The notes beneath the pieces were generated by a model. It had not been told where the DNA came from, did no database searches, and saw only the letters and a list, made by a program, of their open reading frames with translations. Both the position numbers and the translations under genes were made by a program. Of a stretch of DNA of 64,000 nt, positions 1 through 64,000 are shown one piece after another. Position 1 is the stretch's first letter. Every line of letters starts with the position of its first letter. The stretch is taken from NCBI GenBank assembly GCA_001770015.1, contig MEQB01000022.1:1-64000 (forward strand), given 5' to 3'. Source of the DNA: Bdellovibrionales bacterium RIFOXYC1_FULL_37_79 (GTDB taxonomy: Bacteria > Bdellovibrionota > Bacteriovoracia > Bacteriovoracales > Bacteriovoracaceae).

Positions 1-2122
1 TCACCGGATAATTATCTAAATCCAGATCTGGGATAATCACATAATCAAATTCCAATCCCTTCACTTGTTCAAGCGTGGTGATATCCACTCCTGGCCTGAA
101 GATAAAATTAGCATCTTCCACCAACCTAATATTTCCAAGATGCGAAAGTCCAGCGTGGTATCTTTTAGCGGAATCTAGCGAACTACAAATAATGGCGGTC
201 GATGCCTTGGGTTCCCGTTCCATCAGTTTTTCCAACCTCTCATTAATCATAATTAAAATGTGAGCTTCATGCTCCCCGATAGTTCTTAAAACTCCGCCGT
301 GTTGTTTTTTGGAAATGGGTATCCTCATGGGGGCAAGCGGGCCTAAAACATAATGAGCTAGATCAATAATTTTCTGCGGTGATCGATAGGCTATTTCAAG
401 GGTTTTTATTTCTGTTAAGTCCTGACTTAAATTCAAATCAACCAGCGCTTCATGCCAAGTGGTAAAACCACTGGTTTGATCAACTTTTTGGGCCAAATCT
501 CCGGCCACCGTGAAGCTGCCTCTTTTTTGATCAAGCACCTGTCCAAAAACCTTCATTTCCATAGGTGAAATTTCCTGGGCCTCATCAAGAACAATATGCC
601 TATAAGCTTTTGACATCTCCCCATTACCCATCATCCCGCCATGCAAAGTATGGCAAAGGAGAAGCATAATGGGATAATCTTCCATATCAATAGTTCCACT
701 CACATCATCAGGAGTTTGGTACCCCACATGCTTTTGATCAAGCGTATGCTCTCTAGAATCCTCATCCCTTGATTCATCCAGAAATTGCTTATTGGTATGT
801 CTGATCGTTTCTTCAATAAGATTTAAAGTTATTAATTCACTGTCTTCATCCATAATATTTTTAAGCAGATTACGGTCTTTAAAAATTTCCTCCCTAATCG
901 TATTATAATCCGTCAACTCTTCCACCAATTGTTCAAGTAACATTCTTTGAACAATACTCATCTCTGCTTTCATCATTTCTTTTATCAACTTGATAAACGC
1001 CTGTTGGTGCGCAAAGACAGCAATTTTTTTATCATCGAAAGCCGCCCGTTTTAATCTTCCAACGATTTCCAACTCTTTACGGCCTAAATAAGCATGAATC
1101 ACCTTCATCATGTTACGATGTCTTTTTAACAGACTGACCCGGAAGGGAGTATCCTGGCACACCTCTTTATTAATCCCGGGAAGAAAGCGAATACCTTGAG
1201 TTCTAAACCACTCCCGTCCGGTCATTACTTTAATTTGATCAAGACCTAGACTGTTTAATATTTTCCTGGATAACAAAACCAGACCATGGTGAGGCACCAG
1301 GACTAAAATATCCTGGGGTGAAACATGTTTATTAAAACACAACTTGCAAATTCGATGGATGGCCACCGTGGTTTTACCGCTACCTGCCCCTCCTGTTAAC
1401 AAAATAGAGATCTTTTCATCTAGATTGAGCAAGCGAAATTGAGAAGCGTCCAGCAGTGATATCACCTCAGGAGATTCAAATTCGGTAAGTCCCGTCCCCA
1501 GTTCGATATTTCTAAAGGCCAGACCTTCTCCTCCTCCCAACTCCACCCCAGTGTTAGCCATTTTATACCAGCCACCATCTTTTTTAATAAAAGTCACATC
1601 ATTCTTATCAATGCGAACCAAACTACCTCTTCTGATGGTTATAATATTTTTTTCCACCAGAACACCTTCGGAAGTTTTACCAGGTAAATCTATCTCAAAA
1701 CTCTCCCCTTCTTGATAATTATAATAAACTTGGGCAATCGGGGCATTGGTCCAATCCACAATTCTATAATCACCACTTGGTGGAATAAAAGGAAAGTGCC
1801 CAAGAAAGATTTTTTTCTCCTTTTTATCCTGCCAAACCTTCATATACGCAAAATAAGGGGAACCCGGATCTGGTAATTCCATTGGTTTATTGAATTTGTC
1901 GTAAAGACGGAATTGCTGCTGCATTTGATAAAACAAGCTGGGTAAATCCTCGGTCTTTCCCACTTTTATATCTTCTCGTATATCCTCAATAGTCCGTTTA
2001 ATCTGATCCATATCAAAATGATTATAAGCAGAACTCTGGTGCAAATCACCAGCAATACGCTCCAGAAAATCCTCCTGGACTTTGATCAATTCAAGCTCTT
2101 TACTATCTGTTACACTATCCAC
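1..2122 (-). CDS. HelD/UvrD-like superfamily 1 DNA helicase, C-terminus cut by window edge
   Basis: Reading the complement from a GTG at 2122 gives an open frame to base 1 (about 707 codons, no stop), so the C-terminus lies outside the window. A Walker A motif (GGAGSGKTT) is present about 230 residues in. It is followed by an LDEAQE Walker B motif, an AGDLAQKV motif III-like segment and a late EQVKGLEFDYVI segment typical of UvrD/Rep helicases. The long N-terminal region before the P-loop, which includes a DRNLL-type helical part, resembles HelD (helicase IV), which acts on DNA or stalled RNA polymerase. The GTG start is preceded by AGAGATAGGG. A later ATG (MDQIKRTIED) is possible. SF1 helicase assignment is firm; HelD versus another UvrD subfamily is inference. 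Confidence 0.85.
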   Translation of the reverse strand, partial: MDSVTDSKELELIKVQEDFLERIAGDLHQSSAYNHFDMDQIKRTIEDIREDIKVGKTEDLPSLFYQMQQQFRLYDKFNKPMELPDPGSPYFAYMKVWQDKKEKKIFLGHFPFIPPSGDYRIVDWTNAPIAQVYYNYQEGESFEIDLPGKTSEGVLVEKNIITIRRGSLVRIDKNDVTFIKKDGGWYKMANTGVELGGGEGLAFRNIELGTGLTEFESPEVISLLDASQFRLLNLDEKISILLTGGAGSGKTTVAIHRICKLCFNKHVSPQDILVLVPHHGLVLLSRKILNSLGLDQIKVMTGREWFRTQGIRFLPGINKEVCQDTPFRVSLLKRHRNMMKVIHAYLGRKELEIVGRLKRAAFDDKKIAVFAHQQAFIKLIKEMMKAEMSIVQRMLLEQLVEELTDYNTIREEIFKDRNLLKNIMDEDSELITLNLIEETIRHTNKQFLDESRDEDSREHTLDQKHVGYQTPDDVSGTIDMEDYPIMLLLCHTLHGGMMGNGEMSKAYRHIVLDEAQEISPMEMKVFGQVLDQKRGSFTVAGDLAQKVDQTSGFTTWHEALVDLNLSQDLTEIKTLEIAYRSPQKIIDLAHYVLGPLAPMRIPISKKQHGGVLRTIGEHEAHILIMINERLEKLMEREPKASTAIICSSLDSAKRYHAGLSHLGNIRLVEDANFIFRPGVDITTLEQVKGLEFDYVIIPDLDLDNYPV

Positions 2123-2224
2123 GAAACCCTATCTCTTTAAAAAATATTTCCTGGCCCCTTTATTTTATCAGGGATTATATTTTTATATAAAATTGGAGTC
2201 AATTAAAAGGTAAGCTGTCCCATA

Positions 2225-2713
2225 TTAATAATTGGCAGGAACGCAGTTATTTCCATAATAATCGTGACAGTAAGGAAGATTCGACGACATTTCGCCTGAA
2301 TCATAATATTCCATATCAGGATATTTTAAATCTTCCCCGGTAGAGTAATCATAATAGGGATGGTAATAGCACTTATAAGTAAATTCTTCCCAAAACTGAT
2401 CTGTATATTGATGAGATACCGAGTCCGTCTGACGGTCTTCTTTGATATAATAACCAGTTTCATTGCTTGGTTTGATTTTTTTATCTATATAATGGTCGAG
2501 CTTGGAACGTTTGGACTTGTAGGCATTGGTGATTATTCTAAAATTTTCACAGTGAACCTTCTTCTTTATCTCCGCATACATATTGTGCTGGCGCCCCTTG
2601 TATCCAATAATCCCTCCATTTTGCCATCTCTTAACCACCCAGGTTTGACTGCTTGAGCAAGACAGAAGTGTTAATAAAGGTAACATTAAAAGCAACTTAC
2701 AATATTTATCCAT
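2225..2713 (-). CDS. Small lipoprotein of unknown function
   Basis: This 162-residue protein starts with a lysine-containing n-region, a hydrophobic stretch and the lipobox LTLLSC (Cys about residue 19), so it should be lipid-anchored. The mature part is rich in Tyr, Lys and charged residues and has several cysteines (for example YKCYYHPYYDY and LPYCHDYYGNNC), possibly forming disulfides in the periplasm. No family is recognised. It lies downstream of nothing on its strand and diverges from the exported protein at 2883. Confidence 0.7.
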   Translation of the reverse strand: MDKYCKLLLMLPLLTLLSCSSSQTWVVKRWQNGGIIGYKGRQHNMYAEIKKKVHCENFRIITNAYKSKRSKLDHYIDKKIKPSNETGYYIKEDRQTDSVSHQYTDQFWEEFTYKCYYHPYYDYSTGEDLKYPDMEYYDSGEMSSNLPYCHDYYGNNCVPANY

Positions 2714-2882
2714 GCATCCTTTATCGGAGCAAAATGTCTTTTATTTAATGATTAATAATTTCAATTAGTTATAAAATTACACAAAATTTTGGTATGAAAA
2801 AAGTACATATGCATAGAAGAATTAAATAAAAATACCATAGTTATGATACACTGCGTTATCAACATTTAATATGGTGTATTTT

Positions 2883-5063
2883 ATGAATAAAATTTTTATC
2901 ACTTTTTTGCCCCTTACCATGCTTATTACTGCGCTTATTGTGTCGGCCCAAAATACACTAGCGCGTATTCCCGGCGATCCATCAATGGGTTATCATCAGG
3001 AAAGCTGTCAGGCAGATGATTCTTGTGAAGAGGAGAATCAAGATCAATCCACTTATGCAAAAATAAAAAAGCACTTACTGGAACTCGATCTTAATTTCAG
3101 TATCGACCTCCTGAAAATTGAATTGCTTGAAGGCATCGATTTTATAACCAAATACCGTTACGACTCAGAACCTTCATACCATAACGGTTATTATACCCGC
3201 ATCGATAAATGGGATGCTAAGTTTAAAATTAACGCTGGCGAACTTTTGGAAAACATCGTTGGTGAACTGCCTTTTGGTAACACCATTCAACCAGGCAAAA
3301 GTATTATTTTTGTACGCCAGTATAAGGATCAATTGAAGGCCCGTACGGCACTGCCTATCAATCCAATATTAAAACTGCCTCGAAATGCTAAAATAGCCCA
3401 AGACTTGGAGGAAGGAACTTTCGTATCAATGCAAACTTACTTGAATCTCATCACCAGAATTGGCCCTGACGTTGCCCAGACTTCTATTATTGAAGCCGAG
3501 GCAGGTGCGCTTTATTTAATCAGCGGAGAATTTACCACCCAGATTTTTAAATTGGCCAACAACCGCATTCGCCTAAAGGCTATTTATAATACCAGCAAAG
3601 GTCCCGGTCTTTATTTTAAAATCGACCTTGCTCCCCAAATTGATATCGCTTCCGGTTTAACCAACGATCTAATTAACAACGCTTTGGACTTTGAACTATT
3701 TGAAGCCAGTTACGACAAGGAAAAGGGATATATGCTGGCCTATGATTACTTTCTGGATCTATCTTACCCGGAAGTGCAAAAAGCCTATAATGCCTTTATT
3801 AAATCTTCCTTTAAATTTGCTCCTGAGAAGGCTAAACTTATTTTTGGCAATAAGAAACAACTCATCACCACTTCCATCGCCAATCTTGAACCCATCCACG
3901 AAATTTTTATGCAAGATATAGACAAACCACAAGAGAAAAGACGGGTGGATAAGAAATTTGAAGCCTCCAATGATTACCAAATGAAAACTTTTTCGGTTTC
4001 CTTTGACACTAAATTATTTGAACTCAAGGCTAAAGACATTAAAAGTACCAATTATATCGTCCATACCGATCAAAATGAGATAAAGTCCTTTTATCAATTT
4101 GATACCTTTTCCAAAAAAAATGAATTTAATCTCTTCTTCAGTGTTTTTGACCGTAAAACCATAAATGATTCCTACGTCCTCTACCAAGCGGATCAAGACG
4201 AAAAACTGACCAATCTGGACAACGCTGATTTTGGAATATCTTTAGAGAAAAGTTATCCAGCTTTCTCCAGGGATGAACAATTATATGTACAAAAATACTT
4301 ATTGAACAACCTACCTCGATCCATTTATAAAAGGATAGAATGGAACAAGATTATTTCTCTCTCCAAAGAGGACATTAAAAAAAGAAAATCCATTGGCGCA
4401 CAAAATGCTTTTTACACCACACAAGACCAAAAAAGCGGCAAATTCCGCTGGCAAATTCATTTTCACAAAAGTATATTTGATACCGTTGCCCAGTCAGATG
4501 ACCGCGAATTAGACCAACGCTTATCTGCACTTATTGAAAAATATATCGGTACCGGCCCTACCACCCAGTCCAGGATTAAAGCGTTATACCCTACAGGGGA
4601 CAAACCGGTGAATCCAACTGCTAACAATGACGACACTTGCAATCTAAATGGTTTGGAAAATTATAAAAAACAATTCATCAAGTTAATCCGGAAATATGTA
4701 AATGAGCAAGGTGATTCCACAGATTCCAAAGCGACAAAAAACCAATATTTAGCGAGAATTCTAAACACTGAAATTTTTCAAAATGTTGGGATTGCCTTTT
4801 TAAGCAGCTTTATAAGTGAAGAGGATCTGGAAAATTTGGTGACCTTTAATCTAATGTGGACTTCCAAAGAAGTGGCCCAAAATTTGGGCAAGGACTACAC
4901 TTTTGCGTTTGGAAAATCGGAACACGCTGATCTTTTTAATCACATGACTTACCTTACAGGAACCATGCAAAACCGCAGCTTTGATTTAAGGCTGGTGGGG
5001 TACGATGTTACTAATGTTCCTGATTACAAACACTGGCTGGATGATGATACTCCCCAGAAATAA
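2883..5063 (+). CDS. Large exported protein of unknown function (726 aa)
   Basis: The chosen ATG at 2883 has a GGTG 6 nt upstream and gives a clean signal peptide (MNKIFITFLPLTMLITALIV...AQNTLA). An ATG 12 nt earlier is also in frame. The mature protein begins with an acidic Cys-containing segment (CQADDSCEEE) and continues as a mixed alpha/beta sequence without recognisable catalytic motifs. Two further Cys-free stretches carry many Lys/Asp/Phe residues. A single Cys sits at DDTCNLNG near residue 585. Nothing in the sequence identifies a family. It is probably periplasmic or surface-located. The gene ends 11 bp from the convergent hypB. Confidence 0.75.
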   Translation: MNKIFITFLPLTMLITALIVSAQNTLARIPGDPSMGYHQESCQADDSCEEENQDQSTYAKIKKHLLELDLNFSIDLLKIELLEGIDFITKYRYDSEPSYHNGYYTRIDKWDAKFKINAGELLENIVGELPFGNTIQPGKSIIFVRQYKDQLKARTALPINPILKLPRNAKIAQDLEEGTFVSMQTYLNLITRIGPDVAQTSIIEAEAGALYLISGEFTTQIFKLANNRIRLKAIYNTSKGPGLYFKIDLAPQIDIASGLTNDLINNALDFELFEASYDKEKGYMLAYDYFLDLSYPEVQKAYNAFIKSSFKFAPEKAKLIFGNKKQLITTSIANLEPIHEIFMQDIDKPQEKRRVDKKFEASNDYQMKTFSVSFDTKLFELKAKDIKSTNYIVHTDQNEIKSFYQFDTFSKKNEFNLFFSVFDRKTINDSYVLYQADQDEKLTNLDNADFGISLEKSYPAFSRDEQLYVQKYLLNNLPRSIYKRIEWNKIISLSKEDIKKRKSIGAQNAFYTTQDQKSGKFRWQIHFHKSIFDTVAQSDDRELDQRLSALIEKYIGTGPTTQSRIKALYPTGDKPVNPTANNDDTCNLNGLENYKKQFIKLIRKYVNEQGDSTDSKATKNQYLARILNTEIFQNVGIAFLSSFISEEDLENLVTFNLMWTSKEVAQNLGKDYTFAFGKSEHADLFNHMTYLTGTMQNRSFDLRLVGYDVTNVPDYKHWLDDDTPQK

Positions 5064-5074
5064 GGCTCATTATT

Positions 5075-5782
5075 TCAAGAATTTTTCTGGCAGAGATAAT
5101 CGCACCACTCGCTCATCCCCTCTCCGGTTTTAGCGCTGGTCAAGATAATCCGTGCGTTTGGATTAATCATTCTGATATTCTGTTTGGTTTTTTCCAAATC
5201 CCACTCCAGATAAGGAATTAAATCGGATTTAGTAATCACCACCACCGACGCCTTATGAAACAAAACCGGATATTTGTTGGGTTTATCTTCACCTTCAGTG
5301 GTGGATAAAAGGGCCACCTTGTGCTTTTCTCCAAGCTCAAAGGAAGCCGGGCAAACTAAATTACCTATGTTTTCAATAATTAAAATCTCTTCTTCCCCAG
5401 TGATAAATGGCCCTATTTCTTTTTCAATCATGGAGGCATCCAAGTGGCAAGAGCTGTAGGTATTTATTTGCTTAACTCTCCCCCCCTTGCCCATCAATCT
5501 TTGAGCATCATTATCAGTTTGTTGATCTCCAACCAGTACACTTATTTTTTTCTTGTCCCCAAGCATTTGCAGGGTTTTTTCCAGCAGCCTGGTTTTCCCA
5601 GAGCCGGGTGAACTCATAAGATTGAATACTTCCATCTTATGATCATCAAAATAATGCCAGTTATGATGAGCAATATGATCATTATGCTCTAAAATGCTTT
5701 TTTCCAATTCAATGGATTGAGAATGTTCATGATCATGAAAATAATCTTTTCCACCTTCGTGGCAACCGCAATCCTGGCACAT
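5075..5782 (-). CDS. hypB: HypB, nickel-delivering GTPase for [NiFe]-hydrogenase maturation
   Basis: HypB hydrolyses GTP while inserting nickel into the hydrogenase large subunit with HypA. At 235 residues it has the expected parts. These are an N-terminal CQDCGC metal site, a His-rich stretch (residues about 7-48, many HD/HH pairs) that probably stores nickel, a Walker A SSPGSGKT, the metal-binding Cys-His pair in TYSSCHLDAS, and a TKSD base-specificity motif. It overlaps the hypA stop by one base (TAATG), so the two are translationally coupled. It ends 11 bp from the convergent exported-protein gene. Confidence 0.96.
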   Translation of the reverse strand: MCQDCGCHEGGKDYFHDHEHSQSIELEKSILEHNDHIAHHNWHYFDDHKMEVFNLMSSPGSGKTRLLEKTLQMLGDKKKISVLVGDQQTDNDAQRLMGKGGRVKQINTYSSCHLDASMIEKEIGPFITGEEEILIIENIGNLVCPASFELGEKHKVALLSTTEGEDKPNKYPVLFHKASVVVITKSDLIPYLEWDLEKTKQNIRMINPNARIILTSAKTGEGMSEWCDYLCQKNS

Positions 5783-6123
5783 TAGTAAGCCTCCATATTT
5801 TTAATTTTAAGTTCATTTCCGGTTTCTATACGAACCTGGCCTGACCCGCAATGCTCGCAACACATAATAAATACCTCAGGGCTGGATTTGAGATTACATG
5901 CCAAACATTCGAGGGTTAAGGGAATTTCATTGATGACCAGATGGCATTCCTCCAGAAGGGTTTGCTTGGTGGCCAAAGGCCAGCAAAACAACAGCGCACT
6001 CTTGGACACACCACTCATGGTACCAATATCCAGGGTGATTTCACTCACTTTACCAAAGTGGTCATCGTGGCAAATTTTTTCCACACTATTAATTACTGAC
6101 CTGGCAATGGACAACTCATGCAT
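5782..6123 (-). CDS. hypA: HypA, nickel chaperone for hydrogenase maturation
   Basis: The protein is 113 residues, the normal size for HypA/HybF. It starts MHEL, with His2 as the nickel ligand, and carries a structural zinc site from CLAC and CCEHC near residues 73-95. The start codon lies about 100 bp from the divergent hypF start, leaving a short shared promoter region. An AGGG sits 7 nt before the ATG. It partners with HypB, which follows directly. Confidence 0.96.
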   Translation of the reverse strand: MHELSIARSVINSVEKICHDDHFGKVSEITLDIGTMSGVSKSALLFCWPLATKQTLLEECHLVINEIPLTLECLACNLKSSPEVFIMCCEHCGSGQVRIETGNELKIKNMEAY

Positions 6124-6225
6124 AAAAAACCCTATCTCTCATTTCCCCAAACATCTGCTTCCGACGTTATCACAGTACTGAAAAATTGTCACTTGCCTGT
6201 GATCATGATAAAAAAGGGCCAATAT

Positions 6226-8448
6226 ATGCAAAATGTAATACGACTCAAAGTAATCGTCACCGGGATCGTTCAAGGCGTTGGAATGCGCCCAACCATCTAT
6301 CGCCATGCCATCAATTCAAAAGTCACCGGCCAAGTAAGTAATACGCCACAAGGTGTTTTAATTGAAGTGCAAGGAAATGCCCTCCAAGTCGCCGCTTTTA
6401 TGGAGCAGTTAAAAAACGCCCCTCCCCCCCAAGCACTTATTGAAAATATCAACTCAACCCACATACCACCACTCCTTGAAAGTGTCGGATTTTTAATTAC
6501 TGAAAGCAATCATTCAGGAAACAAAAGTACCGATATCTCTCCCGACCTTGCCACCTGCCCGGATTGCCTTAAGGAAATTTTTGATCCCACCAATCGCCGT
6601 TTTCAGTATGCTTTTACCAACTGTACCAATTGCGGGCCGAGATTTACCATTATCAAAGACCGCCCTTATGATAGGCCGTTAACCAGTATGAACTCTTTTC
6701 CTATGTGTAAAGCATGTTCTGCCGAATACCATGATCCCCTCAATCGCAGATATCATGCCCAACCCAATGCCTGTAAGGATTGTGGGCCTAGGCTTTCCAT
6801 CCTTGGTATGAACTCCGCCGATCCGTTAAATGACACCGTCACCTTTTTAAAAAATGAAAAGATTGTTGCCATCAAAGGACTGGGTGGATTTAATATTGCC
6901 TGCCTGCCCTATGGACCAAGTCTCAAAAAAATTCGTGAACTTAAAAAGCGGCCTACCAAATCCTTTGCGCTTATGGCGAAAAATATCTTCGTGATCGAAA
7001 AATATTGCCATGTATCTGCACAGGAAAATGCGGCCCTGCGCTCTTGTCAAGCTCCCATTGTACTACTTAAAAAGAAAGAAGGAGCAAGTGTTTTATCCGA
7101 CGTCTCTCCTGATAATAACTATCTGGGATGTATGCTCCCCTACACACCACTGCACCATCTAATCATGGAACACTTTGATTTTCTCATCATGACCAGTGCT
7201 AACGAAAAAGATGAACCAATCGCCAGCAACGACTTTGAGATCACCCAACTGCTTGAAAAATCCTTTGTCGACTATGTATTAACCCATAACCGGGAAATCA
7301 TTCACCGGGCCGACGACTCCATCATCCAGTTTATTAGGGGTAAAAAACAAATCATTCGCCGTTCACGGGGCATCGTTCCCCTGCCCTTGTACCCTCAGCA
7401 AAATTTGTCCCTTGAAAATAGGCTTTGCCTGGGCGCCAATATGAAAAATACTTTTGCGCTTAAAGCAGGTAACAAAATTTATCTTTCCCAGCATATCGGT
7501 GAACTCATTGACCACCGCAATCATGAATTTCAAAAACAAGAAATCGAAAATCTCATGGCACTGCTTGATATCGATGCCAAAAAAACCAATATCGATGCCC
7601 ACCCTGGTTACGAAAACTTTAATCCAGACTTTAAACAGGTGTTTCATCATCATGCTCACTTTTTATCTGTTATCGGTGAACATTCCCTTACCCCCTCGGA
7701 AACTTTAGGTATTATTTGTGATGGAACAGGATTTGGCACTGATGGCAATATTTGGGGTTTTGAATTTCTAAAAATAAAAGATGATCTGCCCACTTTTGAA
7801 AGAGTGGCCCATTTAGATTATTTTGAACTGCCCGGATCTGAGCGGGCCATTTATGAAGTTGATCGCCTGAAAATTTCTCTTTTAAATCAAAGCATGGATA
7901 ACCTTGATCGGATTGCCCCGGCACAAAGAGTAAAAGAAATCTTAATGCTGATTGATAAAAAACTTAATACCCCGCTGACTTCTTCCTTGGGACGGCTTTT
8001 TGATGGGGTCGCCGCTATTTTGAACGTGGCATCAGTTGCTACCTATGAGGCCCAAGCTGCCATATTGTTACAAAAAGCGGCAGAAAATAACCCTAACTTC
8101 CAGTGTACTTCCTACCCGGTAAAAATAATTGAAAGTGACCTTTTAAAAATTGATTATCGACCAATGCTTATCTCCTTAATGGATGATCTTAAACACCATG
8201 TATCCGTATCCGAATGCGCCTATAAATTTCATAAGTGGGTAGTCGATGCCATTATGCAAGTCATCCAAATACTTACACCAACTTCAGTTTGTCTTTCGGG
8301 AGGGTGTTATCAAAACCGGCTTCTGATGGAAATATTGATCGACAAGCTGACTGAATCAAAGATAACTTACTATACCAATGAATTAGTGCCAATCAACGAT
8401 GCCGGAATATCCTTCGGGCAGGCACTGGTGGAGGAAAAATGTGTTTAG
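6226..8448 (+). CDS. hypF: HypF, carbamoyltransferase making the CN ligand precursor
   Basis: HypF converts carbamoyl phosphate and ATP to a thiocarbamate on HypE for the cyanide ligands of the NiFe site. Starting at 6226 (AAGGG 8 nt upstream) gives 740 residues, close to the family norm. In-frame ATGs at 6205 and 6118 would only add an atypical leader. Domains in order: acylphosphatase (GIVQGVGMRP), two zinc-finger pairs (CPDC/CTNC and CKAC/CKDC), a YrdC-like domain (KGLGGFNIAC, SANEKDEPIA) and a Kae1-like carbamoyltransferase domain with metal ligands in HHHAHF. It starts a hypFCDE run and overlaps hypC by 10 bp. Confidence 0.95.
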   Translation: MQNVIRLKVIVTGIVQGVGMRPTIYRHAINSKVTGQVSNTPQGVLIEVQGNALQVAAFMEQLKNAPPPQALIENINSTHIPPLLESVGFLITESNHSGNKSTDISPDLATCPDCLKEIFDPTNRRFQYAFTNCTNCGPRFTIIKDRPYDRPLTSMNSFPMCKACSAEYHDPLNRRYHAQPNACKDCGPRLSILGMNSADPLNDTVTFLKNEKIVAIKGLGGFNIACLPYGPSLKKIRELKKRPTKSFALMAKNIFVIEKYCHVSAQENAALRSCQAPIVLLKKKEGASVLSDVSPDNNYLGCMLPYTPLHHLIMEHFDFLIMTSANEKDEPIASNDFEITQLLEKSFVDYVLTHNREIIHRADDSIIQFIRGKKQIIRRSRGIVPLPLYPQQNLSLENRLCLGANMKNTFALKAGNKIYLSQHIGELIDHRNHEFQKQEIENLMALLDIDAKKTNIDAHPGYENFNPDFKQVFHHHAHFLSVIGEHSLTPSETLGIICDGTGFGTDGNIWGFEFLKIKDDLPTFERVAHLDYFELPGSERAIYEVDRLKISLLNQSMDNLDRIAPAQRVKEILMLIDKKLNTPLTSSLGRLFDGVAAILNVASVATYEAQAAILLQKAAENNPNFQCTSYPVKIIESDLLKIDYRPMLISLMDDLKHHVSVSECAYKFHKWVVDAIMQVIQILTPTSVCLSGGCYQNRLLMEILIDKLTESKITYYTNELVPINDAGISFGQALVEEKCV

Positions 8449-8675
8449 CAGTACCCGTAAAAGTATTAGAATTACTTAAAAATAATAAGGCCAAAGTTGC
8501 GGTGGATGGGGTTAGCTTGGAGGTTTCAACTTCCTTTACCCCTGATGTGCAAGTTGATGACTATGTCATCGTACATGCCGGATTTGTGCTGGAAAAAATC
8601 ACTCCCGAGGACGCCTCTTTAAAATTACAACTGTGGGACGAGTATCTCGAAAAAACCGGACGTAAATTATGTTAA
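8439..8675 (+). CDS. hypC: HypC, hydrogenase maturation chaperone
   Basis: This 78-residue protein begins MCLAVP. Cys2 is the family's essential residue, used to hold the Fe(CN)2CO unit together with HypD. The OB-fold-like core follows (VHAGFVLEKI is the typical C-terminal core motif). It overlaps hypF by 10 bp and hypD by 7 bp, implying tight translational coupling. Confidence 0.95.
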   Translation: MCLAVPVKVLELLKNNKAKVAVDGVSLEVSTSFTPDVQVDDYVIVHAGFVLEKITPEDASLKLQLWDEYLEKTGRKLC

Positions 8676-9718
8676 GTGACTATGAAAAAATTCAAATTCT
8701 CAGGGACAAAATCCACCAACTTTCCCGCACCGAAGTCTCTTTTATGGAGGTGTGTGGCACTCACACCATGAGTGTGGCCAAACATGCTATTAAATCCATG
8801 CTTCCCAAAACCATCAATATCGTCTCCGGGCCTGGTTGTCCTGTTTGTGTCACTTCTCAAACAGATATTGAAATGAGTCTTATCCTGGCCAGATCAGAAA
8901 ACAAAATTATTTGTACCTTTGGAGATATGATCAAAGTCCCCTCCCGCCAGGATAGTCTTTCCAATTATAAAAATGTAAAAATTATCTACTCTCCTTTGGA
9001 CGCATTAAAAATTGCCCACGAAAATCCAAAACAGGAAATTATCTTGCTAGGTATTGGTTTTGAGACCACTACCCCACTGATTGCGGTCACTATTAAAACG
9101 GCCAAGCAAGAGGGTATTAAAAATTTTTCAGTTTTATCAATGCATAAAACGGTGCCATCCGCCCTGCAACTGATCTTATCATCACCGGATATTGCCCTTC
9201 ATGGCCTGATTCTTCCAGGACATGTCAGTGCGATCACCGGTAGAAAATATTTTGATTTCATCAAAGACTATCACACCAGCGGAGTGGTGGCGGGCTTTGA
9301 GGCCTTAGATATCATGGAGTGTATTTATCTTTTAACCAAATTGGTGGAAGAAAACCAAGTTGAGGTGATCAATAACTATAAACGCATTGTATCCGAGGAA
9401 GGCAACCAGATCGCCATGCAGCTACTTTACGAAGTTTTTGAAGACAGCAACTGTCAATGGAGAGGTATCGGTGAAATTCCCAAAAGCGGTTTAAAAATCA
9501 GGGAACCGTTTCAAACCTATGATGCCAAAATCAAATTTGATATTCCAATAGAAAATATTCCTGAACCAAAACACTGCAGATGTGGCGAAATCTTGATGGC
9601 AAAAAAATCCCCCCCGGATTGTCTGCTTTTTAAAAATACCTGCACCCCTCTAAATCCAATAGGACCTTGCATGGTTTCTTCCGAAGGAACCTGTGCAGCC
9701 TATTATAAATATCTTTAG
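8669..9718 (+). CDS. hypD: HypD, Fe-S scaffold for Fe(CN)2CO assembly
   Basis: HypD, with HypC, is the platform on which iron receives CO and cyanide. The 349 residues contain the conserved motifs FMEVCGTHT, GPGCPVCV and GFETTTP. The Cys-rich C-terminal part (CRCGE, CLLFKNTC, GPCMVSSEGTC) holds the 4Fe-4S cluster ligands. It is embedded in hypFCDE, 7 bp overlapping hypC and 9 bp before hypE. Confidence 0.96.
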   Translation: MLSDYEKIQILRDKIHQLSRTEVSFMEVCGTHTMSVAKHAIKSMLPKTINIVSGPGCPVCVTSQTDIEMSLILARSENKIICTFGDMIKVPSRQDSLSNYKNVKIIYSPLDALKIAHENPKQEIILLGIGFETTTPLIAVTIKTAKQEGIKNFSVLSMHKTVPSALQLILSSPDIALHGLILPGHVSAITGRKYFDFIKDYHTSGVVAGFEALDIMECIYLLTKLVEENQVEVINNYKRIVSEEGNQIAMQLLYEVFEDSNCQWRGIGEIPKSGLKIREPFQTYDAKIKFDIPIENIPEPKHCRCGEILMAKKSPPDCLLFKNTCTPLNPIGPCMVSSEGTCAAYYKYL

Positions 9719-9727
9719 GAGAAAATC

Positions 9728-10720
9728 ATGCACACGATCACACTTAACCACGGGCTCGGTGGCAAACAAATGCATGAGTTCATTAAAAATTCCATTATGA
9801 CCAAACTGCAAAACGGCATCCTGGAAAAAATGGATGACAGTGCCATTTTAAAAAATTTAAAAACCAATCGTCTTGCGCTTACCACTGATAGCTATGTGGT
9901 GAGTCCACTGATTTTTCCAGGGGGGGACATTGGACGATTATGTGTTTGTGGCACGGTCAATGACTTAACCACCAGCGGGGCAAAACCTCATGCCCTGACG
10001 CTTTCCTTTATCATTGAAGAAGGCATGGATCTATCTGTGCTTGATACCATTATAGATTCCATTGCTCAAACGGCACAAGAGGCCCAGATTCAAATTGTAA
10101 CTGGTGATACCAAAGTCGTTGAAAAAGGCAAAGGAGATAAGCTTTTTATCAACACCAGTGGCATTGGTTTCATTGAGGACCATGTTGATATTTCGACCTA
10201 CCATACTAAAGACGACGATGATATTTTAATAACCGGGCCAATTGGCAATCATGAAATTGCCATGATGAAGGCCAGAAACCTCATTGATTTTGATTTGACC
10301 ATTGAAAGTGACGTGCGTCCTCTTAATCTACCCATTGAAAATTTATTAAAGCAAAAGGTGTTGCTTCATAGTATTAAAGACCCCACCCGCGGAGGACTTG
10401 CCAGCGCTTTGTATGAAATTGTGGAACACTCTCAGGTGGAAATCACCCTGTTTGAAAAAGATATACCCATTGATAATGTCGTTAAATCGGTGTGTGCGCT
10501 AGTGGGATTTGATCCCCTTTATCTTGCTAACGAAGGCAAGTTCATTATCACCTGTCCAAAAAAATCAAGCCAGGATGTCATCAAGGCATTTGGTGGTGTT
10601 GCGCAAATCATTGGCAAGGCAAAAAAATCAAATCACCCCAAACTCCTCATGCAAACCGAGTCTGGCGGAATTCGAAAAATCGGTATGCTAGAGACCATGC
10701 AGCTGCCCAGGATCTGCTAG
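9728..10720 (+). CDS. hypE: HypE, thiocyanate-forming hydrogenase maturation protein
   Basis: HypE dehydrates the C-terminal thiocarboxamide made by HypF to a thiocyanate, the source of the CN ligands. It has 330 residues and starts with the NHGLGGKQMHEF region. Metal and nucleotide segments typical of the PurM fold follow (TTDSYVVSP, CGTVNDLTTSGA, TGDTKVVEKG, DPTRGGLASAL). It ends in the essential PRIC tail with the acceptor Cys. AGGAG sits upstream of the ATG. The last nine codons and stop lie in a 105-bp sequence repeated at 17397; the copy there differs by one silent base (TGC to TGT in the terminal Cys codon). Confidence 0.96.
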   Translation: MHTITLNHGLGGKQMHEFIKNSIMTKLQNGILEKMDDSAILKNLKTNRLALTTDSYVVSPLIFPGGDIGRLCVCGTVNDLTTSGAKPHALTLSFIIEEGMDLSVLDTIIDSIAQTAQEAQIQIVTGDTKVVEKGKGDKLFINTSGIGFIEDHVDISTYHTKDDDDILITGPIGNHEIAMMKARNLIDFDLTIESDVRPLNLPIENLLKQKVLLHSIKDPTRGGLASALYEIVEHSQVEITLFEKDIPIDNVVKSVCALVGFDPLYLANEGKFIITCPKKSSQDVIKAFGGVAQIIGKAKKSNHPKLLMQTESGGIRKIGMLETMQLPRIC

Positions 10721-10796
10721 GCTCAGTAATTACAATAATTTTCTCTTTGAAAATATTTTTCACAAATGTTTGCGCTATTGCGGCAATCGGATACAT
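10692..10796. repeat. Left copy of a 105-bp direct repeat (island boundary)
   Basis: It is identical to 17397-17501 except at 10717 (C here, T there). It begins inside hypE (AGACCATGCAGC) and ends at CGGATACAT. The right copy encodes the natural C-terminal tail of the exported protein at 17428. The ancestral state was therefore probably hypE meeting that gene tail to tail with 2 bp between their stop codons. Structure suggests an attL-like junction or a long target duplication. Confidence 0.95.
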
Positions 10797-11211
10797 GTTT
10801 GGCCAAAATCTTTAGATATTGTAAAATCGAGATACCCTTCAGAGTAATCCAGTTTCACTGACATACAAACCAAGACAACAATTCCATTATCCAACGTCTT
10901 TATTGTAGGATTACCAGCAATGTCCATTGATTCATGTTTATAATATAAAGCTTTACTCCATGTTTTTCCGTAATCTTCTGAAACACTATAACAACATTTG
11001 TTTTCAGGTAAGTCTGTATAGTCTGGTGAATTCGCAAACCACTTCCCTTTTATCAATTCCATCCAAGAAGCAACTATGTTCTTGCCGTCATTTGTATGAC
11101 CTGTTACTATTTCGAAGACGTTTTTATCCATCGTTGGGAGAACAAGGATGCAAAACTTTGCGTTTTACAAAATCCAACCATCAAAAATATTGTCAAAATA
11201 ATTTTTACCAT
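10775..11211 (-). pseudogene. Broken exported BNR/sialidase-repeat protein
   Basis: The open part at 10775-11131 (118 aa) has two Asp-box-like BNR segments, SEDYGKTWS and SKDFGQT, as in sialidases and other beta-propellers. Upstream, a good signal peptide (MVKIILTIFLMVGF...SFA from 11211) lies in a different frame, so about one base has been lost or gained near 11140. The second BNR box is cut exactly where the island meets the left 105-bp repeat; the tail CIRLPQ is read out of frame from the repeat. It is therefore both frameshifted and truncated and is probably not functional. Confidence 0.7.
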
Positions 11212-11278
11212 AAAATACTTACATCTCATATCTCCAGGGATAATTTTGGTAAACTAATATTTTTAACTTAAGTATTAT

Positions 11279-12109
11279 TTGCTTACTCTTCCGTACAATG
11301 ACAACAATCGAGTTAATTACGCTTTAATCTTCATTACCATTGATGTTAATAATGAGTGGATCATAAGATTTTATAGAAATGATGTTGCTACAAGAAACAC
11401 GGTAAAGAGGATTCCATTTTTAAAAAATTTCTCCAAAGTATCCCCCTTGAAAATACCATGCCCCGAAATTCACAATGATGAGTTCATGGCGTACAAAACT
11501 ATTCATGGTGAACACTTAAGTATTTATGAAATTGAACATTTAGATACACTAAGCAGAGTGAAAATAGCTGAGCAGCTTGGAAATTTTCTAAAGAATCTAC
11601 ATAATTTTAGTGATGATAATATAAACTTTCCACCAGAGTATTTCATGATGGTTAGGGATTATTATAACAGCTATCCTAAGCAAATATTTGATAGTTTGGA
11701 TGCTGATGAACGTAAGATAATGGATAATAAATTTAAGGCTATCAAAAATAATGATAGAAACTTTATTACTCCTACTGCCATTATCCATAGTAACTTACAC
11801 TATAAAAATATCTTATGGGATAGAGAAAAGAAGAAGCTTAATGGAGTTATTGACTTTGCCCAAGTAGGACTGGCAATAACTGCGATGGATTTCATCCAAC
11901 TGACAAATTTTAACACCCATAAAAATGATCAATTTTTAAAAGATATTCTGCACGCTTATGGCAAAGACGAAGTAGAGCTTTTTACCCAGATAAAGGAACT
12001 ATCTATACTTGAACCGCTAAACTATTATTGGTGGTATGAAAAAAACAATATGCCCGAAGGTATGGAAAAAATCATCATGAAACTTAAAACGATACTGCAC
12101 GCCCAATAG
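11279..12109 (+). CDS. Aminoglycoside phosphotransferase-family protein, probably catalytically altered
   Basis: The 276-residue protein has the late APH/choline-kinase features. There is an LGNFLKNLH helix, a Brenner-type loop HSNLHYKNILWD and the metal-binding VIDFAQVG. In active members the loop reads HxDxxxxN; here the catalytic Asp is Asn (CAT AGT AAC). The N-terminus starts at a TTG with no clear ribosome site and only a partial nucleotide-binding lobe (EWIIRFYRND), and an in-frame stop lies 15 bp upstream, so the 5' end may be missing. It sits inside the island. The substrate is unknown; a resistance role is not supported. Confidence 0.6.
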   Translation: MLTLPYNDNNRVNYALIFITIDVNNEWIIRFYRNDVATRNTVKRIPFLKNFSKVSPLKIPCPEIHNDEFMAYKTIHGEHLSIYEIEHLDTLSRVKIAEQLGNFLKNLHNFSDDNINFPPEYFMMVRDYYNSYPKQIFDSLDADERKIMDNKFKAIKNNDRNFITPTAIIHSNLHYKNILWDREKKKLNGVIDFAQVGLAITAMDFIQLTNFNTHKNDQFLKDILHAYGKDEVELFTQIKELSILEPLNYYWWYEKNNMPEGMEKIIMKLKTILHAQ

Positions 12110-12245
12110 CCGCCTTGCGGAATCTACACATGACAACAAAAGAATATTCCACACCTGCATAGAATTTACCCTCATTAACTAACCACTTTACAATTAAATA
12201 TCACCTAAGCTAGGATTCACCAAAAAAACTTCCCAAGGAATGTAT

Positions 12246-14972
12246 ATGGCCAAAGCTCTTTGTTTATCCCTTGTTATATTTCTTTTTTCATTTTCAATCA
12301 GTTCCAAAGAAATCATTACTCACTGTAATCTTACCAAAAAAGAAATTGCTCAATCCGAACTAAAAGGAGCAAAACTAATTGATGTTTCATTTAACCAAGA
12401 AGGCCAAAGATGTGCGAGTTTTTTGAACCTCGAAAAGCTTAATAAAGGCCTGCCACCCAAGAAACCTATAGTTTATGATGATTTCGATTCTCCAGATAAT
12501 AATAACTTAGATCCAAAAGATGATGGTATCCTTGTCCAACTTAAGAAAATGGCCAGTTCAAATCCTGAAATTATTAAATATCATGAGATTGGTTACAGTC
12601 ACCAAAAGCGTCCTATCGTTGCACTACAAATTGGGAATAATAATATAACCCAAAATAGAATTCTCCTGGTTGGCCTTCACCACGCCAGGGAATGGGTAAC
12701 CACCGATCTCCTCATGCGTTTTCTTTATTTAGTAATTGATCCTTCAAACCAGGACATACGCGATTTATTACAAAATATAGAAGTCTGGGTTATTCCTGTT
12801 ATAAACCCTGATGGTTACCAATATACCTTTACTCCAGATGGGCAAAACTGGAGAAAAAATATGCGGGATAATAATAATAACGGTATTTTTGAACCAAACC
12901 TGGATGGAGTGGATCTCAACCGAAATTATGATTATCTCTGGTCCTTTGATGAGTGGGGTGCCTCTTCCATGCCTTCGTCTTGGACTTATCGTGGAAAATC
13001 TCCTTTCAGTGAACCTGAAACACTTGCTTTAAAAAATTTAATGCTTGAAAAACATTTCTCTTTTGCTATCTCCTATCATACATATGGAAATTTAATTCTC
13101 TATCCCACCAGTTATCTTCCTTCAAAACGCCCAGCCGACTGGCCACTTTTTACCTTTCTTGCTGGTACCAAAGATACTCCGGCCATCTATGACAGTTCCC
13201 TGAATTCAAAATATTCGCCTATGATGGGGTCAGAACTTTATACTACCAATGGTGATTTTGATGACTGGGCCTATCACGTATCCAAAACCATACCTTTCAC
13301 GATTGAATTAACCAACTTGGAAGAAAATAGTTTTAATTATCCTGATGATGAAAAGCTATTACAAACCGTCTTCGCAGATAATCTTCCCTTTATCGTCGAT
13401 CTAATGAAATCGGGAGCAAATCCCGAGTCTCCATCATCGCATATAAATAGTAAGCTTCAAGATTTTTTACATGAACCCATTACGCAATCTTATGGCCAGA
13501 TCCAAACCTTGGAAGTTTTTTCCCGTAAAGGCAAAACATCCAGAGTTCATTTCTACAACAATGAAACCGTCCCAGATAAATATAGAACTCTATCCCCCAC
13601 AGACCAAGGGATCTACTTTGATATCCAGCAGACCAAAATCCTTAACGAATCAGGCGTTGTTCACTACTGGTTTGAAACGCTTAATTTTGAAGGAAACTCT
13701 GTTATAACTCCCCAAAGCGGAACTTATAAGTTCACCATCCAAAATAATACCAATAATAAAATTCTATTGGTTTCAGCAGAGCTTGGCGACCAGGCCCAAA
13801 GACCTAAATATCTTCCTCAATATCTTCATCTTTTAAAAGAAGCAAATCTAGAAAATAAATTCGATATTATTATAAAAAATCCAAGCGAAATTCTCGGATT
13901 TTTTGAAATTTTGTCCCATTACGATTTAATCATTTGGTATACCGGTGATAACAATTTTCCTTGGGATTATGGACAGGAATTTGAAATCAACCGTTTCATA
14001 AGAGACGCTCACGGGAAATTTCTTTTCAGTGGCAATCTGGATAATGGTTACCTTAATCTTCCAAACACCCTGTCGGCCCTTGAAAATCTTTTATTCTACG
14101 GTTTTGGAATAGAATCCCATATGACCGGACTCGGAGCAACTCTTTTAAATGAATCATTAACTATTGCTAGCACCCCTGATGATATTTTTTTAAAAGGAAA
14201 ATCTATAAAACTTAATCCGCTTAACAAAAATGATAAGATGGGAATGCTTAGGCCAAGTAAAACTTATCAATCATCACTTAGTCATGGTTTCATTTCATCA
14301 GATAAAGGTTTTACTTATTTGAAAAAGAATCCTGGTGTGTTTTCAACCAACATTCTCTCTTCCCCTATAACACTTCCCAGCTTGGATTCCTCTCTCACCT
14401 TCCAAATCGGTATGATTTATATGCTTGAAGAGGTTGTTGCTTTTTTAGAGATTCACAATGTGGATGATGGAAAACGATCTTCCATCTCTCCAAGCTCCGG
14501 TATATGTGAGTATGATGCTCCCGGTATGCAAACGGTTAATCCAGAGGATTTAAACTCCATCCCTGATCTAAAACCTTACTACGATGAATTTGGCCATATG
14601 AGAAGGTTAAGTGATGGTTCAGCTGCTTTAAAAGTTCTTTGCTGGACTGATGGGGGATATGCAAACGCTAAGTTTGATCTATCCCCTTTTAAAGGACAAA
14701 ATATTGAAATTCGCCTGGTTTTTGTCGATTTTGGAGCCGAGTCACTTGCTGGTGATACAGGAGTTGTAACTGATTTCTTAATACCCGAACTACCGCTAAT
14801 CATCTTACCCGTTACCCATAATGGTAATTGGAATAAGGGATTAATCAACCTACCGCTTACTCCGATGGTCACTACTGATCAAACAGTTTTTCTAACTTTT
14901 GGATTCGAAGACATGGAAAATTCAACCGAGCAGTTTTTGCTATTTGAAAATATTCTAGGCCATTTGTTTTAA
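12246..14972 (+). CDS. Exported M14 zinc carboxypeptidase with long C-terminal extension
   Basis: The ATG at 12246 has AAGGA 6 nt upstream (a second in-frame ATG at 12240 overlaps that site) and gives a signal peptide (MAKALCLSLVIFLFSFSISS). The M14 catalytic domain spans about residues 90-390. It has the zinc ligands HHARE (about residue 144) and the His of SYHTYG (about 276), a VDLNRNYDY substrate-binding segment, and the general-base Glu in FTIELTNLEEN (about 353). The remaining 500 residues include an all-beta region with a Cys pair, resembling accessory domains of secreted peptidases. It should remove C-terminal residues from peptides outside the cytoplasm. It overlaps the convergent 14969 gene by 4 bp. 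Confidence 0.88.
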   Translation: MAKALCLSLVIFLFSFSISSKEIITHCNLTKKEIAQSELKGAKLIDVSFNQEGQRCASFLNLEKLNKGLPPKKPIVYDDFDSPDNNNLDPKDDGILVQLKKMASSNPEIIKYHEIGYSHQKRPIVALQIGNNNITQNRILLVGLHHAREWVTTDLLMRFLYLVIDPSNQDIRDLLQNIEVWVIPVINPDGYQYTFTPDGQNWRKNMRDNNNNGIFEPNLDGVDLNRNYDYLWSFDEWGASSMPSSWTYRGKSPFSEPETLALKNLMLEKHFSFAISYHTYGNLILYPTSYLPSKRPADWPLFTFLAGTKDTPAIYDSSLNSKYSPMMGSELYTTNGDFDDWAYHVSKTIPFTIELTNLEENSFNYPDDEKLLQTVFADNLPFIVDLMKSGANPESPSSHINSKLQDFLHEPITQSYGQIQTLEVFSRKGKTSRVHFYNNETVPDKYRTLSPTDQGIYFDIQQTKILNESGVVHYWFETLNFEGNSVITPQSGTYKFTIQNNTNNKILLVSAELGDQAQRPKYLPQYLHLLKEANLENKFDIIIKNPSEILGFFEILSHYDLIIWYTGDNNFPWDYGQEFEINRFIRDAHGKFLFSGNLDNGYLNLPNTLSALENLLFYGFGIESHMTGLGATLLNESLTIASTPDDIFLKGKSIKLNPLNKNDKMGMLRPSKTYQSSLSHGFISSDKGFTYLKKNPGVFSTNILSSPITLPSLDSSLTFQIGMIYMLEEVVAFLEIHNVDDGKRSSISPSSGICEYDAPGMQTVNPEDLNSIPDLKPYYDEFGHMRRLSDGSAALKVLCWTDGGYANAKFDLSPFKGQNIEIRLVFVDFGAESLAGDTGVVTDFLIPELPLIILPVTHNGNWNKGLINLPLTPMVTTDQTVFLTFGFEDMENSTEQFLLFENILGHLF

Positions 14973-15961
14973 AAACAGTATGAGTGCACTTTAATTTTAT
15001 TTCCAATATCATCTTGTTTAAACCGGTAAATTACGGTTTTGTAATCATCGTTTTCTTCAATATCGCAACCGACACTATTGTTAAAAATATTTCTATCTCT
15101 ATCCGATAAATTTCTTAAGATTTGCGTTTCAATTTTTTCGTTACTTTCTCTGGCATCGATCGAAAGCACATTATATATATTTTCGCCGCCAAACCATTCA
15201 AATGCTCTATTATCTGCAACATACTTTCCGGCCAAAAGACCATCAGGGTGATAATTGCTATCCAAGATAATTGGAGAGTTTGCTCCTATTTCATTTTGTT
15301 CATTTGAAAAAATCTGCAAATGACTACCGTTTGGCATGATGATTTCTTCGAGCGCAGTTGTATCAGTAGTGTTGATTATTCTTGGAGTAAATGAGATATC
15401 AAAACTATCGTTATAATATGATTGATTGAGATAGAAATTTTTTCTCTGTGTATTTTCATGCATACAGGTGAATCTTATACTATCGTAAATTCTTTTATTT
15501 ACATAAAATATGGATTGTCCGCAACTTAGATTTTTAACCTCTGACAAATCTGGATATGTCGGATTCAAAACGTTAAGATTAATTGCTAATTCGAAATTAT
15601 CTTTATCTAAGCGAATGCGATCATCAAGTTTAGGAGCAATAACCATTAATTGGATGAAAAATGCCTCGTAACGACAAAGAAGATGTTTATATTTGTCGAA
15701 ATCAATTTTCAAACTATATTTTCCGTTCTTAATTTTGCTATTAATTAATACTTCTTTAGTCCTTATTGAAGGACGAATAATATCATTTAAGCATACGAGC
15801 GTATTCCTTGTACCTTGATACGTTACATATGCTTTTAAGCTAAACCCAGAGGGGATTTTACCTTGAATGTGGAAAAATTTCTTAGACGCTTTTTCGCTTG
15901 CACATATTGCTGAGTTTAAAAGTAATAAAAATAACGTTAATCCTAAAAATATTTTTTCCAT
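14969..15961 (-). CDS. Exported protein of unknown function (330 aa)
   Basis: The start at 15961 is chosen because GGGGT lies 5 nt upstream and a clear signal peptide follows (MEKIFLGLTLFLLLLNSAICASE). Earlier in-frame codons up to 16060 would overlap the upstream gene. The mature part looks beta-rich, with a few cysteines (LVCLND, LLCRYE, LSCGQS, FTCMHE, VGCDIEE). No known domain is recognised. It lies in the island downstream of the DUF1232 gene. Confidence 0.65.
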   Translation of the reverse strand: MEKIFLGLTLFLLLLNSAICASEKASKKFFHIQGKIPSGFSLKAYVTYQGTRNTLVCLNDIIRPSIRTKEVLINSKIKNGKYSLKIDFDKYKHLLCRYEAFFIQLMVIAPKLDDRIRLDKDNFELAINLNVLNPTYPDLSEVKNLSCGQSIFYVNKRIYDSIRFTCMHENTQRKNFYLNQSYYNDSFDISFTPRIINTTDTTALEEIIMPNGSHLQIFSNEQNEIGANSPIILDSNYHPDGLLAGKYVADNRAFEWFGGENIYNVLSIDARESNEKIETQILRNLSDRDRNIFNNSVGCDIEENDDYKTVIYRFKQDDIGNKIKVHSYCF

Positions 15962-16052
15962 AATTACCCCATATGAAAATGACTTTTGGGGCAAGCTACA
16001 TTTGTTGCTTACATATTTAAATTGATTATTATCAATTTGCACAAAATAAAAA

Positions 16053-16433
16053 TCATCCAAACCAGGACTTTAGTTTTTCTTCAGCTAATTTAACCACTCC
16101 TTCGTCTATATAAGCAGTCACAGTTGCTAGTGCAGCGACAAGAACCCCTATGTCGTCTGAGTAGCCGATTACAGGAGTAAAATCGAAGATTGCATCGATT
16201 GGTGAGATAAAATACCCCAAAGCACCAATAATTATGGTCTTGGTCCAAGCAGGTATTTCTGGCCTTTGCAAAACGTAGTACAATTTTAATGCCACGAAAA
16301 TAATTTCTTTGCCAGCTTTCAAGGCATGTCTACGGACTTTCTTCCAAAAGTTTTCTTCTGAATATTTTTTTGAATATTTATCATATTTCTTTTGATCTTT
16401 TTCAGTAACAGATTCACCGTATTTTTGTTGCAT
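16053..16433 (-). CDS. DUF1232 (YkvA-like) small protein
   Basis: The 126-residue protein has the DUF1232 signature in its second half: a hydrophobic helix followed by GYFISPIDAIFDFTPVIGYSDD and a second hydrophobic helix (VLVAALATVTAY). Family members are small membrane-associated proteins of unknown role. The N-terminal half is highly charged (MQQKYGESVTEKDQKK). It sits within the island between the HNH remnant and the exported orphan. Confidence 0.85.
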   Translation of the reverse strand: MQQKYGESVTEKDQKKYDKYSKKYSEENFWKKVRRHALKAGKEIIFVALKLYYVLQRPEIPAWTKTIIIGALGYFISPIDAIFDFTPVIGYSDDIGVLVAALATVTAYIDEGVVKLAEEKLKSWFG

Positions 16434-16504
16434 GCGACATCCTTTTTTTTTGATTTTTGACTATGATAAGGTCTCTGGCAAACAGCGATAATGTTTCAAT
16501 GCAA

Positions 16505-17184
16505 TTAACTACATTTCGCCATCTCAAAATATTCTTTTTCCTTATCCTCAACCACCAAACTATACTTCTCTTTGATTTTAAACCACTGCTGCATAAATTT
16601 ACAGGCATAATTGCGATCAATAGGCATCCACTGGGTAATATCTTTTGAACCTTTGTCTGTTATATTTTCGATTGGTGATAATTAAATTTTTCGGATCATT
16701 CGCAAATTTTCTTTTTTCTTCAAAACTCCAGAGGGAACCTCCGTGATCGTACGCATGTTTCAATGAAACAAGTTGATCAATATCGACATCTGAAGCTTGA
16801 TATAATATTTCACTATAATAGTAGTCATCCCATTTCCCAGAAATAACTTTACAAGTTTTTTTATCCAGTTTCGCAGCCGTTAAACTGCGCTCAATTAAGA
16901 TTGCTGCCCTTGTATCCTTACAATCACCATCTTCATCAATCCAATGCTTCCAATCTGCCCTTCTATATTTCAAATCGCTGGTTGTTACCGGTATCTGGGA
17001 ATCGTCATAAGGTTCGACTTGGATGCTTTTACCATGACAATGAAATTCACTGCTAGATTTTTGAGTATGGCATCCTTTAAATATTCCTGATTTGTTAACT
17101 CCACCGGTATGAGAACAACCAATATTACAAAATAAAACAAATAATAAAACAATTAAGAATTATGTAGTTGAATACTATTTTCAA
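16505..17184 (-). pseudogene. Frameshifted exported HNH (DUF1524/GmrSD-like) nuclease with HxGG...YHCH-type domain
   Basis: Three frames must be joined. From a TTG at 17184 (GAGG 8 nt upstream) a signal-peptide-like start is read (KIVFNYIILNCFIICFIL). It then shifts to CSHTGGVNKSG...FHCHGKS, the small Cys/His domain often found before such nucleases, and on to RADWKHWIDEDGDCKDTR, DVDIDQLVSLKHAYDHGG and FANDPKNLIITN. Near 16655 a second shift leads to KGSKDITQWMPIDRNYACKF and a stop at 16505. The intact family has DxDHxVPL where this reads DIDQLVSL, so the catalytic His is Gln. It is probably a dead secreted nuclease. Confidence 0.75.
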
Positions 17185-17396
17185 GATAAATTCCTCATTT
17201 TAATTATTATTTTCCTTTTTAATATTACTCCCAGCTCTCTTTTTGTTCAGATTCCAACTTGGCGATCTTAACTTTCTTAACCTTCAATTGAGCGTTTCAA
17301 TCTTCTTTAGATGAATAGAAAATATTTTTTTGCCAAATTTTAAGCAGTTAAATCTGAGATAGCGAAAGACTTAAATTATAATTTATCTAAGTCTGA
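17185..17396. other. Island right-end non-coding stretch with an inverted repeat next to the direct repeat
   Basis: No complete gene is visible. A 7-bp perfect inverted repeat (AGACTTA at 17367-17373, TAAGTCT at 17388-17394) abuts the right copy of the 105-bp repeat. On the minus strand near 17225-17285 a short reading frame ends in KIAKLESEQKESWE, which could be the tail of a lost gene; its upstream stop leaves only about 20 codons. Confidence 0.4.
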
Positions 17397-17501
17397 AGAC
17401 CATGCAGCTGCCCAGGATCTGTTAGGCTCAGTAATTACAATAATTTTCTCTTTGAAAATATTTTTCACAAATGTTTGCGCTATTGCGGCAATCGGATACA
17501 T
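17397..17501. repeat. Right copy of the 105-bp direct repeat
   Basis: It matches 10692-10796 at 104 of 105 positions. It contains a copy of the hypE PRIC tail and stop (with a synonymous change) and, on the other strand, the last 24 codons of the exported-protein gene 17428-17994. The reading of that gene through the repeat is coherent (SDCRNSANICEKYF), so this copy is native to it. Confidence 0.95.
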
Positions 17502-17994
17502 TATAGGAGATGATGTGACCATCACGACAGATCCGGCTTTCGGCTTGCAAAAGCCTGATCTCCAATGACCCTTCCAATACCACTTCCTGCTTTTTTAAAA
17601 ATTGATAGCGAACCACATTCCTTCCTTCCCCAATGAGTGGTGCTTGAGTTAAGGTCTGATGGGCAAGATTAATTGGATTATTTGACCGGTTACGTTTACT
17701 GTCGTAGCCTTTGGTTTTCTTAACCACTTTTCCATTTTGCCAGGTTGATTCCAAATAGATTTTATCCGCCACCACCTCTTTGGGACCGTGGAAATAAGAA
17801 TATCTGGAGGGATCAACCCTGGTCCCTCTACATCTGAAAAAAGCATTTCCCGCATTTGAATGGTCAAAACAACTGACCGTTAATAACCCCGAAATATGTG
17901 AATAGGTCAGATCCTCTCCCACCCCAAAGCCGGGAGTAAAAGAATAAGCACTCAAAGATAAAATGAACCATCCAATAGCCATCAGTGATTTCAT
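17428..17994 (-). CDS. Exported Cys-containing protein of unknown function (188 aa)
   Basis: The ATG at 17994 has AAGGA 7 nt upstream; a GTG two codons earlier is an alternative. A signal peptide (MKSLMAIGWFILSLSAYS) is followed by a beta-rich domain. The tail has regularly placed cysteines (ICRDG, SDCRNS, ICEKYF, YCNY), likely disulfides. The last 24 codons lie in the 105-bp repeat. No family is recognised with confidence. In the inferred ancestral locus it would be the convergent neighbour of hypE. Confidence 0.7.
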   Translation of the reverse strand: MKSLMAIGWFILSLSAYSFTPGFGVGEDLTYSHISGLLTVSCFDHSNAGNAFFRCRGTRVDPSRYSYFHGPKEVVADKIYLESTWQNGKVVKKTKGYDSKRNRSNNPINLAHQTLTQAPLIGEGRNVVRYQFLKKQEVVLEGSLEIRLLQAESRICRDGHIISYNVSDCRNSANICEKYFQRENYCNY

Positions 17995-18060
17995 AAACAC
18001 TTCCTTGTTTTTATGTCACCTAACATTATAGCAATTTTTTTTATGAAGTAAAAAAAGAAA

Positions 18061-19593
18061 TTATTTTTTTAATACCAGTTCTAAATAGTCAAGATTTCTC
18101 ATAACGATTTCATGGGGCCTTGACGATGTTAAAAACAAGGGCATACTAAAATCAGGAAAATCATTAAATACTCTTTGGGCAATATGATCTGGGTCAATCA
18201 TATATCTCTTGAATACATAATCATAATCCCAGTCAACAAAATCAAACGCCAAAAAAACTAACTCAGAACAAATAATCAATTCGGTAGTAAAAGTGTCAAA
18301 ATTAAAATCATAAGGTTTATTCAAATGAATGAGTCCATTAAAATAAACCCGGTCCATGAGATATGATGGGGGCTGACCGAATCCATCATATCTAAGCACC
18401 AACAGCTCATCCACATCTAAAAAATTCTCCAAACTGGTTAATCTGACGCCACTTCGGACCGACTCCAAAATAACATTGCCCTTGGCAATTTCCTCTTGGA
18501 AAGAATGAATATAGGGGTGATTCCACATCCCTATTTCAATCAACTGTTGTTTGGTTCCCAGCCAAATAGCCGCATGGCCAAAATGACTGGTAATAAGATA
18601 ATTACTAAGACGGTTATAATTTTTATCCAGCAGAACATCCAAAGGTTTCAACTGGGCCAGCAGAATGTCTTTGGCCTTTGTTTGTCCGTACAAATATCCT
18701 TTCGATCGAAGTTTAGTATTTCCGGCAAAATTACCAACCACTTTACTTAAGGCAAATCCGGTCTTACTGATCGATTTTCGAAAAGCATCCCGAATCTTCA
18801 ACATCAGCCGGTGATAGGGTTTTGAAACACTGGTATAAACGTCGTGATGAATAAGGTTTTTATAGTATTCCAATTCTTTTAAAATATCATATATCTCATT
18901 AAAGGATACAGGCTGGTTTGGCCCGTTTTGAGCGTAAGCCTCCATTTTTAAAAAAATGGTTTTCAAGTGAAGTAATTCCTGGGAATTATTTAAATAAATA
19001 TTTAGTGCGTCCAGATGATTCACAGGTATATCATAAGCGCTATCTTTTGAATTCAAATACAATCTGGTAAAAGAATTATAATAGGCCAGATCACAAAGCT
19101 GCAAATAATCATTGACCAGAATACTATGGGCGAGAATCCACCCCATTTTGTCTATAAAATACTCTCCCGGTTCAAAAAGATCATCCACCCCGGTGGAGGA
19201 AGGCAGGAGCGTCCTGGCCAGATGAAATATTTTAACCAATGAATTAATATATTCGGTATAATTTCTTCGAAGTTCGTGATGCTGATTTGCCATGATCGGT
19301 TGTTTATTTTCTTTTTGAATCAAAATTTGAGTCAGGATTATTCTGATATTTTCAACATTTTGCATAGTTACATAGTGGTGATCTAGCAAGTAAGTTATCA
19401 ACTCTTGATGACGAATATTAATAGGATTCGATTCTTTGGCCACAATCATTTTCCGCCGATCAATTTTTCTAAAATATTTTTTCAATTCCTTGGAAAACTG
19501 TTTATCCAAATTGTACGGGTTAAAATCAAAAGCGGCCTGCAATGAAAAACTGAGGTACAAACAAAGAATAATTAAAACAAACTTCATGATCAT
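18061..19593 (-). CDS. Exported permuted papain-like (YiiX/NlpC-P60-type) putative cysteine hydrolase
   Basis: After a signal peptide (MKFVLIILCLYLSFSLQA, second Met at 19587) come about 290 residues of helical sequence, then a C-terminal catalytic-type domain. That domain has SHFGHAAIWLG (candidate catalytic His), LIEIGMWN (polar Glu) and TELIICSELVFLAF (candidate nucleophile Cys). This His-first, Cys-last order matches the permuted papain-like fold of YiiX/YaeF proteins, which cleave amide or ester bonds in lipids or peptides. The substrate is unknown. The start at 19593 or 19587 cannot be decided, since no strong ribosome site is visible. Confidence 0.65.
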   Translation of the reverse strand: MIMKFVLIILCLYLSFSLQAAFDFNPYNLDKQFSKELKKYFRKIDRRKMIVAKESNPINIRHQELITYLLDHHYVTMQNVENIRIILTQILIQKENKQPIMANQHHELRRNYTEYINSLVKIFHLARTLLPSSTGVDDLFEPGEYFIDKMGWILAHSILVNDYLQLCDLAYYNSFTRLYLNSKDSAYDIPVNHLDALNIYLNNSQELLHLKTIFLKMEAYAQNGPNQPVSFNEIYDILKELEYYKNLIHHDVYTSVSKPYHRLMLKIRDAFRKSISKTGFALSKVVGNFAGNTKLRSKGYLYGQTKAKDILLAQLKPLDVLLDKNYNRLSNYLITSHFGHAAIWLGTKQQLIEIGMWNHPYIHSFQEEIAKGNVILESVRSGVRLTSLENFLDVDELLVLRYDGFGQPPSYLMDRVYFNGLIHLNKPYDFNFDTFTTELIICSELVFLAFDFVDWDYDYVFKRYMIDPDHIAQRVFNDFPDFSMPLFLTSSRPHEIVMRNLDYLELVLKK

Positions 19594-19710
19594 TAGTTTA
19601 AAATCTCAATTAGTAATGAAGATGAGGTCACGTTAGATTTTACTGGTTGATCCGTAAACGGCGGGATGGACGTTATGAAATAATTACATATAACGCATGA
19701 TCGCTATCGC

Positions 19711-20607
19711 CTATAAACATCGATAATCCAGGTCGGGATAAGTATTATCCGGGCATTCCTCTATCCATCTTCGTATAACGCCTAGCATTTTTTCCTTATC
19801 CTTGGCTAAAACGCCTGCCAAAGGAAAATTATTAGAAACATGGTTGGCCCTAAAAATAATTCTCTTATCCTTGAGTTCAATCGCCTCAATTATGGCCTGC
19901 ATTTCCATAAGCAGCTCTTTATGAGACAACACGGAAAATTTATTTTTTCTGATTAAAACATCCAATGCCGTGTGGGGCACCACGGTCACAGTCAGGAAAG
20001 ATAAAAATTCCGGAGCAATTTTAGTTACCGCTTCCGCCGTTTCCTTTGCATGCAAAAGCGAATGCCCCACCCCTCCAATCCCGAGCAGGGCAATTAAAGA
20101 AATTTTTATCTTACCGTCAGACAACCGGTTACAAGCAAGAATGATTTCCTCCTTGGTATTGCCCTTTTTTATCAATTGCAATACTTCATCGCTGCCCGAT
20201 TCAAGTCCAATATAACAAAGAGAAAGCCCTGCCTGTTTCATTAGATGCAATTGGGTCTGATCTTTCCTTATAATATTCAAGGCGGAAGCATAAATACTGA
20301 ATCGAGTAATCATCGGAAATTCTTTTTTAATTATTTCCATAGTGGCAAGAATCAACTCAAAAGGAGCGGCCATGGCATCACCATCACAGAAAAAAGCCTT
20401 GGTCGGCACCTCCAAGCTGCGCTCGTAATATTTTTTAGCATCCGCAATATCACTGGTAATTTCTTCTAGCGTTTTCACTTTAAACTTTTTAGTCTGGTAC
20501 ATTCCGCAAAAGATGCATTTATTATGAGAACACCCGAGGGTTATCTGGATCAGCAGACTATTACTTTCAGAAGGAGGTCTAAAAAGGGGTTGATCATATT
20601 TCATCAT
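19711..20607 (-). CDS. Radical SAM protein of uncharacterised family
   Basis: The protein has the radical SAM cluster motif CSHNKCIFC about 25 residues from the start, a GLESGSDEVL motif and a LIALLGIGGVGHS motif, all of which occur in a widespread family of roughly 290-residue Elp3/HemN-like proteins that start YxxPLFRPPSE. The start at 20607/20604 is preferred over an in-frame ATG at 20637 because that ATG lies inside a terminator hairpin. A CxxxC-free C-terminus argues against an extra cluster. Function unknown. Confidence 0.85.
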   Translation of the reverse strand: MMKYDQPLFRPPSESNSLLIQITLGCSHNKCIFCGMYQTKKFKVKTLEEITSDIADAKKYYERSLEVPTKAFFCDGDAMAAPFELILATMEIIKKEFPMITRFSIYASALNIIRKDQTQLHLMKQAGLSLCYIGLESGSDEVLQLIKKGNTKEEIILACNRLSDGKIKISLIALLGIGGVGHSLLHAKETAEAVTKIAPEFLSFLTVTVVPHTALDVLIRKNKFSVLSHKELLMEMQAIIEAIELKDKRIIFRANHVSNNFPLAGVLAKDKEKMLGVIRRWIEECPDNTYPDLDYRCL

Positions 20608-20615
20608 TGCCAAAC

Positions 20616-20659
20616 AAAAAGCCACTTGGAATAACATCTACATGATCATCCTAAGTGGC
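20616..20659 (-). terminator. Intrinsic terminator after the Cys-repeat gene pair
   Basis: On the minus strand a stem GCCACTT-A-GGA pairs with TCCAAGTGGC (one bulged A), with a 18-nt loop, and is followed by CTTTTTGTTT. It lies 15 bp downstream of the stop of the gene at 20674. Confidence 0.7.
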
Positions 20660-20673
20660 CCATAAAAAATGAT

Positions 20674-21048
20674 TTAAAGCTCGCGTTCCAATCTATCAAA
20701 ATTTTCATTAATACAATTAACAAAAAACCAGGAAACTTCATGGTTACTGGCGTTGTTACAGAATCTAAAAAAGACCTGATGATCTAATGCATTTGCGATT
20801 TTTGAAAAATTCTCATTAATACAATGTTCATAAATCATGGATATGCCGTGAGATGAAGTATTGTGACAAGATCGCAAAAAAATCCCCTGTCCCAACGTTC
20901 TGCTCACTTCTGAAAAATTATTATTAACACAAAATCCAAACCCCAGAGAAAAGGTATTGCCAAGATTTGGGCAGTATCTTAAATACACCGCCTCGGCATT
21001 CAATGATAAGAGCATTCCAAGAAATAAAAGGCCAATAATTGATCTCAT
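20674..21048 (-). CDS. Exported Cys-repeat protein, copy 1
   Basis: The ATG at 21048 follows AAGGAGTTTAT; upstream in-frame codons are not needed. A signal peptide (MRSIIGLLFLGMLLSLNAEA) is followed by three repeats of about 35-36 residues. Each has the pattern (Y/F)(L/F)RxC, then 13-14 residues, C(V/I)N(N/E)NF, and a short helix ending in L. Two cysteines per repeat suggest disulfide pairing. It is a close paralogue of the adjacent gene, including the flanking DNA. No known family recognised. Confidence 0.75.
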   Translation of the reverse strand: MRSIIGLLFLGMLLSLNAEAVYLRYCPNLGNTFSLGFGFCVNNNFSEVSRTLGQGIFLRSCHNTSSHGISMIYEHCINENFSKIANALDHQVFFRFCNNASNHEVSWFFVNCINENFDRLEREL

Positions 21049-21067
21049 ATAAACTCCTTTATAATAA

Positions 21068-21097
21068 TTTGTCCCGGACAACGGAGGTTAGGACAAA
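21068..21097 (-). terminator. Hairpin between the two Cys-repeat genes
   Basis: TTTGTCC at 21091-21097 (complement) pairs with GGACAAA at 21068-21074, and the minus strand continues TTATTATAAAGGAG. It corresponds to the hairpin at 21502-21531 in the duplicated flank. The T-run is weak, so read-through is likely. Confidence 0.45.
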
Positions 21098-21099
21098 GA

Positions 21100-21483
21100 T
21101 TAATCTATGTCTATTAATTCACTCTCAACTATATCGAAGTTTTCATTTATACAACTAACAAACTCCCAAGAAACCTTATGCTTTTTGAGATTCATGCAAT
21201 GTCTGAAAGAGACTTGATCGTCCAAAACATCTGCAAGTCTAGAAAAATTCTCATTAATACATTGTTCATACAACTTGGAGACACCTTTAGATGAAGTATT
21301 ATGGCACGTCCCAAACAAAATTCCTTGTCCTAGGGTTCTGCCGACAACTGAAAAATTAATATTCACAAAAGCCTCACAAATCCTAAAGGTAGTATCTAGA
21401 TTTGAACAGGATCTCAAATAAACGGCATTTGCATTCGATGATAAGAATATTCCAAGAAACAAAAGGCTAATGATTGATCTCAT
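21100..21483 (-). CDS. Exported Cys-repeat protein, copy 2
   Basis: This 127-residue protein has the same signal peptide pattern (MRSIISLLFLGIFLSSNANA) and the same triple repeat as copy 1. The cores are YLRSC, LFGTC and SFRHC, each followed by a second Cys in EAFVNINF, CINENF or CINENF form; the first repeat's second Cys is shifted (ICEAF). AAGGAGTTTATATG precedes the start as in copy 1. Recent tandem duplication of a gene plus its leader is the simplest explanation. Confidence 0.75.
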   Translation of the reverse strand: MRSIISLLFLGIFLSSNANAVYLRSCSNLDTTFRICEAFVNINFSVVGRTLGQGILFGTCHNTSSKGVSKLYEQCINENFSRLADVLDDQVSFRHCMNLKKHKVSWEFVSCINENFDIVESELIDID

Positions 21484-21501
21484 ATAAACTCCTTGATAAA
21501 A

Positions 21502-21545
21502 TTTGTCCCTAACAACGGAAGTTAGGACAAAGATTAATCTTTGTC
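21502..21545 (-). terminator. Terminator hairpin plus adjoining perfect palindrome after the acyl-CoA dehydrogenase
   Basis: A stem TTTGTCC-TAAC / GTTA-GGGACAAA (21502-21531, one bulge) is followed on the minus strand by TTTTATC, consistent with an intrinsic terminator for the gene ending at 21553. It overlaps a perfect 20-bp palindrome, GACAAAGATTAATCTTTGTC, at 21526-21545. Confidence 0.55.
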
Positions 21546-21552
21546 TATTTTT

Positions 21553-23259
21553 TCACACAATTATTTTGCTATAATCCTCGCCAAATACACATATAGAGTG
21601 AAATAAACCAGCATTCAGCGCCAAATCTTGATGTGAATAAAATAAATAATCCGTTATTTTGGATTCCAAATATTCACCATCTGCATCCCGGATTAACCCC
21701 AATTTTTCTTTTGCCAAGCTGGCCTGTTCTAAAAGCAGCCAAGCTAGCACTATTCTTGAAATATAATTTAAAAAATCAACCGCTGTCCCGAGCACTGCAT
21801 CCATCTTACTGGTCTTAGATTTTTCATAAAAGTTAAGTATGTCCTTCGTTTTAGCGATGCTCAAACTTAGCAAGGCCAACTCTTTGTGCCATCCATATGG
21901 TTGAGCCTTTTTTATAGCTATATGAATTTTTAAAAAAAGCTCATTTAGTATTTTTGCCTGGTCTTTTAAAACCTTCCTGGTTAAAAAATCCATGGCCTGA
22001 ATGCCATTAGTGCCCTCATAAATAGTGGCTATTTTTGCATCCCGAACAAACTGCTCCACCGCATAATCCTTAATGTAACCATACCCACCGTGCACCTGAC
22101 AGGCCTCTACACAAACATTAAATCCCTCGTCCGTTGAATAGGCTTTGGAGATAGGAGTTAACAGGGCTATTTCCGCTTCGGTTATTTCACCCAAATGTTT
22201 TCGATCAAACAAACTTCCAATATAGAGATTCAAGGCCCTAAGCCCTCTGGCCTTTGAACGCATTTTAAGCAGCATTCTCTTCACATCAGGCAGATCAATA
22301 ATCGGTTTGCCAAACTGGATTCTTTCTCTGGCGTATGATTCACTTAACATATAGGCCAAATTGGCCTGACTTTCCCCTTGAACACCACAAAAAAGCCTGA
22401 CCTCGTTCATCATCACAAACATCTGCGCCATCCCTTCACATTCCTGCCCTATGATTTCCCCGACGCAATTATCGTTGCCACCAAATACCAGCTCGCAAGT
22501 TGGTGATCCGTGAATACCCATTTTTTCTTCGATCTTATTACAAACCACATCATTGGATTGGCCATCGTAACTAAATTTAGGAACCATAAAAAGACTTATT
22601 CCTTTAGTTCCCTTTGGTGCCCCGGGTGTTCTGGCCAAGACCAGGTGGACAATATTTTTATACAAATCATTATCTCCCGCAGATATAAACAGCTTGGTGC
22701 CTTTAATTTGATATTTCCCATCAGACCTTGGGGTTGCCATGGTGCTAAGTGCTCCAACATCGCTGCCGGCCCCCGGTTCCGTCAGACACATGGTTCCGCC
22801 AAATTGACCTTCCATCATAGGAGAAATCCATTGCTCTTTCATTTGGGGTGTTCCAAACTTGAGGATAATATTCATGGCACCGTGTGTAAGTTCAATAAAA
22901 ATACTGTAGGACGCATTGGCCCCATTTAAAAGAGACGTACAAGCGATAGAAACTGCATAAGGCACCCAAATCCCACCAATTTCTTCAGGATAACCCAGTT
23001 TAAACCAACCATTTTCGCAAAACTTTTGATTGAGTTCATGGAAACATGTAGGAACCGTAACCACTCCATTATTGATATGCACGCCTGCTTTGTCTGCCAT
23101 CTCCCTGGTTGGCCACACTTCCTGACTCATAAATTTATTAAACTCTTCAATGATTGATCGAATATCCTGATCATTAAATTGCGGATACAATGTAGGTAAA
23201 TTTAAAAAGTCGAACAAGTTAAAATAAATATCTCGAAGGTCAGCTTTATATAAAACCAT
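21553..23259 (-). CDS. Acyl-CoA dehydrogenase, long (DmdC-like) type
   Basis: This FAD enzyme introduces the alpha-beta double bond in acyl-CoAs and passes electrons to ETF. At 568 residues from the ATG at 23259 (GGGAG 7 nt upstream), it belongs to the longer class with a C-terminal extension. Motifs are MCLTEPGAGSDVG (FAD/substrate), YARERIQFGKPI and the catalytic Glu in IYEGTNGIQAMDF. In-frame codons up to 23322 exist but lack a ribosome site. It diverges from the CoA-transferase genes. The exact chain length used is unknown. Confidence 0.9.
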   Translation of the reverse strand: MVLYKADLRDIYFNLFDFLNLPTLYPQFNDQDIRSIIEEFNKFMSQEVWPTREMADKAGVHINNGVVTVPTCFHELNQKFCENGWFKLGYPEEIGGIWVPYAVSIACTSLLNGANASYSIFIELTHGAMNIILKFGTPQMKEQWISPMMEGQFGGTMCLTEPGAGSDVGALSTMATPRSDGKYQIKGTKLFISAGDNDLYKNIVHLVLARTPGAPKGTKGISLFMVPKFSYDGQSNDVVCNKIEEKMGIHGSPTCELVFGGNDNCVGEIIGQECEGMAQMFVMMNEVRLFCGVQGESQANLAYMLSESYARERIQFGKPIIDLPDVKRMLLKMRSKARGLRALNLYIGSLFDRKHLGEITEAEIALLTPISKAYSTDEGFNVCVEACQVHGGYGYIKDYAVEQFVRDAKIATIYEGTNGIQAMDFLTRKVLKDQAKILNELFLKIHIAIKKAQPYGWHKELALLSLSIAKTKDILNFYEKSKTSKMDAVLGTAVDFLNYISRIVLAWLLLEQASLAKEKLGLIRDADGEYLESKITDYLFYSHQDLALNAGLFHSICVFGEDYSKIIV

Positions 23260-23375
23260 TCCGTCTCTCCCTTTGGTTAAACCGTTCACATTATACATAA
23301 TAAAATTGCCAAAAAGCACCATTTTTAATAAATTTGAAAGTCAGCACCTTTAACCCTATTTAGGAGTTTCTGCAA

Positions 23376-24032
23376 ATGGCAAAGCCAAAAATTATCAACG
23401 CAAACGAAGCGGCTAAACTTGTCAAAGATGGTGATACATTACTGATTGGATCTTTTCTGGCGATTGGATGTCCGCAACAGCTCATCGATGCACTGGTAAC
23501 AACGGGGCAAAAAAACCTGCATGTGGTTTGTATCTCACCTGATTATGACGATTACGGAATTGGCAAACTTCTCTTTCATAAACAAGTAACCTATCTGCAA
23601 ACTTCATGGCATGGTTTTTCCAAGGCCAGTCAGGCAGGTTTTCACGATGGCAGCATAAAAATTGAATTTAATCCTCAAGGAGGGCTGCTCGAGCGAGTGC
23701 GTGCAGCTGGAGCCGGTCTAGGTGGCATTCTCTCCCCGGTAGGCCTTGGCACTCCGGTGGAAAAAGAACGTGAAACAATTACCGTCGATGGAAAAAAATG
23801 GATTTTAGAAAAACCCATTCATGGTGATGTATCCCTGATCAAGGCCAAAAAAGCAGATAAAATGGGGAACCTGATTTACTCCAAATCCGCTCGAAATTGT
23901 AATCCTATCATGGCTACCGCTGGCAAAATTGTTATTGCCCAGGTCGATGAAATTGTAGAAATAGGTGAAATCGATCCTGAACATATTATCACTCCCGGTG
24001 TCTTTATAGACTATCTGGTACTAAACAAGTAA
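23376..24032 (+). CDS. scoA: 3-oxoacid CoA-transferase subunit A
   Basis: The subunit (218 aa) has the GSFLAIGCPQQLIDAL and GxGxGGxLSPVGLGTPVE segments of the family I alpha chain. With subunit B it exchanges CoA between acetoacetate (or another 3-oxo acid) and succinyl-CoA or acetyl-CoA. A good ribosome site (AGGAG) precedes it. Next to leucine-degradation enzymes, acetoacetate from HMG-CoA cleavage is the likely substrate. AtoD is the equivalent name in another naming scheme. Confidence 0.88.
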   Translation: MAKPKIINANEAAKLVKDGDTLLIGSFLAIGCPQQLIDALVTTGQKNLHVVCISPDYDDYGIGKLLFHKQVTYLQTSWHGFSKASQAGFHDGSIKIEFNPQGGLLERVRAAGAGLGGILSPVGLGTPVEKERETITVDGKKWILEKPIHGDVSLIKAKKADKMGNLIYSKSARNCNPIMATAGKIVIAQVDEIVEIGEIDPEHIITPGVFIDYLVLNK

Positions 24033-24042
24033 GGAAAAATTT

Positions 24043-24705
24043 ATGTTAGATAAAAATGAAATTCAACATCTGGTGGCCCGCAGAATTGCAAAAGAGATCA
24101 AAGACGGTGATGTGGTCAATTTGGGAGTTGGCATTCCCACATTTGTGCCCATTTATCTGCCCAAAAATATTCATGTTATCACCCATTCAGAAAATGGCAT
24201 CTTGGGTTTTGGCCCTGCCCCTAAAAAAGGCGAAGAACATCCCGATTTAACTAATGCGGGAGGAGGATTCATCACCGAGGTCAAAGGCACGAGTTATTTT
24301 GATTCCGCCTTGAGCTTTTCCATTATCAGGGGCGGACACCTCGATTTAACTGTCCTTGGCGCACTTCAAGTGGACCAAGAAGGTAACATTGCCAACTGGA
24401 TGATTCCTGGCAAATTTGTTCCAGGCATTGGTGGGGCCATGGATCTTTGCGCTGGGGCAAAAAAAATTATTGCGGCCATGACCCACACTGATAAGGATGG
24501 TGGTCCGAAAATTTTAAAAAAATGCACCCTTCCGCTAACTGGCCCCCACTGTGTAGATCTGATTGTCACCGAAATGGCGGTCATTGAGGTCACCCCTAAA
24601 GGTTTAGTGATAAGAGAAGTTGCCTCCTGGACCAATATTGAGGATGTCAAAAAACATACGGAAGCGGATCTCATTATTCCAAGTAAAATTGGAAGCTTCT
24701 GCTAA
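24043..24705 (+). CDS. scoB: 3-oxoacid CoA-transferase subunit B
   Basis: The 220-residue beta chain carries the catalytic Glu in the SENGILGFGPAP motif (residues about 48-60) and the typical GGAMDLCAGAKKIIAAM segment. It begins 10 bp after scoA, so the pair is co-transcribed. It forms the CoA-thioester intermediate of the family I transferase reaction. Confidence 0.9.
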   Translation: MLDKNEIQHLVARRIAKEIKDGDVVNLGVGIPTFVPIYLPKNIHVITHSENGILGFGPAPKKGEEHPDLTNAGGGFITEVKGTSYFDSALSFSIIRGGHLDLTVLGALQVDQEGNIANWMIPGKFVPGIGGAMDLCAGAKKIIAAMTHTDKDGGPKILKKCTLPLTGPHCVDLIVTEMAVIEVTPKGLVIREVASWTNIEDVKKHTEADLIIPSKIGSFC

Positions 24706-24801
24706 GTCGATAATTTAAAAAGCAGTAAAAATTTCAAACACCTTGAACATCCAGGAGTAGATGGACTATTAAATGTTCCTTAACAACCAGGAGAATCAGT
24801 T

Positions 24802-25176
24802 ATGAAAATCAGCCTTATTTCATTGTTTATGGTTTATTCACTCAGTGTGGTAGCAAACGACGAAATTCTTGCTTTCATCAATTCTCCCGCCTTCCAAAAC
24901 ACCTTCATGCAAAATATCGAAGCAGTTATCAATAGCGAAGAATATGGCAGGCCAGTTATGATCACCAGAATCGATCACTTCAATCTGATCGATGTACAAA
25001 ATGACCCCTCCGGATCTCCTTTCCTTTTTTCCCTTTCTGTCTTTGCCTTGGGAATTCAAACCCAAAATGGATTACCCGCCGGACAATCCTATGATATATT
25101 TTGTCGTTTAACGTATAATTATAATCATCCCAATTGGGAATTCTTGAACGGAACTTGCAAACTCATTGGATATTAG
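24802..25176 (+). CDS. Small exported protein of unknown function (124 aa)
   Basis: A CAGGAG ribosome site precedes the ATG. The signal peptide is MKISLISLFMVYSLSVVAND. The mature protein of about 105 residues looks beta-rich, with a Cys pair near the end (FCRLTY, GTCKLIGY) probably forming a disulfide. No family recognised. Confidence 0.65.
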   Translation: MKISLISLFMVYSLSVVANDEILAFINSPAFQNTFMQNIEAVINSEEYGRPVMITRIDHFNLIDVQNDPSGSPFLFSLSVFALGIQTQNGLPAGQSYDIFCRLTYNYNHPNWEFLNGTCKLIGY

Positions 25177-25304
25177 GTTACCTGACCAGATTACTCCAAT
25201 GCTCCTTACTGTTCAAACCGGGAATATCACTTTCTAAACATTGGCAAAAAGCCCACTTGCAGTTATTATCTATTTGCTTTTTTTAATCATGTGAGGAAGT
25301 TGAT

Positions 25305-27419
25305 ATGAGTGATATTAAATATCTATTTGAACCAGAATCCATCTGTATTATCGGGGCCAGTGATAAAAAAAATAAAATTGGTTACAAAATCATGGAGAAT
25401 ATTAAAAGTGGTGGTTACCAGGGTAAAGTTTATCCCATTAACCCAAACTTGGAAGAAATCCTGGGGTACAAGGTTTATAAAAATATCTCTGATATAAATG
25501 AAATTGATGAAATCGATATAGCGGTCATTGCAGTTCCCGAACCATTGGTATTAAATGCACTTAAAACCTGCCCCAGTAAAAAAATTAAATATGTATTAGT
25601 CATCACTTCCGGTTTTTCGGAAATTGGAAAAAATAAAGAAGAAAAGGATTTGGTCGATTTTGCTCATCAACACAATATAAGAATCTTAGGTCCAAATATT
25701 TTTGGTCATTTCGTAAACAAATCCAACCTCAATGCCTCATTTGCTTCTGGTAATATTCCCAAAGGGAATGTGGCCTTGATCAGTCAAAGCGGGGCCCTGG
25801 GGTCAGCACTTATCGGAGAAACCGGTGAAGAAAACATAGGTTTGTCAGCGATTGTCCCTCTTGGCAATAAATGTGATGTGGATGAATCCGATCTGATTGA
25901 ATATTTAAAAAACGATGATTCCACAAAAGTCATACTGATCTATATGGAAGGGGTTAAAAATGGGGAAAAACTCATCCCCCTTTTAAAAGAAACCACCATG
26001 AAAAAGCCGGTAATCATTATCAAATCCGGTCGGTCCAAAAAAGGTGCCCAGGCTGCCGCCAGCCACACAGGTTCACTATCTGGATCAGATGAAATTTTTC
26101 AATCCATCATGAATCAAACCGGCGTTCATCGTCCAGAGAATGTTGTCCAGGCCTTGCAATGGGCCAAGTTTCTGGCCAACACCCCGATGCCGAGGGGGGA
26201 AAATACACTTATCATCACCAACGGTGGTGGAGTCGGAGTCATGGCTGCCGATGCCTGTGAAAAATACGGCGTCCATATGTATGATAATTATAACTCCCTA
26301 AGCGAAGCTTTTAGCCAATATGTCCCGGAATTTGGATCAGTAAAAAATCCCATTGATGTTACCGGGCAAGTGGGGATCGAAGGATACGAAAAATGTATTG
26401 AAGCAGCCGTGAATCACCCGGACATCCATGCGATCTTGTGTCTGGGATGTGAACACGCTCTTTTTCAAGAAGAGGCTTTGAAAACAACTATTGAGAAAAT
26501 CCATAATCTCTATGGCCACATTAAACCAATTCAATACGTTTTCTATGGGGGAAAATCCATTAAAAATGCCGCTCGCTACTTGAAAGCTAAAGGTATCCCC
26601 ATGTATTTTGATGTTTATGATGCGGTTTCCAGTCTGGGAGAGTTATTTAAAACTTATCGTTATAAACAGATCAGACACCAATTTGAAAGTGATGATACCA
26701 AGGGGATTGTAATCAATTATGCCGCCATTAGCGACATTTTAAGAGGTGTTGAAAATGATAAACGCCAGTTTCTATTGGCCAATGAATCAAGAGGACTCAT
26801 GGAAGCTGCGGGTATCTCTATGCCCAAATCATTTGTAGCTAAGACCGTCGATGAGGCTATTCATTATTTTAATAAAATAAATGCTACAGTGGTCATGAAA
26901 ATTGTATCCAAAGATATCGTTCATAAAAGCGATGCAGGTGGCGTGAGACTCAATATTGAAAACGAGCAAGAACTCATGAATGCCTGGGAAGTAATCATGC
27001 TTAATGCCCGAAAATATAATCCCCAAGCGGTCATTCGTGGAATCGAAATATGTGAACAGATCAACCTCGACACCGAAACCATTGTTGGAGGAAGACGAGA
27101 TTCGAGTTATGGACCAATGCTCATGTTTGGCTCAGGTGGAATTTATGTAGAAATACTAAAGGATGTAGCCTTTCGCTCCAACACGTTTTCCAAGGCTGAG
27201 ATTCACAATATGCTAAAAGAAACTAAGCTTTATCCATTACTACTTGGAGTGCGCGGTATGGGGCCTAAAGATATCGATGCTGTGGTTGACGTCATTTTGC
27301 GGGTGGCCCTCATCCTTAAACATTTTGACCAAATCAGTGATATTGAAATCAATCCACTGGTTGTTTACGATAAAAACTGTGGTGCCCGGGCCGTTGATGC
27401 CAGAATTCTAATTAAATAA
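25305..27419 (+). CDS. Acyl-CoA synthetase (NDP-forming), fused alpha-beta subunits
   Basis: This 704-residue protein interconverts acetyl- (or acyl-) CoA, ADP and phosphate with the free acid, CoA and ATP. The N-terminal CoA-binding domain starts LFEPESICIIGASDKKNKIG; the ligase-CoA domain follows. The phosphorylated His lies in ASHTGSLSGSDEIF, and an ATP-grasp beta part begins near residue 500 (ATVVMKIVSKDIVHKSDAGGV). The fused order matches ADP-forming synthetases (ACD/AcdAB). The gene lies 10 bp before a P-loop/DRTGG-like protein and next to acetoacetate and thiolase genes, suggesting ATP recovery from acyl-CoA. Confidence 0.88.
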   Translation: MSDIKYLFEPESICIIGASDKKNKIGYKIMENIKSGGYQGKVYPINPNLEEILGYKVYKNISDINEIDEIDIAVIAVPEPLVLNALKTCPSKKIKYVLVITSGFSEIGKNKEEKDLVDFAHQHNIRILGPNIFGHFVNKSNLNASFASGNIPKGNVALISQSGALGSALIGETGEENIGLSAIVPLGNKCDVDESDLIEYLKNDDSTKVILIYMEGVKNGEKLIPLLKETTMKKPVIIIKSGRSKKGAQAAASHTGSLSGSDEIFQSIMNQTGVHRPENVVQALQWAKFLANTPMPRGENTLIITNGGGVGVMAADACEKYGVHMYDNYNSLSEAFSQYVPEFGSVKNPIDVTGQVGIEGYEKCIEAAVNHPDIHAILCLGCEHALFQEEALKTTIEKIHNLYGHIKPIQYVFYGGKSIKNAARYLKAKGIPMYFDVYDAVSSLGELFKTYRYKQIRHQFESDDTKGIVINYAAISDILRGVENDKRQFLLANESRGLMEAAGISMPKSFVAKTVDEAIHYFNKINATVVMKIVSKDIVHKSDAGGVRLNIENEQELMNAWEVIMLNARKYNPQAVIRGIEICEQINLDTETIVGGRRDSSYGPMLMFGSGGIYVEILKDVAFRSNTFSKAEIHNMLKETKLYPLLLGVRGMGPKDIDAVVDVILRVALILKHFDQISDIEINPLVVYDKNCGARAVDARILIK

Positions 27420-27429
27420 GGAATCAACT

Positions 27430-28470
27430 ATGAAAAAAATTATCTTCGCTTCACTAGTACCCAACGTTGGAAAAACAGCTCTCACCATCGCACTTTCTAA
27501 AAATACCAAGAAAAAAATTGCTTATATGAAGCCGCTAGGTGATCGCATGAGATATTCCCATAAGAAATTATGGGATTACGATGCTGATTTGATTCAATCA
27601 ACCCTTCAATTGGATCTTGAACCATCCGATATGACCCTTGGTTTTGAACATGCCAAGCTTCGCTATATGTATGATGAGAATTCATTAAAAGATAAATTCG
27701 ATTCCCACTTTCTGGAATATGAAAAGGAACATGATCTTTTAATCATGGAAGGCGCTAACTACCTCACTCATGGTGCCAGCATTGGAATGAATTCACTCAG
27801 ACTCGCCAAGCTAACCAAAGCCGAGTTGGTGATTATATTAAAAGGCAATGCCGATACCATCATGGATGAATTAACCTTTATTAAATACAACATCGTTGAA
27901 ACCGGAGTCAATTTCAAAGGCGTTATTCTTAACCAGATTCACGACATGGATGACATCAAGTCTCCAGAAGTTTGTGACACCATAAAAAAGCTGGGCATCA
28001 AGGTGTTTGGGATTATTCCTTACGATAGTAATCTAAAAACCCTTTTGCTAAAACAAATTGCCGAGGATCTTTTAGCAACTCCTCTGTGTGCCGAACATCA
28101 TGTCTATAAATACATTACAAAAATCTACATAGGCTCCATGTCCTTAAACGAAGTCATGAAAAAAGAGTATCTGAGTAAAAAAGATAAACTTCTGATAGTA
28201 AGCGGCGATCGAAGCGACATCATCGTGGCTTCGATTGAAACGGAAGCCTCTGGGATTATTTTAACCAACAATATTATTCCTCCGAACAATATTATCGCCC
28301 ACGCCAATGAAAAAAATATCCCGCTTCTCTTGACCAGAGACGATACCTTCACCGTCGCTAAAAAAATTGACAAGATGGAAGCACTACTTTTTAAAAACGA
28401 TGATGAAAAGTTTCAGGTTTTATCAAATCTGGTAAGACAACACGTTGATGTCAGAGGCCTGATTGGATAG
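27430..28470 (+). CDS. P-loop protein related to the phosphotransacetylase N-terminal part (AAA_26 plus DRTGG-like)
   Basis: The 346 residues have a dethiobiotin-synthetase-type P-loop (SLVPNVGKTALTIAL), an LIIMEGAN-like Walker B (LLIMEGANYLTHGAS) and a second half with a DRTGG-like regulatory domain (VSGDRSDIIVASIE). This is the layout of the N-terminal part of long Pta proteins, but the phosphotransacetylase domain is absent. Placed 10 bp after the NDP-forming synthetase, it is probably a regulatory partner for it. That role is inference. Confidence 0.75.
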   Translation: MKKIIFASLVPNVGKTALTIALSKNTKKKIAYMKPLGDRMRYSHKKLWDYDADLIQSTLQLDLEPSDMTLGFEHAKLRYMYDENSLKDKFDSHFLEYEKEHDLLIMEGANYLTHGASIGMNSLRLAKLTKAELVIILKGNADTIMDELTFIKYNIVETGVNFKGVILNQIHDMDDIKSPEVCDTIKKLGIKVFGIIPYDSNLKTLLLKQIAEDLLATPLCAEHHVYKYITKIYIGSMSLNEVMKKEYLSKKDKLLIVSGDRSDIIVASIETEASGIILTNNIIPPNNIIAHANEKNIPLLLTRDDTFTVAKKIDKMEALLFKNDDEKFQVLSNLVRQHVDVRGLIG

Positions 28471-28530
28471 AGATACATCATTTTTCTTACTAAACACACC
28501 ATGCCCATTGTTGGGGAATATACAAAAAAG

Positions 28531-28560
28531 TTTTCCACCCTCCTGAGGAGGGTGGGGTAA
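28531..28560 (-). terminator. Terminator with GC-rich palindrome
   Basis: The stem CCACCCTCCT / AGGAGGGTGG (28535-28555) is perfectly complementary about one centre base, so the usable loop opens to a few bases. On the minus strand it is followed by AAAACTTTTTTG. It lies between convergent genes and would end transcription of the thiolase at 28628; the plus-side flank has no T-run. Confidence 0.6.
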
Positions 28561-28627
28561 AACATGGTCATAACTTATGGTAAAGATTGAAAAAATACGG
28601 AGAAATAGCTATAAATGGTTGTCCGGC

Positions 28628-29788
28628 TTATAACCTTTCAATAATCATGGCCGTCGCTTCGCCACCACCAATACAAATTGCCCCCATGCCAAATTTTGCA
28701 TTTTTTCTTTCCATGGCATTCATCAGAGTAACCATGATCCTGGTACCTGAGCATCCAATAGGGTGACCAAGGCTTACACCTCCACCATAAATATTGACTT
28801 TATCGTGGGAAAGATTAAATTCCTTCATTGCGGCCATAGTGACCACGGCGAAAGCTTCGTTGATTTCAAATAAACCGATATCCTCTGTTTTCATATGAGC
28901 TTTTTCCAAGCATTTTTTTATGGCGTTTACCGGAGCAGTGGTGAACCATTCCGGATCTTGTGAATGACTGGCATAAGCTACGACTTTAAACTTCGCCTGA
29001 TTTTTATAATCTTCCCCACCTAAAACAATTGCCGCTGCACCATCGTTTATGGTTGAAGAGTTCGCTGCAGTAACCGTTCCATTTGGATCAAAGGCTGGTT
29101 TGAGCGTTGGCATTTTTTCAAATTTTACCTTAAATGGACCTTCATCCTCGGCCACGACTAATTCCTCTTTTTTATTTTTAACAATCACTGGGACGATCTC
29201 GCTTTTGAAAATTCCTTCCTTAATGGCATTTTGGGCCCGCTTAAATGATTCAATGGCAAAATCATCCTGCTCTTTTCTGCTAAATGAATAATGGTTGGCA
29301 CACATCTGTGCATATACTCCCATGGCCACTTGTCCGTAAGGATCAAAAAGTCCATCGTGTTGCATGCTATCTTTCAACTGGCCATCGCCAAAGCGATAGC
29401 CGTTTCGTCCCTGGGGAATAAAATAAGGTGCAGCTGACATATTCTCCATGCCACCGGCTACTACTAATTGATTATCACCCGCTTTTATACTTTGAGCTGC
29501 CAACATTATGGTTTTCATTCCTGAACCACAAACTTTATTAATGGTCGTTGCTCCAACGCTTTTTGGAAGACCGGCATAAATTGCAGCCTGCCTGGCAGGA
29601 GCCTGCCCCAGGCCTGCTTGCACCACATTTCCCATAAAGACTTCATCAATTTTATTTGCATCTACACCACTTCTTTCTACCGCACCTTTAATTGCAGTTG
29701 CACCAAGTTGTGGTGCTTGAACATTGGCAAGTGTTCCATTAAAACTTCCACTTGGGGTACGGGCCCCGGCTAAAATATAAACGTTCAT
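28628..29788 (-). CDS. Acetyl-CoA C-acetyltransferase (thiolase)
   Basis: The 386-residue thiolase has the acylated Cys in NKVCGSGMKTIM, the NEAFA motif and the C-terminal CIGGGEAT with the second catalytic Cys. It resembles biosynthetic/degradative type II thiolases (AtoB/PhaA) which split or form acetoacetyl-CoA. It follows the OadA-like gene 55 bp away on the same strand. With the CoA-transferase it can turn acetoacetate into two acetyl-CoA. Confidence 0.93.
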   Translation of the reverse strand: MNVYILAGARTPSGSFNGTLANVQAPQLGATAIKGAVERSGVDANKIDEVFMGNVVQAGLGQAPARQAAIYAGLPKSVGATTINKVCGSGMKTIMLAAQSIKAGDNQLVVAGGMENMSAAPYFIPQGRNGYRFGDGQLKDSMQHDGLFDPYGQVAMGVYAQMCANHYSFSRKEQDDFAIESFKRAQNAIKEGIFKSEIVPVIVKNKKEELVVAEDEGPFKVKFEKMPTLKPAFDPNGTVTAANSSTINDGAAAIVLGGEDYKNQAKFKVVAYASHSQDPEWFTTAPVNAIKKCLEKAHMKTEDIGLFEINEAFAVVTMAAMKEFNLSHDKVNIYGGGVSLGHPIGCSGTRIMVTLMNAMERKNAKFGMGAICIGGGEATAMIIERL

Positions 29789-29843
29789 AAGACCTTCCTT
29801 TTTTAAAGTTTATCCATCCAATATATTATGTCTTCTTTTTCAT

Positions 29844-31631
29844 TTAATTCGAAAGATAACAAAGCACATCCCCCACCGCCACTCTTTGACCTTTTTGCAC
29901 CAGAAGCTTTTCGATGGTTCCATTGCCTGGTGCACCCACTGGTATTTCCATTTTCATGGATTCTAAAATCATCACTGATTGGGATTCCTTAACAATACTG
30001 CCTTCCTTGACGTTGATTTTGAAAACAGTTCCCGGCATAGAAGCACATATAGGAGTGCCTGACCCATTGTAATTGATGTTAGCATCAATTCCTTCTTTGA
30101 TATCAACAGAAAGTTTTTGGCCGTTGACGATAATGTTATCTTGCTCAAATTTGACAGAATATTTGGATCCATCCACGGTCACCGTATATGCATCAGCTTG
30201 GTTTCCCTCACCTTTGCTGGCGGTAGCCGATTTTTTTCTGACGGCCAGTTCGCCCTGCCCTTTTAAAAAAGCGATCCCTTTCTCCTTGCAGGTTGCCACG
30301 ATAAAAATATTTTCTTCGCTGGCTTCAAGATTTTCATCCTTCAGAATTTTGATAGCTGCCTTCATACCCTTATGTGGATCATGATCATTTAATTCCAACA
30401 CCGGTTTTTTATTTGGTTCAAGCTTTAGTTGCTCCTTAGAAATAGCCATGACTTCCTTATCTGGCTCCACTGGAGTCTTGCCAAAATATCCCAGCACCAT
30501 CTGGCCGTATTGAGGGACAATCTTTTTCCATTTGCCAAACATCACATTATTCAAGGCCTGCTGAACATAAAACTGACTAACCGGGGTTACCGAAGTGCCA
30601 AAGCCACCCTTTTCCACCACTTCTTTCATGGCCTTGATCATATCAGGGTACTTGTCCATAATGCCATTATCCCTCATCATCTGAGTGTTGGCGGTCAGCG
30701 CTCCACCTGGCATTGGAGACCATGGAATCAATGGTTCCACCGCTAGCGCTTCGGGAGGAAGAAAATAATCCTTCATACAATCTTTAAACACCTCTTCTGC
30801 ATCCCTCACCTTATCAATATCAACTTCAAGTTCATAGTTGGTTCCCCGCAAGGCATGCCACATAACGATCACGTCTGGCTGACAAGTTCCCCCACTCACC
30901 GGAGCAAGGGATAAATCAATGGCATCGGCACCAGCATCCAGCGCTGCTTGATTGGAAATAACCCCGCATCCAGCAGTTTCATGAGTATGAAAATGAATAA
31001 AAGTCTCGGCGGGCAAAAGCTTTCTGGCAGCCTTGATCGTATTATAGACTTTGGAAGGCACTGCTGTTCCAGAAGCATCCTTAAAACAAACTGAATCAAA
31101 CGGAATATCTTTATCCAGGATTTCTTTGAGTGTTTTTAAATAAAACTCGGTATCGTGAGCACCCGTGCATCCAGGGGGAAGTTCCATCAAGCTCACACAC
31201 ACCTGATGATGAAGGCCTCTCTTTTTTATACATTGGCCTGAATAAATCAGATTGTTCACATCATTGAGCGCATCAAAATTGCGAATGGTATCGATGCCAT
31301 GTTTTTTAAAAAGTTTAGCGTGTAAATCGATGATATCAGAACTTTGTGATTCCAATCCCACCACATTAACTCCTCTGGCAAGGGTTTGGAGCTGGACGCT
31401 TGGTCCCACTGTTTTTCTCACTTCATCCATCATTTTAAAGGCATCTTCATTGCAGTAAAAATAGAGAGATTGAAAACGTGCCCCACCTCCCACTTCAAAA
31501 TAATTGATGCCAGCGTCTTTGGCCGCCTTGAGCGCAGGAAGAAAATCCTTGGTTAAAACTCTTGCGCCATAGACCGATTGAAAACCATCGCGAAAAGCTG
31601 TGCACATGAATTTAACTTGTTTTTTTCCCAC
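29844..31631 (-). CDS. OadA-like biotin-dependent carboxyltransferase (5S-type domain fused to biotin carrier)
   Basis: The protein (595 aa) starts at GTG with GAAGGAG 5 nt upstream. The DRE-TIM-type carboxyltransferase domain covers about residues 1-480 (FRDGFQS, CFKDASGT, HFHTHET, SLAPVSGGTCQPD). A biotin-carrier domain ends it, with the biotin Lys in ESMKMEI at about residue 556. The layout matches OadA or PycB, and the 5S plus 1.3S parts of transcarboxylase. It moves CO2 between biotin and oxaloacetate/pyruvate. No membrane OadB pump is seen. The partner acyl-CoA carboxyltransferase (MccB) lies 800 bp away on the other strand. Confidence 0.88.
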   Translation of the reverse strand: MGKKQVKFMCTAFRDGFQSVYGARVLTKDFLPALKAAKDAGINYFEVGGGARFQSLYFYCNEDAFKMMDEVRKTVGPSVQLQTLARGVNVVGLESQSSDIIDLHAKLFKKHGIDTIRNFDALNDVNNLIYSGQCIKKRGLHHQVCVSLMELPPGCTGAHDTEFYLKTLKEILDKDIPFDSVCFKDASGTAVPSKVYNTIKAARKLLPAETFIHFHTHETAGCGVISNQAALDAGADAIDLSLAPVSGGTCQPDVIVMWHALRGTNYELEVDIDKVRDAEEVFKDCMKDYFLPPEALAVEPLIPWSPMPGGALTANTQMMRDNGIMDKYPDMIKAMKEVVEKGGFGTSVTPVSQFYVQQALNNVMFGKWKKIVPQYGQMVLGYFGKTPVEPDKEVMAISKEQLKLEPNKKPVLELNDHDPHKGMKAAIKILKDENLEASEENIFIVATCKEKGIAFLKGQGELAVRKKSATASKGEGNQADAYTVTVDGSKYSVKFEQDNIIVNGQKLSVDIKEGIDANINYNGSGTPICASMPGTVFKINVKEGSIVKESQSVMILESMKMEIPVGAPGNGTIEKLLVQKGQRVAVGDVLCYLSN

Positions 31632-31745
31632 AAATGCTCCTTCAAAATTTAGAACAGATAAAGATAACTAATCTTTTCAAATTGGACAACCCTAGATATC
31701 ATAAGACATCGCAGATGCTGATAAAATAATTTTCAGGAGAATGCC

Positions 31746-32342
31746 ATGCAATATACACTTTTGTCCCTTGTGATGCTTGCCCTCTTTTCTTCCTGTGGAG
31801 ATCTGAGTAACCAGGGCGATCCCAATGAAGCATGTGACGGCAAGGATTATTGTCATATTTTTATCTCCAGCAGTACTACCAAAGGCAATCTGGCTGCTTC
31901 TGGTAGCGGTATTGATGAAGCTGACGCCATTTGCACAGCATCAAAGCCGGCCAATACCGGAACCGTAAAAGCTTTTTTATCCGATGGCACCAACCGTGTC
32001 GCCTGTACTTCCGCCGATTGCTCTGGGGGAATAGGTGAACACATCGACTGGGTGCTGGCAGCAAATAGAGAATATCGCCGCCCTGGCGGCGCAGTCGTCA
32101 TCGGTACAACTGACGCCTTCGGTATTTTTGGCTTTCCACTTTTGTCTGAGTTTTATTCATCCGCAGGCACTATTTTCACTGGTATGACCACCGATTACCG
32201 ACCAGCTAACGACTGTACCAATTGGACATCCACGCTTGGTACTGGCACTAACGGTGTCTTGGATTCCAAACTTAGCAATGCCTTGTCGAGTGCCGATAAC
32301 AGCTGCAATAACACTCATCATATCCTGTGCGTAGAACAATAA
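31746..32342 (+). CDS. DUF1554-family lipoprotein
   Basis: A lipobox (LALFSSC) follows a short hydrophobic start, so the 198-residue protein should be lipid-anchored. The mature part reads FISSSTTKGNLAASGSGIDEADAIC with a later conserved Trp/Cys core. It resembles DUF1554 proteins known from Leptospira and Bdellovibrio-type bacteria. Six or more cysteines probably form disulfides. The start ATG follows AGGAG. Function unknown. Confidence 0.75.
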   Translation: MQYTLLSLVMLALFSSCGDLSNQGDPNEACDGKDYCHIFISSSTTKGNLAASGSGIDEADAICTASKPANTGTVKAFLSDGTNRVACTSADCSGGIGEHIDWVLAANREYRRPGGAVVIGTTDAFGIFGFPLLSEFYSSAGTIFTGMTTDYRPANDCTNWTSTLGTGTNGVLDSKLSNALSSADNSCNNTHHILCVEQ

Positions 32343-32437
32343 TCTTTTTATTAAAGATCCTTAAAATGTAATTTGCCACTTGTCTTTGTCTGGGTTATTT
32401 TTATGACTCTGAAAAAAAACCACGACCTGAGGTAAAC

Positions 32438-34063
32438 ATGGATATCATTCAAACCCAAATTAATCCAAGCAGCGAATCCTATAAGGAAAATTTCAGCTAC
32501 CATCAAGAAATCAATAATGAGCTCAAAGCAAGACTTTCGGTGATTAAACAGGCGGGCGGGCAAAAAAATGTAGAAAGACATCACTCCCGGGGAAAACTGC
32601 TTCCCAGAGAACGGATTGAAAAAATTCTAGATGAAGGTTCTCCTTTTTTGGAACTCTCATCGCTGGCTGCCTATGAACTCTACGATAACGAGGTACCAGG
32701 GGCCGGAATTGTAACCGGCATCGGCAGAGTGCACGGAATTGAATGCATCTTCGTCGCTAACGACGCCACTGTCAAAGGCGGTACTTATTTCCCAATGACC
32801 ATCAAAAAACATCTTAGGGCCCAGGAAATCGCTCTGCAAAATAGACTGCCTTGCATTTATCTGGTTGATTCGGGAGGAGCCTTTCTTCCAATGCAAGATG
32901 AAGTGTTTCCCGACAAGGAACACTTTGGTCGCATTTTTTATAATCAGGCCCAAATGTCATCCAAGGGCATTCCCCAAATTGCGGTAGTGGTCGGTTCTTG
33001 CACCGCCGGTGGAGCCTATGTTCCTGCCATGAGTGATGAAACCATTATCGTTAAAGGGAATGGAACCATTTTTCTTGGTGGACCACCACTCGTCAAAGCG
33101 GCCACGGGTGAAGAAGTTAGCGCTGAAGAACTGGGTGGAGCGAGAGTGCATACCCATGAATCAGGGGTCGCTGATCATTTTGCCGAAAACGAGGAAGATG
33201 CCCTTTTAATTACTAGAAACATTATTGAAAATTTAAACTATAAATCACTTGGGGCCATGCAAGGGCAAAAAGATACTCAACCGGTTACCGTGCCACTTTA
33301 TCCCTCAGAAGATTTATACGGTATCGTTTCCAAGGATTATCGAAAGCATTTTGATATAAGAGAAATAATTGCCAGACTGGTCGATGGAAGCGAGTTTCAT
33401 GAATTTAAAGAGCGCTTTGGCACCAATATCGTGTGTGGCTTTGCCCGTATTCATGGATACAATGTAGGAATTATTGGCAATAACAACGGAATCATGTTCT
33501 CTGAATCGGCCCAAAAAGGTGCACACTTTGTAGAACTGTGTGGACAAAGAAAAACCCCGCTTATCTTTTTACAGAACATAACAGGTTTTATGGTGGGTAA
33601 AAAATATGAATGGGAAGGGATTGCTAAAAATGGTGCCAAGCTAGTTACCGCAGTGTCTACCGTAGCGGTTCCCAAATTTACCATTTTAATTGGTGGTTCT
33701 TTCGGTGCCGGTAATTACGGAATGTGTGGACGCGCTTATAATCCAAGATTTTTATGGATGTGGCCTAATTCAAGAATTTCCGTAATGGGAGGAGAGCAAG
33801 CCGCCAACGTTTTATCGACGGTTAAACAACAAGCATTGGAAGCATCTGGGAAAAAATCGATGAGTCCTGAAGAAGTCAAAGAATTCCATCGTCCAATATT
33901 AGAAAAATACGACAAAGAAGGGAGTGCCTACTACTCAACGGCACGTCTATGGGATGATGGCATTATTGATCCACTTCAAACCAGAGATATTCTAGGACTC
34001 GCCATTTCGGCTTCCTTGAATGAAATCATTCCCGATACCAAGTTTGGATTATTTAGAATGTAA
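32438..34063 (+). CDS. mccB: Methylcrotonyl-CoA carboxylase beta (acyl-CoA carboxyltransferase) subunit
   Basis: MccB transfers carboxyl from biotin to 3-methylcrotonyl-CoA, giving 3-methylglutaconyl-CoA in leucine catabolism. The 541 residues carry MccB-specific strings. Examples are [52 protein letters not shown] and [17 protein letters not shown]. These distinguish it from propionyl-CoA carboxylase. It starts an operon with liuC (11 bp apart) and two small genes. The biotin carboxylase/carrier subunit MccA is not in the window. Confidence 0.92.
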
Positions 34064-34074
34064 AAGGAGAAACC

Positions 34075-34854
34075 ATGAGTGATTTATTTAATTTTCACAA
34101 GGATGAAAGAGGTGTTGCCTTCATCACTTTAAATAGACCAGAAATTCATAATGCTTTCAATGATGACCTCATCAAAGGGCTTACTAATATTTTTAAAGAT
34201 ATGGATGGTGACAGCAGCGTTCGCCTGGTCGTTCTATCTGGAAATGGAAAGTCCTTTTGTGCCGGAGCTGATCTCAATTGGATGAAAAGCATGGTCCATT
34301 ACTCGGAAGAGGAAAATTTTAAAGACAGCCAAAATCTTGCTAATCTTTTCTTTACCATAAATAATTTTAAAAAACCGGTGATTGGGAAAATCAATGGAGC
34401 TGCGCTCGGTGGAGGATGTGGTTTGGTTTCCGTATGTGATTTTGTCATCACTCACTCCAAAGCCAAGTTTGGTTTTACCGAAGTCAAACTGGGACTACTT
34501 CCCGCCACTATCTCCCCCTTTGTGATCGCCAAAATCGGCCAGTCTCATGCCAGAGCTCTATTTATGAGCGGACATATATTTAAGGCCAAACACGCTAAAA
34601 AAATTGGACTCGTTCATAAAGTGGTTGAACCCGACGAACTGGATGAAAAAACCGATGAGGCCATCACTCATTTTCTACAGGCCGGGCCTTTAGCGGCCAT
34701 GGCATCCAAAGCTCTGATTAAAAATGTTCTCATAAAAGAAGGTCATGATTTAATCGAATACACCTGTCTTGAAATTGCCAGACTAAGAGTCAGTCCAGAA
34801 GGCCAAGAAGGCATGAACGCTTTACTGGAAAAAAGAAAACCCAGTTGGATTTAA
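34075..34854 (+). CDS. liuC: Methylglutaconyl-CoA hydratase (enoyl-CoA hydratase family)
   Basis: This crotonase-fold protein (259 aa) has the CAGADLNWMKSM oxyanion-hole segment and GAALGGGCGLVSVCDFVI with the second oxyanion site, and FGFTEVKLGLLPATISPFVI with the catalytic Glu region. The DLNWM motif is typical of the methylglutaconyl-CoA/geranyl type (LiuC/AtuE), next to MccB as in other leucine operons. It would hydrate 3-methylglutaconyl-CoA to HMG-CoA. The ribosome site is AGGAG. Confidence 0.88.
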   Translation: MSDLFNFHKDERGVAFITLNRPEIHNAFNDDLIKGLTNIFKDMDGDSSVRLVVLSGNGKSFCAGADLNWMKSMVHYSEEENFKDSQNLANLFFTINNFKKPVIGKINGAALGGGCGLVSVCDFVITHSKAKFGFTEVKLGLLPATISPFVIAKIGQSHARALFMSGHIFKAKHAKKIGLVHKVVEPDELDEKTDEAITHFLQAGPLAAMASKALIKNVLIKEGHDLIEYTCLEIARLRVSPEGQEGMNALLEKRKPSWI

Positions 34855-34857
34855 ACT

Positions 34858-35004
34858 ATGAAAAAAAATACTGCCCCACTTACCAAAGAACAAAAGGCAA
34901 AACTGATTGCCGCCTTTTTACTTATAAAAAAAGAAAAATCGTCAACTGCCAATAAGGAAAAAGTGACTCCATGGAAAACCCTCCTTGGATTTAGAAACGT
35001 GTAA
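34858..35004 (+). CDS. Very small (48 aa) protein, possibly a carboxyltransferase epsilon-like subunit
   Basis: A 48-codon frame starts 3 bp after liuC and ends 16 bp before the next gene. It begins MKKNTAPLTKEQKAKLIAAF and ends in the tail TPWKTLLGFRNV. A charged helix followed by a PW-x(4)-G-(F/R)R tail resembles the C-terminal segments of OadG/MmdE-type small subunits, which help assemble biotin carboxyltransferase complexes. This resemblance is by eye only. The position between mccB-liuC and the 107-aa gene makes a role in the same complex plausible. Confidence 0.6.
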   Translation: MKKNTAPLTKEQKAKLIAAFLLIKKEKSSTANKEKVTPWKTLLGFRNV

Positions 35005-35020
35005 CGCTTAAAGAGTTTAT

Positions 35021-35344
35021 ATGAAAATAAAAATTAATAATGATGTAGTGGACCTTAAAATCCTTAGTGATGAGTCAAATGAGGTGAGTTTTTTATTGGA
35101 AGATGAAATTTTTTTAATCACCATAGATGATTTGCTAAAAGAAAAGATCATTGCTTTTCAAAATCATCAAAACACCCAAATAAATGCCTATAATGATGTC
35201 TTTGAGGTTCAGCAAATATTTGAGCACCGGCATAAGGAACTTAAAATGCACCCCCAAATGACCAGTCAGCTGACGAAAACCGAAAATCAGGATATGCACA
35301 AGGTGGCTGCCATCATGAAAGCATATCAGGCCCGACATAATTAG
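35021..35344 (+). CDS. Small protein of unknown function at the end of the mccB operon
   Basis: The 107-residue protein starts MKIKINNDVVDLKIL and continues with alternating hydrophobic strands (VSFLLEDEIFLITID), then a helical, Gln/His-rich C-terminus. The strand pattern is reminiscent of the small beta-barrel (BT-like) piece preceding the biotin carrier in MccA, but no biotin motif is present. It is 16 bp after the 48-aa gene, so it is probably co-transcribed with mccB. Otherwise unassigned. Confidence 0.55.
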   Translation: MKIKINNDVVDLKILSDESNEVSFLLEDEIFLITIDDLLKEKIIAFQNHQNTQINAYNDVFEVQQIFEHRHKELKMHPQMTSQLTKTENQDMHKVAAIMKAYQARHN

Positions 35345-35582
35345 CTCTCCTTTAATTAATTAAATATATTTTATTTACAGCGTAAGAAAAATTAGACTGC
35401 ACCAATTTATCTCAAAATGCCAACTTCTTGTATCAGCTTAAAATGTAACTATCCAAGGTTTACCAAATCAGTCGATTAATTTCGTATGGTTACCCATATC
35501 CGCAACATAGAATTATTTATTTTAGCATTCGTGATAGAATTTTATTAAACAATTTTTAAATGAAAAAGACCAAGGATTAATT

Positions 35583-37589
35583 ATGAAAAAAAGTAACGGA
35601 TATATTGCACTAAGCATGGCAGTTTTAGTAGGTGTTGCCGTCATGGGGGCCATCATTTATCTTACTAACCAAGGCAGCATGAAATCCAAGCAATTTGTGG
35701 GAGAAATTCAAAAAGACCAGCAAGAAGGAGTCTTGAAACAATATGTAACTCAAGCGGCTGCTCTGTTTCGAGAGGAGCTTTATAAGGGAGTGAATCCGGC
35801 AAATGCAACTGTTGCCAGCGCAGATTTTGAAAAATCCACGGTTAATTTTAAATGTCTCGCCAATCCAGATGAAAAAAATCCAAAACACCGTTATGTCGAG
35901 CCCAATCCACCGGCAGGCAAAACCATAATTTATACCTGCGCAGAAATTCCTCCACGCACTAAAGGTGCCACACTAACCGCTTACTTTCTGGAAAAAAACA
36001 AGGTGAGTTACGATCAAAGCGCCACCGCTTACATATCCTACCACCTACCAATTGGTAAAATTGTCACCAGCAGAGGCAACTACATTAAAAGGACCAATAA
36101 ATTGGTTCCCGAGCTTGACTCTCTCTCTCCGCTGAGTTTTGACAACAAAGTAAATCCTGATCTGAATAATATTTATCTTCACGATTTCATCCAGACGGCC
36201 AATAGTGCCGACGCCAATGACAAACAATTTCTCAAAATTTTATTAAGCGACCAAACTGTGTTACAAATTGGGCCCGATAGTGAGTTTTATTTTAAAAAAT
36301 TTCACTTCAAAAAAGTTAATGAACGTTCAACCTTATATAAACTGCTCAAGGGGACGCTCCAGGTTCTCTACGGAGCAAAAAATAACAACGAAGAAATGTT
36401 GATTGAAACCCCTACCATTGCTTTGGGGGTACGGGGAACCGAGTATAAGCTGCAAGTTAAGGAAACCAATCGAGCCTATCATGTAACCATGGACGTATTG
36501 TCTGGAAAAGTTGATGTATTTGACAAAAGTAAAAACTTAATTCAAACAATAGTCCCGGGCAAAACCTTCAATCATTACCAGGCCAAAAACCAGACCAAGG
36601 GATCGAGAGTGGATGGGACCGTCAGAACCTTTGAACAGGATAAGTTTTATAAGCCACTCCCTATCCCCACCGCAGTGGCCACGAATAACCAGGCCACGGT
36701 CAACGATAACAATAACAGTTTGGATGACCTCTTAGAAACTGATGAGCTCATTTTAATCAGAAGAGAAAACCTTCTTCTCTATGGATATTTTCATAACGCC
36801 TCCCGAGACCCTGCTCAAACCTACTTTCAACACATCCGGGCCGGTGGTGGATGGGATAAGTATTATAATTCCATAAGACCAAGCCTTACCAAAGAGCCGC
36901 TCTTTATCCCTACCAAGGCCCAGTACGGTGGCATGGACTTTCTAATCGGCCACAGTCCAGTGCCAAAAAGCTTCGAAATCGCGATGATGTCACCCAATGG
37001 CTTCGATACCACCTATGATATCAACCTTAATTTTGCGCTCGTCTATGACCAAAAATATTCCAATAACTCCTTTCTATTAATTTATCCAGCAGAAAGCCTG
37101 GATACACTTGCACACCGCATTCTTCCCGGGCCATATTCCCAGGTTCAAAATAATATCATCATCAGTCCGCTACCTGGCCTTAAATTAAAAGATGGTGATA
37201 TCGTGGGATGCGCCTCTTCTGTCTGTACTGACATCGGCTCATTGCGGGCCCAGGTACCAAGTGGTTATGAAGTAAGTCGCTTAATTAAATTTAGTGGTGG
37301 AAGCCGCTCAGTTAAACGCTGGCCACCCATACCACCACCCATACCAACTCCAACACCAATTGAAGTCCCAGATGATGATGATGACAAAGATAAAACAAGT
37401 AAGAAGCCATCCAGCAAGACTTCAACGCCAACCTCAACTCAAGTATGCAGACCGCTTCATCTTAAAAAATGTACAGGTGGTTCGCCGTTCGAGTGCTTCG
37501 AACCTGAATGCAGATCTTGTCGAGGGTTCAGCCACGAAGAATCAAATGTTGTAATCGGTAATGTTTGCAAAGACGCTTCTGAATGGTAG
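35583..37589 (+). CDS. Exported or membrane-anchored FecR-domain protein with pilin-like N-terminus and Cys-rich tail
   Basis: The 668-residue protein starts MKKSNGYIALSMAVLVGVAV, a short basic leader, Gly-Tyr and a hydrophobic helix like minor pilins of the PilX type. A FecR-type domain lies around residues 205-340 (SDQTVLQIGPDSEFYF, IETPTIALGVRGTEYKL, VLSGKVDVFD). A Pro/Thr/Asp linker (about 575-615) and a Cys-rich tail of about 50 residues (CRPLHLKKC, CFEPECRSC) follow. FecR domains are periplasmic; the combination suggests a surface or secretion-linked structural protein. No partner anti-sigma system is nearby. Confidence 0.7.
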   Translation: MKKSNGYIALSMAVLVGVAVMGAIIYLTNQGSMKSKQFVGEIQKDQQEGVLKQYVTQAAALFREELYKGVNPANATVASADFEKSTVNFKCLANPDEKNPKHRYVEPNPPAGKTIIYTCAEIPPRTKGATLTAYFLEKNKVSYDQSATAYISYHLPIGKIVTSRGNYIKRTNKLVPELDSLSPLSFDNKVNPDLNNIYLHDFIQTANSADANDKQFLKILLSDQTVLQIGPDSEFYFKKFHFKKVNERSTLYKLLKGTLQVLYGAKNNNEEMLIETPTIALGVRGTEYKLQVKETNRAYHVTMDVLSGKVDVFDKSKNLIQTIVPGKTFNHYQAKNQTKGSRVDGTVRTFEQDKFYKPLPIPTAVATNNQATVNDNNNSLDDLLETDELILIRRENLLLYGYFHNASRDPAQTYFQHIRAGGGWDKYYNSIRPSLTKEPLFIPTKAQYGGMDFLIGHSPVPKSFEIAMMSPNGFDTTYDINLNFALVYDQKYSNNSFLLIYPAESLDTLAHRILPGPYSQVQNNIIISPLPGLKLKDGDIVGCASSVCTDIGSLRAQVPSGYEVSRLIKFSGGSRSVKRWPPIPPPIPTPTPIEVPDDDDDKDKTSKKPSSKTSTPTSTQVCRPLHLKKCTGGSPFECFEPECRSCRGFSHEESNVVIGNVCKDASEW

Positions 37590-37610
37590 AAACACAATTA
37601 CCCCGGGCAC

Positions 37611-38747
37611 CTAATTCCACTCAGAGGGAAATTTCTGTCCGGGTTGTTCACCCAGTTTTTGTTTTAATTTAGCAAGGCCTGGACGGGCAAAGTGCATATG
37701 TCCTTCTTTGACGGTTCTGCCATTGATAATAACTTCACTACGCAGACGTTTGCCCATGGTTTTTTCCAGCTGCTGACCAAGGGTAATCACCCGGTCAAGA
37801 TCATAGCCGGTATCAATTCCCATTTCATGTAATTGCACCAGAGTATCTTCCATACAAACCAGACCGACATAGCGTGGATCTTTATAATAATACTCTCCGG
37901 TACCAGGCACCGGGCAATCATCCAAAAAGTTGGCAGGCTGTCCTCCGAGTCCTCCCAAGGTTGCCTCAAAATTGGAAACACCCGCCTGCAAGGCCGCTAA
38001 AATGGAAGCGGAGGCCATGCGTTTGGTTTCATGAAAATGCGCAATTTGTTTATGAGGATTATCGACAGCATCCATAATCATGGAAAAATAACGATATACT
38101 TGAGGAGCAGAAGCGGAACCGTCATGATCAGCATGTTCCACATCATTGGCGCCAATAGTAAACCATCTCTTGGTAAACTCCACGGCTTCTTTCATATCTG
38201 TAGCTCCACCGATGGGACTACCCCAGATCGTAGAAACCGTACCACACATTTTAATACCAACATCGTTACATTTTTTTATCGCCCGTTCGGCTTCCTTCCA
38301 ATAATCCGGAAGAGTCGTACCTGAGTTGGCAAAATGGTGTTCCTCTTCGGTGGAAACCATCATCAACACTCGATCAGGTCCCACACCTTTTTGCTTTAAT
38401 TCAATGGCCTTCTCCACCGCTTTTTCCCGAATGGTCACTGCGGTAAAACAAATATCTTTGGAATTGATCCCACGTTTTTCACATTTCTTTTTAAAAACAT
38501 CACCTTTAAAGTAAGCAAGAATCTCCTCGGCGTCGGAAAATTGGGGCATTAAAAAACTACTACCCAGATTGGTGACTTCAATATGTCGGCATCCGGCAAA
38601 AATCATTTCTTCGGCGTAATATATCTTTGCCCTGGTGGAGATAAATTTTTCCTCATGTTGGAAACCATCACGAATAGTTATATCACCTACATGAACTTTT
38701 TTAGGCATTCTGTTAAAAATATTCCACATATCCAGTTCTGTTTTCAT
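37611..38747 (-). CDS. HMG-CoA lyase-like DRE-TIM protein
   Basis: Family members cleave HMG-CoA to acetyl-CoA and acetoacetate. The 378 residues start with the DITIRDGFQHE active-site segment and have HFHETKRMA in place of the metal-binding HxH. The loop that usually reads GGCPYA, holding a catalytic Cys, here reads GGLGGQPANFLDDCPVPG, so the Cys is missing or moved by 8 residues. Context (IVD, MccB, hydratase, CoA-transferase) argues for HMG-CoA as substrate, but the altered loop leaves room for another acyl-CoA lyase or carboxyltransferase. AAAGGAAAG precedes the ATG. Confidence 0.72.
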   Translation of the reverse strand: MKTELDMWNIFNRMPKKVHVGDITIRDGFQHEEKFISTRAKIYYAEEMIFAGCRHIEVTNLGSSFLMPQFSDAEEILAYFKGDVFKKKCEKRGINSKDICFTAVTIREKAVEKAIELKQKGVGPDRVLMMVSTEEEHHFANSGTTLPDYWKEAERAIKKCNDVGIKMCGTVSTIWGSPIGGATDMKEAVEFTKRWFTIGANDVEHADHDGSASAPQVYRYFSMIMDAVDNPHKQIAHFHETKRMASASILAALQAGVSNFEATLGGLGGQPANFLDDCPVPGTGEYYYKDPRYVGLVCMEDTLVQLHEMGIDTGYDLDRVITLGQQLEKTMGKRLRSEVIINGRTVKEGHMHFARPGLAKLKQKLGEQPGQKFPSEWN

Positions 38748-38796
38748 GCACTTTCCTTTTTTTAATTATGTGTCAAACCTATTGCTATTTTTACAA

Positions 38797-39942
38797 CTAC
38801 TGTGGCATCGCTTCACGAAGCAGAGTTTTGGCAATAATCATAACCATCACTTCATTGGTACCGGCCCCAATTTCATTGAGTTTGTTATCTCTTAGAAAAC
38901 GCTCGAGCGGAAATTCTCTGGAATATCCCATTCCACCGTGTAATTGGATGGCATCCAGGCAAATTTGGGTGGTCAGTCTTGGGAGGGCCAATTTAATCTG
39001 GGCCGCTACCACTCTCCCCTTATTTCCATGATCGTAATCTTTGCAAACCGAGTAAAGAAAATGTTTCATCATCTCGACGTTGGTGGACATATCTGCAATT
39101 ATTTTTTGCATCATTTGAAATTGACCAATGGTTTTACCAAATTGTTTTCTTTCATTAGCATATTTCAGGCACATATCAAGACATGCTCTGGCGATCCCCA
39201 GAGAGATACCAGAAATGGTAATTCGCTCCAACTCTAAATTTTTCATCATATGATATATCGAATCCCCTTCTTCCCCCACTCGATTCTCAAGCGGAACTTT
39301 GGCATTTTCAAAGACCAATTCTCCAGTGGGAGAAGCGCGCATTCCCATCTTGTGAAGGGAATTGGAAAAATAAAAACCTGGTGTACCTTTTTCCACGATA
39401 AAGGTAGTCAGATCTTTCTTGCCATCACCAGTCCGGGTATAAGTATAAGCGACATCCGCAAATTCAGCGTTGGTAATCCACATTTTGCTTCCGTTTAGAA
39501 AATAGTAATCACCATCTCTTTTGGCCCTAGTTTGCATACCAACCGCATCTGAACCAAAATCCGGCTCAGTCATGGCCATACAACCGATGTGTTCCCCGGT
39601 GATCAGTTTGGGAAGATATTTTTGTTTTTGCAAAGGACTGGCATTATTTTGAATATTGTTTACACATAAAATGGTGTGGGCCAGATAACTCAAAGTACTG
39701 GATGCACAAGCATAGCCAAATTCATCCATTACGATAGTAGCAGCTGTTGCTCCAAGACCTGATCCACCATACAAAGGATCAGCGGTAATTCCCAAAAGCC
39801 CCAACTCTCCCATTTTCTTAAAAGCGCTTATGTTAAATTTTTCTTCTTCGTCGTGTTCGGTTGCCACAGGGGCCAATTCATTCAGAGCAAATTCACGCAC
39901 CATATTCTGAAGTTCGCGTTCTTCGTCGTTAAAAAACCACAT
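38797..39942 (-). CDS. liuA: Isovaleryl-CoA dehydrogenase-type acyl-CoA dehydrogenase
   Basis: The 381-residue ACAD has MTEPDFGSDAVGM, a KMWITNAEFADV core, YANERKQFGKTIGQFQ and the HGGMGYSREFPLERFLRD segment. The usual catalytic Glu of the YEGT motif is replaced (NEIGAGTNEV). That change, with a Glu in the NLELERITISG helix, matches isovaleryl-CoA dehydrogenases, whose base comes from that helix. It would start leucine-derived isovaleryl-CoA oxidation. It lies 49 bp before the HMG-CoA lyase-like gene on the same strand. Confidence 0.82.
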   Translation of the reverse strand: MWFFNDEERELQNMVREFALNELAPVATEHDEEEKFNISAFKKMGELGLLGITADPLYGGSGLGATAATIVMDEFGYACASSTLSYLAHTILCVNNIQNNASPLQKQKYLPKLITGEHIGCMAMTEPDFGSDAVGMQTRAKRDGDYYFLNGSKMWITNAEFADVAYTYTRTGDGKKDLTTFIVEKGTPGFYFSNSLHKMGMRASPTGELVFENAKVPLENRVGEEGDSIYHMMKNLELERITISGISLGIARACLDMCLKYANERKQFGKTIGQFQMMQKIIADMSTNVEMMKHFLYSVCKDYDHGNKGRVVAAQIKLALPRLTTQICLDAIQLHGGMGYSREFPLERFLRDNKLNEIGAGTNEVMVMIIAKTLLREAMPQ

Positions 39943-40127
39943 AATTAATCCTTAGGAAAAAGTTGATAAAAACCAGCTGATACTAACAACAGATTCGCTA
40001 TCTTGACAATAAAAACAGGACATCTTTATTGATCTGTAACAAAATTCACAGCACCATTATCTTATTCACTTGAATCATCACCATTACATCTATTAAAATA
40101 TCATCAACATAAAAAAAAGGAAAAAAA

Positions 40128-40637
40128 ATGAAAGCCGGCCATATCATTGTCATCTTAATACTCACCCTTGTTATTTCTTCTGCTCTCCAGGCTAAAGATA
40201 CCATCGTTAAATCCGGGGAATGTTTCACGCCAAAATCTAAAAAGAACAAGCACTATGCCCAAAGCAGTAATATGCAAATTCCTTTTATCTATTTATCCGG
40301 TTATAAAAATGATCTGGCTGATATGGCCAAAGAATTTAATCTTAAACCAGAACAATTAAAAGAAGTGGAAACCCTGAAGAAGGTTCTTGGTGCACGGATT
40401 GGTAAAGACCTTTGTCTGCCAATCAACATAAGTAAACGTGATCTAAAAATCAATTGTACGGGTACTATTTTGGATGGCCATATTGATGAACACACTCAAA
40501 GGTTTTATGCAAAAAAATTCAGCTGCGTAAAAACCGTAGTCTGCAACTTAACCGACAAGGAAAACTCCGCTTTCCAGGAATCCTATTATAGTGAAAACGT
40601 CGATCTGGTTATTCCCACCCGCTGCCAGGAAAATTAA
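40128..40637 (+). CDS. Small exported protein of unknown function (169 aa)
   Basis: A signal peptide (MKAGHIIVILILTLVISSALQA) precedes a mature part with six cysteines (GECFTP, DLCLPI, INCTGT, FSCVKT, VVCNLT, TRCQEN), regularly spread and likely paired. A ribosome site AAAGGAAA precedes the ATG. No conserved domain recognised. Confidence 0.65.
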   Translation: MKAGHIIVILILTLVISSALQAKDTIVKSGECFTPKSKKNKHYAQSSNMQIPFIYLSGYKNDLADMAKEFNLKPEQLKEVETLKKVLGARIGKDLCLPINISKRDLKINCTGTILDGHIDEHTQRFYAKKFSCVKTVVCNLTDKENSAFQESYYSENVDLVIPTRCQEN

Positions 40638-40667
40638 CCAGGCTAACCGTATGAAATGGTTTTTTTC

Positions 40668-41585
40668 ATGAGCACTTTTGATCCTTTCATCAAACAAAGC
40701 TATGAAAGACACTCCGAACATTTGAAATGTTATCAACAAGGATCGGCCAAAGAAGCACATGCGCAAAGATGGCTATTGCCAAACACCGTCGATTCCTGGC
40801 GACATAAACGCATGTATGATTTAGTCTTACCCATTTTAAAAAATGATCCAAACACCACATGGCTGACCGTTGGTGATGGACGTTTTGGACTGGATGCCCA
40901 GTACATCATGAGTAACGGATCAGCCTGCATGGCCACTGACATCTCGGACACCCTCCTGATCGAGGCCAAACAAAAAAATCTAATTAATGATTACCAAATT
41001 GAAAACGCCGAAGCATTGTCTTTTGACGATAATCAGTTTGATTATACTTTTTGCAAGGAATCTTTTCATCATTTTCCAAGACCTATCATCGCTCTTTATG
41101 AAATGCTACGAGTATCCAAAAAGGCTGCTGTTTTAATTGAGCCCAGTGACCCGCTGACCACCCCCACACCACTTAAAGTTTTATTTCAAAACTTTAAAAA
41201 GATGATTAAATTCATTTTAAAAAAAGATAATAGCGAGCATCACTACGAAGAAGTGGGAAACTATATCTATAAACTCTCCATCAAGGAAATCACTAAAATC
41301 GCTATTGCCCAAAATTTCAGCACTATCGCTACAAAAGGAATCAATGATGTTTATCTAAGCGGTGTGGAGAATGAAATGGTGGAGGACCATGGCCCGCTGC
41401 TAAAAAAAACCAAAAGAAGAATATTTTTATACGACTTGTTGTGTTTGCTCCGTCTTCAAGATCATCTACTTGTTTCAGTTGTTATATTTAAGTCACAACC
41501 ATCCAAAGCCACTATTGAAGCACTCATCAAACACAGATACACCATCGTTCACCTGCCACAAAATCCGCATATGAATTTTAACTAA
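40668..41585 (+). CDS. Class I SAM-dependent methyltransferase
   Basis: The 305-residue protein (MSTFDPFIKQSYERHS start; an in-frame ATG 12 nt earlier is less typical) carries the SAM-binding strand-loop WLTVGDGRFGLD, an acidic ATDISD segment and an EALSFDDNQFDYTFCKESFHHF motif (post-I region). An ALYEMLRVSKKAAVLIEP segment follows, as in SAM methyltransferase family 11. The substrate cannot be told from sequence. Motif I (TVGDGRFGLD) is slightly unusual but retains the acidic and glycine residues. Confidence 0.82.
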   Translation: MSTFDPFIKQSYERHSEHLKCYQQGSAKEAHAQRWLLPNTVDSWRHKRMYDLVLPILKNDPNTTWLTVGDGRFGLDAQYIMSNGSACMATDISDTLLIEAKQKNLINDYQIENAEALSFDDNQFDYTFCKESFHHFPRPIIALYEMLRVSKKAAVLIEPSDPLTTPTPLKVLFQNFKKMIKFILKKDNSEHHYEEVGNYIYKLSIKEITKIAIAQNFSTIATKGINDVYLSGVENEMVEDHGPLLKKTKRRIFLYDLLCLLRLQDHLLVSVVIFKSQPSKATIEALIKHRYTIVHLPQNPHMNFN

Positions 41586-41962
41586 TGGAATGAACCCGCT
41601 CCTTTGAAAACACATGACGTGTTGGAATAACATTGAAAAACTAATTCGAAACAGGAAAAGGCTCGTGCATTATAATCTAGAGACCATCGATATGTTCGGG
41701 CCGGTGGTCATTATAGCGGATGTTAGAACGCTAGGTCCTTTAATTAGCACAAATATTTGTTATTACTGGTATTGAACTATTTAAATCGTATGTTTAGCTG
41801 CCAAGCAGGGATTATTTCAACTAAAAACAGTAAAAATAATGCACGAAGTTACATTAATACTTGCGTCGCATTAATTTGTTGTGTATACACTCACTAATAT
41901 TAAGAAAAAATAAGCAACAATTGCTCGAAAAACATTAGGTTGATGTGCACAGGGTGGATTAG
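41586..41962. other. Gene-poor AT-rich spacer
   Basis: No convincing gene is seen across 377 bp. The longest plus frame (41614-41775, 53 codons, ATG ACG TGT...) has no ribosome site and no recognisable domain. A GGTGG element 6 nt upstream of 41963 is the likely ribosome site of the next gene. A -10-like TATAATCT lies at about 41670. Confidence 0.5.
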
Positions 41963-42895
41963 ATGAAAATATTATTAATCAATTTTTTTCTTGCAATAGG
42001 AATGGCTTTTGCGGCTCAGTTGGAAATAAATAACGTCAATCCAGAGAACAGTTCATGTCAAATGAATTCTTATCGTTACAACCTAAACTGTGTTTGTAAC
42101 CCAGGATTTGAAAATAATCAAAATAATCAATGCATCAAGCTGAAAAGCATTAACTTTGATGAAGCTGTGTTCAACCCTAATGAGTTTCCAGATGTCGAGT
42201 TTGATAATAACTGTTCGCCAGATGATAGATCTGTTATCTCTAATAATATAGGCTACGCTAAAGATGTTATAAAAAAAATCTTTGCATATGCAACATATTT
42301 TGTTCAAAATGATCAAGAGTCACCAGAAAAAGCAAACCTTAAAAAAGCAATTGATACGTTAAGATGTATTGACGATCATTTAACAAGTATGGGGCATGAC
42401 TGTCACTCAACAAGTAGAAATTGCTATTCGTACGATGGAGCAACTCTTGCCTATGTAAACTGGAGATTTGGAACTACTGTTCACTGGTGCGAAGCCGGGC
42501 AACGAAGAAATATTATTCAGGCAGGAGAAAATAATTCTCCAAATGTTGCCAATTTAATTCATGAAATTTCTCACAAGTGCGGAACCTTTGATTCTCATCG
42601 AATGGTTGCAAAATCTGTTTATAATGCACCAATTGTTTCATGGGAAGATATAGCGTCTACTTATGAAAGCTGGGCCCTTTATGGCTTTTGTTATCCAAAT
42701 AAAACATCCCCTTCTTTCTGTAATATAAATGGTAGAAAGCATCCTATTTGGATGGATAACTCGCCATTTTACATTCCTGTTTTAAAGACAAGAATCATGC
42801 TAGATAAAGAAAAAAAGCTAAAAGATAAATATCAATCAATGCTGAATGAGGGGAGTCTAACTGAAGAGGAAGTTCGGTTTTTACTAGGTAACTGA
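41963..42895 (+). CDS. Exported putative zinc metallopeptidase, M35/aspzincin-like
   Basis: After a signal peptide (MKILLINFFLAIGMAFAAQ) and a Cys-rich EGF-like stretch (CQMN...CVCNPGFEN...C), a domain with LIHEISHKCGTFDSH appears. HExxH binds zinc, and a GTxD directly after it is the aspzincin (M35) layout. Several more cysteines (HDCHST, NCYSYD, HWCEAG, GFCYPN, SFCNIN) suggest disulfides. Around the gene are long AT-rich spacers, hinting at acquisition. Metalloprotease activity is plausible; the substrate is unknown. Confidence 0.65.
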   Translation: MKILLINFFLAIGMAFAAQLEINNVNPENSSCQMNSYRYNLNCVCNPGFENNQNNQCIKLKSINFDEAVFNPNEFPDVEFDNNCSPDDRSVISNNIGYAKDVIKKIFAYATYFVQNDQESPEKANLKKAIDTLRCIDDHLTSMGHDCHSTSRNCYSYDGATLAYVNWRFGTTVHWCEAGQRRNIIQAGENNSPNVANLIHEISHKCGTFDSHRMVAKSVYNAPIVSWEDIASTYESWALYGFCYPNKTSPSFCNINGRKHPIWMDNSPFYIPVLKTRIMLDKEKKLKDKYQSMLNEGSLTEEEVRFLLGN

Positions 42896-42988
42896 ACAAG
42901 TCTTGATCATCAAAATCAGGACTTAAAATATCCGAAATTAAAAATATTCTTGATAAATTAATTGAAATGAAAATGCTGAAAATTCACT

Positions 42989-43108
42989 ATGGGACAGTCT
43001 ATTAGGAAAATAAGTGATGATGGAAGTCGTATACCTAAGGCAGCACGTGGGACAACTCATGAAACTCTCGAACCTCAGCCAAGGGGTGCAGCTCATTTGA
43101 ACCAATAA
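42989..43108 (+). CDS. Possible very small protein (39 aa)
   Basis: A frame starts at ATG 42989 (MGQSIRKISDDGSR...) and ends at 43108. It is rich in charged residues and Pro/Ala, and no ribosome site is clear. It could be a remnant of a larger gene. Weak call. Confidence 0.2.
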   Translation: MGQSIRKISDDGSRIPKAARGTTHETLEPQPRGAAHLNQ

Positions 43109-43132
43109 ATTTCGAACTATATAGGGATTAAC

Positions 43133-44089
43133 TTACAGAATTTTTTTAAGTTCCTGGGTAAGTTGTGGCACCACTTTAAACAGATCCCCGACTATGCCAT
43201 AATCTGCTTTTTCAAATATGGGCGCTTGTGGATCAGTATTGATGGCCACAATTATTTTAGAAGTGCGCATCCCAGCCAAATGCTGAATGGCCCCAGAAAT
43301 TCCGCAAGCAATGTATAAGCTTGGAGAAACAACTTTGCCCGTTTGCCCGACTTGCATTGAGTGGGGAGCTTCTCCAGCATCGACCAGGGCCCTGGATGCA
43401 CCTATAGTCGCTCCCAGAACATCTGCCAGTTCGTTGATGATTGCAAAATTATCTTTCGACTTAAGCCCTCTGCCTGCCGAAACAATGATATTGGCCTCGG
43501 TTAAATCAGGTTTATCAGATTTAGATTTAACCATTTCTTTAATGATCGCCTTGATTTCACAAGCGACGGCAGCAATATCATTTTTCTTGCCAGCACCTTT
43601 ATTGGTAGGATCACTCATGCCAAGCGCATTCGGGCGAACGGTTACAAAATGAGGTTTGGTTCCCAGAAATTCCACTTGGGAAAGACATTTACCTGCAAAC
43701 ATGGGCCGGATACCTTTGAAATGCTCTCCTTCAAAAGAAAAATTAACCACTTCCGAAACCATGCCCGCACAAAACATACTGGAAAGCCTGGGCATTAAAT
43801 CCTTCCCCATCGAGGTTGATCCACTAAACACAAAATCGTACCCCTGTGCTTCCACCAGTTTCTTTAAACTATCTGCGTATCCTTCTGGAGAATATTTCTC
43901 TAAATGACTGCCTTTAATAATATGAATATTTAAAGCGCCATACTCCGCTAATTTTTTTTCTGAATCAGATCCCAGATCCCCCACTGCACACACATCCACT
44001 TGATGTGAGGAGAGTCTTCCCAAAATTTCCAACGTAACATTTTTTATATGACCATTGCTATGCTCAGTAAAAACTAATATTTTTGCCAT
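43133..44089 (-). CDS. etfA: Electron transfer flavoprotein, alpha subunit
   Basis: EtfA (318 aa) binds FAD and, with EtfB, accepts electrons from acyl-CoA dehydrogenases. It starts MAKILVFTEHSNG, and its C-terminal FAD domain has VSAGRGLKSKDNF, GASRALVDAGEAPHSMQVGQTG and ACGISGAIQHLAGM...AINTDPQAPIF. It closes the fadA-fadB-etfB-etfA unit (minus strand) 11 bp after etfB. The gene set argues for a single transcription unit serving fatty-acid oxidation. Confidence 0.95.
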   Translation of the reverse strand: MAKILVFTEHSNGHIKNVTLEILGRLSSHQVDVCAVGDLGSDSEKKLAEYGALNIHIIKGSHLEKYSPEGYADSLKKLVEAQGYDFVFSGSTSMGKDLMPRLSSMFCAGMVSEVVNFSFEGEHFKGIRPMFAGKCLSQVEFLGTKPHFVTVRPNALGMSDPTNKGAGKKNDIAAVACEIKAIIKEMVKSKSDKPDLTEANIIVSAGRGLKSKDNFAIINELADVLGATIGASRALVDAGEAPHSMQVGQTGKVVSPSLYIACGISGAIQHLAGMRTSKIIVAINTDPQAPIFEKADYGIVGDLFKVVPQLTQELKKIL

Positions 44090-44100
44090 CTGATCCTCCC

Positions 44101-44892
44101 CTAAATTACTTTTGCTTCATTACGAAGTAACTGAGCCACTTCGCTTACCACTTGTTGAATATTTTTTTCATCCATCGCATCGAATTTTTTTCCCTTTGGT
44201 TTGTCGGGTGGCAAGGAAACATTTGAATACTTTATTTTTCGGTCAGCTTCACTAACCCCTACTGCACTTAATGGATATTGAGCAAGGGGCTTTTTCTTGG
44301 CCTTCATGATTCCCGGCAGGGAGGCATACCTAGGTTGATTAAGTCCCTTGGTGACGGAAACTACGCACGGAGTTTTCACGCTATAAACTTCAATGGAACC
44401 ACCTTCTATTTCTCTTTTTAAAGTCAAATCATTTCCCTGCCACTCAAAACTGCTTACGACGCTTACCGAAGGGAGACTTAACATTTGGGCGAGAATTTGA
44501 GGAACTTGAGAACAATCATCATCTACAGCCTGTTTTCCACATAGGACCAAGTCAATTGACTTGCCCGCTTTTTCTATTGATCCTTTTAAGGCCTTGGCCA
44601 TCATAAAAGAATCAAGATTATCCGGGGATTCCACCAACACGGCATCATCGGCTCCCATGGCCATAGCAGTTCGTAGTGCCTCGGCAGAAGCTTGCACTGA
44701 TCCCACGCGAACTACAGTGATGTTAGCCGAAGCATCCTTGCCCTTGATCAAAAGTGCTTGCTCAACGGCAAATTCATCATAGGGATTCATCACCCATTTC
44801 ACCTGCTTGGTTTCAATATATGTTTTATCGGCACTTGGGACAACTTTCGTCTCCGTGTCTGGAACTTGTTTAACACATACAAAAATATTCAT
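44101..44892 (-). CDS. etfB: Electron transfer flavoprotein, beta subunit
   Basis: EtfB (263 aa) holds AMP and pairs with EtfA. It begins MNIFVCVKQVPDTETKV and has the CGKQAVDDDCSQVPQILAQML region and the PRYASLPGIMKAKKKPL C-terminal motif. A GGGGGGAG ribosome site precedes the ATG. It lies 11 bp after the FadB-like gene. Confidence 0.95.
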   Translation of the reverse strand: MNIFVCVKQVPDTETKVVPSADKTYIETKQVKWVMNPYDEFAVEQALLIKGKDASANITVVRVGSVQASAEALRTAMAMGADDAVLVESPDNLDSFMMAKALKGSIEKAGKSIDLVLCGKQAVDDDCSQVPQILAQMLSLPSVSVVSSFEWQGNDLTLKREIEGGSIEVYSVKTPCVVSVTKGLNQPRYASLPGIMKAKKKPLAQYPLSAVGVSEADRKIKYSNVSLPPDKPKGKKFDAMDEKNIQQVVSEVAQLLRNEAKVI

Positions 44893-44903
44893 CGGCTCCC
44901 CCC

Positions 44904-47033
44904 TTATTGGTTATAAAAATTTTTCTTTTGCGCCACCATCTCTTGAAGATATTGACTGGGTTTAAAACGTTTATTACACACCTTCGCCTCAAGCTCTTTT
45001 AAATCGGCAAGTATTTTGACCAGACCAACATTATCGGCATATTTTAAAAGCCCCCCTCTAAAAGGTGGAAAACCTAATCCAAAAATAACTCCCACATCAA
45101 CGGTACTGGCATGCTCTGCAATTTTGTCCTGTAAAGCATAAGTAGCTTCGTTAATCATCGGCAGGATCAATCTTTTTTGAATACTTTCCTCCGATATTTT
45201 GCAACTTTTATTAGAACAAAGTTTTTTTAGTTCTTCATTAATTCCTAGCTGTTTGCCCTGTTCGTTATAATGATAAAAACCCTTACTGTTTTTCTTTCCT
45301 AGATATCCGGCTTTAACCAACTGATGTAACAACTTAGTGGTTTTACATCGCTCCCCCAACCATTCATAAATGGCCTCGGAACCATGAACCGCCACATCAA
45401 ATCCTATTTCATCTAAAAGCCGGCCAGGTCCCATGGGCATTCCAAATGAAAGCATGGCCCGGTCTATTTGCTCTATAGATAATCCCTCTTCTAATAAACA
45501 GATTGCCTCGCTTAAAAAAGGAGTCATGATTCGATTTACTAAAAAACCCGGACCATCATTAACGATAATGGGAGTCTTCTTAACTGCTAAAGTCCATGCA
45601 TGCATTTGCCTAACCACTTCATCACTTACTTTACTATGCGTGATAATTTCCACCAGAGGCATCATATTCACTGGATTGAAAAAATGCAGTCCTAAAAAAC
45701 GCTCAGGTCTTTTTAATCCCTCACTCATTTTCTCAATGGAAATAGAAGAGGTGTTGGAAGTGATAATGGCGTTCTCACTAACATAATTTTCCAGTTCCTT
45801 GAAAACTATTTTTTTCAAATCTATTCTCTCAACCACTGCTTCGATGACCAAGTCCACGCTCTTAAAACCGCTATAATCAAGCGTCGGTGAAATCGATCTT
45901 TGTTTTCGTTGGAACTCCTCTTCGGTCATATGTTTCTTTTTAACACTCTTTGAAAAAACTGAAGAAGCCTGGGAAAGACCTAACTCCAAAGCCTCCTTAT
46001 TGATATCCTTTAACAAGGGTGACATCTGATTATCTGCCAGCAACCAGGCGATACCCCCTCCCATGGTGCCAGCTCCTAAGACCGCACCTTTTTTTATTTT
46101 TTTCGTCCGGTCAGATACCGGTTCGCCCTTATATTTTTTTGTCCCTTCCACTAAAAAGAAAATATGCCTTAAATTTTTGGATTGTTCGCTCAAGGCCAGT
46201 TCGGTAAAACCCGCTGCTTCTTTGGCAAGTCCAGATTTACGATTGCAAGCACTGCCAGCTTCTATCACATTTAAAATTTTAAGTGGAGCTTGATAAAATC
46301 CTTTGGTTTTTTCCAAAACTGATTCCCTGGCTTTTTTAAAAATAAATTTTCTAACCAAAAGTTGATTCATAATCATTTTTTCAATAGCTTCACTACGTTT
46401 TAGTTTTTTAGGTCTTAAAAAAAGCTGAAGTTTGGCCATCTCCAGTAATCTCTCTTTGGCAAAGACTTCGTTTACCAATCCCATTCTTTTGGCCTTTTTC
46501 GCTCTGACATTACTTCCGGTTAAAATTAAATCGAGCGCATTGGGAATGCCAATTCTTCTGGGAAGCCGGTAAGTCCCCCCAAGCCCAGGTAATAATCCCA
46601 GTTTTACTTCCGGCAAAGCCAGCACGGTGTTATCAGATTCACTAACTAGAATTTTATCACAGGTCAAGGCCAGCTCAAGTCCACCTCCCATGCAAACTCC
46701 ATCAATACAGGCAACTTTAGGAATTTTCAAATCTTCAATCATATTAAAGATGGTATGCCCCTCCTCCACAGTGCTTAAAATTTCGGCTTCACTTTTTAGG
46801 GAAGCAATCAGATTAATGTCCACTCCTGCCAAAAAACATCCAGGAGTCAGTGAATAAAAAATAACTCCCACCACTTTTTTCTCTTCAACTGCTGGGCTTA
46901 TGATCCCAAACACATCCCGCAGTTCCATCAGGGTCTGTTTATCCAGGACATTCATTTTTTTTGAACTATTAAATCCAAACCCAATATAGGCGATCTGATC
47001 TTTTAATTCATATAATATTTTTTCAAAATTCAT
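44904..47033 (-). CDS. fadJ: FadB/FadJ-type multifunctional enoyl-CoA hydratase/3-hydroxyacyl-CoA dehydrogenase
   Basis: The protein has 709 residues. A crotonase domain comes first (oxyanion segment DGVCMGGGLELALTCD, LPEVKLGLLPGLGGTYRLPR). Then comes an NAD-binding 3-hydroxyacyl-CoA dehydrogenase with GAVLGAGTMGGGIAWLLA, the LGLHFFNPVNMMPLVEI catalytic segment (His in HFFNP) and a C-terminal half. This is the trifunctional-type alpha subunit for hydration and oxidation in beta-oxidation. It is 14 bp after the thiolase and 11 bp before etfB. FadB and FadJ cannot be told apart from sequence alone. Confidence 0.92.
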   Translation of the reverse strand: MNFEKILYELKDQIAYIGFGFNSSKKMNVLDKQTLMELRDVFGIISPAVEEKKVVGVIFYSLTPGCFLAGVDINLIASLKSEAEILSTVEEGHTIFNMIEDLKIPKVACIDGVCMGGGLELALTCDKILVSESDNTVLALPEVKLGLLPGLGGTYRLPRRIGIPNALDLILTGSNVRAKKAKRMGLVNEVFAKERLLEMAKLQLFLRPKKLKRSEAIEKMIMNQLLVRKFIFKKARESVLEKTKGFYQAPLKILNVIEAGSACNRKSGLAKEAAGFTELALSEQSKNLRHIFFLVEGTKKYKGEPVSDRTKKIKKGAVLGAGTMGGGIAWLLADNQMSPLLKDINKEALELGLSQASSVFSKSVKKKHMTEEEFQRKQRSISPTLDYSGFKSVDLVIEAVVERIDLKKIVFKELENYVSENAIITSNTSSISIEKMSEGLKRPERFLGLHFFNPVNMMPLVEIITHSKVSDEVVRQMHAWTLAVKKTPIIVNDGPGFLVNRIMTPFLSEAICLLEEGLSIEQIDRAMLSFGMPMGPGRLLDEIGFDVAVHGSEAIYEWLGERCKTTKLLHQLVKAGYLGKKNSKGFYHYNEQGKQLGINEELKKLCSNKSCKISEESIQKRLILPMINEATYALQDKIAEHASTVDVGVIFGLGFPPFRGGLLKYADNVGLVKILADLKELEAKVCNKRFKPSQYLQEMVAQKKNFYNQ

Positions 47034-47047
47034 TTTTTGTCTCCACC

Positions 47048-48343
47048 TTATCTTTTTAAATTTTCAATAATCATGGCACCACCTTGCCCACCACCTATAC
47101 AAAGCGAAGCCATCCCGTAGCGACCTTTTCTTTTCATCAGTTCATGCAAAAGGGTGACGATAATTCGAGACCCTGTGGACCCCACCGGATGTCCCAGCGC
47201 AATTCCCCCACCATTGGGATTTAAAATTTCCTCATTGATCTCTCCCCAGACTGTATCGATGCCAAAAAAATCCGCCACTTTTTTCTCTTTCATACCCCTT
47301 AAAACGGTGATTACTTGAGCAGAAAAAGCTTCATTGATTTCAAAAAGATCCATATCTGACAATTTCAATCCACTTCTTTTAAAAGCCCCGTCCATGGCCA
47401 GGATTGGTCCGGCTCCCATCCTCTCAGGTTCCAATCCATGGAAGTGCCAATTAATAATTTTTGCCAGAGGTTCCAAGTTATACTTTTTTAAAGCTTCCTC
47501 GCTGGCCAATAGCAGACAAGAGCCTCCATCGGTGATGGGACAAGCATTCCCCACCGTCACGGTTCCTGCTTTCTTGTCAAAAAAAGGTTTCATCTTGCCA
47601 AGCCCTTCCACCGTAGAATCCGCCCTAAAACCTTTGTCCTCATACAATATATGATCCAGTTTTTTTCCATAAATAAGTGGAACAATCTCATCTTTGAATC
47701 GACCATTTTGAGTTGCCTGTGCCGCTCGATGATGACTGCGGTTGGCAAACTCATCTTGTTCCATCCTGGTTATGCCAAAGTCTCTGGCCAAAATTTCAGC
47801 CGTCATCCCCATATTGACATTGGCAAAAGGATCCGTAAGCGCCTTTTGAATCGCAACGATAGGGACTAAAAAGCTGGGTCTAAACGTCAGCATGGCACTT
47901 AATTTTTGGGCCGGGGTTTTGGCCTTAAATAGATCGGTAAAAAGTTTGGTCATTTTTTTATTAAACAAAAGTGGAATATTGGACATGGACTCCACTCCGC
48001 CTGCAAAAATAAGATGATCCCTTTGAGCGGCTATTCTAATTGAAGCCTGCGCCAAAGCTTCCATCCCAGCGGCACAATTTCGATGCACTGAACATCCTGG
48101 TACTTTTTTATGTAATCCCGCTTCCAGACCAATGACTCTCGCAATATTGGGATAATCAACCGGATTGCCTACGCACCCAAAAATGACTTCATCAATCACA
48201 TCATTTGGCAAACCAAGCTTGTCCATAATGTGGCGAATCAGATAATGCCCCAGATATGGTGCCTGAACATCCTTTAACTCCATACCTGCTTTCGCTTGAG
48301 GAGTTCTCTTGGCCTCTACAATGAAGACTGGGTTTAAATTCAT
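47048..48343 (-). CDS. fadI: Acetyl-CoA acyltransferase (beta-oxidation thiolase)
   Basis: The thiolase (431 aa) has the acyl-Cys in HRNCAAGMEALA, the NEAFS motif (EINEAFSAQ), the catalytic His in GGGIALGHPVGSTGSRI and CIGGGQGGAMI with the second Cys. The longer size fits the FadI class that pairs with FadJ. AAGGAGAATTC precedes the ATG. It leads the fadI-fadJ-etfB-etfA unit and diverges from an acyl-CoA dehydrogenase gene. Confidence 0.93.
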   Translation of the reverse strand: MNLNPVFIVEAKRTPQAKAGMELKDVQAPYLGHYLIRHIMDKLGLPNDVIDEVIFGCVGNPVDYPNIARVIGLEAGLHKKVPGCSVHRNCAAGMEALAQASIRIAAQRDHLIFAGGVESMSNIPLLFNKKMTKLFTDLFKAKTPAQKLSAMLTFRPSFLVPIVAIQKALTDPFANVNMGMTAEILARDFGITRMEQDEFANRSHHRAAQATQNGRFKDEIVPLIYGKKLDHILYEDKGFRADSTVEGLGKMKPFFDKKAGTVTVGNACPITDGGSCLLLASEEALKKYNLEPLAKIINWHFHGLEPERMGAGPILAMDGAFKRSGLKLSDMDLFEINEAFSAQVITVLRGMKEKKVADFFGIDTVWGEINEEILNPNGGGIALGHPVGSTGSRIIVTLLHELMKRKGRYGMASLCIGGGQGGAMIIENLKR

Positions 48344-48532
48344 GAATTCTCCTTAAATATTTAAGTAGGATAAAAAACATCGGTTAATAATAAAACTAAT
48401 TAAAAGATCTTTGCAATAAAAACCCCTCTATTAAATGCTTACAATAAAAAAATTCTTTTAAAGGTGATCACAATCCATTTTTATTTTATAATACTTGTAA
48501 TACTAACTTTTTTAGATTTAAGGATTGAACTA

Positions 48533-50305
48533 ATGAATTTTTACTCTGACGAACAAGAATGGCAATGGCTTTTTAAATCGGCCATAGACTGGAAAACCAT
48601 TATTCCACTCTACTTTCCGACTTTTCCCACCGAAGAAGGCTTAAATTCCCCCGAAGAAGTTATTAGTTTTTTAGAAGAACTGTTAGGTCAGACCGGTGAG
48701 TGGACAGCGGGTGCCGTTAGTAACCGCGCCAAGGAAATGGATAAACATCATGCAGGGATTGTGGAAAATGGCAAGACTGTCCCCAACGAATATTTAAGTG
48801 CCTTGTATAGGGAATGTGTTGAACTAGGTATTTTTGGATTAAGTGTCCCCAAAAAATACGGAGGAATGGAACTGCCTTTTTCTATGAACTTGACCCTCTT
48901 TGCACAAATTTCCAGGGCCTGCTTATCTTCCTGCACTCAGATTGCTTTTTTTACTTCCATTGCTGATATGCTCGATCGTTTTGGCCCTGCCCAATTCAAA
49001 GACAAATATATTCCCAAGATTGTCCAAGGCGAAATCTCAGGGGCCATGTGTCTGACCGAGCCAGGGGCCGGAAGTGATGTAGGTGCCATAAAAACCACGG
49101 CGGTTTTGCAAGCAAATGGCAATTATCGAATTACCGGTACCAAGGCCTTTATTACCAACGGAGGTGGAGGACTCGGTTATGTTTTAGCACGCATCAAAGG
49201 TGAGCCCGAAGGCCTTGAAGGTATCTCCATGTTCTTTGTTGAACAGGAAATCGATGGGGAAAACGGAACAAAAATTCAAAATTACAAAGTAACGAAAAAT
49301 GAAGATAAAATGGGACTGCATGGTTCATTTACTTGCGAAATCGTTTACGAAAACACCCTGGGATATCTAGTTGGCGAAAAAAACATGGGGTTTCACTACA
49401 TGCTTCATCTCATGAACGAGGCCAGACTGGCGGTTGGACTACAAGCACTTGGCACCATCGAAGGATCACTCTATCATGCCAGAATCTACGCCGAAGAAAG
49501 AATTCAGTTTGGTGTTCCACTGGTCGAGCTCCCCCTTTATAAAAGAAATTTACAAGACTATGAAACTGAAAGAGATGCTCTCCGAGCATTAATTGTAGAT
49601 ACTATTAGCCATTACGACATTTTTCAAAAACTGGACCAATTACAAAAAGATGGCAAAGAATTAACCAAGGAAGAAAAAAAGATATTAAAAGACGCTTATC
49701 TTTGGACAAGGAAGAGAACTCCACTGGTCAAGTACTATTCGTGCGAAATAGCTACCAACTTGTCCCAAAGGGCCATTCAGATGTTGGGTGGTTATGGGTT
49801 TATGCAAGAATATCCTGTGGAAAGATATCATCGTGATAGCTTTGCTCCCCTGCTTTATGAAGGAACCAGCCAGGTGCAAGCACTCATGGCTTTAAAGGAT
49901 ATTGTCAAGTATGCCATCAAAGATCCTAGCCGGTTTTTTGCCAACATTTTCTTTAAACACCCGATCGGTGCCATCATCAACAAGGAAAGTGAAATAACCA
50001 AAAAGTATACCACCTATCACTACACTTTTAAAAAACGCTTCATTAAACTTTTAATCAAATGTTTAAGGCCCCAAATGGGAAAAATCTTCAATCCCAAAGC
50101 CTGGATGGAGATGGATAGAGTGAATATCCTCATGGCCCACGCAGAAACAGTTTGCCAGGCCCTGAGTTATATGGAAACACTGCGAGTGCTTTGTTATCAT
50201 GCCAACCAGGATAATCAAAGACGAACACTGTTCACCAGATATGAAAAACTAATCGCACCAAGATTGGAGGCTATTTATAAAGACTGGTCGATGGAAGCAC
50301 GCTAA
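48533..50305 (+). CDS. Acyl-CoA dehydrogenase, long type with C-terminal extension
   Basis: The ATG at 48533 (MNFYSDEQEWQ) follows AAGGA and gives 590 residues; earlier in-frame codons to 48464 encode a hydrophobic, unlikely leader. The ACAD core has CLTEPGAGSDVGAIKT, YAEERIQFGVPLVEL and the catalytic Glu in LLYEGTSQVQAL (about residue 441). A helical C-terminal extension of about 130 residues is typical of FadE-like or DmdC-like forms. It diverges from fadI; the 189-bp gap holds both promoters. It is expected to pass electrons to EtfAB. Confidence 0.92.
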   Translation: MNFYSDEQEWQWLFKSAIDWKTIIPLYFPTFPTEEGLNSPEEVISFLEELLGQTGEWTAGAVSNRAKEMDKHHAGIVENGKTVPNEYLSALYRECVELGIFGLSVPKKYGGMELPFSMNLTLFAQISRACLSSCTQIAFFTSIADMLDRFGPAQFKDKYIPKIVQGEISGAMCLTEPGAGSDVGAIKTTAVLQANGNYRITGTKAFITNGGGGLGYVLARIKGEPEGLEGISMFFVEQEIDGENGTKIQNYKVTKNEDKMGLHGSFTCEIVYENTLGYLVGEKNMGFHYMLHLMNEARLAVGLQALGTIEGSLYHARIYAEERIQFGVPLVELPLYKRNLQDYETERDALRALIVDTISHYDIFQKLDQLQKDGKELTKEEKKILKDAYLWTRKRTPLVKYYSCEIATNLSQRAIQMLGGYGFMQEYPVERYHRDSFAPLLYEGTSQVQALMALKDIVKYAIKDPSRFFANIFFKHPIGAIINKESEITKKYTTYHYTFKKRFIKLLIKCLRPQMGKIFNPKAWMEMDRVNILMAHAETVCQALSYMETLRVLCYHANQDNQRRTLFTRYEKLIAPRLEAIYKDWSMEAR

Positions 50306-50330
50306 TAGCACATGCCAAAACAAAAACTAA

Positions 50331-50360
50331 AAAAGGGAGGTTGTTAAACCTCCCTCGTTG
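50331..50360 (-). terminator. Intrinsic terminator for the EtfD-like gene
   Basis: GGGAGGTT and AACCTCCC (50335-50354) form an 8-bp stem with a GTTA loop. On the minus strand the stem is followed by TTTTTTAGTTTTTG. It lies 200 bp downstream of the stop of the minus-strand gene at 50554. Confidence 0.7.
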
Positions 50361-50553
50361 TAAGTTGTAATAAATCCGACAGGAATAAGGATATCAGATT
50401 TATTAAGACGACGTTAATATCCAAGGATATTATAGTCAATAGTCCTATGTTACTCGGGTATTTCTTAAACCTTTGAAAATTCAAAAATGAACCATACTAT
50501 TTTTGATATTTTTTTTACTGCTCTCTGCGCTAACGCATTAAGTCTATTTTCTT

Positions 50554-52575
50554 TCAAAAAACTGACTTTGCCAAAATAATGGATACATCCTCAATGGGAA
50601 GTTCTTTGGTACCATCAGCATCGCCCTTTTTAGAATTAAAATTGGTCCAGCAATAAAAACATGCCGTCGATACTCTTTCGACCTTCACCGAGGCAATATC
50701 TTGCATTCGATTTTTGCACAGATCCTCTCCCTCTGGAAGTTCATACCACATGTTTCCCCCACCCATTCCACAACACAAGGATTTATCCTTGGATCTTTGC
50801 ATCTCCTTTAACTTTAGGCCAGGAATCGAGGTTAAAATATCACGTACCGGTTCATATCCATGGTGGTGTCTACCCAGATAGCATGGATCGTGGAAGGTTA
50901 TCTCTTCATTGATTGGATTATTGGGGGTCAACTTGCCAAGCTTAATTAAATCACTCAGCAGCTCCGTATGATGAATCACTTCAAAATTAAATTCCTTATC
51001 AATTTTCTTATATTCTTTGCCGATGGTATGCAGTCCATGCGGGCAAGTCACCACAATTTTTTTGAACTTGTAACCTTTAAAAGTTTCAATATTGGACAAT
51101 GCCATTTCGTAAAATGAATACTCATCACCAATTCTGCGCACGATATCTCCACAACATTTTTCATTTTCACCTAAAACGGCGAAACTAACATCAGCTTTTT
51201 TTAGAAGCTCACAAAATATTTTAGTCACTTTTTGCGCATCTGTATCATAAGATCCGGCACACCCTACATAGTAGAGATATTCTACTTCCACGTCTGGATC
51301 AGCCACTGGAATATTGAGGCCTAAGGCCCAGTTGAAGCGATCACTTAATCCAATGCCCCAGGGGTTGGAATTGACTTTTATATTGTTGATCGTATTAGCG
51401 GCATCTGGATGAACTTCGGCCAGGGTTAGCACCTTATATCGTTTCAGCTCCATGATCAGCTTGACATGCTCTATATGCACTGGACATTCCTCCATACAGG
51501 CCCCACAGGTGGTACAAGCATCCAATTCATTAAATTCGTAAAGGGGAAGCTCACCCCAGATATCACAATCATCCACTCCCGCCTGTTTGAGTTTTAAGGC
51601 GGCATCTCGCAATTTGGTAATGATAAGCTTGGGATCGAGTTTTTTTCCTGCCAAATTGGCCGGACAATTTTGAGTGCATCTTCCACATTCAACACAGCTA
51701 AGTAAATCTAACCGGTTCTTCATAGTGGTTTCGTTGTATTTGGAAAGACCAAACGTCTCTGCATTTTCATTGTCAAAATTCATAGGTTCTAAAACCGCCC
51801 CCTGCCGATCCAAAGTGAAAAAACTATTGATGTATGCCATGATCACATGAATAAATTTGCTATACCCCAAAGAAGCAATAAAACCCATCGTAAGCAACAT
51901 ATGCACAATCCAAACAACCTGATGAATCAATTTCCAAAGTCCCATCTCAAGATTGAACATCTGAAAAATATAGGCACAAAAATAACCAATCGGAGACCAA
52001 TACATCTCATCTTTTGGCATATCGGTACCAAGAATCCTGATGCCCTCCAGCCCAAAACCGGTTTTAACCACTAGAATTAAAAAACCATACATCAGCAATT
52101 CTTGATTTGGCCTGGTGGATTTCAAGTAATCGGGTTTTTTTACATATCTTCTATAAAATGCAAACACGATGGCCAATAAGATAAAAACCCCTGCCATGTC
52201 CGCTAGAAAAGAAATTACAATATAAACCACCCCTTTAAAAATCTCTATTTTAAAATCCATATGAATCATAACTAAAGTGGTGGCGATGACCAGGATGATA
52301 AAACCATAATAAATGGCACCATGAAAAAGTCCCACACTTTTAACTCTTGATACTTTTCCCTGAAAAAATAAAACTTGAAAAATGTTTTTCCAATTAAAGT
52401 GGCCTCTGTATAGTTCTTTAAAATCTTTTTTATGAGTAACAAATTGGTATTTGGAATAAATTCCCTTAAAAAAAATACCCACCGCTATCATGAATGAAAA
52501 ATACATGCCATAGATAAACCATACTGGCACATTCCATGCAATTTCACGACTCGCAGTTAGAAAACTGTCACTCAT
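50554..52575 (-). CDS. EtfD-like membrane Fe-S oxidoreductase (NarI-like plus HdrD-like), ETF to quinone
   Basis: The 673-residue protein has about five to six transmembrane helices in the first 260 residues (cytochrome-b/NarI type). Two 4Fe-4S motifs follow: CVECGRCTQNCP and CTTCGACMEECP. Two CCG-type domains then occur, GCAGSYDTDAQKV...NEKCCGDI and HDPCYLGRHH...SLCCGMGGGNMW. This is the layout of EtfD/ETF:(mena)quinone oxidoreductases. Next to etfAB and several ACADs it would move electrons from reduced ETF to the quinone pool. AAGGAGC precedes the ATG. Confidence 0.85.
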   Translation of the reverse strand: MSDSFLTASREIAWNVPVWFIYGMYFSFMIAVGIFFKGIYSKYQFVTHKKDFKELYRGHFNWKNIFQVLFFQGKVSRVKSVGLFHGAIYYGFIILVIATTLVMIHMDFKIEIFKGVVYIVISFLADMAGVFILLAIVFAFYRRYVKKPDYLKSTRPNQELLMYGFLILVVKTGFGLEGIRILGTDMPKDEMYWSPIGYFCAYIFQMFNLEMGLWKLIHQVVWIVHMLLTMGFIASLGYSKFIHVIMAYINSFFTLDRQGAVLEPMNFDNENAETFGLSKYNETTMKNRLDLLSCVECGRCTQNCPANLAGKKLDPKLIITKLRDAALKLKQAGVDDCDIWGELPLYEFNELDACTTCGACMEECPVHIEHVKLIMELKRYKVLTLAEVHPDAANTINNIKVNSNPWGIGLSDRFNWALGLNIPVADPDVEVEYLYYVGCAGSYDTDAQKVTKIFCELLKKADVSFAVLGENEKCCGDIVRRIGDEYSFYEMALSNIETFKGYKFKKIVVTCPHGLHTIGKEYKKIDKEFNFEVIHHTELLSDLIKLGKLTPNNPINEEITFHDPCYLGRHHHGYEPVRDILTSIPGLKLKEMQRSKDKSLCCGMGGGNMWYELPEGEDLCKNRMQDIASVKVERVSTACFYCWTNFNSKKGDADGTKELPIEDVSIILAKSVF

Positions 52576-52792
52576 TTTTTGCTCCTTAAAAATATTTGGA
52601 AGTGATGGATATTTGACAATACTTAATTGAATAAATCAAGTAATTTTTAGAAATCCTCTTGATTGATTCAACGGTCATCTGTTTTTTGACCGGCCGAAAC
52701 TGCCGACTGCATAATTGGTATCAATGATTCATTTTTATCAACCGAAAGAAAGGAAGTGCTATTCGTGTTTATAGGCCTTGTGAGGAGCTTTT

Positions 52793-53719
52793 ATGAAAAA
52801 ACAAATTCTTAATTCGCTAAACAGCTTGCTGATCATGACTTTATTATCTTCATGTACCTCCGGTTTTAAATTTCAAACTCCCGAATCTATAGAAAGTAAG
52901 ATGGCAAGATACAAAAATAAAAGTGATTATTTAGGAGGCACGCCCAAATTTCATGTCATGAACATGAATACTGACAGCTTTAAAAGTAACCGCACCAGAA
53001 CACCTGCTTCCAGGAACATTGAGCAGGAAACCACCCAAATGCAAAATGAGTTAAACACCTCCAGCTATAAAAAAACCTATTTTATGCTACTGCTTTCCCA
53101 ATATGAAACGCTTACCAGGCTGACAGGAACCAGTCAGCCACAAATAAATGTTTGTCCCGGTTTTCACTCTTCCATAGTGGAGTTGCGTAACCAAATACCT
53201 CATACCAGTTTAACCAATAGTAATGTTAATCTCAATTTTTCATTGGACACCGCTGCTTGGAATGATGAGTATCTAGCACTCTTTCCAGAGCTCATGCTGC
53301 CGCTATCGCTGGGCGAAAACCAACCAACTTTAGCTGATATAATAAAACAACATAACGTCATTGATTTTAAGCAGGCAGAAGGTCTAGTTAAACAGGCGAT
53401 TGATACCCATGCTTTGAAATTATACAAAGAGTTGGAATATTTATGTGAAAATGGCGCAAGTTCCAATTATTACAAATTTGAAAACCTGCTGACTGATATT
53501 GATCAGAAGAAAAATTTTATTCCAAGCAAACTGCATGCCTCCATCCTGTTTAAAACCACTATTTTCTCCAATATGATTCTTATTAACTCCCTCCAATATC
53601 AAAAAGATCAAAGGTCCATTGCTTCCTATGATTCCAGTAGTGCCAACGCCAGTATCGTGGATCAGCTTGATTTGGGGTGGATTAAAACTTATTTAAAAGA
53701 AATGAATAAAAGAAAATAA
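52793..53719 (+). CDS. Lipoprotein of unknown function (308 aa)
   Basis: A lipobox (LLSSC) follows the hydrophobic start MKKQILNSLNSLLIMTLLSSC. The mature protein is mainly helical and acidic (ALFPELMLPLSLGENQP, LVKQAIDTHALKLYKEL), without recognisable motifs or catalytic residues. Ribosome site GAGGAG. Probably anchored to the outer or inner membrane. Confidence 0.65.
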   Translation: MKKQILNSLNSLLIMTLLSSCTSGFKFQTPESIESKMARYKNKSDYLGGTPKFHVMNMNTDSFKSNRTRTPASRNIEQETTQMQNELNTSSYKKTYFMLLLSQYETLTRLTGTSQPQINVCPGFHSSIVELRNQIPHTSLTNSNVNLNFSLDTAAWNDEYLALFPELMLPLSLGENQPTLADIIKQHNVIDFKQAEGLVKQAIDTHALKLYKELEYLCENGASSNYYKFENLLTDIDQKKNFIPSKLHASILFKTTIFSNMILINSLQYQKDQRSIASYDSSSANASIVDQLDLGWIKTYLKEMNKRK

Positions 53720-53738
53720 AAGCTAAAATGGAAAACCA

Positions 53739-54854
53739 CTAGCGATAAACATACAAACGATACCGTGATGAATAGACGGCGAGCATCCCATTAGAAGCTA
53801 CCACATCCCCAAACACCGATGAATTGACATGCCCCAGATGTTTTTGCAAAACCGGCTCAAAGGTTTTAGGATTCAAAATATTGACATGGCCTTTACTGGT
53901 GGTCACCACCAAATAATCTTTCCACAAAAGGATATTAGTTATCCCACCAACACCAAGATTAACCTTCTTGATAACCTCTAAATTAAAATCCGTTAAGATG
54001 AGTTCTCCATCAAAGGTGCCAAATAAATATTTGTCATTAAAATGGAAAGGAGGTCTAGAAGGTGAAAAATCCCCCTGTCTTAACACAGCACCAGTAGATG
54101 CTTCCAACATATAAATGGGGCCTGCCAGCGAATTAATATACAGGCGGTTGTTTAAAATAACCGGCGTATTATCCACATCAACAAATTTAGTGCTGGTAGA
54201 AAGTTTCTTTTCCCACTGTAATACCCCGTCTTCCAAAGATATGTTCACCAAATAACCATCAGCAAAACCGACAAAAATTTTATTATTCCAGATCAGAGGT
54301 TTGGAAGATCTTTGCAAGGTCGTCAGATGAGGGACTGATCTTTTGTAGGCCCAAAATATTTTACCGGTCTCAATATCAAAACTGGTTATCTGATAATTTC
54401 GAAGATGAACCACCGCTATCCCGTTATGCACCACCACTTCGGACTCTATAGAGGCCCCTAAATCAACCGCATATTTAATTTTTCCGGTTAAGTAATGCCT
54501 CGAATAGAGCCGCCCCAAATTGGTGCCGTAGATAATTTGATCGTTATACACCACCGGAGTCGCATGATACGCCCCCTTATCGTTTTCTTTCCACAACACC
54601 TTGCCAGTTTGAGCATCATAAGCAATCATTTGTCCTTTGCCAGTGCCGACAAAAAGCATACCTGCGTGTAGAAGTGGTGAACTCAAATTGATAGGCAGAT
54701 TGCCTGAATCATATGCTGGATCAAGATTTTTACTCCAGGCACTTCTCAGTATCGTCTTTTTCTCACCCGACTTATCAGACGAGGAGAAATTGATTTTTTC
54801 GCTCAAAGCACATGAACACAATAAACAGACAAGCAGTGGTAAAAAGAATCTCAT
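53739..54854 (-). CDS. bamB: BamB-like beta-propeller lipoprotein
   Basis: The protein (371 aa) has a lipobox (LLVCLLCSC), then PQQ-type propeller repeats with WxxxxxxG blades (AYDAQTGKVLWKEND, SFDIETGKIFWAYKR, VNISLEDGVLQWEKK, YMLEASTGAVLRQG). BamB is a non-essential part of the BAM complex that assembles outer-membrane barrels. The upstream partner is the yfgM-like gene, 22 bp away, with der nearby. Confidence 0.83.
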   Translation of the reverse strand: MRFFLPLLVCLLCSCALSEKINFSSSDKSGEKKTILRSAWSKNLDPAYDSGNLPINLSSPLLHAGMLFVGTGKGQMIAYDAQTGKVLWKENDKGAYHATPVVYNDQIIYGTNLGRLYSRHYLTGKIKYAVDLGASIESEVVVHNGIAVVHLRNYQITSFDIETGKIFWAYKRSVPHLTTLQRSSKPLIWNNKIFVGFADGYLVNISLEDGVLQWEKKLSTSTKFVDVDNTPVILNNRLYINSLAGPIYMLEASTGAVLRQGDFSPSRPPFHFNDKYLFGTFDGELILTDFNLEVIKKVNLGVGGITNILLWKDYLVVTTSKGHVNILNPKTFEPVLQKHLGHVNSSVFGDVVASNGMLAVYSSRYRLYVYR

Positions 54855-54876
54855 GTTTGGTACGCCCCAACGTCAT

Positions 54877-55545
54877 TTAGTTCATGTCGTTTAAATAAAG
54901 TTTTGCAATTTTCGCAAAGTTCGAGTCACTAAAGTGATCGACCACATATTTGAAATTAATCATAGCATCTTCTTTTTTTCCCATTTTTAAATAAATTCTT
55001 CCCAAATCAAGATAGACTTTGGATTCCATCAGGGTGACTGATGAGGCATTCATTTTTTTCAAGTAAGCAACGGCGTTGTCAAGATCGTTGGAATCTTCAT
55101 AAACAACCGCCAGCCGGTTATTGAGAAACCAGGCCACAAATGGATTACTACCTTTCAATTCCTTTTGTGATTTTTCAAGTATGTCCTTGGCGAAATTAAG
55201 CTCTCCCCTCTCTATAAACAGATCCGCTGATTGAATACTTAAAGTAAAGGCTCCGTGATACGAACCAGTCACTTTAAGCAGCTCTGCAAATTTATTAACA
55301 TAATCCTTGCCATCAATTTTTTTTTCTTCAAGCTGTTTAAAGGTGTTTTTTTCAAAGTCATAAATAACTTTGGACAACTCCTGTTGCTGTTTTTCAGACA
55401 TATTGCTGGTGATACCCCAAATGGCCACGCCCAAAAAAGCCGCCAAAATCACTGAGATCACCAAAACTTTGTTTCTGGCAACAAATTGCCCTATCTCTGT
55501 TCGATTTAACTCCTCATCAACATAACTCATCATTTTATTAGACAT
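54877..55545 (-). CDS. YfgM-like tetratricopeptide membrane protein
   Basis: From the ATG at 55545 (GGGGAG three bases upstream) the protein has 222 residues with one transmembrane helix (VLVISVILAAFLGVAIWGI, about residues 28-46) and TPR-like helices behind it. YfgM interacts with the Sec/BAM machinery in other bacteria. The bamB neighbour supports this. Upstream in-frame codons to 55581 lack a ribosome site. Confidence 0.75.
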   Translation of the reverse strand: MSNKMMSYVDEELNRTEIGQFVARNKVLVISVILAAFLGVAIWGITSNMSEKQQQELSKVIYDFEKNTFKQLEEKKIDGKDYVNKFAELLKVTGSYHGAFTLSIQSADLFIERGELNFAKDILEKSQKELKGSNPFVAWFLNNRLAVVYEDSNDLDNAVAYLKKMNASSVTLMESKVYLDLGRIYLKMGKKEDAMINFKYVVDHFSDSNFAKIAKLYLNDMN

Positions 55546-55684
55546 GGACTCCCCTTGATATTCAATCTTGTGTTTATTCACGCTGAATTTTATTTGACTT
55601 GACTACTAGTTGTCAAAAATACTTCGCAATTGTATCCTATTATTTGAAAATTCCCAATAACCCCCTTTTAATCAGGAAGGTACT

Positions 55685-56185
55685 ATGTCTGTTAATAAAT
55701 ATTTTTTTTTGATTCTTTCATCACTAATGATGTTATCTGCCACCTGCTTGAGTACAGAAAAAGATGGACGCCTAGGCCTTGGCACCACTAATCAACTGGC
55801 CACCGATCTTCCGGCCATCTCCCTCAAGTTGCAAAAGTCACCTTCTCTGGCCGTAGGAGCGCTGTTTGGTTTTGATACCAACGAAAACACGGGTGGTTGG
55901 GGAACGGGGTTAAAAATTTATAGAAATTTTTTTGATGAGCCCCAACTCACTTTTTATGGTTCTCTGCTCGCCGCATTGTTAAATAAAAAGAAAGTCACCT
56001 CCAGCGGCGACTCTAAAACAGGATTTCAACTGGACTTAACCATGGGCTCTGAGTTTCATTTCACTGGACTAGAAAGCCTCGGGTTTAGTTTTGAATTCGG
56101 ATTATCATTTGAAAAGATCACCGACTTTGTTGTCAAAACCGTAGGGCATAACTTTTTTACCGCCGGGATTCACTTCTATTTTTAA
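55685..56185 (+). CDS. Small outer-membrane beta-barrel-like protein
   Basis: Signal peptide MSVNKYFFLILSSLMMLSATCLS, then 140 residues of alternating hydrophobic strands ending in HFYF, the C-terminal aromatic signature of outer-membrane barrels. GGTFDT-like motifs and Cys are absent after the leader. Role unknown. Ribosome site AGGAAGG is near the start. Confidence 0.55.
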   Translation: MSVNKYFFLILSSLMMLSATCLSTEKDGRLGLGTTNQLATDLPAISLKLQKSPSLAVGALFGFDTNENTGGWGTGLKIYRNFFDEPQLTFYGSLLAALLNKKKVTSSGDSKTGFQLDLTMGSEFHFTGLESLGFSFEFGLSFEKITDFVVKTVGHNFFTAGIHFYF

Positions 56186-56246
56186 ATAGATTCCCTTCAA
56201 ATAGGGTATCGACATTGGGCATAATTAGACGTTAAAATAATTATTA

Positions 56247-57047
56247 ATGACAAAAAGATTATTAGTTTTTTTAATACTTTTTATTTTAGCTTGCTTTTCA
56301 TCAAACGCCCAATTTGATGACAGCGAATTAATTGAAGCGAATGTTTTTGATGATGATCTAGAAGTCGGTGGTGATATCTTTAGCGATTTTAACGAGGACC
56401 TCGAAACTGCCAAAGTTGCGGAATTCGAACGCTATTACAGGTATGGACGTTTTTTTTCATTTAATATCGGTCTGGGTGTAACCATGTTTGATGGCAATCG
56501 TGGCTACGCCTACGAAAATCAGCTTCCCTCTTATTCTCTCTCCTTTACTTTTTTTCAAAATTTCAGAGTAGCTTACGGCATCGGAGTTGGATTTTCCAAA
56601 CATCATATGTTTCTGCCTGATGCCACCAGAGGACACACCCCAGTCGATCTAGAGGGTGGACCTGGTTTTGTCGATGTCAGCATGCTACGAACATTTTTTT
56701 CTTCCAGATACTACCTAGATACGGCAGATCTGGGAACTGCCATCACTTACTCCAACCCCTACGTTATCGGAAGGATTGAATATTGGTATTTGACCAATAA
56801 ATTCATCGATCAAAGCGCAACTCCCGATGATAGCGGGGGTGGGCTTGGCTTTGGAATGGGATTTGGACTGGAATTTCCCATCAAACTCAAAGAATCATTT
56901 ATCGGGGTTGAATTACTGTTTCACACCGTCAATTTTCACGACAAATTCACCAATGCCTACCAAGCACGCAATGAGGGGGAATTTGGCTACGAGGATATGA
57001 GCGGAAATGCCTGGTCAACCACCGTCAGCTATATTATCTCTTGGTAG
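56247..57047 (+). CDS. Outer-membrane beta-barrel-like protein (266 aa)
   Basis: Signal peptide MTKRLLVFLILFILACFSSNA is followed by an acidic N-terminal stretch and barrel-like strands (FSFNIGLGVTMFDG, FRVAYGIGVGFSKHH, LGFGMGFGLEFPIKL) ending in IISW. The C-terminal Trp is typical of barrels recognised by BAM. Its last 14 bp overlap the convergent der. Function unknown. Confidence 0.6.
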   Translation: MTKRLLVFLILFILACFSSNAQFDDSELIEANVFDDDLEVGGDIFSDFNEDLETAKVAEFERYYRYGRFFSFNIGLGVTMFDGNRGYAYENQLPSYSLSFTFFQNFRVAYGIGVGFSKHHMFLPDATRGHTPVDLEGGPGFVDVSMLRTFFSSRYYLDTADLGTAITYSNPYVIGRIEYWYLTNKFIDQSATPDDSGGGLGFGMGFGLEFPIKLKESFIGVELLFHTVNFHDKFTNAYQARNEGEFGYEDMSGNAWSTTVSYIISW

Positions 57048-58749
57048 AAGAATCCCTCTTCGAAGAATTGGCCCTTTTTTCCAAATCACTACTGGTTCTA
57101 AAGATCAAATGGATCGGTGCATTTTTAAGATCAAAACTATCCCGAATGCCATTTTTTAAATACCGCTTGTAATTTTCAGGTATTCCTTTAGATCTGTTAG
57201 TAAAAAGTAAAAAAGTAGGCGGATTGGCCTTGATCATAGAGGAATATTTCACCTTTAAGCGTTTGCCACCGGTGTTGGCTATCACAATTGAATTCTTATC
57301 AACCAAGTCAATAATTGTTTGATTGACTTCACTGGTGGGTATCCTTTTATTTCTAATCAGAATGGTTTCCACCAAAACTTTTTTAAATTTTCCGATATGC
57401 TGTTTATATTTAGCCGATAATGGAACCACATCACAAAACTCCAACCAGGGAATCTCATCCCTTAACTCTTCGATCCATTGTTTTTTATCTTTTGGAGTTT
57501 TAAGCTTTTCGCTCACCAGATCTATCTTATTGATGGCCAAAATAACCGATTTTCCTTTTTCCAGGGCAATATCCACCAACCGTTGATCTTGATGATTGAT
57601 ACCCTTGGTGGCATCGATTAAATAAACCACTACATCAGCGTGGGTAATAGCGCTTAGGGACCTGTAAACCGATTGCTCTTCCACAAAATCATCTATCGAT
57701 TTTTGTCGCCTGATCCCGGCAGTGTCAATCAAATGAATGGTTCTCCAATAATTCCCTTCAGCCTTTTTTTCCTCTGGCTGGACAGTCTCTTCTATCTTTT
57801 CATCGGCAAAAACTTTTTCATAGATCTCTTGTGAGATATCCTCTTGTTTTATTTTTCCTTGCATGTATTGCATATTATTTTTTTGATAATCCTGATAATC
57901 ACTTATCAACTGGTCGGTTTTTTCTCCCCAGCTCATTTTCTGATCCAGCAAATTAGCCTCTTTATCAAAATAAAGATCAAAAAAACCTTCGATGGGATCA
58001 ACGGTGGTGCCGGGTATATCACTCACCAGGGCCCGTGGTGCACCAATCAAGCAGTTAAGTAAAGTGGATTTTCCAGCATTAGGTCCTCCGACCAGGGCCA
58101 CTTTAGATACCACCTTCTCTCTGGGAGTAACCCCTATTTGTAATTTGGGAATGTTAAGCTCATCTGCCGCGATTGTTTTTTCAAAGGCAATGACCTCTTT
58201 TTGAATCTGCATAGCCAGTTCATCTGTTCCTCTCTTGTGAGCTGCGGAAATCATAAAAATATCATCAATATCCACTCCCAACGTATAAAAATCAGCCTCA
58301 TCCCCCATCTGTTTGTCTGAATCATATTTATTAATCACCAGCCAGAATTTTTTCTTTTTCATTCTCAAATAATCAATAATGCTTTTATCTACAGGAATCG
58401 GACCTTCCCTAACATCCACCACAAACAACACCATATCACTTTCATCGATGGCCAGTTTGGCATGTTCAATCATGATATTGAAAAACTTGAAATTTCTTTT
58501 CTCTTTTTCTGTTTTACTGGGCTCATTTATTTTTTCCAAGTAAAATCCACCCGTATCAATCAAAATAATCTCCCGAGGGGCTTCATGATTAACCAAATCA
58601 AATTTCGCAAAACCATAATGCCGATCCCTGGTGACCCCGGGTAAATCGTAAGTGATATTTTTATTATCCCTTTTTATTAATCGGTTATAAACCGTGCTTT
58701 TGCCAACATTGGGCCTTCCTATTATTGAAACTACCATTGATCTTTCCAT
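57034..58749 (-). CDS. der: Der (EngA) ribosome-assembly GTPase with an unusual insertion
   Basis: Der has two tandem GTPase domains and a KH-like end for 50S maturation. Seen here: GRPNVGKST (about 11-19), LIDTGGF (64-70), NKYD; then GGPNAGKST (221-229), PGTTVDP (247-252), LIDTAGIRR (340-348), NKID (407-410). Between TTVDP and LIDTAG lie about 85 residues instead of the usual 20 or so, with an extra acidic/Gln-rich stretch (about 262-333) that brings the length to 571 versus about 440-490. GGGGA precedes the ATG. It follows era by 20 bp. Confidence 0.93.
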   Translation of the reverse strand: MERSMVVSIIGRPNVGKSTVYNRLIKRDNKNITYDLPGVTRDRHYGFAKFDLVNHEAPREIILIDTGGFYLEKINEPSKTEKEKRNFKFFNIMIEHAKLAIDESDMVLFVVDVREGPIPVDKSIIDYLRMKKKKFWLVINKYDSDKQMGDEADFYTLGVDIDDIFMISAAHKRGTDELAMQIQKEVIAFEKTIAADELNIPKLQIGVTPREKVVSKVALVGGPNAGKSTLLNCLIGAPRALVSDIPGTTVDPIEGFFDLYFDKEANLLDQKMSWGEKTDQLISDYQDYQKNNMQYMQGKIKQEDISQEIYEKVFADEKIEETVQPEEKKAEGNYWRTIHLIDTAGIRRQKSIDDFVEEQSVYRSLSAITHADVVVYLIDATKGINHQDQRLVDIALEKGKSVILAINKIDLVSEKLKTPKDKKQWIEELRDEIPWLEFCDVVPLSAKYKQHIGKFKKVLVETILIRNKRIPTSEVNQTIIDLVDKNSIVIANTGGKRLKVKYSSMIKANPPTFLLFTNRSKGIPENYKRYLKNGIRDSFDLKNAPIHLIFRTSSDLEKRANSSKRDSSTKR

Positions 58750-58769
58750 CTTGCTTCCCCAGTCAAATT

Positions 58770-59738
58770 TTAACGACTTCTCCAGACTCTGTTAGAATCG
58801 ACTGCTCGATGCAGTCCAATCGACTCCAGCACATAATTATTTTTAGGCCATCCGGGGGTCACTTTGACATGCAAATTCAAGTTGACCTGGCAACCGAGCA
58901 TCTCTTCAATTTTCGCTCTTGACCTGGTTCCAATTTCCTTAATAACCGCTCCCTGCTTGCCAACGACTATGCCTCGCTGACTGGGACGGTTTACGATAAT
59001 TGATGCCGCAATGTGAACAATCGGTTTGCTGAGGGTCTCGTCCTCTCTGCCATCTTGAAACTCTTCCACCACCACTGCAATTTCATAAGGTAATTCTTCA
59101 TTTAAAAGTAAAAAGGCCTGTTCCCTTATATATTCCGTTACAAAAAACCTTTCATTTTTATTGGAAACATCCCCATCAGGATAAAGATGATATCCGGTCT
59201 TCGCCTCATCACAAATAGCACCGGTTAAAAGATGAATATTTTCTCCATTTTTTGAACTAATCGAAAAATATTTTTCAATTTTGGGAATTAACTGTTTAGC
59301 CGCATTAAAAATTTCCAAAAGCAGTTCATCGCTAATTTTTACCAGATCGTTTTTGGTAAAAATGAGCCAGGTCTTATCCAACTCAAATTTCAAAGTCTCT
59401 TTAATGGAATTAAGTTGAGGCATAACATCACTGGTTAAATCAATTAATATAAAATTAAGATCCACTCCCTCGCACCCCTCCCTGGCCTGTTCATTCAACC
59501 TCTTGTTGAATTCCTTATTACTTTTATGTATCCCGGGAGTGTCCACCAGCACCACTTCAGTTTTATCAATATTAAAAACACAATGGAATTTATTCCGGGT
59601 GGTTTGCGGTTTATGAGTCACAACGGACAACTCGGTTCCAATTAAATAATTGATCAACGAACTTTTACCAGCGTTAGGAACACCTAACACGGAAATCATA
59701 ATTGATTTATTACTTGGGTGCTGATGTTTTAATAACAT
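58770..59738 (-). CDS. era: Era, 16S rRNA-processing GTPase
   Basis: The 322-residue protein carries GVPNAGKSSL (G1), KPQTTRNKF (G2), VDTPGIHK (G3), TKND (G4) and a C-terminal KH domain with GIVVGKQGAVIKEIG. Era assists 30S assembly. The start overlaps the rnc reading frame by 29 bp, consistent with an rnc-era-der operon. Confidence 0.95.
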   Translation of the reverse strand: MLLKHQHPSNKSIMISVLGVPNAGKSSLINYLIGTELSVVTHKPQTTRNKFHCVFNIDKTEVVLVDTPGIHKSNKEFNKRLNEQAREGCEGVDLNFILIDLTSDVMPQLNSIKETLKFELDKTWLIFTKNDLVKISDELLLEIFNAAKQLIPKIEKYFSISSKNGENIHLLTGAICDEAKTGYHLYPDGDVSNKNERFFVTEYIREQAFLLLNEELPYEIAVVVEEFQDGREDETLSKPIVHIAASIIVNRPSQRGIVVGKQGAVIKEIGTRSRAKIEEMLGCQVNLNLHVKVTPGWPKNNYVLESIGLHRAVDSNRVWRSR

Positions 59739-60603
59739 GGTTATCTCCTTCTAAATAAAGTCTTTTCTTAAGCACTTGGTAAGCCAACTCTCTTTCAATC
59801 TGTTTTTTGGCAGCGCCAGTCCTGGTTAGGATGATTTTATTATCAATCATTAAATCAATCCTATATTGTTTATCTTCCATTTCGATATTTTGATATTGTG
59901 GTAGTCCCTTCCCAAGCGAAACCGTCAATTCTTGCAATCTTGATTTGGGATCAAACTCATCAAGAGCTTCATCTGATATAAAATCTTTTTTAAATTGTTC
60001 CTGGTATAAATTCAAAATAGTGGTAAAAACTTTTTGCACCCCTAAAAATCCAGAATCCGCAAAAATTCCCCCGAGCAAAGATTCAAAGGCATCGGATAAC
60101 ACCGACGATTTCAAATACCCCTTGGTACACAATTCCCCTTTTCCCAGCAAAATAACCCGGGATAGACCTAAAATATTGGACAGTAATGCAAGCGAAAGCT
60201 CATTGACCAAGGCGCTTCTGAGTTTCGATAACTTTCCTTCTTGAAAATGAGGATAGGTTTTAATAAGCAAAGCAGCTATCAGCAGATCAATAACCGCATC
60301 TCCCAGATACTCCAGACGCTGATTACTTTCTAATTTTAATTCGGGAAATTCATTAATAAGAGAAGAATGGGTAATCGACGTCAAAAAAATGTCAAAATTA
60401 TTAAATTGATAATCAATTTTTTGTAGTAAATTTTTAGTGGATGAGTGGTTAAAAACAAAGTCCGAAAGAACTTTTCGCGAACAATCATTTCTCTCCGTGA
60501 TAAATTCAAATAATTCCACGGACAACAATAAGTCCTTTTTGTTTTGGTTACAGGTCGTCTTTTGCACTTTCGGCTCACATATATAAATTGTCTGTTGACG
60601 CAT
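59710..60603 (-). CDS. rnc: Ribonuclease III
   Basis: RNase III cleaves double-stranded RNA. The catalytic domain has NQRLEYLGDAVIDLLIA (about 93-110) and SDAFESLLGGIFADSG; the C-terminal dsRBD begins DPKSRLQELTVSLGK. The 5' end is uncertain. From 60603 the protein has a 60-residue N-terminal extension and no clear ribosome site. A TTG near 60525 with AAGGA 7 nt before it would give a shorter form. It overlaps era by 29 bp. Confidence 0.93.
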   Translation of the reverse strand: MRQQTIYICEPKVQKTTCNQNKKDLLLSVELFEFITERNDCSRKVLSDFVFNHSSTKNLLQKIDYQFNNFDIFLTSITHSSLINEFPELKLESNQRLEYLGDAVIDLLIAALLIKTYPHFQEGKLSKLRSALVNELSLALLSNILGLSRVILLGKGELCTKGYLKSSVLSDAFESLLGGIFADSGFLGVQKVFTTILNLYQEQFKKDFISDEALDEFDPKSRLQELTVSLGKGLPQYQNIEMEDKQYRIDLMIDNKIILTRTGAAKKQIERELAYQVLKKRLYLEGDNHVIKTSAPK

Positions 60604-60722
60604 GTATCAAATCTTTCAGAGAAAAACAAGGAAACTCTTTTCACTTGTATAATGTATGGGGTACTTGTATTATTTCTGGGCAAACCCTGTAAAAATTACT
60701 TGTTAAAGGAGCGGCTTTTTCC

Positions 60723-61718
60723 ATGCTGGAAGATAAATTCGGACATTTTTTTGAATTAGAACGAAAATTTGTTAGTAAATTAGACAAAGAAGGACTAAGC
60801 AGAAATACAGTCAAAAATTACAAGACTGATTTGGACTGCTTTAATAAATTTCTACGATCTTTCCAATCACCTTTTGATTTAAATAATTTAAACACGGATC
60901 TGGCACAAAAATACAACGATTTTCTAAACCAGAAACTAAATTCCGATAACTCCAAAAGACGACGCATTCAAACCCTTAGAATTTTTTTAGACTTTTTGGT
61001 AGGACAAAGCATTATTTCCACCAATCCAGTACGAAACCTGCAGTCTTCGCCCAAATTTTTGGACATTCCACACCCTACCCCTTTTAGCGATATCAAAACT
61101 CTGTGGACTTATCTGCTAGAAGAAAAAGAAAGTAGCGACGAAATGATCAAATTGCTGGCCCAAAGAAATCAAGTTATCTTGCTATTAATTTTTGGTGCGG
61201 GTCTAAAGGTTTCAGATATCTCTCACATGAAAACGCAACAAGTTTTTCTAGACTCATCTCCCAGAGTCATGATGCTTCCCTTGAAAAGAGAACCATATAC
61301 CATCCCGCTTCCTCCCATTTTTTCCTCCATTTTTTTAGAATATAGTGAATCATTAAATAGCTTCAAAAAAAAATCCGGATTAACTTTTGATGAAATACTC
61401 TTTAATGCCAACCCCTACCAGATCATCTCTGGCGGATTATCACCCCGAGGGCTTGAACTGATCTTTGAAGAATTTAGAAAAAAACTGGTTTTACAGCTCA
61501 CCCCCAAATCACTCCGCCAGGCGTGTATCTTTAAATGGATTGCTCAAAATAAAAAAGATAATCTCATCAAAGAATGGATGGGCGTTTCCAGTGCCTATAG
61601 TTTGAAGCTTTACAAGGACCATGCCACCAACAACCTCTATAGTGATCAATTCCTTGAAGAGATGTATCTCAACCTGAAGCGAAGAAGAGCCTCCGTTATT
61701 TCAAATAATCTGATGTGA
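60723..61718 (+). CDS. Xer-like tyrosine-recombinase-fold protein with lost catalytic residues
   Basis: The 331-residue protein has the core-binding SAM-like N-domain and a C-terminal domain resembling XerC/D. The active-site motifs look degraded. GLRVSE is GLKVSD (R to K at 162), TPHxLR is TPKSLR (H to K at 262; R265 kept) and LGHSS is MGVSS (H to V at 287). The Tyr position is kept (KLYKDH, 297). Recombination activity is therefore unlikely, and a DNA-binding role is possible. It is not linked to the island at 10.7 kb. The gene converges on the coiled-coil gene, 3 bp apart. Confidence 0.7.
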   Translation: MLEDKFGHFFELERKFVSKLDKEGLSRNTVKNYKTDLDCFNKFLRSFQSPFDLNNLNTDLAQKYNDFLNQKLNSDNSKRRRIQTLRIFLDFLVGQSIISTNPVRNLQSSPKFLDIPHPTPFSDIKTLWTYLLEEKESSDEMIKLLAQRNQVILLLIFGAGLKVSDISHMKTQQVFLDSSPRVMMLPLKREPYTIPLPPIFSSIFLEYSESLNSFKKKSGLTFDEILFNANPYQIISGGLSPRGLELIFEEFRKKLVLQLTPKSLRQACIFKWIAQNKKDNLIKEWMGVSSAYSLKLYKDHATNNLYSDQFLEEMYLNLKRRRASVISNNLM

Positions 61719-61721
61719 TAG

Positions 61722-62567
61722 TCAATGGGTTTGACGAAGACTATCTTCCAACCGGTTTCGATAATCTCTAACACTTTCGGTTTGAGCTTCCTTGGTCAGC
61801 GGAATATATTCTTGAGGCCTGGTCTCCACCGGTAGCCCCATATCCAAATCAGAAAACCAGCGATCCATCGTCTGATCTCTTTTTTCCACCAGATAAAAAT
61901 CCAAATCCTTTTCAAGCTGATCAAGATAAAAAACCAATTCTTTTTGCAGTTTAAATTGTTCTTGCCTTTTAAGTTGCAAGTTATCAATGGCCTCCTGTTT
62001 TTGTCTTTTGATCCTGAGAATTTCTTTGTCGTATTCAGCGGCCACAGAAATACTTTTCTGATCAAACCCCCACAAAAAATCATTGACGTTGTTGAGTTGA
62101 TTAAACAGGTCAGATTTGCGCTCCAAAAGAGTCTTTCGATGAGCACTGGCCTGTCTTACTCTTTCACTTAACACCTCCGACTTAAACCGCAACACCGATC
62201 CTCTTCTAAAATATTCATTATTCCCCAGGCAAGATCTAATGTCCGCTACATACATAACAAAATATTTTTCTTCCACGCTCCTCACAAATCCCTGGCATCT
62301 TTGGTTGACCTGGGTTTGATTAATCGTAAACTCCACCATATCTCCAATTCGAAAGAGCCTGGTATTTTTTGTCCCGGATTCCACCTTGAAAATCCGGGTC
62401 GTCTCATCCCTATCTGTCACTCTCCCTTTGAAAAACGAATAATCAAAAGTCGGATCATAAAATGAGTCTTTCGGAGGCACCAAATGGTCAGAGATATTGG
62501 TTTCCCTTGATAGGCTAACTCCGTGACAAAGCAGATTGATTAACAAAAAAATCAGGAACTTTTTCAT
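61722..62567 (-). CDS. Exported coiled-coil protein of unknown function
   Basis: A signal peptide (MKKFLIFLLINLLCHGVSLS) precedes a beta-rich region with a Cys pair (RCQGF, SCLGN) and then a long charged coiled-coil (about residues 130-235, many RQ/KQ repeats such as LKRQEQFKLQKEL). The 281-residue protein probably acts in the periplasm. No family assigned. Confidence 0.65.
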   Translation of the reverse strand: MKKFLIFLLINLLCHGVSLSRETNISDHLVPPKDSFYDPTFDYSFFKGRVTDRDETTRIFKVESGTKNTRLFRIGDMVEFTINQTQVNQRCQGFVRSVEEKYFVMYVADIRSCLGNNEYFRRGSVLRFKSEVLSERVRQASAHRKTLLERKSDLFNQLNNVNDFLWGFDQKSISVAAEYDKEILRIKRQKQEAIDNLQLKRQEQFKLQKELVFYLDQLEKDLDFYLVEKRDQTMDRWFSDLDMGLPVETRPQEYIPLTKEAQTESVRDYRNRLEDSLRQTH

Positions 62568-62684
62568 ACCTATATTATGAAGCCAAATAATAGATATTTC
62601 GAGTTTATTTTTTAAGTCAATATATCTTTTCTAAACTTAAAAACATTGATATGAGCTTATTAACTGAAATCGAGGGAGTAAATA

Positions 62685-63329
62685 ATGCAAATTTTTATAG
62701 ATACCGGCTCTTTGGAAGAAATTAAAGAAGTTGCTAGCTTTGGAATTATTGATGGCGTCACCACCAATCCTTCGCTGATTGCCAAAACCGGTCAATCCAG
62801 GGATGAAATAATCACCGAAATTGTAAAGATAATTGATGGACCAATTTCCGCAGAAGTCATTTCAACCGATAGCCAGGGAATGATTGAAGAAGGCAAAATG
62901 CTTTCTAAAATTCATAAAAATGTCACCATTAAAGTGCCCATGACGATCGAAGGTATCAAAGCATGCAAGTGGTTTTCTGAAAATAAAATCAAGACTAACG
63001 TTACCCTGGTTTTTTCGTCTAATCAGGCCCTTTTGGCAGCTAAGGCCGGAGCTACTTATGTATCGCCATTTATCGGACGACTCGATGATATTGGACATGA
63101 TGGCATGAACTTAATTGAGGAAATCAGACAGGTATTTGACAATTACGGATTTACTACCCAAATTCTGGCTGCTTCTATCCGCCATCCTGACCATGTAAGG
63201 GTTGCCTCCATGGTAGGTGCTGATGTGGCCACGGTTCCCTTTGATGTTATCAAGAAACTTTACAATCATGTTCTTACTGATAAAGGTTTGGAATCCTTTT
63301 TAAAAGATTACAAAAAATCAATTAGTTAA
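62685..63329 (+). CDS. tal: Small transaldolase (TalC/fructose-6-phosphate aldolase type)
   Basis: The 214-residue protein has [21 protein letters not shown], the Schiff-base Lys in VTIKVPMT (about residue 86) and the [13 protein letters not shown] segment. This short (talC-like) group handles three-carbon transfers in the pentose-phosphate pathway. Transaldolase and F6P aldolase cannot be separated from sequence here. Ribosome site GAGGGAG. Confidence 0.92.
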
Positions 63330-63429
63330 ACAAACTTTTTATGCTCAATTAAAACTCGAATGAGTCAATTTATTTGCCCTCTTGCCGATGAGTGATTGAC
63401 TGTTATTAGTCGATCAACCAGAGGCCCTC

Positions 63430-64000
63430 ATGCAAAAATTGACTCTTTTTATTTTAATATTGGTCACCTGTTTTGCTTGTCTTGAAATGGAACCAAAACC
63501 AGAACGAGGCCCTTCATCCCTGCCTGCGGCCAATTATGAAACGGCCACAATTAGATGGAGCAACGAGCTCGTCTCAACCAGTAATCTCAATCTTATGATT
63601 TCCTCAGATTTTTCGGATCAAGAAAAAGCCAGCATCGGGGAAATTATTAGCACATGGAATGTGGCCCACGAAGATTTATCATTTATAAGCGAAACCCGCC
63701 AGGAAACCTCCAACCTCAATACCAGTGATCTCAATGTGTATCGTGACAACACCCTTGGGATTTATAAATCCTATAGTTGGTTTGATGAATTAAGTAGCTT
63801 TGCTCTCGGAGTTACTCAGTTTTATGCCACCAGAAGAAATGCTGGTATGGATAGTGAGTATCTGGAAATTCTGCATGCTGATATCATTCTTAATTACAAG
63901 GACTACAATTTTGATGCCAACGACAAGGCCTATTCGGGGTATGATTTATATTCAGTTATTCTGCATGAAATGGGGCATTTTTTAGGATTAAAACACACCC
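63430..64000 (+). CDS. Matrixin/M10-like zinc peptidase lipoprotein, cut by window edge
   Basis: From ATG 63430 (GAGG upstream) the frame is open to the window end, so the C-terminus is missing. A hydrophobic start (LTLFILILVTCFAC) gives a lipobox-like Cys. The visible end contains the full zinc motif HEMGHFLGLKH (HExxHxxGxxH), as in matrixins and other metzincins. A Thr/Asn-rich region precedes it. It is probably a surface protease. Confidence 0.75.
   Translation, partial: MQKLTLFILILVTCFACLEMEPKPERGPSSLPAANYETATIRWSNELVSTSNLNLMISSDFSDQEKASIGEIISTWNVAHEDLSFISETRQETSNLNTSDLNVYRDNTLGIYKSYSWFDELSSFALGVTQFYATRRNAGMDSEYLEILHADIILNYKDYNFDANDKAYSGYDLYSVILHEMGHFLGLKHT

Follow-up and report, generated by a model that had tools for sequence, protein, structure and literature searches.

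A gene block flanked by a 105-bp duplication at a convergent gene junction in a Bdellovibrionales genome has the anatomy of an insertion with long target duplication

Bdellovibrionales bacterium RIFOXYC1_FULL_37_79 carries, at the 3' end of its hypE gene, a block of 6600 bp enclosed between two copies of a 105-bp direct repeat. Judged by its anatomy, the locus shows the addition of a block of genes with duplication of the target. We consider it very probable that a fragment was inserted at the junction between hypE and a convergent gene for a small exported protein, that 105 bp of this junction were duplicated on the occasion, that no integrase drove the reaction, and that the same process has acted elsewhere in the genome. 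The locus lies in a stretch of 64,000 nucleotides that was analysed as a whole (hereafter the window), and its features are the following.

9728..10720, plus strand: hypE (AIRS/AIRS_C; Pfam PF00586/PF02769), left flank; C-terminus conserved in relatives
10692..10796, no strand: target duplication, left copy (repeat comparison and whole-genome search)
10775..11131, minus strand: BNR/Asp-box gene fragment (sub-threshold Pfam BNR matches and sequence reading)
11279..12109, plus strand: APH-like phosphotransferase ORF, TTG start, start of the domain missing (PF01636, 1.3e-17, profile 17-232/239)
12240..14972, plus strand: exported M14 zinc carboxypeptidase, 910 aa, with a long C-terminal extension, intact (PF00246, 4.9e-60)
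14969..15961, minus strand: exported protein, 330 aa from ATG, no family (ORF list and Pfam)
16053..16433, minus strand: DUF1232 protein, 126 aa (PF06803, 6.3e-15)
16500..17160, minus strand: HNH-type (GmrSD_C) gene, frameshifted (intact homologue, 72% at DNA level, at G000:C26)
17397..17501, no strand: target duplication, right copy (repeat comparison and whole-genome search)
17428..18000, minus strand: small exported protein, right flank; same C-terminus in the relatives of G022 and G029

The two copies (10692-10796 and 17397-17501, i.e., with a spacing of 6705) are identical at 104 of 105 positions, with an exact run of up to 79 nt, which far exceeds chance, and a search of the whole 4.36-Mb genome returned these two copies and none besides. 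The lone mismatch is a TGC (10717) against a TGT (17422), both coding for Cys and synonymous in hypE, with the T in the right copy, where hypE is no longer encoded. In the left copy, the last 29 nt of hypE are followed by 2 bp and then by the tail of the exported gene on the opposite strand; the right copy is built alike, and the 3' end of the present exported gene lies within it. When the flanks are joined on a single copy, hypE ends in ...MLETMQLPRIC* and the exported protein in ...KYFQRENYCNY*, and the two genes become convergent with a gap of 2 bp. Both ends are native. Indeed, the relatives of hypE have identical terminal residues, so that its tail is native, and those of the exported protein end in ...RYFDRENNCRY* (G022) and ...RYFWEENYCK* (G029). 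The first-pass annotation, made from the letters of the window, had described this repeat, and we recovered the same coordinates and identity. Its further statements were borne out as well, i.e., that the mismatch is silent in hypE, that the repeat holds the PRIC tail of hypE together with the tail of the exported protein (both native by the C-termini of relatives), and that one copy without the insert would leave the genes tail to tail, 2 bp apart, as we found by joining the flanks.

Among 59 relatives, searched with hypE and with the exported protein, we did not find hypE adjoining the exported gene, and the distribution of hypE itself is patchy across them. DNA of the whole hypE locus gave no match in the same-genus genome G001, in a comparison run without a positive control. 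Since no searched relative keeps the hypE/exported-gene junction, we infer the ancestral order and the empty site of this locus from the restored gene ends. A tandem duplication followed by a deletion was considered and rejected, the bases adjoining the two copies being different on their inner sides.

The insert has a GC content of 0.345, compared to around 0.38 in the sampled genome, and its tetranucleotide composition falls at the low-GC edge of the genome's own range, still inside it and not alien. On its left side the insert seems to start within a gene, because the frame of the BNR fragment stops inside the left repeat copy, partway through an Asp-box-like motif (after SKDFGQT). The first-pass annotation had called the genes of the insert degraded, which stands for the frameshifted HNH-type gene and the truncated BNR gene and fails for the 910-aa M14 carboxypeptidase, the DUF1232 gene, and the gene of the 330-aa exported protein, which are open (the listed ORF of the latter begins at an upstream TTG, 16060). 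The relatives of the carboxypeptidase within its family are at most around 41% identical, and only distant ones are found on plasmids. We did not find a donor for the insert, nor a second copy in the genome except for the 72% homologue of the frameshifted HNH-type gene. No integrase, recombinase, or transposase domain was detected in the ORFs of the insert, as the first-pass annotation had noted for an integrase, and the spaces left between these ORFs could not accommodate an intact recombinase or transposase gene. The M14 and DUF1232 proteins, like the Fic protein of a sister locus described below, match phage-protein families, none of which is an integration function. No RNA family was found in positions 9000-19500.

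To look beyond this locus, we searched 1.92 Mb of the genome for direct repeats that occur as isolated pairs of copies and then read the candidates one locus at a time. Three more loci with the anatomy of the hypE locus were found, with unrelated repeats that are 98.5-100% identical between copies.

C1:149633/151693 (span 149633-151757; L099:9633-11757): 65 bp, 64/65 identical (98.5%)
C21:2676/6059 (span 2676-6129; L143): 71 bp, 100% identical
C11:298210/300009 (span 298210-300166; L157, L158): 158 bp, 157/158 identical (99.4%)

At C1, an insert of 2.0 kb coding for an M48-like exported protein and a 73-aa exported protein stands between convergent DnaJ-domain and CYTH genes. The insert of C21, between convergent genes for a GNAT-like protein and an APP1-type phosphatase, carries a gene for a 1047-aa exported DUF7932 protein. 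At C11, the repeat consists of the tail of a DivIVA-like gene and a spacer, and the cargo is a Fic protein with an N-terminal HTH-type domain. Comparing the four clean loci, we found no similarity between repeats, no common insert ends, and no shared att core, and no terminal inverted repeats above those of shuffled ends. Control sequences (319 kb of G001, 250 kb of unrelated contigs, and 50 kb of E. coli) gave no qualifying repeat pair; the difference between 0 events in these approximately 620 kb and four clean events in 1.9 Mb here is not significant, the controls being too small to decide.

Several other candidates were set aside as sister cases: C14, which involves an IS fragment and has its right copy within a transposase-like ORF; C16, whose left copy is a stray gene fragment; C1:4366 (4366-6837, L086), whose left 71-bp copy is likewise a stray gene fragment; and C22:151158, which belongs to a dispersed repeat family. 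At C1:4366-6837, a HipB/HipA-like pair (by sequence reading) is located between 71-bp fragments of a small HTH-type ORF, and the right copy alone sits in its native gene. The dispersed family (C22:151158-153916, L081, with C33, C17, C52, and C11) is made of repeats of around 200 bp with 10 matches in the genome and a short GC-rich palindrome, and one pair of them brackets small exported genes. A 123-bp repeat, around 92% identical, occurs at G000:C26:153187-160000 (L105) in a region resembling a toxin-antitoxin/defence island; it may have arisen, at an earlier date, in the same way as the hypE locus. The window itself also holds direct repeats around 435 bp apart and 90-97% identical (20804-21550), which are intergenic and flanked by a radical-SAM-like ORF and an acyl-CoA-dehydrogenase-like ORF.

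The sister locus C1 has an empty counterpart. In G001, the one same-genus genome compared, the convergent DnaJ-domain and CYTH genes are separated by 8 bp only, with no insert and one copy of the sequence. The two halves of the C1 locus align to positions 1-1493 and 1430-3145 of G001 L185, and the overlap of these alignments, 64 bp, agrees with the 65-bp repeat; the empty site is at L185:1430-1500. Comparison with this empty site, at the level of DNA sequence, thus shows that a block was added at C1 with duplication of its target. The first-pass annotation had proposed such an empty-site comparison, and at this locus it came out in favour of insertion. At C21, the GNAT orthologue (85%) was found in G001 followed by a different gene, i.e., there is no empty site there.

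Which process could have left such repeats? They could be the attL and attR of a decayed integrative element (an island or a satellite) whose integrase used the 3' end of hypE and has since been lost. Integration at a gene 3' end with restoration of its tail is indeed typical of tyrosine-recombinase islands, and a tyrosine-recombinase-like gene is present elsewhere in the window (60723-61718). Its product has phage-integrase SAM-like domains and a weak catalytic-domain match, is encoded beside housekeeping genes, and shows no sign of a link to the insert. However, a second host gene also ends within the repeat, and it is hard to see why an attP should contain that gene's tail; the insert has no recombinase and little space for one, the parallel loci have no common core site and repeats of different lengths (65 to 158 bp), and a third copy is absent from the genome. 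A tyrosine integrase is unlikely because the repeats have no core in common, range in length from 65 to 158 bp, and comprise two host-gene ends, and we hold the decayed element to be very unlikely. The first-pass annotation had left the choice between an att-type site and a long target duplication. The two host-gene tails and the lack of a recombinase and of a third copy support the latter, and so do the sister loci, with their unrelated repeats of different length, and the empty site of C1. That the second copy was created by the joining of contigs during assembly is extremely improbable: the assembly consists of 74 contigs and has some gaps, and the repeat length is within the k-mer range of assemblers, but one base differs between the copies, the similar loci are 92-100% identical, i.e., of different ages, the flanking genes are base-perfect with no N runs within 3 kb, and an actual empty site corresponding to the C1 locus exists in a second genome.

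In homology-facilitated illegitimate recombination, DNA entering by transformation or conjugation pairs with the chromosome at one end and is joined illegitimately at the other, so that the anchor is duplicated. This process is known from naturally competent bacteria and, with low efficiency, from conjugation in E. coli (PMC3240628). Ku is not required for it. It would nevertheless require a donor DNA that already had the hypE/exported-gene junction beside the cargo, and we regard it as a doubtful explanation. Classical bacterial end joining, which depends on Ku, is unlikely because no Ku homologue (PF02735) was matched in the 96% complete assembly.

Coming back to insertion with duplication of the target, which we favour, the starting point would be hypE and the exported gene facing each other with their 3' ends, 2 bp apart. 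A 6.6-kb fragment with ordinary genes would have entered this junction, and 105 bp of it would have been doubled, one copy on each side, leaving both neighbouring genes whole. The doubling is likely due to repair synthesis, either because the ends of a long staggered break were filled in on both sides of the captured fragment, or because a replication fork used the fragment as template and then returned around 100 bp behind its exit point. Both the staggered-break fill-in and the template switch would give variable long duplications, and the present data fit them alike. Such long duplications would render an insertion at gene 3' ends harmless, which would explain that the surviving events are found at gene tails. 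Insertion may favour the ends of convergent genes, or these may only be the places where it does no harm.

Carrying four or more events that look young, with cargo other than restriction genes and, in one case, an empty site in a sister species, this genome offers a place to study gene uptake without mobile elements. The duplication scars allow the relative dating of events, and both neighbouring genes are kept intact. Whether this lineage has an active and undescribed gene capture, independent of Ku and of known transposases, accepting arbitrary multi-kb inserts mainly at convergent junctions and duplicating 65-158 bp, is a more speculative proposition, to which we give little credence at present; if true, such capture would be a regular route of gene acquisition without mobile elements.

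Several known systems share traits with these loci. Tyrosine-recombinase islands at gene 3' ends also have direct repeats that restore the end of a gene, but here there is no integrase and no common core, and two convergent genes are restored instead of one. Transposons and IS also duplicate their target around the insert; these duplications are typically of a few bases to around 15 bp, and here neither a transposase nor terminal inverted repeats were found. Homology-facilitated illegitimate recombination (PMC3240628) likewise adds foreign DNA to the genome without the action of a recombinase; it differs in that the incoming DNA needs homology and the target repeat would pre-exist on the donor. 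The closest likeness is with the "insertion with long target duplication", named from H. pylori (Nobusato et al. 2000, Gene 259:99, as cited in PMC1643837), where restriction-modification systems are accompanied by duplications "in the order of 100 bp" (PMC3874152). Judging by these two papers, there is no settled mechanism for it. In these accounts, as in our loci, no mobile element is involved, the variable direct repeats of around 100 bp are duplicated target DNA, and the event is recognised by comparison with an empty site, which in our case is that of C1. The published accounts deal mainly with restriction-modification genes of H. pylori, whereas the cargo here (a peptidase, a DUF1232 protein, an APH-like protein, and a broken HNH-type (GmrSD_C) gene, with a Fic protein at C11) is not a restriction-modification system, the lineage is unrelated, and several events are found in one genome. 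Restriction-modification cargo is typical of the reported cases and stands outside the structural definition. By its anatomy, the hypE locus is thus a member of this class, as read from its sequence; the phenomenon was known already, and what is new is the lineage, the non-restriction cargo, and the occurrence of several events in one genome.
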